31,120 bases of DNA from a virus. The position numbers were made by a program, and so were the translations under genes. The first letter of the stretch is position 1, and the number at the start of each line of letters is the position of its first letter. Shown piece by piece: positions 1-31,120 of the stretch. The stretch covers positions 1-31,120 of the IMG/VR virus record IMGVR_UViG_3300025697_000096; one strand, given 5' to 3'. The notes under the pieces were generated by a model. The model saw nothing but the letters and a program-made list of their open reading frames with translations, was not told the DNA's origin and ran no database searches.

Positions 1-111
1 CCCACACTTACCCGTGTGACGTGGGGGGTTCAGGAGGACCCATTTTGTTTGGGTGATACCTTTTCTCTCTTGTCCGGTGTCCGGTTGTGTGGGTGGTTTG
101 CTGTTGTTCAT
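1..111 (-). CDS. Hypothetical protein, 3' end beyond window
   Basis: An ATG at 111 opens a frame that runs without a stop to the left edge (37 residues visible). A good ribosome site (AAGGAAGAG) lies just upstream. The visible part is hydrophilic and rich in Pro, Gln, Lys and Thr, and I recognise no domain. A poor candidate promoter lies upstream on the same strand, with TATACT at 148-153 and a weak -35 about 17 bases further up. This could therefore be the first gene of a new transcription unit after dcm. The ORF on the opposite strand here starts with GTG, has no ribosome site and overlaps dcm, so it is unlikely. Confidence 0.5.
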   Translation of the reverse strand, partial: MNNSKPPTQPDTGQERKGITQTKWVLLNPPRHTGKCG

Positions 112-179
112 TGGCTCTTCCTTTCGTTTGTTCGCGTTTAAGTCTTTAGTATACTACTACTTATATCTCTTGTGCCAGT

Positions 180-210
180 TTCATACTAACTTATGCCAAA
201 TTAGTATGAA
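180..210. repeat. Perfect 10-bp inverted repeat at the 3' end of dcm
   Basis: TTCATACTAA at 180-189 and TTAGTATGAA at 201-210 are exact reverse complements separated by 11 bases. The right arm lies in the last codons of dcm and the left arm is just past its stop. There is no T-tract, so a repressor operator or mRNA-stabilising hairpin is as likely as a terminator. It lies about 30 bases upstream of the weak promoter for the left-edge gene. Confidence 0.55.
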
Positions 211-1435
211 GCTCCACGGCCTCTATTCGCTTCCCTATCCATGCCATGACAGGCACGGCCATGCTGTTGCCTAACGCCTTGTATCGCGGCCCGTCTGCGG
301 CTGGTTTGCCCCGGTAATTTATCAACGTGTATTCGTCCGGGAATCCCTGCAACCTCTCGCATTCAAGCGGCGTCAGTCTGCGCACTGCAAGGCTGCTTGC
401 AACCATTGTCGTGTTGATTCCACCGTCGCCTTTGTCGCCCGAATGGGATGGGTTGGCGCGCAGCGTGTAGCCTAAATCTGAGCCAGCTATGCCTACTGGC
501 TTATATGCAATCGCCGGGTTGCTCGATGGTGATGCTTGTAGGCTCTCGGTCATGTCTGAATTCATCGCCATCGTTTGCTGTGCTGACTTGTTCCAGCCAA
601 ATACGATTGGTTGTTCATGGTTACAGTTTAATGTCGGGCTCATATCTTTGCCCACCTCTGCCCCTGCTTGCCCGTGGGCCAACGTAACGGGTATACAAAA
701 GTCAAGCTCATTACAGTTGCCCGCTGTCCGCGTTAATCCGCCTCCGCTTGCGGCAAGCGTCCCTGCAACGCGTGGCGTGGCTATATAAGTATCGTAGTCT
801 TCTAAGTTGCTCGTTCCGTCACGCGCTCTAAGGCAGCGCGCAACATTTCTGGAAGCTTCTTTCCCCTCTTCGCGGCTCGGCGGAGTATTCCTGCGCATGC
901 TTTCGGTGTCAAAAAGAACCGCTGCGGAATTTCGCCAGTCTCCAATATTTGCGACAACGAACACACGCTTGCGTCGTTGGGCCAAACCGAAGTATTGAGC
1001 GTCCAACACTCGGTAGGCGAACCCATACCCGAGTTGCGCCAGCCCTCCAAGGAAGGCTCCAAAGTCCCGTCCGCCGTTGGATGACAGGACGCCAGGCACA
1101 TTTTCCCAGACAATCCACCTTGCGCGTAATCTTTGAGCAAGTCTAAGAAACTCAAGCGCCAGGTTTCCACGAGCGTCATCCATTCCGCCTCTGAGTCCGG
1201 CAACGGAGAAAGACTGGCAAGGTGTCCCGCCGACCAGAAGGTTAACTGGTCCGTGTTCTCTGATTGTTTCATCACTAATCCTTGTCATATCGCCCACGTT
1301 CGGTAATCCCCAGCGTTCATCCACCACCGCTGCGGGAAAGGGTTCTATCTCGCTTGTCCATGCACAGCGCCAGCCAAGCGGTTGCCATGCCGCGTGTGCT
1401 GCGCCTATGCCGTCGCATACGCTTGCGTATATCAT
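191..1435 (-). CDS. dcm: C5-cytosine DNA methyltransferase (Dcm type)
   Basis: This enzyme transfers a methyl group from SAM to C5 of cytosine in duplex DNA, probably to protect phage DNA from host restriction. The family motifs occur in order: the SAM-binding start (ASVCDGIGAAHAAW), the catalytic Pro-Cys loop (GGTPCQSFSVAG), ENVPG, QRRKRVF, and the C-terminal RRLTPLECERLQGFPDEY and YKALGNSMAVPV. At 414 residues it is full length. The variable region between about 180 and 350 should be the target recognition domain, and its target site cannot be read here. The ATG overlaps the stop of the upstream gene (ATGA), so the two are probably translationally coupled. No partner endonuclease is visible, which fits an orphan phage enzyme. 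Confidence 0.95.
   Translation of the reverse strand: MIYASVCDGIGAAHAAWQPLGWRCAWTSEIEPFPAAVVDERWGLPNVGDMTRISDETIREHGPVNLLVGGTPCQSFSVAGLRGGMDDARGNLALEFLRLAQRLRARWIVWENVPGVLSSNGGRDFGAFLGGLAQLGYGFAYRVLDAQYFGLAQRRKRVFVVANIGDWRNSAAVLFDTESMRRNTPPSREEGKEASRNVARCLRARDGTSNLEDYDTYIATPRVAGTLAASGGGLTRTAGNCNELDFCIPVTLAHGQAGAEVGKDMSPTLNCNHEQPIVFGWNKSAQQTMAMNSDMTESLQASPSSNPAIAYKPVGIAGSDLGYTLRANPSHSGDKGDGGINTTMVASSLAVRRLTPLECERLQGFPDEYTLINYRGKPAADGPRYKALGNSMAVPVMAWIGKRIEAVELHTNLA
802..1275 (-). CDS. Alternative-frame ORF embedded in dcm
   Basis: This 157-residue frame lies wholly inside dcm, on the same strand in another frame. It is more than a chance shadow for two reasons. Its ATG has a well-spaced ribosome site (AAGGATTAGTG). 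Its product also has segments I remember from phage hypothetical proteins near Dcm genes, such as GWRNSGMGSPTECWTLNTS, WPNDASVCSLS and ACAGILRRAAKRGKKLP. The basic helical C-terminus could bind nucleic acid. Function is unknown. The caution is that conserved Dcm motifs read in a second frame will look conserved too, so independent selection has not been shown. Confidence 0.5.
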   Translation of the reverse strand: MMKQSENTDQLTFWSAGHLASLSPLPDSEAEWMTLVETWRLSFLDLLKDYAQGGLSGKMCLASCHPTADGTLEPSLEGWRNSGMGSPTECWTLNTSVWPNDASVCSLSQILETGEIPQRFFLTPKACAGILRRAAKRGKKLPEMLRAALERVTERAT

Positions 1436-1830
1436 GCTTTCTCAGCCTTCGCGATTGCTTTTTCGATAATATCAATGTGACAATTATCGAAGTGTTCAAT
1501 ATCGTTTAAACAGGTGCTTGATATGGCCTTGCATTGTGTGCATTTAAAATATGGGGAATCGTAGGTAAAGAATCGCCCCTTTTGCCCGGCCAACTTCAAC
1601 GCCTTCAACAACTCGGCATTTTGGGCCTTTAATGCTTCGGCTTCGGCAATCGCTTTGCGTTCTCTGTTATAAATATCTCTGACACACAAATACAGAAACG
1701 TTTTTGTAACCGTGCATTGCGGCATGTTGCCGCGTTCGTCTTCCTTAACAGACCAGACGTCTCCACTGCCGTTTTTGATAAGCGACACGGCCCCTCGCTT
1801 CAACATCGTAACAACCGATTCAACCTTCAT
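1432..1830 (-). CDS. Hypothetical coiled-coil protein with Cys/His cluster
   Basis: This is a 132-residue protein of unknown function. The middle (about residues 58-80, rich in Ala, Glu, Lys and Leu) reads as a short coiled coil. It is followed by a CTQC pair, a further Cys and a CHID segment that could bind zinc. The ATG has a strong ribosome site (GAAGGGGTGAAGT). The stop overlaps the dcm start by four bases, which suggests coupled translation. Position just before dcm suggests an early or DNA-metabolism role, but this is only context. Confidence 0.75.
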   Translation of the reverse strand: MKVESVVTMLKRGAVSLIKNGSGDVWSVKEDERGNMPQCTVTKTFLYLCVRDIYNRERKAIAEAEALKAQNAELLKALKLAGQKGRFFTYDSPYFKCTQCKAISSTCLNDIEHFDNCHIDIIEKAIAKAEKA

Positions 1831-1849
1831 ACTTCACCCCTTCATAAAT

Positions 1850-1915
1850 AACATCCCCGCAAGCCCAGGGCGCCAGTCCTAATATCCTTACGGATACACG
1901 GCCTGCGAGGATGTT
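1850..1915 (-). other. Long intergenic RNA stem-loop with GNRA-capped inner hairpin
   Basis: In the 89-base gap between two genes, the arm at 1900-1915 pairs with 1850-1866 over about 15 positions (AACATCC-CGCA-GCC, with one wobble and one mismatch). Inside, 1883-1896 forms a second hairpin, TATCC-GTAA-GGATA, with a GNRA tetraloop. The element ends about 20 bases before the ribosome site of the next gene. It has no T-tract, so an attenuator, a processing site or a structured leader fits better than a classic terminator. Confidence 0.55.
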
Positions 1916-1919
1916 TGTT

Positions 1920-2546
1920 TCATTTGCTTGCGTCCTTGTCGTCCGTTAGCTCTTCAATCGGAACGTGTTCTTGTGCGTCGTTGGTCTTCAACCCGGCAAC
2001 GTCCAGATTAGTAGTGTCGTCTTCCGTTGATTCATAACCCATTGACCCGGCAAGATTAAGCTGATCTTCGGTCTTGACAACTGCCGGGACAAACAGCTCT
2101 GTGTGTCTGGAATCAGGCGACACCGCTTCTTCGGGCATGAACTTCGCTTGATACAGTGCAAGCATACTGTCTGCTACTGTGCCAGCCCATGCGGCGGCCT
2201 CTTGCGGAAGTATCATCAACAATGCTTCTTCTTTTTCTGGAAAGTATGCCGAACACCCTCCCGTAATCCCCGTCAATGCCGCTGAAGCATACGCACACCA
2301 TGCCTCTTGTAAATCCGGGTCTTTGATTTCCGCAAGCTTCCTGTCGGCTACTTTCATCATTTCATCTGCCGTTGCATGAGCTCGTGCGGTTGCGACTTGT
2401 GCGCTGCATACGGTTGTGATCTGGTTGTCGCCGTCAAAATGAACCAAGCTTCCCCCGTGGAGAAACCCGGTCATTGCGGCCTGGCTGAACCATATCCACC
2501 TCGTCCGGCGGTCTTCATCGCGTGTCAATTCTTGCATTATTCCCAT
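1920..2546 (-). CDS. Hypothetical protein, acidic C-terminus
   Basis: This is a 208-residue protein with no recognised domain. The N-terminal half is rich in Trp, Ala and Met and probably helical. The last 50 residues are acidic and look disordered. A ribosome site (AAAGGAAAAACG) precedes the ATG. It lies between rusA and the structured gap before the coiled-coil gene, in the DNA-metabolism end of the genome. No function is proposed. Confidence 0.75.
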   Translation of the reverse strand: MGIMQELTRDEDRRTRWIWFSQAAMTGFLHGGSLVHFDGDNQITTVCSAQVATARAHATADEMMKVADRKLAEIKDPDLQEAWCAYASAALTGITGGCSAYFPEKEEALLMILPQEAAAWAGTVADSMLALYQAKFMPEEAVSPDSRHTELFVPAVVKTEDQLNLAGSMGYESTEDDTTNLDVAGLKTNDAQEHVPIEELTDDKDASK

Positions 2547-2576
2547 CGTTTTTCCTTTCTGATTTGTTTGAATGAA

Positions 2577-3008
2577 TTACCAATTTACTCTGATTACTGT
2601 TCTTGGATTGTTGTTTTCTTGTCCGCAATAAAACTTTCTTGCGGTTCCGATCTTCCACACTTGCGCGTCATCGTGCCATGCTATCCCGTTCAGCGCGTCT
2701 TTTACCAGCTTAATCAGGTTGTCCAAGTCCGGCGTTTTCAGGTGCGGCCTTAGTGGGCGCGGCGTTCTTTTCCGAAAGTCCGACTTCGGACATGCGAAAT
2801 AAAACTCTACTTCAACCTCGACGGGCGCTCCTTTCGGTATGGGCTTCTTGAATTCTTGTAAAGTATAAAACCCGATAGTCTCTTCTTTCGCTTTCGTCTT
2901 GGCCGGCGTGTATGTGATCTTGTGGCCGTGCCTGTTCTTCCCCGCCCGCGCCCGCAGCTTTGATACCGGCTGCCCTGGTATGATTATTGTTTTATGCATC
3001 TGCCGCAT
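2577..3008 (-). CDS. rusA: RusA-like Holliday junction resolvase
   Basis: RusA is a small dimeric endonuclease that cuts Holliday junctions. In phages it resolves branched DNA before packaging. The protein has the usual length (about 140 residues). It starts with the typical IIIPGQPVSKLRAR segment and carries the acidic signature KTPDLDNLIKLVKDALNG followed by WHDDAQV, which holds the family's catalytic aspartates. A second in-frame ATG three codons in (2999) is an equally good start. Both overlap the end of the small gene upstream, so coupling is likely. Confidence 0.93.
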   Translation of the reverse strand: MRQMHKTIIIPGQPVSKLRARAGKNRHGHKITYTPAKTKAKEETIGFYTLQEFKKPIPKGAPVEVEVEFYFACPKSDFRKRTPRPLRPHLKTPDLDNLIKLVKDALNGIAWHDDAQVWKIGTARKFYCGQENNNPRTVIRVNW

Positions 3009-3180
3009 CTTTCTTTTCTTGCCTGTTGAACATGGTTACTGCGTTGTTTAGGCGTTCAACCCATACCTTCATAAGTTGTATTGAGGCAAAAGCCCTCCCG
3101 CCAAGGCAACATTTTACTGCCGTTGCGTTTGTTTCCCCGTCAATACAATCGTGAAATTCAACCTTTTCAATTTCACCCAC
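2992..3180 (-). CDS. Small hypothetical protein with GTG start
   Basis: The open frame extends upstream to 3375, but that part runs inside the replication gene in another frame and looks non-coding. A GTG at 3180 sits behind a near-perfect ribosome site (AGGAGGTGCTTT), giving a 62-residue product that begins VGEIEKVEFHD. The start overlaps the end of the replication gene by eight bases, and the stop overlaps rusA. The protein has a paired Cys and a helical C-terminus ending in Lys and Asp/Ala. Function is unknown; it is probably a coupled accessory gene of the replication/recombination block. Confidence 0.7.
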   Translation of the reverse strand: MGEIEKVEFHDCIDGETNATAVKCCLGGRAFASIQLMKVWVERLNNAVTMFNRQEKKDAADA

Positions 3181-4114
3181 AAAGCACCTCCTGTTTAAGT
3201 TTTGCGATTGCGTATGTTGTTGCGGTATCGTCTGACATTCCGGGCGCTGTTGCCTTCTCTGCTTTAAGCCGTGCTGCCTTGTCTTCTGCCGGCAGTCTAC
3301 GCCATACAAGCAGAATATCGTTTTGCTTTTGGTATGCTGTATAAGACTTCGTTTCCGGCACCCGACAATCTGCAACCTCTTTCCTGAATAAGTCCGAATC
3401 CTTCCACGGTGTTTCGTTGCGTTTGACCCGATCAGACAATAATGCGGTAAACGATTTCTTGATAACCAAACCCGACCTGGCCACCTCCCACGCTAAAAAG
3501 ATTCTGTGCTTCTCTTCCTTCGGCTTCGCATCAAAACCCGACAAGTCCTTTCTTGCGTATTTATGACCACCCGACCCCCCCTTGTTTTTAGGGGGCTTTG
3601 GGGGTTGGTCTTTTATAAGGCTATGGTTAAGGATATGGTTAAGGCTTTGGTTATGGTTATGGTGATGTAGTATACCATCGTCATCGTGTCCTGATGGTAT
3701 CCCAATACTGTCGTGATACCATGTCGATAGCATCGGATACCGTTTATGAAAGGCTTTTTTAAGCTCCGCGCATTGCGCTCTAATGTCCTTAATTATCCCA
3801 TTAACGTAGTTTTTATGCACACTTCCGTCATCGGTAAACCCGGTCCGTTTTGCTCTGCCAACCACCCAATAAGTATGCTTTTCAAACCACTTAACCTTAT
3901 CGCCGATCTCAATCTTGGCCTTTTCTATCTGGTCTAACGTCAAACGCGACTCAGCAGCCATAATGCGCTTGCTAACGGTGCCAGTCCCCGTAAGCCCATT
4001 ACTGTGGTCATTCAGTAGAAGATACGTATACAGGTGCATTGCTTCCAATCCCCACCCATCCAGGTCTGGATCGGAATAGATTCCCGTTTGTATGCTAACG
4101 TGTCTACCCGACAT
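3173..4114 (-). CDS. Phage replication initiation protein-like
   Basis: This is a 313-residue protein of the type that opens phage replication. The N-terminal part (SIQTGIYSDPDLDGWGLEAMHLYTYLLLNDHSN, then segments resembling a winged-helix Rep domain) is followed by a flexible linker rich in His, Asn, Pro, Lys and Gly (about residues 140-190) and a basic C-terminal domain. The linker is encoded by four 12-bp repeats, an arrangement like lambda gene O, which carries the origin inside its own coding sequence. The ribosome site is GAGGGGTAACA. The assignment rests on layout and N-terminal resemblance, not a diagnostic catalytic motif. Confidence 0.6.
   Translation of the reverse strand: MSGRHVSIQTGIYSDPDLDGWGLEAMHLYTYLLLNDHSNGLTGTGTVSKRIMAAESRLTLDQIEKAKIEIGDKVKWFEKHTYWVVGRAKRTGFTDDGSVHKNYVNGIIKDIRAQCAELKKAFHKRYPMLSTWYHDSIGIPSGHDDDGILHHHNHNQSLNHILNHSLIKDQPPKPPKNKGGSGGHKYARKDLSGFDAKPKEEKHRIFLAWEVARSGLVIKKSFTALLSDRVKRNETPWKDSDLFRKEVADCRVPETKSYTAYQKQNDILLVWRRLPAEDKAARLKAEKATAPGMSDDTATTYAIAKLKQEVLCG
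3617..3664. repeat. Four 12-bp tandem repeats, candidate origin iterons
   Basis: The copies are AAGGCTATGGTT, AAGGATATGGTT, AAGGCTTTGGTT and the weaker ATGGTTATGGTG, head to tail. On one side a C6/G5 inverted repeat lies at about 3576-3596. On the other side, short GATACCAT/ATGGTATC copies in both orientations run to about 3740. Iterons inside the initiator gene are how lambda-like origins are built, so this is a candidate origin. The repeat could instead exist only to encode the His/Asn linker. Confidence 0.5.
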
Positions 4115-4352
4115 TGTTACCCCTCAACTCTGCAAGCTCTTTTCTTGTTTCCTTGTTTTGAGATACGAGAGAATTTTCAATTATGCGGCTATATTGATCA
4201 ATTCGTTTCATTGCATCTAAAAGTCCACTTAGCGTTTCCAACAATTCCAGTGCCTTTTCGTGTGGCCTTTGGTTGGCAAAGAGCGAATCAAGATACATTT
4301 GTTTATAATCCGGAAGGTGTTCCGCGTCCGATGATGGCTTGTAGTCTGGCAT
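4104..4352 (-). CDS. Hypothetical protein, paralogue of the gene at 4867-5133
   Basis: This is an 82-residue helical protein. The ATG at 4352 is preferred because GAGGGGGTAACA lies directly upstream; the frame stays open further up without a comparable site. Residues 13-40 share YLDSLF-NQRPHEKAL-LL with the protein at 4867-5133. The rest is predicted coiled coil, so it may dimerise with its paralogue. It overlaps the start of the replication gene by 11 bases. Function is unknown. Confidence 0.75.
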   Translation of the reverse strand: MPDYKPSSDAEHLPDYKQMYLDSLFANQRPHEKALELLETLSGLLDAMKRIDQYSRIIENSLVSQNKETRKELAELRGNNVG

Positions 4353-4363
4353 TGTTACCCCCT

Positions 4364-4870
4364 CTATAAATGCTGTTCTGCCTCGAATTCGGCCTGCGAC
4401 CAATCTTCGCCTTCTCTGAATATCTCATTGCGGTATTTGTTTTCAACAAAAGGCAGCGCGTCTTTGTCTATCGTTTCTACAAGTTTCGCCATACAGCACC
4501 ACATTGTTTGAAAATCTTGTGATGGCTTAACCAGCCGCGACACCCACTTGGCGCCCATCATTATCGCAAACCCGAAAGTTTCGCTGTTCGGGTCATAGAT
4601 ATATAGATAGTCTTCCGTCTCTGCTAAGATTTTATATGGTGGTTTTTTCTTCACAACCTTGTGAGTCAATCTGTCGTTTTTTACATTCAGACGCCGGATA
4701 ACATCCGACGCCACCATCAAAGCCCTTTCAAGTAGCTCACTATTCGTCATCCCGACTGTATAATTTCTTGTCCATTTCCCGTTAATCGTTCCCTCTATCT
4801 CAATCTTGCCGTCGTCGATAAAGACCCGATTGTTCCCGTCGTTGTATAGGTCTGTCTTTGCTTCGCTCAT
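4364..4870 (-). CDS. Hypothetical protein
   Basis: This is a 168-residue protein of unknown family. It starts with an acidic beta-like segment (VFIDDGKIEIEGTINGKW), followed by a helical section and a Trp/Cys-containing part (MWCCMAKL), and ends acidic. It lies between two paralogous small genes and overlaps the upstream one by four bases (ATGA). The ribosome site is GAGGGTTAAACA. It is probably part of a small early operon. Confidence 0.75.
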   Translation of the reverse strand: MSEAKTDLYNDGNNRVFIDDGKIEIEGTINGKWTRNYTVGMTNSELLERALMVASDVIRRLNVKNDRLTHKVVKKKPPYKILAETEDYLYIYDPNSETFGFAIMMGAKWVSRLVKPSQDFQTMWCCMAKLVETIDKDALPFVENKYRNEIFREGEDWSQAEFEAEQHL

Positions 4871-5133
4871 TGTTTAACCCTCAATTTTACGTTTTCGAGT
4901 TTCAGTCGTTTTATTTCCGATTCCAGGAACTTGCTGTATCGTTGTTCGCTTTGGTGAACGTTTTTATATGCGTCGATAGTCGAGTTGTTCTGTTCGGCTT
5001 CGGCTTTAAACGCGGTAATAAGCCCTTGCAGAATGCCCAACAAAAAGAGCGCCTTTTCGTGCGGTCGCTGGTTGGTAAACAGCGAATCAAGATATACCTG
5101 TCTATAATCCATTGTTGGTTCTGACTCTGGCAT
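4867..5133 (-). CDS. Hypothetical coiled-coil protein, paralogue of 4104-4352
   Basis: This is an 88-residue protein. Its N-terminus carries DYRQVYLDSLFTNQRPHEKA, nearly matching the second copy at 4104-4352. The C-terminal half is a Lys/Glu/Leu coiled coil. The start overlaps the upstream stop as TAATG. The paired copies, separated by one unrelated gene, indicate a local duplication. The conserved NQRPHEKAL block is the best marker for finding relatives. Confidence 0.75.
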   Translation of the reverse strand: MPESEPTMDYRQVYLDSLFTNQRPHEKALFLLGILQGLITAFKAEAEQNNSTIDAYKNVHQSEQRYSKFLESEIKRLKLENVKLRVKQ

Positions 5134-5477
5134 TACTTCGCCGCCCCATATGCGAACCGCAACGCGTCGATTGTTTTGTTTTTCTTTGTGATCACGCCGC
5201 GCAGGGCTGCGTTTGAGCGTTTAAGTTCTTTGGCACAATCCCGGTGTTTGTCACGCGATCCCAGCACCTCATAATATTCAGTGAGCCGCGCGCTTATAAC
5301 GCCCTGCATATTTTCACGAACTATTTCAGACTTTGCCTTTACGAAGATTCGCGCGTGTCCGTTCGGACAATAGAAAGTTTTCTTCTTTCCTTCTTCCCGG
5401 CATTCATTCAGGAATTCAGCCGGAAGACTGTATTCAATGCCACATTCCCCGCATACCATTCTTGTCATGTCCGCCAT
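5133..5477 (-). CDS. Hypothetical protein with N-terminal zinc-ribbon and coiled coil
   Basis: This is a 114-residue protein starting at the ATG at 5477, which has AAGGGGAACTG upstream and overlaps the previous stop (TGATG). Residues about 7-45 hold CGECGIEY, then a Cys and a CPNGH motif, consistent with one zinc site. The remainder is a charged coiled coil (KELKRSNAALRGVITKKNKTI). This fits a small DNA- or protein-binding adaptor. The family is not recognised. Confidence 0.75.
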   Translation of the reverse strand: MADMTRMVCGECGIEYSLPAEFLNECREEGKKKTFYCPNGHARIFVKAKSEIVRENMQGVISARLTEYYEVLGSRDKHRDCAKELKRSNAALRGVITKKNKTIDALRFAYGAAK

Positions 5478-5725
5478 CAGTTCCCCTTCGCTTTTATCTT
5501 CATGCGTTCCCAATGCTTATACAATTCTGCCTTTGTTACCTTGTATGTCCTGATCCGCGTGTCTTTGTATTTCTGCCAGCCGTATTGTATAACCCATCCA
5601 TCCTTGATAAGCTCGTTAATCCTGCTTGCCAGCCTTGCCGCGAACTTTACATTTACACGAGTCAGAACACGACCCGCCAGCAACAGCCTCAAGATTCTTT
5701 GCTTCTGTGTCAGTGCTTTTGGCAT
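5477..5725 (-). CDS. Winged-helix DNA-binding protein
   Basis: This is an 82-residue protein with the pattern of a winged helix: LTQKQRILRLLLAG, then a recognition-helix region (AARLASRINELIKDGWVI), then a basic wing (KYKDTRIRTYKV). It is probably a phage regulator or a DNA-end/replication accessory protein. The ATG at 5725 is chosen for its ribosome site (GAGGGGATTGAAA). The first 110 bases overlap the end of the preceding gene in another frame, more than is usual here. Confidence 0.7.
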   Translation of the reverse strand: MPKALTQKQRILRLLLAGRVLTRVNVKFAARLASRINELIKDGWVIQYGWQKYKDTRIRTYKVTKAELYKHWERMKIKAKGN

Positions 5726-5951
5726 TTTCAATCCCCTCAGATTTACCATTTAGAAAATCGTTGCACCCGTCAAATATAGTTTTTGCGAACTTTCGCCCCT
5801 TGAATATAAACACGCTGTGATTCATTTGTGCGATTGTGTTCAGCCCACGCATTGTGTGTTCCACAATGGCCTCGGCAGAAGCAACCCGATCAACCAGCTT
5901 TTCGATTTTTGCGTCTTTCTCCTCGAGGCCCGCGAGAAGAACTTCTTTCAT
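5616..5951 (-). CDS. Coiled-coil protein; possible downstream part of a UGA-split gene
   Basis: From the ATG at 5951 this gives 111 residues: a coiled coil (EEKDAKIEKLVDRVASAEA), a central segment and a Cys/Lys-rich tail (SCSDSCKCKVRGKAGK). The same frame is open upstream to a TGA at 5991-5993 and continues as coiled coil beyond it (5991-6083), so the two pieces may be one protein. The ribosome site before 5951 is weak (GGAAAC). The C-terminal tail is overprinted by the start of the winged-helix gene. Confidence 0.6.
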   Translation of the reverse strand: MKEVLLAGLEEKDAKIEKLVDRVASAEAIVEHTMRGLNTIAQMNHSVFIFKGRKFAKTIFDGCNDFLNGKSEGIENAKSTDTEAKNLEAVAGGSCSDSCKCKVRGKAGKQD

Positions 5952-5990
5952 CTTGTTTCCGAATTCTGCCAGTTTATTAAACTTATGCTT

Positions 5991-6083
5991 TCAGTTCTCC
6001 GCGTTGGCTTGCAGTTCGCCGATTAGTGCCGCGTCTTCAAGGGCTCGTTTATGGTAGTAGTCCATCCCTTTTGATTCATCCAT
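5991..6083 (-). CDS. Small 30-residue ORF ending at an in-frame UGA
   Basis: An ATG at 6083 behind GGGGAAAGAGG encodes 30 mostly helical residues (MDESKGMDYYHKRALEDAAL...) and stops at TGA 5991-5993. The next ORF is in exactly the same frame 14 codons later, and the codons between are open and helical. This could be a short protein, a nonsense-broken gene, a sequencing error or a readthrough product. TGA ends many other genes here, so general UGA recoding is unlikely. Confidence 0.5.
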   Translation of the reverse strand: MDESKGMDYYHKRALEDAALIGELQANAEN

Positions 6084-6243
6084 CCTCTTTCCCCTCATTC
6101 AAAACTATTGCCAGTGCTTTGCGTTCTGCTTCTGCGCGTGTTAGCTTGCCGTGGTATTCCATAATCCCGGCGCGCTCTTCGTATGTCTCGCGCTGCGCGG
6201 CTGTCAGGTTTGCAAGCGCTTTTTTAAAATCAATGCCGTTCAT
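6076..6243 (-). CDS. Small hypothetical protein, 55 residues
   Basis: An ATG at 6243 overlaps the previous stop as ATGA. It encodes a charged, helical 55-residue protein (MNGIDFKKALANLTAAQRET, then EERAGIMEYHGKLTRAEAER). The stop at 6076 overlaps the next ATG region by eight bases, so the order of coupled small genes is unbroken. Nothing else occupies this interval. I recognise no family. Confidence 0.65.
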   Translation of the reverse strand: MNGIDFKKALANLTAAQRETYEERAGIMEYHGKLTRAEAERKALAIVLNEGKEDG

Positions 6244-6551
6244 CAGTTGCCGAACCCTTCATCGCACATCGGACAATACGCATACGCTTCTTCTTCCTGC
6301 CGATCCATATACGATATTGGAATTTCCGTTTGCGGTTTTGGCGGAAGCATGTCTTTTATTTCGTGTAGGATAGCGGCTTTGAATTCTGCCAAGTCTCTCC
6401 TTGTGACGGGTCTCGCCATCTTTAACCGGGTTTGTTCTTTTTCAAAGTATTTGTGGGCGCAGTCTTCATCGCAAAATATCAACTCATTCATTTTAAAGAA
6501 GGCGTTTTTCTGAAGCCTTTGCCCACACTCAAGACAACAAATCTCTGGCAT
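6243..6551 (-). CDS. Hypothetical zinc-finger protein
   Basis: This is a 102-residue protein with an N-terminal treble-clef-like set (CLECGQRLQ, then FCDEDCAHKYF, a pattern like FCS/MYM-type fingers) and a C-terminal CPMC pair. A charged helical middle separates them. The ribosome site is GGGGATAAAGCG. It may bind nucleic acid or a protein partner. The specific role is unknown. Confidence 0.75.
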   Translation of the reverse strand: MPEICCLECGQRLQKNAFFKMNELIFCDEDCAHKYFEKEQTRLKMARPVTRRDLAEFKAAILHEIKDMLPPKPQTEIPISYMDRQEEEAYAYCPMCDEGFGN

Positions 6552-6555
6552 CGCT

Positions 6556-7293
6556 TTATCCCCGTTCCTTCAGTGCTGCCGTCAAGTTTTCGATGATTTT
6601 CAATGCCCGGTCCTGTATCGCCAGGTGTTCTTGAAACCGTGCCGCGTCCGATTGCGCCATTGCCGTTTGCATGTTCATCATCGTTACCTTAAGCGCCTTG
6701 TTTTCCTTGCGCAGTTCGCTGGAAGTTAAAGCCACGTCAAGATGTCTTTGCAAATTCTGGATAGTAACCCGATAGGCTGCGTTTTCTTTCGCCAGTTTAT
6801 CGTTGGTGCTCCCCGCACCGTCTTGATTCGCTATCGCGGCTTGTTCGTCTTCCTTCAGCTTTGCGATAACGTGCTTCTCAAAAGCCTCGTTGAGAATCTT
6901 TATTAAATGTATGTATGTCTGTGGCCGAAGAACTTCTCTTTTCCATTCGCCTTCAACCTCTATTTCCGACCAATAAACGCCATCTTTTTTCACCACCCTT
7001 ACTTCGTTATCTCTTACGGCCTGGCATAATTGGCCCCCCATGCTGTCGCTAATCCCCTTTGCAACGTCCCCATCAGAGACAACGCCGGTCTTCAGCTTTG
7101 CCAACTTCTCTTTGTATCCGCGATCCCGCGCATTAAGAATCGCGTTAAGTCTTCGGATCAACATTAGGTATTCATGTGGTGTAAGCTCTGCCTCTTCCCA
7201 CCCATCCCCGAGAAGTCTTTCGGAACAAATCTTGTCACCTTCCATCATAATCCTCGTGTTTTCCTCCAACACAACCAAGCCTTGTTCACTCAT
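6556..7293 (-). CDS. Hypothetical coiled-coil protein
   Basis: This is a 245-residue protein. It contains two related segments of the form W(K/E)xxE(V/L)xPxxYxxLIxxLN (about residues 31-55 and 112-136), suggesting an internal duplication. A coiled coil follows (ENAAYRVTIQNLQRHLDVAL, ENKALKVTMMNM). The ATG has GAGGGGAAA upstream. No enzyme motif is visible, and the function is unknown. Confidence 0.75.
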   Translation of the reverse strand: MSEQGLVVLEENTRIMMEGDKICSERLLGDGWEEAELTPHEYLMLIRRLNAILNARDRGYKEKLAKLKTGVVSDGDVAKGISDSMGGQLCQAVRDNEVRVVKKDGVYWSEIEVEGEWKREVLRPQTYIHLIKILNEAFEKHVIAKLKEDEQAAIANQDGAGSTNDKLAKENAAYRVTIQNLQRHLDVALTSSELRKENKALKVTMMNMQTAMAQSDAARFQEHLAIQDRALKIIENLTAALKERG

Positions 7294-7307
7294 TTTCCCC
7301 TCACTTT

Positions 7308-8471
7308 CTAAAACGGAATCTGTTTATCATTATAGATATTTATTTTTTTCCTTGTTGTTTTCATTTCGCCCAGGCTCATTGCGTTTCTTGCGCTCTTGCG
7401 GTTGAACCAGCCTTTGAAGTTCTTGCTCTTCGTTGCTTCCTGAAAAACGTCCTTCTGGTCTTTCGCGGGGACTTCCTTCAGCAGCTTTTCAATCTCCGCC
7501 CATACAACGTTTTTCTCTTGCTCTTCGGTTAGATTGGACACCTTGTGATCTGGCTCTTCTGCGGCGTCTTCCGCGTCTTTTTGTTCTTGCGCTTCTTCGG
7601 GTTTCGGGTCGGGCTCTTCTTCAAGCGGATTCTTTAAATCAACGTCTTCGCCTTCGCCCTTAATATTATCTTCAACCTTGCCGGCGATCACAGCCAACAT
7701 CTGTTCGTCATGTTCCGACCTTAGTTTTGCCCCCGCAGCGTAGCAATCTTTCCGCCACTGTTGCATCTCCGGCGAATCCTCTTCGCCTATCCCGAACAAC
7801 GCCGAGGCTGACCAAGGAATGCCCCTACTTGCTGATTTGAACCCGTGGAGTTCTGCGGTTGTTCCTTCGTAATACATTGCGACTACGGGAATTTTGTTTG
7901 TGCGCGGATTGCCTTCGTCGTCAACGCCCTTGACGAATCGCCAGAGATGTTCCAGCGTTACCGGTATTCCGTCCAGGTTTCCTGTCTTTTTGAATAAGGT
8001 CTTTAGCGTGGCTTTGAATCCTTCGATCATGTAGCCGCCTTTTGTGCGGAACTTCCAGACGGTTCCGATCCGTGGCCGCACGGCCAGCCGCATATCAAGA
8101 ATGCAATGGGTTCTGCATGCTCTGTCTTCGCACGGGCATTCAACCTCTGTCACGACGCCGCCATTCCCGACCCGATCAGCTTTGTTTTCTGACGTCTGTT
8201 TGCAAGTTGGGAAGCGTCCCGCGTATATCGCACGGTATATATACATCACGTCTTCGGGAGTTTCGCCCGCGAGAACAACTTTAATAATTGTCGGGATTTC
8301 GTCGGCGCCGTCCTGCAAAAGCTCCATGATTTCCGTGTTCAGTATCGGCTTTTTCTTCTCGTCAAGCTCAACCCGAAACGCCTTGAACCCGCCAAACTTG
8401 ATCGGCAAGTTTCGTTCATTCCGTTCACCAATCTTGACCTGCCCGACTTCAATCGCGATTCCGTTATTCAC
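7308..8471 (-). CDS. RDF/ssDNA-binding-like phage protein
   Basis: This is a 387-residue protein starting at a GTG (8471) with GGGAG eight bases upstream. The N-terminal half (IGERNERNLPIKFGGFKAFRV, a Cys cluster CPCEDRACRTHC, then RIGTVWKFRTKGGYMIEGF and LDGIPVTL) recalls the phage Gp3/Gp47 family. That family is known as recombination directionality factors and abundant replication-associated proteins. The middle is a long acidic Glu/Asp/Pro linker, followed by a helical C-terminal domain with a WFNRKSARNAMSLGEMKTTR segment. No integrase is visible, so a replication role is more likely than excision control. The family call comes from memory and is uncertain. Confidence 0.45.
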   Translation of the reverse strand: MNNGIAIEVGQVKIGERNERNLPIKFGGFKAFRVELDEKKKPILNTEIMELLQDGADEIPTIIKVVLAGETPEDVMYIYRAIYAGRFPTCKQTSENKADRVGNGGVVTEVECPCEDRACRTHCILDMRLAVRPRIGTVWKFRTKGGYMIEGFKATLKTLFKKTGNLDGIPVTLEHLWRFVKGVDDEGNPRTNKIPVVAMYYEGTTAELHGFKSASRGIPWSASALFGIGEEDSPEMQQWRKDCYAAGAKLRSEHDEQMLAVIAGKVEDNIKGEGEDVDLKNPLEEEPDPKPEEAQEQKDAEDAAEEPDHKVSNLTEEQEKNVVWAEIEKLLKEVPAKDQKDVFQEATKSKNFKGWFNRKSARNAMSLGEMKTTRKKINIYNDKQIPF

Positions 8472-8824
8472 TTTATAACTCCCTTTGCTTTGGCAAGCGC
8501 CCGATAGTTTCCATTTATCTGACCGTTGATCCTGCGCTGTAACTCTTTTCTTTTGTAATTGATTGCGAGATATTTTAGGGCCTTCGTTAAAAGTGCATTA
8601 GACCTTTCAAGCTCCTCAAACATATCCGGCGCCGCAGCGAGCAGGCAGGCGTTCGCTTCACACAGCCTGATTGCGGCACACTGGTTGCGCGTTTCCACCC
8701 GGTTAACTGTAAACGCCACCGCCGTCCTGCTCGGCTTCTTTTCATCCGTGCATATAACGGTATTGCGGTCGCCTCCACTCTTGCCGACATACCACGGCCC
8801 CGGCGTATGCTTGCGTTCACTCAC
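8468..8824 (-). CDS. Hypothetical HTPGPW-motif phage protein
   Basis: The product contains KHTPGPWYVG near its start and an NACLLAAAPDMFEELE segment further on. This pairing is common in small phage proteins of unknown function. Those proteins usually begin a few residues before HTPGPW, which points to the GTG at 8824 as the start (118 residues). The only alternative is an ATG at 8875, which would add a basic stretch inside the upstream gene. The stop overlaps the next GTG start. Confidence 0.7.
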   Translation of the reverse strand: MSERKHTPGPWYVGKSGGDRNTVICTDEKKPSRTAVAFTVNRVETRNQCAAIRLCEANACLLAAAPDMFEELERSNALLTKALKYLAINYKRKELQRRINGQINGNYRALAKAKGVIK

Positions 8825-9203
8825 CGTCCTTCTCCTTCGCAAATATCTTCTCTTCAATTTCCTTAACCAGCCCAATCAATTTATTTTGGTTATAGCATAC
8901 GGGCATACCGATCCGGATTGCTTCTTCTATTTCGTTTATCATGCCCTGGCTTCGCATCTTCCCGACAACATACACAATGTCGGAACGCTTCATCAACTCC
9001 ATTGTGCCGGCGAGAATTTCTTCATCCGGTATCAACCCGTCAAGAATAAACGCTGTATTCATGTGAGGACACAGCGCCGTAACACCCAAGCTCCAAAGCT
9101 GTTTCGCGACCTGCTTCGCCTGGTCGATGTTGTCGCAGATTTCAGATATCGTTTTGCCCCGATACGGCGCGCAAATGTATACTACTATGTTTCGTCGGTT
9201 CAT
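8817..9203 (-). CDS. DUF4406 / nucleoside 2-deoxyribosyltransferase-like protein
   Basis: This is a 128-residue protein with the family outline YICAPYRG, NIDQAKQVAKQLW, CPHMNTAF, a helical block and MRSQGMINEIEEAIRIGMPV. These match DUF4406, which has the nucleoside 2-deoxyribosyltransferase fold. Members may cleave nucleotide glycosidic bonds in phage or host nucleotide metabolism, but their activity is not established. The ribosome site is AAGGAACAATA. Confidence 0.75.
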   Translation of the reverse strand: MNRRNIVVYICAPYRGKTISEICDNIDQAKQVAKQLWSLGVTALCPHMNTAFILDGLIPDEEILAGTMELMKRSDIVYVVGKMRSQGMINEIEEAIRIGMPVCYNQNKLIGLVKEIEEKIFAKEKDGE

Positions 9204-9212
9204 TATTGTTCC

Positions 9213-9425
9213 TTATTCTCTCTTGGTATATGCATTACAAATTCCAACTAAAGAAACGGCTGAGTCTTCCGTCCAACTTTCACATGATGCTTGCCAATCA
9301 AAATCATCCAAGAACGCGCTGCGCAGTGGCCTTGGCTCACGGTTTAAACAACATGGGCCAATGGTTGCGTCCCCGCAGTTGTGGCAACCGTCCTGATTCC
9401 TGTAATTGTCGGTAGTTTTAGGCAT
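9213..9425 (-). CDS. Small Cys-rich hypothetical protein
   Basis: This is a 70-residue protein with CHNCGDATIGPCC near the N-terminus and further Cys residues at the middle and end. It is probably a zinc-bound mini-domain. The central acidic-aromatic segment (FLDDFDWQASCESWTED) is unusual. The ribosome site is GAGAAGGAATAATA. It sits among other Zn-binding small genes. Function is unknown. Confidence 0.7.
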   Translation of the reverse strand: MPKTTDNYRNQDGCHNCGDATIGPCCLNREPRPLRSAFLDDFDWQASCESWTEDSAVSLVGICNAYTKRE

Positions 9426-9437
9426 TATTATTCCTTC

Positions 9438-9917
9438 TCAATTACATTTGTCGCAAATTGACAACCCGCTTCTGTCGTGTTTTCGGACATTCTCTTTCGT
9501 CAGTGGCGCGCAACAAGCCTGGCAGTGTCCTACAATGTCACTCTCCGGAATAGCCGCTTGCTGTTTTAATTCTTCCTCTCGCTCTCTTTCCCTCACGGTT
9601 GCTCTGAGTGTGTCAAGGTCAACTTCCTCTTTAACGTTGTCTTCAATCCTTCGCCAGAACAACCGCCCGCAGGCCTGGCATTTATACTTGCCGTGGCTGT
9701 GGCCGTCCCCGGTTCGCGCAGGGCTGCGCATTTGTATTGGTTCTTCGTCGTTGTCTTTTATGTGTTTGTAACCCGTTGCGGCGCAGAAATCCGGATGTCG
9801 TCTTGCATGTTTTAACATCAGCTTCCGCCAATATTCAGGCATTCCATCTTTTGCCAGCAGTTCGTCAACGCGTTTTTCGTCTTTCGTCAGTCGGTTCCAC
9901 TTCAGCCAGTTAAACAT
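9438..9917 (-). CDS. Hypothetical protein with two zinc ribbons
   Basis: The ATG at 9917 is preferred: CGAGGGGACTATTAAA precedes it, whereas starts further up would lie inside a strong stem-loop. The 159-residue product has a CQACGRLFWRR ribbon near residue 80, a charged coiled coil (LRATVREREREEELK), and a second set CQACCAPL with CDKCN at the end. It is probably a nucleic-acid-binding or scaffold-like protein. The family is not recognised. Confidence 0.75.
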   Translation of the reverse strand: MFNWLKWNRLTKDEKRVDELLAKDGMPEYWRKLMLKHARRHPDFCAATGYKHIKDNDEEPIQMRSPARTGDGHSHGKYKCQACGRLFWRRIEDNVKEEVDLDTLRATVREREREEELKQQAAIPESDIVGHCQACCAPLTKENVRKHDRSGLSICDKCN

Positions 9918-9948
9918 TTTTAATAGTCCCCTCGTTTTTAAAATAGCC

Positions 9949-10008
9949 GGTCCGGGAGTGAGTGTCTGCATTGTGGGTTGAAGGTGGGTGTTATGCAGAC
10001 CCCGGACC
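9949..10008 (-). other. Strong two-helix stem-loop after the repressor gene
   Basis: GGTCCGGG at 9949-9956 pairs with CCCGGACC at 10001-10008, and GTCTGCAT at 9964-9971 pairs with ATGCAGAC at 9993-10000. This makes 16 perfect pairs with a one-sided 7-base bulge and a 21-base loop. It begins about 10 bases after the repressor stop. On the minus strand it is followed by TATTTT, a weak T-tract, so it may be a partial terminator, an attenuator or a protein-binding RNA hairpin. Confidence 0.65.
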
Positions 10009-10017
10009 AGCGGGTTT

Positions 10018-10194
10018 TTAAGCGCTTACGGCCCTTGCGAGTTCACGGAGCTTATGAAGTCTCTTTCCCTGTGGTTGACGTTTCCCGTTTTCCCATCGCC
10101 AAACGGTTGTCACTCGCACCCGTAAAACGTCCGCAAGTCCCTGTTGCGTCAATCCCTGCTTCAGCCGCAGCGCTTTTATTTCTTCACCATTCAT
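10018..10194 (-). CDS. Xre/Cro-type HTH repressor
   Basis: This is a 58-residue single-domain helix-turn-helix protein: ALRLKQGLTQQGLADVLRVRVTTVWRWENGKRQP covers the whole HTH, with TQQGLADVL and VTTVWRWE as the two DNA-contact helices. The ATG at 10194 fits the family length and has AGGATTATAA upstream. It could control the promoters at 11565, 11782 and 22203, which share a spacer sequence. That link is inference. Confidence 0.85.
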   Translation of the reverse strand: MNGEEIKALRLKQGLTQQGLADVLRVRVTTVWRWENGKRQPQGKRLHKLRELARAVSA

Positions 10195-10196
10195 AT

Positions 10197-10439
10197 TTAT
10201 AATCCTATCATACCATCTTGGAGCCGAAAGCAAGCGTCACAGACAGTATGCCCTTTGACTTGGCGTCCGTGTTCAAGTAGTTGTAGCTTTTGCCCACATA
10301 TTACACACGTCTTTTTATCCATCGAACAACACTTCTTCACCTTCGGCGGCACCCGAAAGACAATCCGCAAGTATAACCCGATCCCGTAAAGAATCAGCAC
10401 CAACATTGCAAGCTTGAAGATTATCGTTCCAATATCCAT
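10197..10439 (-). CDS. Membrane protein with C-terminal zinc ribbon
   Basis: This is an 80-residue protein. Residues about 5-28 (TIIFKLAMLVLILYGIGLYL) form one transmembrane helix. The C-terminal half carries CVICGQKL and CDACF, one zinc-ribbon site, probably in the cytoplasm. The ribosome site is AAAGGAAAGCATA. It is immediately upstream of the repressor gene with a two-base gap, so the two are probably co-transcribed. Function is unknown. Confidence 0.75.
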   Translation of the reverse strand: MDIGTIIFKLAMLVLILYGIGLYLRIVFRVPPKVKKCCSMDKKTCVICGQKLQLLEHGRQVKGHTVCDACFRLQDGMIGL

Positions 10440-10457
10440 TATGCTTTCCTTTCCGCT

Positions 10458-11525
10458 TTAAACTTCGTCAACCCGAAACAAACAATCTATTGATTCTTTG
10501 TCGTCCCTGATCCGGACCATGCTCGGATGGCGCAGGCTCCCGCTTTTGAACTGTTGAAAGTGTGAAACCTCCATGACCCGACCGCGATACTCGTCGAAGT
10601 CCTGCGCAAAGGTTCTGCTCCATTCGTTGGTCATGTTGCCTATTTTTACAGTCGGGCGCAATACGTAGTATTCTGTTCCGTTTTCGCCGTTATGCGCAAA
10701 ATACGTTACAAATGTATCTTTCCCTAAGATTTCAAGTGTTTTACGCTCTTCGTATTCTTGTTCCGTAACCGGAAAGAATTGTCCACATATCACGGATTTT
10801 GCCATATCTTCGTCAACCTTTGAATCGGCGTCTGACAACTCAAACTCCATAATTACCAGATCAAGCGTCGGTTGCTTTTTGACTTTGAGCCAGTTCTTTT
10901 CCCGATGACCACACCCTAAATACGGGCCACCGTCGCGGCGCTTCAAAATCAAGCCTTCTTTTTCTTCGTCGAAAAAGCCCAAGAACCCTTCATAGTATTG
11001 GGCAATCGCTTGAAAGTGTCTCACATCAACACCATTGCGCGACATACTAAGGAAGACATTCGCCAAATATACCTGGCGTTGACGCAAGTCGCATCCTCTT
11101 ACGTCACGATATTTATAAAATGCCACATCAAAGACGTCTGCGAAACCGTGGCCCAACTTTTTTCTTCTTTCAACGGCAGTTTGTGAACCATACCCAAGCT
11201 CGCCGATCAAGACAGTTCCCGCCAACTCTGGCAGTATAAAGCCTTCCAGGTCGGGATAGGCTTTGCGCTTCATGGTCTTTGAGTAAAACTCATTCTTGTC
11301 CTCGCCGATAAACATTGCAGCCCATATTCCATCACACTTTGATTCCGCAAAATATGAGCCCGTTTGCTCTAACTTTTGAAGATCGGTTAAATCAAACTCC
11401 CCATCGCCAACAGGCGGAACGTCTACCTTGCCGCCGCAACCCTGAAAGAATTCAATCGTGCGGAACGCCGGCGATTCAAAAAAGGATTTTTCTATTCTGC
11501 GCGTTTCCACGTATTCTGTTGACAT
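10458..11525 (-). CDS. ATP-dependent DNA ligase
   Basis: This enzyme seals nicks through an enzyme-AMP intermediate, probably in phage replication or repair. Motif I is ESKCDGIWAAM (a KxDG box with the nucleotidyl lysine), motif III is LIGELGY, motif IV is EGLILKRRDG and motif V is NWLKVKKQP. A C-terminal OB-like domain follows and ends with HPSMVRIRDDK. At 355 residues it matches small viral ligases. It is the first gene after a clear promoter (11565-11593), with GAGGGG and AAAGGGAA ahead of the ATG. RNA ligase is the main alternative; HPSMVRIRDDK near the end favours DNA ligase. Confidence 0.85.
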   Translation of the reverse strand: MSTEYVETRRIEKSFFESPAFRTIEFFQGCGGKVDVPPVGDGEFDLTDLQKLEQTGSYFAESKCDGIWAAMFIGEDKNEFYSKTMKRKAYPDLEGFILPELAGTVLIGELGYGSQTAVERRKKLGHGFADVFDVAFYKYRDVRGCDLRQRQVYLANVFLSMSRNGVDVRHFQAIAQYYEGFLGFFDEEKEGLILKRRDGGPYLGCGHREKNWLKVKKQPTLDLVIMEFELSDADSKVDEDMAKSVICGQFFPVTEQEYEERKTLEILGKDTFVTYFAHNGENGTEYYVLRPTVKIGNMTNEWSRTFAQDFDEYRGRVMEVSHFQQFKSGSLRHPSMVRIRDDKESIDCLFRVDEV

Positions 11526-11564
11526 TTCCCTTTACCCCTCTTTCCTTTGACCACTCATGTCTAT

Positions 11565-11593
11565 AACATACACGGTATATACCAAGTTGTCAA
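11565..11593 (-). promoter_or_regulatory. Sigma70-like promoter for the ligase operon
   Basis: TTGACA (11588-11593), a 17-base spacer and TATGTT (11565-11570) lie 40 bases before the ligase start. The spacer holds GGTATATACC, a perfect 10-base palindrome, followed by GTG. The same spacer theme occurs in two other promoters of this window, which suggests a shared regulator. Confidence 0.8.
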
Positions 11594-11628
11594 ATTATTA
11601 TTCGTCTTTTTCACAAATAATCTTGAAT

Positions 11629-11662
11629 AAAAAACCGGACAATCTTTTTAATTCTTGCCCGG
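11629..11662 (-). terminator. Intrinsic terminator ahead of the ligase promoter
   Basis: On the minus strand CCGGGCAA (11655-11662) pairs with TTGTCCGG (11635-11642) across a 12-base loop and is followed by TTTTTT (11629-11634). It closes the short transcript that starts at about 11775. Confidence 0.85.
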
Positions 11663-11775
11663 CTTGCTGTAAACTGTTTGGTTTGAGAACGTTGCGCCGT
11701 TCTCGCCCGGCTTTCAGTGGCGCATGATAAACCTCGCTTTCTTCGTTATATGTGGCATTCCTGCCAACGCTTTCA
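11629..11775 (-). ncRNA. Putative small structured RNA between promoter and terminator
   Basis: A promoter at 11782-11810 and a terminator at 11629-11662 define a transcript of about 147 bases with no convincing protein. It can fold into three hairpins: TGGCA-GGAA-TGCCA at 11753-11766 (GNRA loop), GAGAACG-loop-CGTTCTC at 11685-11704 (seven perfect pairs), and the terminator. The 362-base gap between the flanking genes holds only these elements. The longest same-strand frame begins inside the promoter. A 14-codon and a 3-codon ORF are present but are probably chance. Confidence 0.6.
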
Positions 11776-11781
11776 GATAAT

Positions 11782-11810
11782 AATATACACGGACTATACC
11801 ATAATGTCAA
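11782..11810 (-). promoter_or_regulatory. Sigma70-like promoter of the putative small RNA
   Basis: TTGACA (11805-11810), a 17-base spacer containing GGTATAGTCCGTG, and TATATT (11782-11787). Both hexamers are close to consensus. It lies 13 bases beyond the T-tract of the preceding terminator. Confidence 0.8.
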
Positions 11811-11822
11811 ATAATCCGCAAT

Positions 11823-11858
11823 AAAAAGCCGGACAAGTCTTTGAAAACTTGCCCGGCT
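11823..11858 (-). terminator. Intrinsic terminator after the membrane lipoprotein gene
   Basis: AGCCGGGCAAGT (11847-11858) pairs with ACTTGTCCGGCT (11827-11838), a 12-bp stem with one wobble and an 8-base loop, followed by TTTTT. It closely resembles the next terminator at 11629-11662 and probably ends the long transcript that includes the modification cassette. Confidence 0.88.
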
Positions 11859-11887
11859 TCCCGTAACTATTGCTATTGCTTGAGTTA

Positions 11888-12607
11888 TCAGAACGGCGGC
11901 TCTTTTGCTTTTGCTATCTTTGCCGCTTCAATCTTTGCGGAAATTGTCGGGTTTCTTTTCGTTTCCGCCACAACAGCTTTCACGGTATTTACCGTGCCAT
12001 CTGCTTTTGCGGTTGCTGTTATCGTTGCCTTGACTGCTTTGCCGGAAACTCCGGCGTTCTCAATCGCGGGTATGATCGTGCCTAAAGCTGTCTGGAAGGA
12101 CTTGCCCTTGACCAGCATATAGCAAACATACCCGATAGCAACCAACAAAACAAGTGCCGGGATCAGCAACAACCACGGATAATTTTCTATCGTCGCGGCG
12201 ATCATTATCAGCGCCAGACCCGAACCGGCGCACAATGCGCCAAGCGTCCACGTCAGGAAATACCCGGCAGCCAAACCCGCAATAATCAGCATAGCGCCAA
12301 TCCAATACAACCCGCCAATCTGCGACATTTTGAAGCCTTTGAAGGACGTTTTACCCACAGCGGCACCCGATAGATTAGACGAAATAGCGCCTGGGCTGAA
12401 CTTTTCCGCGCCTGGCCCGTTGTATCCGGGAGTTTTGGCGCTGGATCGTTCGGATTCCATAACCTTCTTTCCGTCTGCGTCTATATACGTGGTAACTTTT
12501 TCCGTTTCCGTTTCGCCTGGCGTGATCTGCTCACGCATAAAAAACGAACATCCCCAAACCAGCCAAACAACCAACAACAAAACACTCAACTTCCCGATTA
12601 GCTTCAT
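11888..12607 (-). CDS. Predicted membrane lipoprotein
   Basis: The ATG at 12607 is chosen because AAGGAG lies eight bases upstream. It gives a signal sequence (LIGKLSVLLLVVWLVWGC) whose Cys fits a lipoprotein cleavage site. After a polar segment there are about three hydrophobic helices (YWIGAMLIIAGLAAGYFL, then a GALCAGSGLALIMIAA region and LLLIPALVLLVAIGYV) and an Ala/Lys-rich C-terminal tail. It is the last gene before a strong terminator. The role is unknown; an envelope protein made during infection, for example for exclusion or lysis control, is possible. Confidence 0.75.
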   Translation of the reverse strand: MKLIGKLSVLLLVVWLVWGCSFFMREQITPGETETEKVTTYIDADGKKVMESERSSAKTPGYNGPGAEKFSPGAISSNLSGAAVGKTSFKGFKMSQIGGLYWIGAMLIIAGLAAGYFLTWTLGALCAGSGLALIMIAATIENYPWLLLIPALVLLVAIGYVCYMLVKGKSFQTALGTIIPAIENAGVSGKAVKATITATAKADGTVNTVKAVVAETKRNPTISAKIEAAKIAKAKEPPF

Positions 12608-12658
12608 AATCCTACTCCTTAAAAACACGCTTTTTAGGCAAAAAGCTTGGCAAAAACT

Positions 12659-13003
12659 TTAACCGCTCGCCGGCCCTTCGTAAGAATCTTTTCCAAATTG
12701 TGTTGGCGGGGCATCGAATCCTATCATTTCCGTTCTGACAAGCAGCTGGAGGATTCTGGCACCTATGACTTCTACTTGGAAGGGGATTGTTTCCATGCTG
12801 TCGCTGGCATTTCGTTTGTAAAGACGCAAAAGCTTCTCAAAATCAGTCGATAAAATACCGCATAAATCGGGGAAATCTGGTATCCCCTTTTCATCTGTTA
12901 TGTCAATAGCTTTGTCAACAATCCTACTCGCGCCGCTTTGAATGCGGCAACTTGCTTCCCAACTTTTTTCTACAAACTCTGCTTGATCTTTTCCTATGCA
13001 CAT
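12659..13003 (-). CDS. Hypothetical protein
   Basis: This is a 114-residue helical protein with GKDQAEFVEKSWEASCRIQ near the start and a DFPDLCGILSTDFEKLLRLY segment in the middle. No domain is recognised. The ribosome site is AAGGGGTAAGA. It lies between two membrane proteins at the end of the modification cassette. Confidence 0.7.
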   Translation of the reverse strand: MCIGKDQAEFVEKSWEASCRIQSGASRIVDKAIDITDEKGIPDFPDLCGILSTDFEKLLRLYKRNASDSMETIPFQVEVIGARILQLLVRTEMIGFDAPPTQFGKDSYEGPASG

Positions 13004-13019
13004 TCTTACCCCTTTTCAA

Positions 13020-13067
13020 TTAAAGTTCTTTCCCGCGCTTTCTTTCAAGAAAGCCCGTGCCGTTCAT
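13020..13067 (-). CDS. Possible 15-residue leader-like ORF
   Basis: In the 72-base gap, an ATG at 13067 with GAGG six bases upstream encodes MNGTGFLERKRGKEL. It ends just before the ribosome site of the next gene. The sequence contains a near-perfect inverted repeat (GCTTTCTTGAAAGAAAGC). It may be a tiny peptide, a translational coupler or chance. Confidence 0.25.
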   Translation of the reverse strand: MNGTGFLERKRGKEL

Positions 13068-13075
13068 GGCGAGCC

Positions 13076-13207
13076 TCATTTGTCGTGACCATAGACTTTC
13101 ACCCAAATCATAAAACCAAACCAAAGTATAGCCGTATGAGAATATTCACCTCTTAATAGTGATCCTATTATCCCCACCACAGCGATAAAGTATCCTAAAG
13201 CTTTCAT
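13076..13207 (-). CDS. Small membrane protein, 43 residues
   Basis: The ATG at 13207 overlaps the preceding stop as ATGA. The product (MKALGYFIAVVGIIGSLLRG, then a second hydrophobic stretch ILWFGFMIWVKV) has two short hydrophobic segments and a charged tail. The reading frame is open further upstream, but that part lies inside the methyltransferase-glycosyltransferase gene. Function is unknown; translational coupling ties it to the cassette. Confidence 0.65.
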   Translation of the reverse strand: MKALGYFIAVVGIIGSLLRGEYSHTAILWFGFMIWVKVYGHDK

Positions 13208-14613
13208 ACCCCTAACGCCCCCGAAATGCGTTCTACGGTCATTTTTGGCGAATGCCGGCGTATTACGGTGCCTCTGATTTGGCTTCGGTCGATTGCCAGG
13301 CATCCTTTCCAATTCGCTGCCAGGTCGTCAGCGGCTTTGTCGCTCCACACAAGCCCCTCGTTGATTCCGCGTTCGCGGACAGGCACGGTTATACCCGTAA
13401 GTCCGTGTATGAGCACCGGACACGACTTCTCGTCCGATATTATCGGGCATCCCATAAGCCCGATTTCCATTGCGGCCAGTGGATAATTGTCTTCCCTTGA
13501 CACGTAGAAACACGCCCGCGACCGGCGCGCGGCCTCGAGAAGCGCTTCGCGCGTATACCCGCCATACGTTATTTTGATATGTTTTGGGAATATCTCGCAC
13601 AATCTATCTGCGATTGCTTTCTCCTGCTTGCCGCCTTTAACGTAAATCATTGCATCGCAGTCGATCTCTGCGTAATGCTTAAGCATTTTCCACGGCCCCG
13701 GCATCGGAATATCAAGGATATAATGGTTTGTCTGCTGTTTGAAGTGCTTGCGGCCAAGCTCCGCATACCATCGGGACAGCCAGAATATTGCTTTGTATCC
13801 TTCATAATCGCATATCTCGCGTTCATGCGCGCCGGCACCCGGCGATTGTGAGTTGGCGAATACGACGTTTGGCCCTAATGCGATTGATCGACCTGCCCGG
13901 ATCGCGTCTACAAGCACCTGCAAATGCGAATAAAGCGGAATCCAGACAACTTTACTATCCGGATTAGGCGAACCCGTTATAGAGTATCGCGGGTCTTTGG
14001 CCAGCGCGTCCTTAAACGCACCCATAAGCACCGTTGGCCCGCTTGTGGAGTCAAGGTCGCCTTGTGCAACGATGTTGACAGGTGCCGCCTGTCTCGCCTC
14101 ACCACGGCGCAACACGGCAAGCCCGTTGTTGTTGTCGAAATACTCGGCATCCCAGGGCTCATTCTCGAGAAATTCCTGAATTGCGGTCTTTACTCCTGGG
14201 AAGGACACCGTATCATGCAAGATTATAACCCCTGTATCGCTGACGAGTTGTCCAAATTTTTTTAGTTCGTTAAGCGTATGCTCCCTTTCATGCGATGAGT
14301 CGATCACTAAGACATCAACTTCTTCGGTGAATTCAGGCGTCCACGTCATATCATGAGCCGTAACGTATAGCCAGTTGTCCGCTGCGAACTTTGCGCGTGT
14401 CCCGGCATACTCTAAATTATCTACGGAAGTCAGCTTTCCGCCTGTCACGGTCAACCCGGCAAGTATAGCACAAGTAATCCGCCCATGCCCCACGCCAAGC
14501 TCTAACGCCTTCTGCGCATTGGTTTCAACCACAAGATCGCGTATCGTCAAAAGGTGTTCGTTGTTGTCCGAAGGCGTCTTTGCCGTTCGTGCCAGTTCTG
14601 CAAGTAAATCCAT
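13204..14613 (-). CDS. Methyltransferase-glycosyltransferase fusion
   Basis: This is a 469-residue two-domain enzyme. Residues about 1-175 are a class I SAM methyltransferase: the SAM loop ALELGVGHGRITC, the acidic LTSVDN strand, and VLVIDSSHEREHTLNEL, as in the Methyltransf_24 group. Residues about 195-469 look like a GT-B glycosyltransferase, with ARRSRACFYVSREDNYPLAAMEIGLMGCPII resembling the donor-binding segment of GT4-type enzymes. One protein could add and methylate a sugar, and methyl capping of glycans is a common way to end chains. Its stop overlaps the next small gene, and its start overlaps the upstream membrane protein (TAATG). Confidence 0.8.
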   Translation of the reverse strand: MDLLAELARTAKTPSDNNEHLLTIRDLVVETNAQKALELGVGHGRITCAILAGLTVTGGKLTSVDNLEYAGTRAKFAADNWLYVTAHDMTWTPEFTEEVDVLVIDSSHEREHTLNELKKFGQLVSDTGVIILHDTVSFPGVKTAIQEFLENEPWDAEYFDNNNGLAVLRRGEARQAAPVNIVAQGDLDSTSGPTVLMGAFKDALAKDPRYSITGSPNPDSKVVWIPLYSHLQVLVDAIRAGRSIALGPNVVFANSQSPGAGAHEREICDYEGYKAIFWLSRWYAELGRKHFKQQTNHYILDIPMPGPWKMLKHYAEIDCDAMIYVKGGKQEKAIADRLCEIFPKHIKITYGGYTREALLEAARRSRACFYVSREDNYPLAAMEIGLMGCPIISDEKSCPVLIHGLTGITVPVRERGINEGLVWSDKAADDLAANWKGCLAIDRSQIRGTVIRRHSPKMTVERISGALGV

Positions 14614-14777
14614 TAGTCGTCCTCCCCTTCTGTTATCATTTTTCCATTTTCATCTATATAATATCTGGTCCATCCACTTGAATTTCGATTCTGCTTCCAA
14701 CTTTTGCGCCAATATTTAACCACAACAACCACCACAAACAACAACACAGCCGCAACAAATATCGCTAATACATGCAT
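14613..14777 (-). CDS. Small single-pass membrane protein
   Basis: This is a 54-residue ORF with a ribosome site (GGGGTGAAAG). Residues 3-20 (VLAIFVAAVLLFVVVVVV) make one transmembrane helix. A basic segment follows (KYWRKSWKQNR), then an acidic tail (IDENGKMITEGEDD). By the positive-inside rule the C-terminus is cytoplasmic. The stop overlaps the methyltransferase-glycosyltransferase start (TAATG), so it could anchor cassette enzymes at the membrane, but that is speculation. Confidence 0.65.
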   Translation of the reverse strand: MHVLAIFVAAVLLFVVVVVVKYWRKSWKQNRNSSGWTRYYIDENGKMITEGEDD

Positions 14778-14794
14778 CTTTCACCCCTTCTCAA

Positions 14795-15403
14795 TTAATT
14801 CCGTCTTAGAAAAAACCACCAATCGTCTTTCGTCCATGCTGTTAATCGGACACAATCATACCATGATGCGAGGTGGTTTATTATTGCGTCCCTTGCGCTT
14901 TGTAGTATCGGTTCACCGAACCCGACGCCGTTTGGCCCCCCTCCAGGCCGGTCATGGAAGCCTATGGTCATCTGGTCTGCGTATGGTTGGCGCATTGTTA
15001 TCAGTGTCAGCGCTTCCATTCCTTCGCAATTCATTTGCAGGCTTGCCATTTCGCCGGTTTGCTTAAGCACGTCGTCCATCGTTATCAGCTTTACGGTTGC
15101 GATAACCGGACGATGAAACCAGAACATCGACGCGCCGCCGTCGTGCCCGTGTAGCTCTGCCGTGCCGCGAAACGGAGCAACTGCGCCTTCAATTATTTCA
15201 AACCCGTCCGGGACGTTTGACGTCTGCGGATCGACACCGATAACCCGTTTGCCTATTCTTTTGAGTTCTTGCGAAGAACCCCAATTCAGACACCCGACAA
15301 CAACAGACGGCCCCGGATGGTCTTTTACACGCGGATGATATCGCCAGTAAGGTTTAGGCCCGGCAAGTTGGTCCATCAATTCAGGCTTTTGGATGACTAT
15401 CAT
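14795..15403 (-). CDS. FkbM-like methyltransferase, divergent
   Basis: This is a 202-residue protein. The stretch VVVGCLNWGSSQELKRIGKRVIGVDPQ gives a SAM-fold start. LITMDDVLKQTGEMASLQMNCEGMEALTL matches the FkbM pattern, in which a (T/S)LDD-like segment is followed by a (D/N)xEGxE box. FkbM enzymes usually O-methylate sugars. The canonical Asp before the EG pair is Asn-Cys here, so activity is uncertain. The place among glycosyltransferases supports sugar methylation. The ribosome site is GAGGAATAAACT. Confidence 0.6.
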   Translation of the reverse strand: MIVIQKPELMDQLAGPKPYWRYHPRVKDHPGPSVVVGCLNWGSSQELKRIGKRVIGVDPQTSNVPDGFEIIEGAVAPFRGTAELHGHDGGASMFWFHRPVIATVKLITMDDVLKQTGEMASLQMNCEGMEALTLITMRQPYADQMTIGFHDRPGGGPNGVGFGEPILQSARDAIINHLASWYDCVRLTAWTKDDWWFFLRRN

Positions 15404-15406
15404 AGT

Positions 15407-15604
15407 TTATTCCTCAATTTTCACGCAATACTGACATGCACGTTCGCCCTTGTGTTTCCAGATTATGCAGTCTTCTGATAAGTCTCTTAAGCATACCTTG
15501 CAGGGTGTCTCCATTGCTGTGGCATCAACCATCGTCCACACATGCCCTTCGTCAGTCGCCAACCCATCATAACCCGGTATCGGCTTAAGCTTAATCTTGC
15601 CCAT
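15407..15604 (-). CDS. Small zinc-binding hypothetical protein
   Basis: This is a 65-residue protein with CKVC (about residue 35), a further Cys in SEDCIIW, and CQYC near the C-terminus, a likely single zinc knot. The N-terminus (KIKLKPIPGYDGLATDEGHVW) has a beta character. The ribosome site is GAAGGGGTAAAGA. It sits between two cassette genes with very short gaps. Function is unknown. Confidence 0.65.
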   Translation of the reverse strand: MGKIKLKPIPGYDGLATDEGHVWTMVDATAMETPCKVCLRDLSEDCIIWKHKGERACQYCVKIEE

Positions 15605-15658
15605 TCTTTACCCCTTCTCATTAAAATTCTTGCCTGTTCATTGATCATTGTTAATTGT

Positions 15659-16426
15659 TCACTGTCTATGCGGATTATGCACGGCCAGGCATGTTAGGCC
15701 GAAGCGTATATTTTTGTTTGCCAATGACAAAAACGTTTGCGGCGCCGCCAGTGGTGATATCCCGGTTTCGTAAACTGCTGCGGATAGTGTTGGTTGTTCT
15801 CTTGTCGGCCATTTGAAAAACTCGCTTATCCACGTCCAGGTCAAGCGCTCTGAATGTGTATGGCCGTGTTTGCGGGCGATGGCTCCGCAGATAAATAGTG
15901 GGGTGAACCGATGCATACCCGGTCTTGACATATAGTCCTTTTTTTGTTCCGGAGTCATTGGCTCACCCGTCCAAGTTGGATCGGGGTGCCGGGTTACGAC
16001 AAAACCCGCCCGATCCGCGAGATCGAATAGCACCCGAATTTCTGCAATAGTTCCTTTAATGTCCAGGTCCGCGTCGAGACACAGTGAAAAGGTAGCATCC
16101 GGGAAGATTGCCGGCGTTGCGATTTTACATATACAGCTTTTGAGCCGGTTGTCGGAGAATCCAGCCCACACGGGAGGCACCCGAACACCGTAAACGCCAG
16201 TCGGTAATGCTGGACACTCGGCCAAGTTATGATAAATAATGCCAACCATGCGCCCTTCGGCGAATTCAAACCGAAGGCCGATATGGTTGTTAATGGTTTT
16301 AATCACGCGTTTGATTGCCGTGTCGTCATCGTAGAGACATTGCCAGGTGATAATCGGCTTGAACATGGTTGCCAACGTAACATCATCAGGAACGGGAATC
16401 TCGTTAATCCAGCTAAAGTTTGTCAT
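15659..16426 (-). CDS. TOD1/MUCI70 (DUF616)-like glycosyltransferase
   Basis: This is a 255-residue protein. The core NRLKSCICKIATPAIFPDATFSLCLDADLDIKG resembles the DUF616 layout, in which an (R/K)-x-x-K segment precedes a FPD(Y) turn and a S-x-W-x-D metal motif. A later histidine-proline (VVTRHPDP) and W-x-x-E-F-F...R-E-Q segment (WISEFFKWPTREQPTLSAAV) match its tail. Known members transfer sugars in plants and bacteria. DADLD is the likely metal-binding motif. The ATG has GAGGTTACATA upstream. Assignment is from motif memory; a more general GT-A enzyme is the alternative. Confidence 0.6.
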   Translation of the reverse strand: MTNFSWINEIPVPDDVTLATMFKPIITWQCLYDDDTAIKRVIKTINNHIGLRFEFAEGRMVGIIYHNLAECPALPTGVYGVRVPPVWAGFSDNRLKSCICKIATPAIFPDATFSLCLDADLDIKGTIAEIRVLFDLADRAGFVVTRHPDPTWTGEPMTPEQKKDYMSRPGMHRFTPLFICGAIARKHGHTHSERLTWTWISEFFKWPTREQPTLSAAVYETGISPLAAPQTFLSLANKNIRFGLTCLAVHNPHRQ

Positions 16427-16438
16427 TATGTAACCTCA

Positions 16439-16642
16439 TTATCGTGGCTTCTTTTCTGATAACAACTCCCGATTAAACCAGGGATTCTTTATGTAAGCGG
16501 CAATAGCTTCTTGCAGTTCCGGATACAACTTCAAGGAAAGCCCTGACAACCAATCAATATAAGAACAAGGGACAGAATCAAGCTCTTTCCCTTTGTGCTT
16601 ACCCCACGGCACCCGAACTTTGCCTGCTTCTTTGCCGTTCAT
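16439..16642 (-). CDS. DUF3820-family small protein
   Basis: This is a 67-residue protein with the family signature VPWGKHKGKELDSVPCSYIDWL. It is often found alone or attached to phage and bacterial exonucleases. Its role is not settled. The ATG has a strong ribosome site (GGAGGAACC) and overlaps the upstream stop (ATGA). It is the one cassette gene that looks like DNA metabolism rather than glycan synthesis. Confidence 0.8.
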   Translation of the reverse strand: MNGKEAGKVRVPWGKHKGKELDSVPCSYIDWLSGLSLKLYPELQEAIAAYIKNPWFNRELLSEKKPR

Positions 16643-16893
16643 GGTTCCTCCGACGCGCCGGCATTGATTATTTGAACTGACTTTTGATTCTTGGCGTGTT
16701 CTACCAACTGCTCCAGCCTGAGCGCGCTTTGCTTACTCAAAGCAATAACGGCCAGTTCCAGCGTTTTCTCCCACGAAAAGCCCGATTGTGCGCTCCCCAT
16801 TAAGACGGAATAAAGAACAGGATTTGAGTGGGCCTTTCCCCAAATGGCTTCCTGTTGCCCGATTGGTTCTTGTTTTATGTTTTTATTATCCAC
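16639..16893 (-). CDS. Hypothetical helical protein
   Basis: This is an 84-residue protein starting at GTG (16893) with GGGAAGGGGTAAAGC upstream. The sequence (KTLELAVIALSKQSALRLEQLVEHAKN) is mostly amphipathic helix. No domain is recognised. It overlaps the DUF3820 gene by four bases and follows the glycosyltransferase at 16897 with a three-base gap. Confidence 0.65.
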   Translation of the reverse strand: MDNKNIKQEPIGQQEAIWGKAHSNPVLYSVLMGSAQSGFSWEKTLELAVIALSKQSALRLEQLVEHAKNQKSVQIINAGASEEP

Positions 16894-16896
16894 GCT

Positions 16897-17937
16897 TTAC
16901 CCCTTCCCGCTTTCTGTTATCTCCGGAATACCGATTACCGTATCAGGATCAAACAATATATCGTGTTCCCGGCGTCCGCAATTACCGATTCCCCTTCTCT
17001 CGTTTGCCATTGGCAAATCTATATTCCGTCTACAACAATCACCCGTGCGTCGGTCTTTTTCGCAGAGATGCGCCCATTCCGGATATGGCGGTAATACTCC
17101 GTTTGTCGCATGACAGAGCCTTGCGTAATACTGACGGTATTTGAGTTTAAAATCTGCCGCGATCAGTTCCTTGTCCTCGCCCCACTTGCGCCCGTTTAGA
17201 GCGAAATCTATTTTGAACAGGTCCGGGAACGGCTGCCGCGTTGTGCCGTCGTGGTTGATGTATGTTACCAGGTCCGGGTTCCATTGCGGGTAATAGTGGC
17301 TGTCAATAGCGCCCAGGTGTTGCGCTTGTATTTGCGGCTGTCTCAAGACGTATGCGCCGTATTGCTTCAGGAACAGCACCATGTCGGGCCGTGTGCCTGG
17401 CAGCAAGTGCGTATCGTGTTCGATAGCACCTCGGGTTGTCATCCAGAACGGTTCTGAGCCACTATCAGCAATACCAAATTCAAGCTTGTTATTACTTCTG
17501 CAAGTGAAATTTTTTGTTACTTTTGTTGTATGACACCAGTCATGCTGATGGGAGCAAAGCCACCTGATCGGCTCACCTGCATTATTTGCTATCTGCCCAT
17601 AACAATGGATAAGGGAAGGCACCGCTCCCGGCTGAAGAAGCATATCGCTTTCGACCTGTACAAGAATCTCCGCGTCTGTTTCTTGCAAAAAGTGCGTAAA
17701 CATTGCCCTGCGCAGAAATCCGATATGTCCTTTAGGGACGGTGATTGCTTCATCAACCAGCCCTTCGGCGAGGTAATCGGCTATAATTTGTTTAGTGTAT
17801 GGATCGTCGGAAGCGTCGTCCATCACAACAACGCGCGCATCACCCTTGTTGAAATAACACACCGACCCCAAACACAACGCCAGCATTTCCGGCCGGTTCC
17901 AACTCAAGACATAAATAATTGTTTTCATCGGTTTCAT
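16897..17937 (-). CDS. GT-A family glycosyltransferase
   Basis: This is a 346-residue protein with the family-2 start IIYVLSWNRPEMLALCLGSV, then VVVMDDASDD and ILVQVESDMLLQPGAVPSL, where ESDM stands at the metal-binding DxD position. It would move a sugar from a nucleotide donor to an unknown acceptor. The C-terminal quarter is Cys/Arg-rich (CEKDRRTGDCC, GIGNCGRRE), unusual for the family. The ATG has GAGGGG six bases upstream. It is one of four glycosyltransferase genes in the cassette and probably adds an inner or outer sugar to the same glycan. Confidence 0.78.
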   Translation of the reverse strand: MKPMKTIIYVLSWNRPEMLALCLGSVCYFNKGDARVVVMDDASDDPYTKQIIADYLAEGLVDEAITVPKGHIGFLRRAMFTHFLQETDAEILVQVESDMLLQPGAVPSLIHCYGQIANNAGEPIRWLCSHQHDWCHTTKVTKNFTCRSNNKLEFGIADSGSEPFWMTTRGAIEHDTHLLPGTRPDMVLFLKQYGAYVLRQPQIQAQHLGAIDSHYYPQWNPDLVTYINHDGTTRQPFPDLFKIDFALNGRKWGEDKELIAADFKLKYRQYYARLCHATNGVLPPYPEWAHLCEKDRRTGDCCRRNIDLPMANERRGIGNCGRREHDILFDPDTVIGIPEITESGKG

Positions 17938-17959
17938 CGTTTCCCCTCTATCTAAAATC

Positions 17960-18466
17960 CTAATTCATTTTCGGTTTCACTGGCCTACTGGCCGGAAACT
18001 TCGGCTTTTTCTTTGTATAGACAATCGACATTTGCACCCACCCCCCGCCATCCAGAGCGCCATCGGATACGTTTTCAATCGGGATAACGGCTTTTAGGCT
18101 TATCTCGTCACACGGCTTATTCGATAACGCCATCACCTGCCATTGATCCGTCATAATTTTGGTAAGTCCGACTTGCTCGCTTACTTCGGTAACAATATCC
18201 ACGGCGCCTTTCATGCCAAGCGCAACGGGAACAAACGATCCGAGATTCGCAATGCTAACAGAGAAGTTATTCCAAAAGGTCGGCGGCGCTTTAATAGGAA
18301 TCTCGGTTAAGTCCCTTCGGTTACCGGCGCGCCTCATAAAGAAACAAACGCCAACCCCTGTATTTACGGGCATGGTGGTGAACATAGTAGCCGACGTTTT
18401 CCCCGGCACCGTAACACAACCCGGCAACACACAACATAACAACCCGATAAGTAGAATGCTTTTCAT
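17960..18466 (-). CDS. Predicted lipoprotein
   Basis: Starting at the ATG at 18466 (ribosome site GAGGGTGAAAAG), the product begins MKSILLIGLLCCVLPGC, a type II signal peptide with lipobox LPGC. The mature part is about 150 residues with a MFFMRRAGNRRDLTEIP-like basic stretch and beta-rich segments (VMALSNKPCDEISLKAVIP). The family is not recognised. Inserted between two glycosyltransferases, it might be an envelope protein that blocks superinfection or supports export. Confidence 0.7.
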   Translation of the reverse strand: MKSILLIGLLCCVLPGCVTVPGKTSATMFTTMPVNTGVGVCFFMRRAGNRRDLTEIPIKAPPTFWNNFSVSIANLGSFVPVALGMKGAVDIVTEVSEQVGLTKIMTDQWQVMALSNKPCDEISLKAVIPIENVSDGALDGGGWVQMSIVYTKKKPKFPASRPVKPKMN

Positions 18467-18527
18467 CTTTTCACCCTCAATAAATGTCGTTGCCTTTACT
18501 CGCAACCAACAACTCGCAACTCGCAAC

Positions 18528-20156
18528 TCATATGTCTATATCAAACAACTCCTTGCACACATCCGTATCGCTTCGCACCTTCATTGCGTGGAATCTTGCG
18601 GCTTCTCGGTCTAATCCTTCGTCGTTATTCAGGACGTCTTCATGGTGTTTGCCCCACTGCCAATCTTTATATTTGCGCGCCCGTGGGAGCCAGTAAGACT
18701 CGAACCGGGACGGCTCAAAGCATACTTTCATAACCCGAACGGAATTCATAAACTTCTCGAACCCGTCAACCTTAAACGGATGCGGCCCGCGCGATCTGAA
18801 CCAGTGCGAAACCGTCATATCACCGTAGAAATAAATTGGTATCCCTAAAAAAGCCGCTTTCAATGCCATGCCTTCTTCGGAATATCCCCATATTTTGCAG
18901 CAATCGACAAACCCGCCCAGGCGTTGCCATATATCGCGCGGGAAGAAGTAGCTTGCGCCGAGCATACCGTTGATTTTTTTGATTCCCGTTGCCGGCCTGA
19001 AGGTTGCAAAGCCCATTCCGAGCGTTGCGTAATCGTTTTGGCCCGGATGTTTGGTGAAGTTGGCCCCGCAGTGCGGCGCGCTATCGTTGGACTTGCGGCC
19101 TGTAAGCTCGAGGTGCGCGCATTTACCGACCATGATCGCGTTATAATCCTTGGCGGCTTGTGCTATGTCCTGAAGCCCGCCAGGTATCATAACACCCTCT
19201 TGTGTCTGTATCTTGCAGTGAGCGTCAAGAATGCCGATAACGTCGCCAGAAGCGGCCGCCCCTCCGATGTTCCGGGATGGGTCAACCCCGAGGGGTTTGG
19301 GGTTGCGGATCATGCGGAAGGGACAGCCGCCCGGCTGAACAGTTGGTAGTTTTGCGTTTGCGTTGCTTGCGTCGTCAACAAGGATGATCTCCGGTGGTTC
19401 AAACCCTTTTGAGGTATCATCAATGCTTTTAACGGTTTCGGTAAGCAGATAATTTCCGTCGTGGTCCTTTTGGCATTCGTTCCGTGCCGGCATAACGATA
19501 GACAGTGCCGGTCTTGGCTTCTTGCCCGCCCACCAAAGCTCTGTTTCAGATAATCTGTGCGCGTGGAAATATTCAATTTCCGGATTAACTGGCGAAAAGT
19601 TCTCGCATTCGGCGGTTATAATCTTTTTGCTTTCGGGCCTATGCCAGTGATTCTTGAGCCCGAAAAGCTTTATTGACTCGCCCCACGCCGGCTCAATGCC
19701 TATTTGCTCCAGCCGTGCGTCTTGCGGTCGTGGCCAGGTCTTGTCCATGAAGTCGGGCTTGACGCAATACACTTGCGTATTGACCCGATCCGGGAAATGA
19801 TGTTCTGTGGCCATCAGATCGACCATTTCACGCGTTGCAATATCGACGGACTTTGTTGCCCAGGCTTGCCCTGGATGGAACGTATCGCCGGCGATTTTAA
19901 CGATCCAATCAACGCCCATTTCTTTTGCAACCCTAAGCGCAGCCATACCGATTGCGGATTCTCCCTGCTGTTTTCCAAGTTCGCCAAGACCCACAACCGG
20001 TATGCCCACGTCAGATAGGAGATTTGCATTCCCGGTAACAAAAAGGACTGGATACACACTGCCCGCGCGTTTCACCGACTCCAGGCATGCTTTAAGAATC
20101 AAACGTTTTTCCGTCGTTCCATCCGAATAAAAGCCAATCGCTAATAATACCTTCAA
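18528..20156 (-). CDS. Two-domain glycosyltransferase; second half GALNT-like
   Basis: This is a 542-residue enzyme starting at TTG (20156) behind GGAGGGGG. The first domain (about residues 1-200) is GT-A-like, with VDWIVKIAGDTFHPG. The second (about 217-465) matches polypeptide N-acetylgalactosaminyltransferases (GT27) in order: SIVMPARNE, EIILVDDASN, ILDAHCK (metal motif DxH, residues 311-313), GASYFFPRDIWQRLGGF, KIWGYSEE and VSHWFRSRGPHPF. The last resembles the VGHVFR...PYxFP element, whose His is the third metal ligand. There is no C-terminal ricin-type lectin domain. Animal GALNTs start mucin O-glycans on Thr and Ser, and a Thr-rich mucin-like protein is encoded just upstream. The donor sugar and acceptor are inferred, not shown. 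Confidence 0.75.
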   Translation of the reverse strand: MKVLLAIGFYSDGTTEKRLILKACLESVKRAGSVYPVLFVTGNANLLSDVGIPVVGLGELGKQQGESAIGMAALRVAKEMGVDWIVKIAGDTFHPGQAWATKSVDIATREMVDLMATEHHFPDRVNTQVYCVKPDFMDKTWPRPQDARLEQIGIEPAWGESIKLFGLKNHWHRPESKKIITAECENFSPVNPEIEYFHAHRLSETELWWAGKKPRPALSIVMPARNECQKDHDGNYLLTETVKSIDDTSKGFEPPEIILVDDASNANAKLPTVQPGGCPFRMIRNPKPLGVDPSRNIGGAAASGDVIGILDAHCKIQTQEGVMIPGGLQDIAQAAKDYNAIMVGKCAHLELTGRKSNDSAPHCGANFTKHPGQNDYATLGMGFATFRPATGIKKINGMLGASYFFPRDIWQRLGGFVDCCKIWGYSEEGMALKAAFLGIPIYFYGDMTVSHWFRSRGPHPFKVDGFEKFMNSVRVMKVCFEPSRFESYWLPRARKYKDWQWGKHHEDVLNNDEGLDREAARFHAMKVRSDTDVCKELFDIDI

Positions 20157-20222
20157 ACTATTTCCCCCTCCGACTTTCTTTAGAAAAAGAAAGCCTCACC
20201 AAAGAAACCAATCTTTTAAAGT

Positions 20223-20363
20223 TTAATATAATTTCGCTTTCCTCGCCAATACTTCCATCAGTTTTACTTTTTGGTCATCTGTCAACTTCTCAAAACCACG
20301 AGTAACAACTCTATGCTTTCGCCTAATCTCTTCTACTCTCTTACGCTTATCAACAGCATTCAC
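20223..20363 (-). CDS. Small basic 46-residue protein, GTG start
   Basis: A GTG at 20363 with GAGGGGG nine bases upstream overlaps the end of the radical SAM gene. It encodes a Lys/Arg-rich helical peptide (VNAVDKRKRVEEIRRKHRVV, then GFEKLTDDQKVKLMEVLARK). It fills an otherwise unexplained 193-base interval. About 60 AT-rich bases with a weak hairpin (CTTTCTTT/AAAGAAAG) follow before the next gene. It could bind nucleic acid or the radical SAM enzyme. Confidence 0.5.
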   Translation of the reverse strand: MNAVDKRKRVEEIRRKHRVVTRGFEKLTDDQKVKLMEVLARKAKLY

Positions 20364-21744
20364 AAGGTGATTCCCCCTCTTCTTTGCCTAACAGCTTTTC
20401 AGCCGATAGTATCGAATACGCCCGCATTGCCTGTTGCCAAAAATGCGGCATGAGTTCACATGCAAAGGTATTCGGCATAAAATGCTTCTCGTCTTGAATC
20501 ATTGTTTCCCATGTGCAAAATGAATGACAGCCGAGAACAGCCGGACACATCGAGCACTCTTCGCGGAATTGATACCGCAAGTCAAAATTACGAATACGGT
20601 TTACCAATTCCAGCGACGTATACCCTTCTTGTATGGTTCCGAGGCGATATTCTGTATTACTTCGCGGGTTGCAGAATCGGTGACAGGGCCATAAATTGCC
20701 GCTTGTGTCAACCGCGATCCTGTTTACGCCCGCACTGCAAAGAGACCGCCGGCGCACACCTGCCTTAAGCCTTTGGACCATGTTGCGTATATGGTAAAGC
20801 CCGTAGGCCTTGCCCTCTCGCGCGCGCTTAATATACCAGTCTGTCGCTATTGTAATCTGTTCGCGGTATATCTGGAACTGTTCTTTTGTCCATTTCACAC
20901 CGCCTGCGGGTATTGAATTAACCGTATGAAACCCGATTTCGTCACACAGAAACCGGATTGAATCCGCGAGAAGATGCACCGTTGCCGGCGTTACCGTCAT
21001 TCTGCATGATGATGGACGTTTGGCGAGCATCATTTTTACGTTATCGAATACGCTTTCGTCGGTGCCGCGGGCTATTCGTTGCGCTTCCGGGTTCCCGTCG
21101 ATTGATGGCGATATCTTTACTTTATGCTCAAACAACCAGTCCAGCTTTTCGGCGGTTAGAAGCGTCATATTTGTAACAATGGTGAACCCGAAATCATTCT
21201 CCGGATATTTGCCAGAGGTCCATTCAACCGTTTCTTTTAACGATTCCCATTCGAGAAGTGGTTCGCCGCCGTAAATGTTTATACGTCTTAGAGTTACGGG
21301 CTCTGTAATCATAACCTTTTTGCCGTCTTTTTTTACAATCCGGTTCCGTTTCGCACCCGTGGATTGCTTCATAAACCAATGAATCGTATTCTTCGTGCGG
21401 GACATATCCGGCCCGGCGCCCGCACCGTCAGCGGCATAGCAAGCCTTGCATTTCAGGTTGCATTTGTCCGAAAGGTTCATATCGAGCACAAGCGGTTTTG
21501 GTATGCGCATATTCCCAACAGGGCAAGAGCCTTCGCGGATGCGTTCGACAATGTTTTTGTTATCTATTTTACAAATTCCGGAAGGTCCGCAGGTTTTGCA
21601 TTTTGATTCGGGATCGTCAATGCGATTATCGCAGAAAAAGCAAGCTGTGGTATACAACCGCATTTCTGCTTTAGTCGGTAGGTTCTCTCTAATCGCGCCT
21701 ATTGTATCCGATAAGGCTTTTGCATTATCTTCTGATAAGCTCAT
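20350..21744 (-). CDS. Radical SAM/SPASM enzyme
   Basis: This is a 464-residue protein from the ATG at 21744 (alternative 21756). The radical SAM cluster motif CNLKCKACY (C-x3-C-x2-C) is near residue 95, preceded by an extra Cys-rich patch (CFFCDN, CKTCGPSGICK). A SPASM-type C-terminus (CSAGVNRIAVDTSGNLWPCHRFC, then CSMCPAVLGCHSFC) would hold auxiliary iron-sulfur clusters. Such enzymes mature peptides and proteins, for example by thioether or carbon-carbon crosslinks, or act in sulfatase maturation. The tail ends CECC. The gene overlaps the 152-residue gene upstream by 20 bases. The Cys-rich repeat protein two genes up is the obvious candidate substrate, by proximity only. Confidence 0.85.
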   Translation of the reverse strand: MSLSEDNAKALSDTIGAIRENLPTKAEMRLYTTACFFCDNRIDDPESKCKTCGPSGICKIDNKNIVERIREGSCPVGNMRIPKPLVLDMNLSDKCNLKCKACYAADGAGAGPDMSRTKNTIHWFMKQSTGAKRNRIVKKDGKKVMITEPVTLRRINIYGGEPLLEWESLKETVEWTSGKYPENDFGFTIVTNMTLLTAEKLDWLFEHKVKISPSIDGNPEAQRIARGTDESVFDNVKMMLAKRPSSCRMTVTPATVHLLADSIRFLCDEIGFHTVNSIPAGGVKWTKEQFQIYREQITIATDWYIKRAREGKAYGLYHIRNMVQRLKAGVRRRSLCSAGVNRIAVDTSGNLWPCHRFCNPRSNTEYRLGTIQEGYTSLELVNRIRNFDLRYQFREECSMCPAVLGCHSFCTWETMIQDEKHFMPNTFACELMPHFWQQAMRAYSILSAEKLLGKEEGESPCECC

Positions 21745-22183
21745 TAATAAGTCCATCCTTTTCGCCTTGCGGCAGCCCTGACGCCTCCAGCACGTCACCA
21801 AATAAAGCCGCCACTACCCCTTTTTCGTGTCCGCCGTTCTCTTCCGTAATCGAAGTCCATCTAAAGAAAGCATCTTTAAGTAACCTTTTGACTTCCTTCT
21901 TTGGTAAGCCTAATGCTATCAGCTTTTGCATAATATTTTTGACATTTGCCGGGTTTGCGGTCTGGTATCGCGGGCATTCGCCTGCGGTAAACCTTGACCT
22001 TAATGCCGTAATCAATAGCGTTTTAAGCCCTTCCGAGTCTTCAACGGGCAAAAAATTGAACCCGTCCGCTTTGCATTGATCGCACGTTGCAACACCTACG
22101 GACACATTAAACCCGGCAGATACGCTCAAATGGCCACACTTTACCGTTGTTTCTGACATCTTATTTTCATATTGACATTTCAT
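21725..22183 (-). CDS. Hypothetical protein with N-terminal zinc motif
   Basis: This is a 152-residue protein (an ATG eight codons in, at 22159, is an alternative start). Near the N-terminus are CGH and CDQCKADGF, suggesting a zinc site. The rest is helical, with KNIMQKLIALGLPKKEVKRL and a short acidic end. It is the first gene after the strong promoter at 22203-22230 and overlaps the radical SAM gene, so it may be a partner or substrate-binding factor. No family is recognised. Confidence 0.65.
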   Translation of the reverse strand: MKCQYENKMSETTVKCGHLSVSAGFNVSVGVATCDQCKADGFNFLPVEDSEGLKTLLITALRSRFTAGECPRYQTANPANVKNIMQKLIALGLPKKEVKRLLKDAFFRWTSITEENGGHEKGVVAALFGDVLEASGLPQGEKDGLINELIRR

Positions 22184-22202
22184 ATTTCATCCATCCGAGT
22201 AA

Positions 22203-22230
22203 AGTATACACCATATACCGAGGTTGTCAA
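22203..22230 (-). promoter_or_regulatory. Near-consensus promoter of the modification cassette
   Basis: TTGACA (22225-22230), a 16-base spacer (ACCTCGGTATATGGTG) and TATACT (22203-22208) lie just after the mucin-like gene and 20 bases before the next ATG. It would let the radical SAM and glycosyltransferase genes be expressed apart from the tail genes. GTATA-TGGTG-TATAC across the -10 region is a perfect inverted repeat and a possible operator. Confidence 0.82.
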
Positions 22231-22238
22231 ATAAAACT

Positions 22239-23522
22239 TTACGGCGCAACACAAGCATCAATCCCATTCCAATCATATATTACGCCAAACCCGGCTTCTC
22301 CGCCACAGTTCCCATCACGCGAAGGAATTAGTTCATCGCAAATAGTTGCCGTTTCATCATACGTGCAAGAGCCAGAATAGGACGCACAAGAAGGAACAGC
22401 TGACTGTTTCGCCGTGCAAGGAACTATTATTGTGCCGGATAAAGCACCGGCGCAAAGACAATCCCAACAACAAAGGGCAGAACCTTCGGTTGTGGTGACG
22501 CCTTCGGTCGTTGTCACGCCTTCCGTGGTCGTCGGGCCTTCCGTAGTGCTTGCTTCAGTTGTGGATGCTGCCGTGGTTGTCGGGCCGGTCGTGGATGTTA
22601 GAATCGTTGTTGTTACTTCTGTCGTTGTCGGGCCGGTTGTTGTGAAGTCATCAAGCAACGTGCATTGAACTTCGTCGCAAAGCATGCAAGTGCCTTCGTC
22701 GCACAGTGAGCACTTGCCCTGATCGCAGAACGTGCATTTCCCCTGATCAAGATTAATACACTGCCCTTCGTCGCAAGTGTGACATTCGCCTTCGTCGCAT
22801 AAGTCGCAATCCCACTCGTCACATACATTACATTGGCGCGTTGTTGTGGCGAATCCTGGCGTAGTGACGATCCCTGCTGTTGTGGTTACACCGCCAGTTG
22901 ACGTTACACCTTCCGTTGTGGTCGGGCCGGTTGTAGTTGGGCCTTCTGTGGTCGTCTCTGCCGTGGTCGTCGGGCCTTCTGTTGTCGTTGGCCCGGTGGT
23001 TGTGGGCTCTGCCGTTGTCGTCGGGCCTTCTGTAGTTGTCGGGCCTGTCGTGGTCGGCCCTGCTGTGGTGGTTGGGCCTTCGGTCGTTGTTGGCCCGGTC
23101 GTTGTGGGCTCTGCCGTGGTCGTCGGCCCTTCGGTTGTGGTTGGCCCGGTCGTTGTGGGCTCTGCCGTTGTCGTTGGGCCTTCGGTCGTTGTCGGGCCTG
23201 TCGTGGTCGGTCCCGCCGTCGTCGTTGGGCCTTCGGTCGTCGTCGGCCCGGTCGTGGTCGGTCCCTGCGTTGTTGTTACGCCTGGCGTCGTCGTTACGCC
23301 CGCCGTCGTTGTCGCAACGCCTTCTGTTGTCGTTGCTACACCTTCCGTCGTGGTCGCAACGCCCGAGGTGGTAGTTACGCCCGCTGTGGTGGTTACGACG
23401 GTGCCGGTCGCGTCTAATTGATAAACACCATCGCCCAACGCGGTTAAAGTCAAGCCGGTTCCCATCTTTATAACGCCTGGCGTTTGTTCAACTGCGCTTT
23501 CGTCCACCCATACTAATGCCAT
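22239..23522 (-). CDS. Mucin-like Thr-rich repeat protein with Cys-rich octapeptide array
   Basis: This is a 427-residue, probably extended virion fibre protein. Residues 1-40 form a small head (MALVWVDESAVEQTPG...). Residues 41-229 are almost entirely TTT blocks spaced by Gly, Pro, Ala and Glu, including five exact 17-residue units at 92-176. Residues 231-292 are eight copies of a Cys-x-x-Cys-Asp-Glu-Gly-x-like octapeptide with 14 Cys. A second TTT stalk follows (about 293-350), then a Cys-rich tip (CCWDCLCAG, then paired Cys to ACVAP). There is no signal peptide. It follows the tail genes by TAATG overlaps, so it is probably a late structural protein. Dense Thr beside Pro is typical of mucin-type O-glycosylation sites. 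Confidence 0.85.
   Translation of the reverse strand: MALVWVDESAVEQTPGVIKMGTGLTLTALGDGVYQLDATGTVVTTTAGVTTTSGVATTTEGVATTTEGVATTTAGVTTTPGVTTTQGPTTTGPTTTEGPTTTAGPTTTGPTTTEGPTTTAEPTTTGPTTTEGPTTTAEPTTTGPTTTEGPTTTAGPTTTGPTTTEGPTTTAEPTTTGPTTTEGPTTTAETTTEGPTTTGPTTTEGVTSTGGVTTTAGIVTTPGFATTTRQCNVCDEWDCDLCDEGECHTCDEGQCINLDQGKCTFCDQGKCSLCDEGTCMLCDEVQCTLLDDFTTTGPTTTEVTTTILTSTTGPTTTAASTTEASTTEGPTTTEGVTTTEGVTTTEGSALCCWDCLCAGALSGTIIVPCTAKQSAVPSCASYSGSCTYDETATICDELIPSRDGNCGGEAGFGVIYDWNGIDACVAP
22647..22832 (-). repeat. 24-bp repeats encoding the CxxCDEGx octapeptide
   Basis: Seven full copies and one partial encode residues 231-292, from CNVCDEWD to CTLLDD. Two copies replace the second Cys with Leu. The first Cys never changes, and Asp is fixed at position 5. 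The copies differ at synonymous positions, so the protein pattern seems to be what is kept. Confidence 0.85.
22995..23249 (-). repeat. Five 51-bp repeats encoding GPTTTEGPTTTA(E/G)PTTT
   Basis: The five units cover residues 92-176 of the mucin-like protein, with a partial sixth to 192. Only the Ala-Glu/Ala-Gly position varies in the protein, but third codon positions vary freely (ACA, ACC, ACG, AAC-type neighbours). Such arrays can change copy number by slippage or recombination. Confidence 0.85.
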
Positions 23523-23644
23523 TATTCTGTCGCCTCAATAACAAATACCCCATCGCCATCGTCTACCAGTTGCAGCCCATCCCCGATAAGAATAACGTCC
23601 GGAGTCTGAGTATCGCCGTTTTCATCAATCCATACCTGCGCCAT
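23522..23644 (-). CDS. 40-residue head-domain paralogue of the mucin-like protein
   Basis: The ATG at 23644 overlaps the previous stop (TAATG), and its own stop overlaps the mucin-like gene start in the same way. The product MAQVWIDENGDTQTPDVILI... aligns along its whole length with residues 1-40 of the mucin-like protein: VWVDE/VWIDE, QTPxVI, GxGLxL, GDGVYQ/GDGVFV and a final AT. It is a stand-alone copy of the head without any stalk, probably from a duplication, and may co-assemble with the longer protein. Confidence 0.75.
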   Translation of the reverse strand: MAQVWIDENGDTQTPDVILIGDGLQLVDDGDGVFVIEATE

Positions 23645-24192
23645 TATGACACCCCCTGCCGACTATCAACTCGCACCATTATCAAACCAACATCTGGCGG
23701 AAGCCCAGCCGGTTGGTCAAATAAGTAATTCCCAACGTGCTGCATATGTCCGGCTACCGCTTTTATTGCAAAATATGAATTGGCTTGCAGCCCTATCCGC
23801 GAACCAATCGGAATAGAAGCGTAATCGCTGCACAAGACCGGATGAATACCAGTCGTCCAGACGTTACCCGGCGCATCAACGGGGGTTTGTTCCGTCACAA
23901 TGCCAAACCGTGATACACCCGGATATAATAACTGTGAAGCTTCAACACTGAACCCGTCCGTATAAAAATCATTCAACCAAAGTATAGAATATTGCGCAAC
24001 TTCGTCACCGCTAAAATTTATAATGGGTGTTACTGGAACGAATCTTGCATATTCAGGCTGCGCCGTAGGAAGATACCATCTCCTATTTTTATTTTTGGTG
24101 TCGCTATGAGACTTCGCCACACGATTATAGCCGTCTGGTGACAGTATAACCAGTTTAGCCTTAGCCGCATTATTTGTATTAACTCTGCTCAT
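23644..24192 (-). CDS. Virion-associated protein in the distal tail region
   Basis: This is a 182-residue protein; the ATG at 24192 is chosen because it overlaps the upstream stop (ATGA). The sequence is beta-rich (AKLVILSPDGYNRVA, WYLPTAQPEYARFVPVTPIINF, PIGSRIGLQANSYFAIKAV), as expected for a tail-tip or fibre-attachment protein. No specific family is recognised. It is translationally coupled on both sides to the structural genes and to the mucin-like pair. Confidence 0.6.
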   Translation of the reverse strand: MSRVNTNNAAKAKLVILSPDGYNRVAKSHSDTKNKNRRWYLPTAQPEYARFVPVTPIINFSGDEVAQYSILWLNDFYTDGFSVEASQLLYPGVSRFGIVTEQTPVDAPGNVWTTGIHPVLCSDYASIPIGSRIGLQANSYFAIKAVAGHMQHVGNYLFDQPAGLPPDVGLIMVRVDSRQGVS

Positions 24193-25049
24193 ATTAGCCC
24201 CAGCGCAGTATAATTTTTTGGAGTATATATATCTTTTTGTAACCATACATCTGGGTCGGCCGGCTGAAGTATCATCCCATCCAGAGCAAGTCGTTGGGGG
24301 GTTGTTACAGGATTTCCATTGGCATCAAGTATTTTTGAAATTTGTTTTGTTCCGGCCAATGATCCAATCGTATAAGTTCTTCCTGTCCAATATAATAAAC
24401 CTTCATTTAATATTCGTAGTTGCCAACCAAACCCGCCACGCCTAAATTGGATTTGATATGTAATCTTCCAGTAATACCCAAACGTATCAACTATACGCTG
24501 TCCGGTGATCGGCAATAATCGCGCTTCCCCTGTATCCCATCCCAAGTAAGGAGCGTCATTTACTGTGTTTTGATAAACTCTGGCCCATACGTCAGGGTAT
24601 GCAATTTCATTGCGGGTAACGTTATAAACCAAGTCGCCTACGTCTGAGGTCAACCCGACGTATTTTTCGCCAACCGTGTTTACTATTGCATCCCCTTTAT
24701 AATCCCGGTCGATCTGTTCGGTGTTGGTTATGCCGCCCCATGATCGCTCATAAGGGTCTGTAATAGGATTTCCCGACCCGGCATATTCACAAAAAACATC
24801 AAACAACAACGGTCCCAACGGTTGCGAGAATTTCCTAACACAAAATAGAGTTGGGTCTTGGGGGTATACATCTTTTAACGCCGGGACGCCCGCCGCGTTA
24901 ACTGCATCAAATGGGGTTGCATCGCCAGCGTCGAAAAGCACGGTAAATTGACGTTTCCCGGTGCTAAGTTCTTTACTAAAAACTTGCCCTATTTCCGTTG
25001 TGAAGGCTTCACCCGTCCAGCCTTCTTGTGTGTTTACAAGGGTTGCCAT
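24189..25049 (-). CDS. Probable distal tail/baseplate structural protein
   Basis: This is a 286-residue protein with many beta-like segments (VSKELSTGKRQFTVLFDAG-type strands, then YYWKITYQIQFRRGGFGWQLRILNEG). It lies directly after the tape measure gene, where siphophages encode distal tail or baseplate proteins. The ribosome site (GGAGTCTTAATTAA) is inside the end of the tape measure gene. The assignment is by position; the family is not recognised. Confidence 0.55.
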   Translation of the reverse strand: MATLVNTQEGWTGEAFTTEIGQVFSKELSTGKRQFTVLFDAGDATPFDAVNAAGVPALKDVYPQDPTLFCVRKFSQPLGPLLFDVFCEYAGSGNPITDPYERSWGGITNTEQIDRDYKGDAIVNTVGEKYVGLTSDVGDLVYNVTRNEIAYPDVWARVYQNTVNDAPYLGWDTGEARLLPITGQRIVDTFGYYWKITYQIQFRRGGFGWQLRILNEGLLYWTGRTYTIGSLAGTKQISKILDANGNPVTTPQRLALDGMILQPADPDVWLQKDIYTPKNYTALGLI

Positions 25050-26543
25050 TTAATTAAGACTCCGAATAGTGAATTGCGCAGTCATTGCGCTTGCGATCTC
25101 TGGCGCCAATTTTTTCAATGCTTCGATTATTCTTTTTGTCTCCGCTTTGCTTGCACCCGTAACAGTAGACACCCAGGCTGGATTTTCTCTACCTGAAGCA
25201 CTCCCTAAGAACCGGGATACCGTCGCTTGTAGTTCTTGCGGCCCCTTGTCGTCTTTTTTGTTGCTATCTTTTATTTCTTTTCGTCTAAGCTTTTCGATTT
25301 TGTCAAGCTTCGCGAGGATATCCGCGTCGTCTGCAAACAGTTTCCGCTTTTCTTTCAGAAATTCTTCAAGCTTTCTAATGTCATTTTCACGCTTACTGTG
25401 CGTCCCCGCGAACAATTCATCTTCAAGCCTTTTCCGGAAATCGGCAACTGTTTTCGCTTCTTTTTCTTTCTTGTCTGCAATCTTCTTCGCCGCCGCAAGT
25501 TCCCGGTCTTCTCGCTGTTTTAATATTGCCTTCTCTTTTGTGGCAAGGTCATCCCATATCTGATTAAAGGCTTTTGCTTTGGCCTTTTCAAGCTTTATGG
25601 TTTCTTTGCCAGCGTCTTTTGCCCGTGTGATCAGGTCATCATAAAATTTGTTAGATGCTGTTAATTGCCTATTAAAAGAATCAGACAACGCCGATTCTAT
25701 GTCTGCGCCTAATGACGCATCGGCAATCTTCTTAGTTGCCTCTTGTGCTTTGTCCGCTACTTTTTCCCGGCTCTTGATTAAAGTTGCAACGCTCAACTCG
25801 TGAGTGTGCAAGACTTCCCGAAGTCTGCCAAGTTCTTGTCTTACAGAGTTTGTTCGCTTTTCAAGGTCTGCTTCTGATTCTGCCCCGAAAAGGTCTTTTA
25901 TAAGGCTTATCTCAAACCCGAACGAGCCGCCCTTCGCTCTTTCGCGTTCTTTTTTGGTTTCTTTGAGCAAGCGCAATTGCTCTTTTGCGCCCTCAATGTC
26001 TGCCTTTAACTGTTCACTTGGTCCCTGGAGTTTCTTATTTTCCTGTTGTATCTTTAGCTGCTTTATTTGTTCTTCCGTTGCGCCCTTCATTTGAGCAGTT
26101 AAAATTTCTTGTTCTCTTGCGATATCGTTTATGGTTTTTTCGACTGATTTTAGAGTTGCTTCCCACTTCTTAGCCTCTTCGATTTGCTTTGTTATAGCTT
26201 CCGTATTTGCAAGGACACGCATTATGCGCTCAACTTCGCCACCTATTACCGGAACAGCAGCGCCGAACTTCGCCCAGGCATCGTTAATCTTCACCTGTGC
26301 TTCAAGTGAAGCGGAAAGGTTTTGTTCTGTCTGCGCTGCCGCTTGCGCTGCCTTGGCGTTTGATAACTCGAACCCTGAAGCAACGGCCTTTGCCGTTGAC
26401 GCAACCGCTGCACCTATCGCCAAAAATGGCAATACCGCATCTTTGAATCCTTTTGATATACCCTTCTGCATCTTCCGCATTTTCGCGCTTGCTTCGTCCC
26501 GCGCTTTGACTACAATGCTTAAGGATTTTTCATTTTGTGCCAT
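25050..26543 (-). CDS. Tail tape measure protein
   Basis: This is a 497-residue, mostly coiled-coil protein. The N-terminal helix (ARDEASAKMRKMQKGISKGF) and a hydrophobic stretch (AVLPFLAIGAAVASTAKAV) are typical. Long Lys/Glu/Ala helices follow, and a small C-terminal domain closes it. It follows the G/GT chaperone gene by a two-base gap, the standard place. It is short for the family. The usual figure of about 0.15 nm per residue would suggest a tail near 75 nm (inference). Confidence 0.82.
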   Translation of the reverse strand: MAQNEKSLSIVVKARDEASAKMRKMQKGISKGFKDAVLPFLAIGAAVASTAKAVASGFELSNAKAAQAAAQTEQNLSASLEAQVKINDAWAKFGAAVPVIGGEVERIMRVLANTEAITKQIEEAKKWEATLKSVEKTINDIAREQEILTAQMKGATEEQIKQLKIQQENKKLQGPSEQLKADIEGAKEQLRLLKETKKERERAKGGSFGFEISLIKDLFGAESEADLEKRTNSVRQELGRLREVLHTHELSVATLIKSREKVADKAQEATKKIADASLGADIESALSDSFNRQLTASNKFYDDLITRAKDAGKETIKLEKAKAKAFNQIWDDLATKEKAILKQREDRELAAAKKIADKKEKEAKTVADFRKRLEDELFAGTHSKRENDIRKLEEFLKEKRKLFADDADILAKLDKIEKLRRKEIKDSNKKDDKGPQELQATVSRFLGSASGRENPAWVSTVTGASKAETKRIIEALKKLAPEIASAMTAQFTIRSLN

Positions 26544-26544
26544 G

Positions 26545-27245
26545 TTACATCTTTTCCATTATTTCGGCTTTTTGTCTCGCGCGCTCTGCGCCTATGAACC
26601 TGGAAGCTTCGAGGAAGATTTGCGTCTGGTCGAGCAACGCACCCGGCAACGGCAACATTCCTTTTTCCATAAAGCTTGTCATTTCCAGGCAACTCCAAAC
26701 ATCGTCCGTAACCCAATTCAGCGGGCATTCGGTTATTAAGATCGTTGCAAGCCCCCGGCAATCCGGGCAATCCCATTCGCCTTTCTTCCCGCTTCCGTCA
26801 CATGCCGTGCATTCAAGCTGTATCGGCGATTCCTTTGTAACTGGTTCTAAACATTTTCCTGGCCGGCAATGTCCGCAGATGGTTCCGAACTCGCATCCGA
26901 CGCCGACCCTGATTCGTTTTTTGCTTCTACGTCCATCTTCCCACCCTGAAGCGATTTGTAATAAAGACTGACAGCCTCGCCGGTTGTTACCATGTCTTCG
27001 AGCCGGTCAATACTGAAGGGTTCCGCAAGTCCGCGCCAGTCTACAAGGTTCACGCGGATTGCATCAAACAGCGCATCATACGCAACATCTGAAAAAGCGT
27101 CTTCTTCCTCGCGTATTTGGCGAACCTTCAGCGCTGTTTTGTATTCGCGCGCGGTTCGATAACGGAAGACAAATACCTCCGTAGACTTTGGGTCTTCCGG
27201 GTAAATCTTCACTTCAAACCGTTCGTTAGTATCCAGTGCAAGCAT
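26545..27245 (-). CDS. Tail assembly chaperone GT, made by -1 frameshift
   Basis: The product would be 233 residues: the first 110 codons of the upstream chaperone, then a -1 shift at AAAAAAC and 123 codons of the second frame down to a TAA at 26545-26547. The extension has a zinc pattern (CGHCRPGKC, CTACDGSGKK, CPDCRG), as in some phage GT extensions, then helices and MEKM. The second frame has no useful start of its own, which argues for frameshifting. This matches lambda gpG/gpGT, which load the tail tube protein onto the tape measure protein. Confidence 0.82.
26847..27245 (-). CDS. Tail assembly chaperone G (zero-frame product)
   Basis: This is a 132-residue protein starting MLALDTNERFEVKIYPEDP and ending in an Asp/Ser/Ala-rich acidic tail (SGSASDASSEPSADIAG). 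Position between tail tube and tape measure genes and the frameshift site at codons 109-110 identify it as the shorter chaperone form. Both forms are normally needed in a fixed ratio during tail assembly. Confidence 0.82.
   Translation of the reverse strand: MLALDTNERFEVKIYPEDPKSTEVFVFRYRTAREYKTALKVRQIREEEDAFSDVAYDALFDAIRVNLVDWRGLAEPFSIDRLEDMVTTGEAVSLYYKSLQGGKMDVEAKNESGSASDASSEPSADIAGQENV
26916..26922 (-). promoter_or_regulatory. -1 programmed frameshift heptamer A AAA AAC
   Basis: In the zero frame the codons read GCA-AAA-AAC, so the heptamer is A-AAA-AAC with both codons able to slip back one base. It lies at codons 109-110 of the chaperone gene, and the -1 frame is open from here to 26545. 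AAAAAAC is a classical slippery site. Confidence 0.85.
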
Positions 27246-27312
27246 TTCTTCCCCTCTTTCTTGTTGTTGTTTTGCCGTTCTTCACTCTTAACTCTTAACT
27301 AAAAACTCTTTC

Positions 27313-28257
27313 TTACGGTGCGAATGTGGTCGCCGACGTTGTGTCAAGCGTAACCGTTAAATCGTCATCATTCAGGCCGAAATCAATCGCGTTGATTGCG
27401 AGGCCGTTTCTGTCGCCTTCCTGCGGATTGAGCCACTGACAGCCGCCAGCCGTGAACGTTACGGAATCATCGCCGCTGCCACATGCCGCGCTGAATGCCG
27501 CCTCGGTCCCGCCGATCCACTCGCCGAAAATGTCCTTCGTCGCGACAAGCGTTGCCTCCGGGTTGATGGTTCCGACAGGGCGCCTGTTTGCAATGACGGC
27601 ATACGAGTAGCCGCTATCGGTTGTCGAATCCTCACGGACTATGACATTATTGCCCGTGTCGATGGTGAGCATTTCAATGCGAGGCGTCCAGGTGCCGATC
27701 TGGAAAGCGGAATCGACAAAGCGGAGAACTGGAGCGGCCGGATACGTCGGCGCAAGAATCGCAACGTCGGTCGGCTCGGCCCATATACCCGTAAATGTAA
27801 ACTCTGCGGATACGCGTTTGCCGGAAACCATTGTGAATTTGACATTCCCCATCGCGCCGTAAATGCACTTGAACAGTCCATTTTCATACATGCCGATAGT
27901 GATTGTGTGCTGTGTCGCGCCGGCGCAACCAGGCGGGATAACGGACATCGAGAACACGCCACCCGTATCGTCGCCAATGCCGCAAGCCGGCAAAAGCACG
28001 GTTGCCCATAGCGGAATAAGGGAATCCGCAATCAGTTCCGTTGTGAACGTGCAAGTTCCGAGTCTGGAATCAGGGACTGCAGGCAGATAACCCATGCCGC
28101 CCTGTTGATCCCGGTCTACCATTTCAGCGGTTTGCTGAATGATCGGATCAAAAACATTGATTGTCGCGTTTGCCGCAAGCAACGATTCCTTTGTTCCCGG
28201 CACGGCTTCGGCCTTGACTGCAATCGTTCGCACTCTTGAGAGTAGTGGGCATGTCAT
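27313..28257 (-). CDS. Major tail tube protein
   Basis: This is a 314-residue beta-rich protein (TIAVKAEAVPGTKESLLAANA, VKFTMVSGKRVSAEFTFTGIW, DDDLTVTLDTTSATTFAP). Phage tail tube proteins of this type often begin with a segment stating that the sample is built from an extra reference state (AEAVPGT), and this protein has it. It lies immediately upstream of the chaperone pair that normally delivers the tube protein. Subunits would stack as rings around the tape measure. Several Cys residues (ACGIGDD, PGCAG, ACGSGDD) are unusual but not disqualifying. Confidence 0.78.
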   Translation of the reverse strand: MTCPLLSRVRTIAVKAEAVPGTKESLLAANATINVFDPIIQQTAEMVDRDQQGGMGYLPAVPDSRLGTCTFTTELIADSLIPLWATVLLPACGIGDDTGGVFSMSVIPPGCAGATQHTITIGMYENGLFKCIYGAMGNVKFTMVSGKRVSAEFTFTGIWAEPTDVAILAPTYPAAPVLRFVDSAFQIGTWTPRIEMLTIDTGNNVIVREDSTTDSGYSYAVIANRRPVGTINPEATLVATKDIFGEWIGGTEAAFSAACGSGDDSVTFTAGGCQWLNPQEGDRNGLAINAIDFGLNDDDLTVTLDTTSATTFAP

Positions 28258-28281
28258 CGTATCAACTCCTAATAAAAAGCT

Positions 28282-28737
28282 TTATGTTTGACTGTATGGA
28301 TCGTCTTCGCGCGTCCTGTATAGAACAACAAGCGTAACCATTACACCTGCGAAACTGCCGTTAATCTCTGCGAACATTTGCGGCTCTTCAATCCGCGCAT
28401 CAACTGCAAGACAGCCGAAAGTCGGGTCTTCGCGGAGTTTCTTTTCTACCTGTGCGCGTATCTCATTAATAGTTGTGTCAACTGCTGATTCGTCTGTGTC
28501 GCTCAAAACAACATAGCAATCCGTAAGGAAAGGCTGCTCCCATTGGATAAACCCTTGCGGCGCAGATTCATCTTTGATCGGGTCATCCTGGTAAAGATAT
28601 AAGCTTTTGTCCTTCAGCTTCGATGGCGCGCCAAGTCGCGTTGGCCGGTCTACGGTCAAAGCAACGCCGCTTGTGATAAGCTCGTCCAGCTTTGCCTTAA
28701 CTGCCTGCGCTATTTGTTCAAGAATTGATACGGCCAC
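28282..28737 (-). CDS. Tail terminator-like protein
   Basis: This is a 151-residue protein placed just before the tail tube gene, the usual position of lambda gpU-like tail terminators that stop tube growth and join the head. It has an alpha/beta pattern: a helix (ILEQIAQAVKAKLDEL), strands around YLYQDDPIKD and FLTDCYVVLS, a helix (INEIRAQVEKKLRED), then VMVTLVVLYRTRED. The call depends on position and fold pattern. Confidence 0.6.
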   Translation of the reverse strand: MAVSILEQIAQAVKAKLDELITSGVALTVDRPTRLGAPSKLKDKSLYLYQDDPIKDESAPQGFIQWEQPFLTDCYVVLSDTDESAVDTTINEIRAQVEKKLREDPTFGCLAVDARIEEPQMFAEINGSFAGVMVTLVVLYRTREDDPYSQT

Positions 28738-28738
28738 A

Positions 28739-29011
28739 CTACTGCTCCTTCATTGCATGGGTCAATATTATTGCAACGTTTTTTTCAATCGTCCGCAATT
28801 TGTCGCGGATATAATTACGGTCTACTTGTGATTTGCCGATAGCAATTTCAACAGCCCGCAGACGTTTATTCATTCCAAAACCAACAGCCCCCGAGATACC
28901 GACAAAGAGAGTGAACAATGAAACGACTATACGCGTTGTCATTGTGCATCGTGCGCGTCTTGAATCGCATTCGTTAGAACTAATCGCTGTCATGGGTTTT
29001 CTACCTTTCAC
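28739..29011 (-). CDS. Small single-pass membrane protein in the tail cluster
   Basis: This is a 90-residue protein starting at GTG (29011) with AAGAGG upstream; the ATG at 28993 is the alternative. A transmembrane helix (IVVSLFTLFVGISGAVGFGM) follows a short polar N-terminus. A charged coiled coil (RAVEIAIGKSQVDRNYIRDK) completes the protein. The layout is like small phage XhlA-type or holin-like proteins. A membrane protein between minor tail and terminator genes is not usual. Confidence 0.6.
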   Translation of the reverse strand: MKGRKPMTAISSNECDSRRARCTMTTRIVVSLFTLFVGISGAVGFGMNKRLRAVEIAIGKSQVDRNYIRDKLRTIEKNVAIILTHAMKEQ

Positions 29012-29029
29012 TGGGTTTCCTCTTATGCT

Positions 29030-29611
29030 TTAACGTTTTTCAAGGAATGCCGCTTTCGCCGCCTTCCGTTCGTAATGCAATTCAACGCGCTGCTTAAGTC
29101 GTTTGGCCAAAAATTCATCGCCCTGACGTATGAGCGATTCCAGTTGTCCGCTTTCAAGAACAACCTGCGTAATGCTTTCCGTTTTCAATTCGCGAAGCGG
29201 GAGTCTTTCGCTTGTTTTTCTCACAAATGCTCCCCTATGACCCGTGGGCATTGTCGCAATAAACGCGTGTCTATGAAGTTTCTTCTTCTTGCCGCGTCCA
29301 ATTATTACGCCAACCTCATTCTGCTTCATGTGCTTATTATGGCTGATCGGCCAACCGAACCGCCCGCCAGTTATTCTCCCGGTCAATCTGGTTCGCCTGG
29401 CTTTTTTGATCCACATGCGGCGCCTGATTTGTTTTTGCTTTAAGCCGATCTTTTTTGCCGCCAGCTTCGTAATCAAGCTTCTAAGCTTTTTTAACGTATC
29501 GTTTAACGCCGCGCCCGTGATAACGTCCAAGTCTCTCGGGTCAAGTAATTTCTCCAGTTCTGCAAGTTCGCCTTTATCAATTTCAATTTCTAAGAATTGT
29601 GCTTGTGACAT
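29030..29611 (-). CDS. Minor tail protein Z / HK97 gp10-like
   Basis: This is a 193-residue basic protein beginning MSQAQFLEIEIDKGEL; its ATG (29611) overlaps the upstream stop as TAATG. A basic middle (IKKARRTRLTGRITGG) and the segment HAFIATMPTGHRGAFVRKTSERLPLRELK follow. In this family an A-x-M-x-x-GH-x-G-x-F-x-R block precedes RLPI-x-E. These proteins sit at the head-tail neck or act in tail completion. Confidence 0.78.
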   Translation of the reverse strand: MSQAQFLEIEIDKGELAELEKLLDPRDLDVITGAALNDTLKKLRSLITKLAAKKIGLKQKQIRRRMWIKKARRTRLTGRITGGRFGWPISHNKHMKQNEVGVIIGRGKKKKLHRHAFIATMPTGHRGAFVRKTSERLPLRELKTESITQVVLESGQLESLIRQGDEFLAKRLKQRVELHYERKAAKAAFLEKR

Positions 29612-29871
29612 TATCTGCACTCCAATAACATCATACCTTCATCCTGCCATAGTATCCGGTTTATTTGCACTAATACAGGTCCGGCGCCTATGCGCTTTTC
29701 AAGTAATAGCTGATCGCCGCCCGTGTCTACTTCGGCAGACGACACGCCCGGATATTCTCCGCTGTCTGAGTTGGAAACCCACACTTGGATAATATCAGTC
29801 ATCTCGCGACCATTCTCGGCTTGTATGAAAGCCGGGTTACGGTCGATGACTGCTTTGATATCTCTTGCCAT
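29611..29871 (-). CDS. Small structural protein, possible head-tail stopper
   Basis: This is an 86-residue beta-rich protein (MARDIKAVIDRNPAFIQAEN, then VQINRILWQDEGMMLLECR). It is in the position of a head-closure or stopper protein, between the connector-like gene and the gp10-like gene. The sequence gives no family. It is coupled to both neighbours by one-base to three-base overlaps. Confidence 0.55.
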   Translation of the reverse strand: MARDIKAVIDRNPAFIQAENGREMTDIIQVWVSNSDSGEYPGVSSAEVDTGGDQLLLEKRIGAGPVLVQINRILWQDEGMMLLECR

Positions 29872-30368
29872 TACAATTTAACTTCCGTCAGTTTGTCTTT
29901 GATGACGTCTGCAATTACAACCTTGTCAAGTTCCGATTGCGGCGGAGTGTCTCTGTGCTCGTTGATCACTATCGAAAGACTGCTTATTTTAGCAGTCAGT
30001 GAGTTTTTGTGCGCCGTCCATTCTACCGCAGACAAGGTTCCAGCGCGATACATTGCGGCCTTAGTGTTGTTTTCTCTCCGTTGCTTTTCGCGCAACAGCA
30101 TCAAACAATTCACGCGCTTGCTCCATGTGTCATACTTTGCCGGTATAATTACCTTGTCCGCAAAAACACAAGCATCCAGGTCAATCGCCGCTAATTCTGC
30201 TTCCGGCGGAGTGAATTTCCTACCGCCAAGAGACGCAAGCACCGACATTGCATTCTCTGACTCGCCTTCGCCAAGCTTTTTTAAAACAAGGAAATCGTAT
30301 GCTTCCTTCTGCCCCCACTCCGTCACATCCGCAGGATATCTGATTTCTTTTGCCATTAACTCAGTCAT
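29871..30368 (-). CDS. Possible head-tail connector protein
   Basis: The frame is open to 30533, but the ATG at 30368 has AAAGGTAATATC upstream and avoids most of the overlap with the previous gene. The 165-residue product is helical and charged (LREKQRRENNTKAAMYRAGT, DKVVIADVIKDKLTEV). Its place before the neck genes suggests a connector or another neck protein. No motif confirms this. Confidence 0.5.
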   Translation of the reverse strand: MTELMAKEIRYPADVTEWGQKEAYDFLVLKKLGEGESENAMSVLASLGGRKFTPPEAELAAIDLDACVFADKVIIPAKYDTWSKRVNCLMLLREKQRRENNTKAAMYRAGTLSAVEWTAHKNSLTAKISSLSIVINEHRDTPPQSELDKVVIADVIKDKLTEVKL

Positions 30369-30405
30369 GATATTACCTTTTATTCCTTTTTGTCTGCGCG
30401 GTCTA

Positions 30406-31120
30406 TCAGGCCTCATTGATATTGTAATTTCTTGCCCATCCAGATACTGCCTGTGTGCCAGTAGCGTCTCGACTATAACAACATTGTAAATAACGCCTTG
30501 CCGTTGTTGCTCCGGTATAACTGAGCGTGTCAACTATTGTCGTGCGCTCACTATCTGAGTATATTATGCACTGAACGGCTGTTCCTACGCGCGTTATCGT
30601 TAAATAATATGTCGTGTCTTCAACTGGCGAGGTGTAAGTGTCAGAGTTGCCGCCGATATCCCCTATGACTATCTGAGGGGTTGCGCCGCCACCTGGGTAA
30701 AAATAACAACGTGCGCCGTTCGCCATGTCTTGATAACTGCCGCGTGTATCAGAAATTGACCATAAACCATATACGGGATTTAATGTCGGAGCGCCATCGG
30801 TAACTTGGAACTCAAATTCATGCGTAATGTCATCAAAATGGCTCGCGCCGTAGTCTTTATATACGTAAGCGTCCGTCCCTCTTGTAAGGTCCGTAACTGT
30901 GACGGTAGATGATGTCACCGAAATCATGGTATTTGGATCAACTTCGGTAAATGTCGTTAAATCTTCAAACGTTGTTCCCGCAGTTGTCGTTGCCGCTGCC
31001 GTGGTTGTTGCCGCAACGGTTGTCGTTACTTCTGTCGTGGTTGGTTCTGCTGTCGTTGTTGGCTCAAGCGTTGTCGTGGGTTCAAGCGTTGTCGTGGGTT
31101 CAAGCGTTGTCGTGGGTTCA
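30406..31120 (-). CDS. PTTT-repeat protein with lectin-like domain, 5' end beyond window
   Basis: The frame is open from the stop at 30406 to the right edge, so the start is outside. The visible N-terminal part is a Thr-rich stalk (EPTTTL repeated, then EPTTTAEPTTTEVTTT and variants). It is followed by about 175 residues with a beta-sandwich look (FDDITHEFEFQVTDG, QIVIGDIGG, TYYLTITRVG, WARNYNIN), as in concanavalin-like carbohydrate-binding folds. It lies before the neck genes and could be a head fibre or decoration protein. It shares its repeat chemistry with the mucin-like protein at 22239-23522. Confidence 0.75.
   Translation of the reverse strand, partial: EPTTTLEPTTTLEPTTTLEPTTTAEPTTTEVTTTVAATTTAAATTTAGTTFEDLTTFTEVDPNTMISVTSSTVTVTDLTRGTDAYVYKDYGASHFDDITHEFEFQVTDGAPTLNPVYGLWSISDTRGSYQDMANGARCYFYPGGGATPQIVIGDIGGNSDTYTSPVEDTTYYLTITRVGTAVQCIIYSDSERTTIVDTLSYTGATTARRYLQCCYSRDATGTQAVSGWARNYNINEA
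31065..31118 (-). repeat. Three identical 18-bp repeats encoding EPTTTL
   Basis: The unit CAAGCGTTGTCGTGGGTT (plus strand) occurs three times without a mismatch and continues to the window edge. Unlike the 51-bp array in the other mucin-like gene, the copies are identical in DNA, which suggests a recent expansion. Confidence 0.85.

Follow-up and report, generated by a model that had tools for sequence, protein, structure and literature searches.

A phage cassette proposed to cross-link and glycosylate its own fibre protein

The enzymes PapB and QhpD form thioethers between Cys and Asp or Glu. In the case of PapB, Cys and Asp are joined within CX3D motifs (PMC9413430). Mycobacteriophages Che8, Corndog and Myrna are reported to glycosylate their capsid and tail-tube proteins with transferases of their own (PMC12363180, which cites Freeman et al. 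2023). An initial annotation of the phage DNA considered here knew of no described phage system of its kind; since the three mycobacteriophages do glycosylate virion proteins, that statement requires a qualifier.

We analyzed a window of 31,120 nucleotides, the whole stretch of viral DNA taken from IMG/VR record IMGVR_UViG_3300025697_000096. In the translation of the window all cassette genes are on the - strand, as are the tail and second fibre genes described below. We propose that the cassette is a module with which the phage cross-links and glycosylates its own fibre, maturing its own surface proteins, and put the probability of this reading at roughly 0.6.

Thr-triplet fibre and the distribution of its tags

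The fibre protein (22239..23522) has 427 residues, as annotated, and contains 32% Thr and 37 TTT triplets. It consists of an N-terminal fibre-like segment, Thr-triplet region I (approximate limits 22836..23393), a CX3D array, Thr-triplet region II (approximate limits 22476..22640) and a C-terminal domain, and both triplet regions carry the motif GPTTTEGPTTT. The protein matched no family in family searches; we propose it as the substrate of both the GALNT-like and the radical SAM enzymes. Two tail genes are located at 23644-24246 and 24189-25049 (span 23644..25049), and a tail tube protein (Phage_tube_2; 27313..28257) has a short TTSATTFAP end. A second fibre with Thr repeats (LEPTTT) is represented at 30406..31120 by its C-terminal part; it runs off the window, its N-terminus being at the opposite end of the 39.6-kb contig. 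The initial annotation had left out this gene as well as the radical SAM gene, the CX3D array and the genes for a 152-aa and a 188-aa protein.

In the 39,571-bp contig as a whole, the DNA pattern TTTxxxTTT was counted 56 times on the coding strand, against 0 on the opposite strand and 0 in a reversed-pattern control. The earlier idea that the phage glycosylates its own TTT fibre is partly supported, the tags being broader than it supposed: they occur on the fibre, a cement protein, the second fibre and the end of the capsid protein, are confined to virion genes, and were absent from the remaining genes examined in the contig. A sister phage (L132), whose contig stops short of the cassette region, has tags on its capsid protein, two cement proteins and the tail tube, the last with a full TTT tail. 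Another phage (L300/L314), related in its tail genes, has GALNT-like genes right after a Ser/Thr fibre, and relatives of both tail genes of the window are immediately upstream of that fibre or fused to it. This is the co-occurrence of repeat fibre and GALNT-like gene that the initial annotation had suggested searching for. Across four GALNT-positive or sister lineages there are 11 Ser/Thr stretches against 1.2 expected, the expectation being a crude estimate derived from comparison records. No Ser/Thr fibre was found within the loci of terminase-adjacent viral GALNT-like genes (L297, L299 and L301-L305). Among the matches listed in a viral TTT scan, Thr-rich proteins often belong to viruses that have no known transferases, and on this basis we did not accept TTT repeats by themselves as evidence for glycosylation.

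GALNT-like transferase and neighbouring genes

The 542-aa glycosyltransferase (18528..20156) comprises an N-terminal domain and a C-terminal domain (18528-19520) that is GALNT-like by profile and fold. The annotated landmarks are present (D311-A-H313-C, IWGYSEE and VSHWFRSRGPHPF), with D311xH313, H451 and W423 as the metal-site and Trp residues. In an alignment of 14 sequences D99, H101 and H239 are invariant and W211 is nearly so; the DxH and distal His site and the Trp are thus kept. All 15 of the 15 phmmer matches in the PDB are polypeptide GalNAc-transferases (best E=1e-7), and because no other enzymes were retrieved we consider the landmarks to be beyond chance. A profile (A3) made from the domain and 13 relatives ranks GT27 entries of the PDB 1-16 (E from 6e-45 to 4e-37), with matches spanning most or all of the domain; the first non-GT27 match is chondroitin synthase (5e-30). 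An AlphaFold prediction of the 542-aa protein from its single sequence was useless (pLDDT 35). When the domain and its 13 relatives were used instead, the predicted fold reached a pLDDT of 83, and the top 50 Foldseek matches were all GalNAc-transferases. A better alignment to GT2 enzymes had been named in advance as the result that would count against the assignment; GALNTs match best by both profile and fold. On these profile and modelling results, we conclude that the transferase really is GALNT-like, its catalytic domain being nearer to GT27 than to other GT-A/GT2 families. The protein ends with this domain, and Pfam gave no match to a ricin-type lectin domain.

As a point against the proposal, the phage enzyme is about as similar to bacterial GT2 proteins as to GALNTs. 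The present virus is the sole viral-contig match to a strict GALNT core motif, which is also found in four bacterial GT2 genes, three of them on Planctomycetota contigs, and in one chance reading. A Planctomycetota host, considered from these relatives, is at most a candidate, since 294 genomes yielded only radical SAM proteins of about 29% identity. A search of 50,697 phage records gave no convincing match to the GALNT-like gene, to the L300/L301 relatives or to a viral ORF in which a radical SAM enzyme is fused to two GALNT-like domains.

The transferases may instead build or alter a glycan of the host surface for receptor masking of the O-antigen-conversion type, with the radical SAM enzyme alone acting on the fibre and the TTT repeats being flexible linkers. 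Such a role is consistent with the frequent occurrence of GT2-superfamily phage transferases as seroconversion genes, with weak matches of viral GALNT-like relatives to GtrB-like PHROGs, and with Thr-rich stretches being widespread in viral proteins among the matches listed. We nevertheless consider it unlikely, given that the similarity to GALNTs spans the entire domain and that to most other GT2 structures its N-terminal half only, that TTT is restricted to virion genes, and that another phage has GALNT-like genes directly after a Ser/Thr fibre. Furthermore, no GtrA/GtrC-like gene was noted beside the GALNT-like gene.

The four transferases and the methyltransferases of the initial annotation hold up to different degrees. 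The GT2 glycosyltransferase (16897..17937; Pfam PF00535, E=9e-6), a candidate extender, stands, as does the Methyltransf_24 domain (PF13578, E=1e-13) of the gene at 13204..14613; fused to the latter is a GT-B-like domain with a weak match (PF13692, E=0.002, below the Pfam cut-off). A further candidate extender (15659..16426) has a match of its own at E=0.2. We retain the label TOD1/MUCI70 (DUF616)-like because its viral relatives in L032 and L118 match PF04765 above the Pfam cut-off, which is the sole basis for it. The 202-aa protein (14795..15403) is FkbM-methyltransferase-like by eye only; it matched no Pfam family at E<=5 and no solved structure, and is at most a putative methyltransferase. 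The 188-aa protein (17960..18526) has a lipobox-like N-terminus and no family match in a Pfam search. The window also encodes a C5-cytosine methylase at 191-1435.

Phages do glucosylate DNA, and with this methylase in the window the transferases could be imagined to modify phage DNA bases. However, none of the genes examined was found to encode a hydroxymethylating enzyme, the cassette comes after the tail genes, and the predicted fold is that of a polypeptide GalNAc-transferase, which makes DNA a very improbable target.

Radical SAM enzyme and CX3D array

Between the fibre and radical SAM genes is a gene for a 152-aa protein (21725..22183) with no match in family searches. The radical SAM/SPASM enzyme (20350..21801) is peptide-maturase-like, with PapB (3e-46) and QhpD (4e-37) as its best curated families, both below the equivalog cut-offs. 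For PapB (NF047865) it scores 158 bits and its relatives 118-225 bits, against a cut-off of 340. The SPASM model TIGR04085 scores 37.2 bits (cut-off 27), the CX3CX2C motif is invariant in the radical SAM alignment (A4), and the nearest solved structure is 5wgg (E=1e-23). The array in the fibre (22641..22832) has eight tandem 8-residue units of the form CxxCD(E/Q)Gx, a CX3D pattern; Cys1 and Asp5 are present in 8/8 units and Cys4 in 6/8. Since the nucleotide identity from unit to unit is 0.58, the array is not a recent duplication.

A radical SAM gene adjoins a CxxCDEGx array in this virus and in five others, at least four of them unrelated, and in the other phages the two genes abut or overlap. 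The enzyme was found in 6/7 records with CxxCDxG arrays and in 0/42 control records (Fisher, 5e-7, or 4e-6 once one duplicated virus is merged); the controls came from 104 CX3D-pattern matches, most of which were chance or recent tandem repeats. Searching from the enzyme, we found an array in 4/4 distinct viruses of the close clade and at 0/9 more distant radical SAM loci. Mutual identity within the phage clade is 38-50%, and arrays in virion fibres reach about 60 units. The enzymes of G016 and G019 begin near the radical SAM core, with little N-terminal room for a RiPP recognition element. For the other pairs, the surrounding regions that were read gave no GALNT-like gene; therefore the two halves can exist apart. 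A Campylobacter phage radical SAM protein (phrog_1802, about 24% identity) was set aside, as the annotation around the CP220 copy contains no recognisable substrate. A literature search returned no relevant paper on maturation of fibres by phage radical SAM enzymes.

The CxxC of the array is typical of zinc and iron-sulfur sites, and radical SAM chemistry is unreadable from sequence alone. The array could accordingly be a metal-binding or disulfide-rich repeat, with the enzyme having another target or another chemistry (epimerisation, cyclophane formation or methylation). We find this doubtful: Cys4 is missing from 20-40% of units while the CX3D spacing is kept, Asp is at +1 or +4 of 111/116 Cys in G016 and 81/83 in G019, and for six of six array-linked enzymes PapB is the best NCBIfam model, with QhpD, likewise a thioether enzyme, among the next best.

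A still less probable reading is that the target of the GALNT-like enzyme is not Thr but either the Cys array, by S-glycosylation of the glycocin kind, or the thioether product. The viral fusion of radical SAM and two GALNT-like domains would suit it, and there are weak matches of a bacterial relative to the SunS peptide S-glycosyltransferase model and of the phage enzyme to MftF of the mycofactocin pathway. It does not account for the GALNT-like genes of L300/L314, which accompany Ser/Thr fibres and no CX3D array that we could see, nor for TTT tags on array-free proteins (cement protein, capsid).

Proposed module and known systems

From the genes, the array, the tag positions, the two enzyme similarities and the recurrence of the radical SAM/array pair, we infer all the chemistry, substrates, sugars and benefit of the cross-linking and glycosylating module as follows. 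The GALNT-like transferase would start O-glycans on the fibre's Thr triplets, and the TTT-tagged cement protein, capsid end and second fibre are probable further targets. The GT2, TOD1-like and GT-B-like enzymes encoded nearby would lengthen the glycan, to which the Methyltransf_24 domain may add methyl groups. The PapB-like enzyme, encoded near the fibre, would form thioether links between Cys and Asp side chains within the CX3D array. The outcome would be a rigid stapled block flanked by two sugar-coated regions, with possible benefits in adhesin stability, protease resistance and surface or mucus binding. The initial observation is confirmed, and its interpretation as mucin-type O-glycosylation was partly right but incomplete, omitting the half of the module formed by the PapB-like maturase and the CX3D array.

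A wider reading, to which we give even odds, is that several unrelated lineages of tailed phages staple CxxCDEGx arrays of their fibres through Cys-Asp thioethers with RiPP-type radical SAM enzymes. Some would add GALNT-like O-glycosylation of Thr/Ser tags in the same virion, even with one fused enzyme, giving a doubly modified, mucin-like surface for which a literature search found no described counterpart. If so, phages mature adhesins post-translationally with natural-product enzymes, and the substrates of radical SAM enzymes would include a class of virion proteins carrying as many as about 60 units. The origin and minimal acceptor needs of the mucin-initiating enzyme could be studied in its phage relatives, and the cassettes are a candidate source of compact enzyme/substrate pairs with which bacteria could staple by thioethers or glycosylate Thr.

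Among known systems, the mycofactocin pathway also has a radical SAM enzyme (MftC) and a GT2 enzyme (MftF) in one peptide pathway, but its product is a small redox cofactor, and the phage enzyme matches MftF weakly (E=5e-10, about 105 residues). Che8, Corndog and Myrna resemble the present phage in having phage transferases with capsid and tail protein targets, here suggested by the tags. The Thr-triplet tails, GALNT-like enzyme and radical SAM half appear to set our phage apart from them. GT27 enzymes (GalNAc-T2, TgGalNAc-T3) provide the top profile and fold matches and share the DxH...H metal site, the W and HxFR, and Ser/Thr-repeat proteins are found near the phage enzyme; unlike them, it has no ricin-type lectin domain, has an extra N-terminal domain and is about 20% identical. 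In comparison with the ranthipeptide maturase PapB (freyrasin) and QhpD, the phage clade falls short of the PapB equivalog cut-off, the cassette has no recognised transporter or peptidase, and the substrate would be a long virion fibre rather than a short peptide. What the phage shares with these systems is a radical SAM/SPASM enzyme encoded next to a protein in which the CX3D motif is repeated.

Fibre array and radical SAM gene

The features described in the initial annotation, a Thr-triplet fibre followed by glycosyltransferase and methyltransferase genes, are all present on the minus strand, with two weak gene assignments. The 255-aa gene reads as TOD1/MUCI70-like (DUF616-like) only by way of its viral relatives, and the 202-aa gene could not be confirmed as a methyltransferase. 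A lipobox-bearing 188-aa protein also lies inside the transferase cassette (17960-18526). The annotation passed over a radical SAM/SPASM gene (20350-21801, minus strand), which is the largest of those lying between the fibre and the transferase, and left unremarked the Cys-rich centre of the 427-aa fibre (22239-23522, minus strand).

Fibre residues 231-294 comprise eight units without any shift in register (CNVCDEWD CDLCDEGE CHTCDEGQ CINLDQGK CTFCDQGK CSLCDEGT CMLCDEVQ CTLLDDFT), with Cys1 and Asp5 in all eight. Because neighbouring units have a nucleotide identity of just 0.58 and use both Cys codons and both Asp codons, the protein pattern looks, from the sequence, to be kept by selection rather than freshly duplicated. 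The radical SAM gene is two genes downstream of the fibre, and its best curated models are PapB (3e-46) and QhpD (4e-37), the latter of which joins Cys to Asp/Glu. PapB likewise forms Cys-Asp thioethers, within CX3D motifs (PMC9413430).

We looked for the pattern (CxxxDxxx)3C across the viral collection and then searched whole records with the radical SAM protein of the window. Matches were found in six of seven records with CxxCDxG-type arrays (E = 5e-16 to 2e-115; the seventh is a 5.7-kb fragment) and in none of the 42 other array-pattern records (Fisher test, P = 5e-7, or 4e-6 counting one virus once). PapB is the best model for all six. Array and radical SAM genes abut or overlap in the other phages with both, and an array adjoins every member of the close radical SAM clade (E <= 8e-79); no array adjoins the more distant viral radical SAM genes examined. 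The array-bearing proteins are fibre-like virion proteins, one with a Laminin_G_3 domain. One protein beside tail genes (L284) alternates CxxCDEGx blocks with Thr stretches, like the window fibre. Based on these results, we consider the array to be probably the substrate of the radical SAM enzyme (probability roughly 0.8).

In two viral loci, L282 and L283, the arrays are of variant types (CDGD and CxC-rich) and the radical SAM genes beside them are more divergent; the L282 enzyme comes nearer to PapB than any other (1.5e-66). At three further viral loci (L323:5957-6250, L326:5330-6535 and L327:5008-5907), radical SAM genes are near Cys-rich proteins, one 19% Cys, that lack CX3D arrays; these may be additional maturase/substrate pairs of phage tails.

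Thr-triplet tags and the phage genome

The gene set is that of a tailed phage (gpA-type terminase, lambda-type portal, capsid protein, Phage_cement_2 cement protein and Phage_tube_2 tail tube). The 31,120-bp virus record is contained in a 39,571-bp IMG/VR contig, identical across the 21.6 kb compared. Both contig ends fall inside a single Thr-repeat gene and have an 86-bp direct repeat in common, so that we probably have a nearly complete genome, either circular or permuted. In the sister phage L132, a 119-aa gene (8939-9298) is undivided; here it is split (window 29611-31120; L008:1-349), with 45% identity to L132 over 22 aa in the N-part and 48% over 86 aa in the C-part; a LEPTTT-repeat fibre module is inserted between them.

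TTT occurs 37 times in the fibre, and also in a second fibre, the C-terminal tail of the cement protein (...ATTTAAATTTVAPTTTVAATTTAAATTTGG) and the capsid end (...DDTTTTT); none of the remaining 38 listed reading frames of the window contains it. In L132, whose capsid protein is 57% identical, ATTT tails are found on the capsid protein, two cement proteins and the tail tube. As TTT or ATTT tails are carried by different virion proteins in both phages, the tail is found repeatedly on exposed proteins that are not homologous to one another, as would be expected of a modification tag. More distant capsid relatives, most of them fragments, have neither the tandem TTT pattern nor a GALNT-like match.

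GALNT-like enzyme and its viral relatives

All 15 PDB matches of the 542-aa GALNT-like protein (18528-20156, minus strand) in a phmmer search are polypeptide GalNAc-transferases (best E = 1e-7). In a profile search combining its C-terminal domain with 13 further domain sequences (three bacterial, ten viral), the leading matches are human, mouse, fly and Toxoplasma GalNAc-Ts (6e-45 to 4e-37, most or all of the domain covered), followed by chondroitin synthase (5e-30); most ordinary GT2 enzymes match the N-terminal half alone. The alignment is invariant at D99, H101 and H239, which correspond to D311, H313 and H451 of the protein. In a Foldseek search with the AlphaFold model from this alignment (pLDDT 83.4, pTM 0.88), every one of the top 50 hits is a GalNAc-T (E down to 3e-17, TM by query 0.56-0.70). 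Among them, 8uhv and related entries, labelled Toxoplasma GalNAc-T3, represent a Toxoplasma O-glycosyltransferase (PMC11074326). Predicted viral structures match more poorly (best E = 2e-13) and are mostly named GT2-like. Because the enzyme has no lectin domain and bacterial GT2 proteins sharing its motifs score similarly, we call it GALNT-like rather than a GT27 member.

A profile scan identified 12 further viral loci, nine with convincing GALNT-like genes. In L300 (36 kb), relatives of the window tail genes 24189-25049 (E = 8e-14) and 23644-24246 (E = 3e-9) precede a fibre gene with a Ser/Thr stretch, which is overlapped by a gene bearing two GALNT-like domains; after it lie a third GALNT-like gene and one resembling methyltransferase genes. 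Another L300 protein, encoded upstream of the portal-sized gene, has a Ser/Thr tail at its end. L298 (103 kb) encodes several Ser/Thr-tailed proteins. Pooling four lineages (window phage, L132, L300 and L298) in a crude test, 11 long Ser/Thr stretches were observed versus 1.2 expected from comparison records. Terminase-adjacent GALNT-like genes depart from this co-occurrence: in another phage group (L297, L299, L301-L305) they adjoin terminase or other transferase genes, with no Ser/Thr fibre nearby. In unrelated Thr-repeat phages (L032, L118), TOD1/MUCI70, GT25 or sugar-transferase genes and methyltransferases lie a few genes from the Thr-repeat gene.

Proposed fibre modification and known systems

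The radical SAM and GALNT-like genes have a fibre and a cassette in common. In L298, a 1139-aa ORF joins a radical SAM/SPASM region (E = 2e-15 to that of the window) to two GALNT-like domains; domains fused in this way usually share a substrate or a pathway, and we infer the same here.

In the mechanism that we propose, the radical SAM enzyme would join Cys to Asp inside each array unit, and a thioether is the reasonably likely product. Glycosylation of phage proteins by the GALNT-like enzyme is likely, and priming on Thr somewhat favoured; GalNAc as the sugar is doubtful. Other transferases would extend the glycan, and a methyltransferase may cap it, the capping being a tentative suggestion. 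This would yield a rigid, stapled rod between bristle-like glycosylated regions, with capsid and cement proteins sugar-tagged as well.

We found no description in the literature of a virion fibre being matured by a radical SAM enzyme. The enzyme classes in the module are all known, with putative chemistry. Virion glycosylation encoded by phages is already known (PMC12363180), and the pairing of a GALNT-like enzyme with virion proteins that carry tags represents a variant of it.
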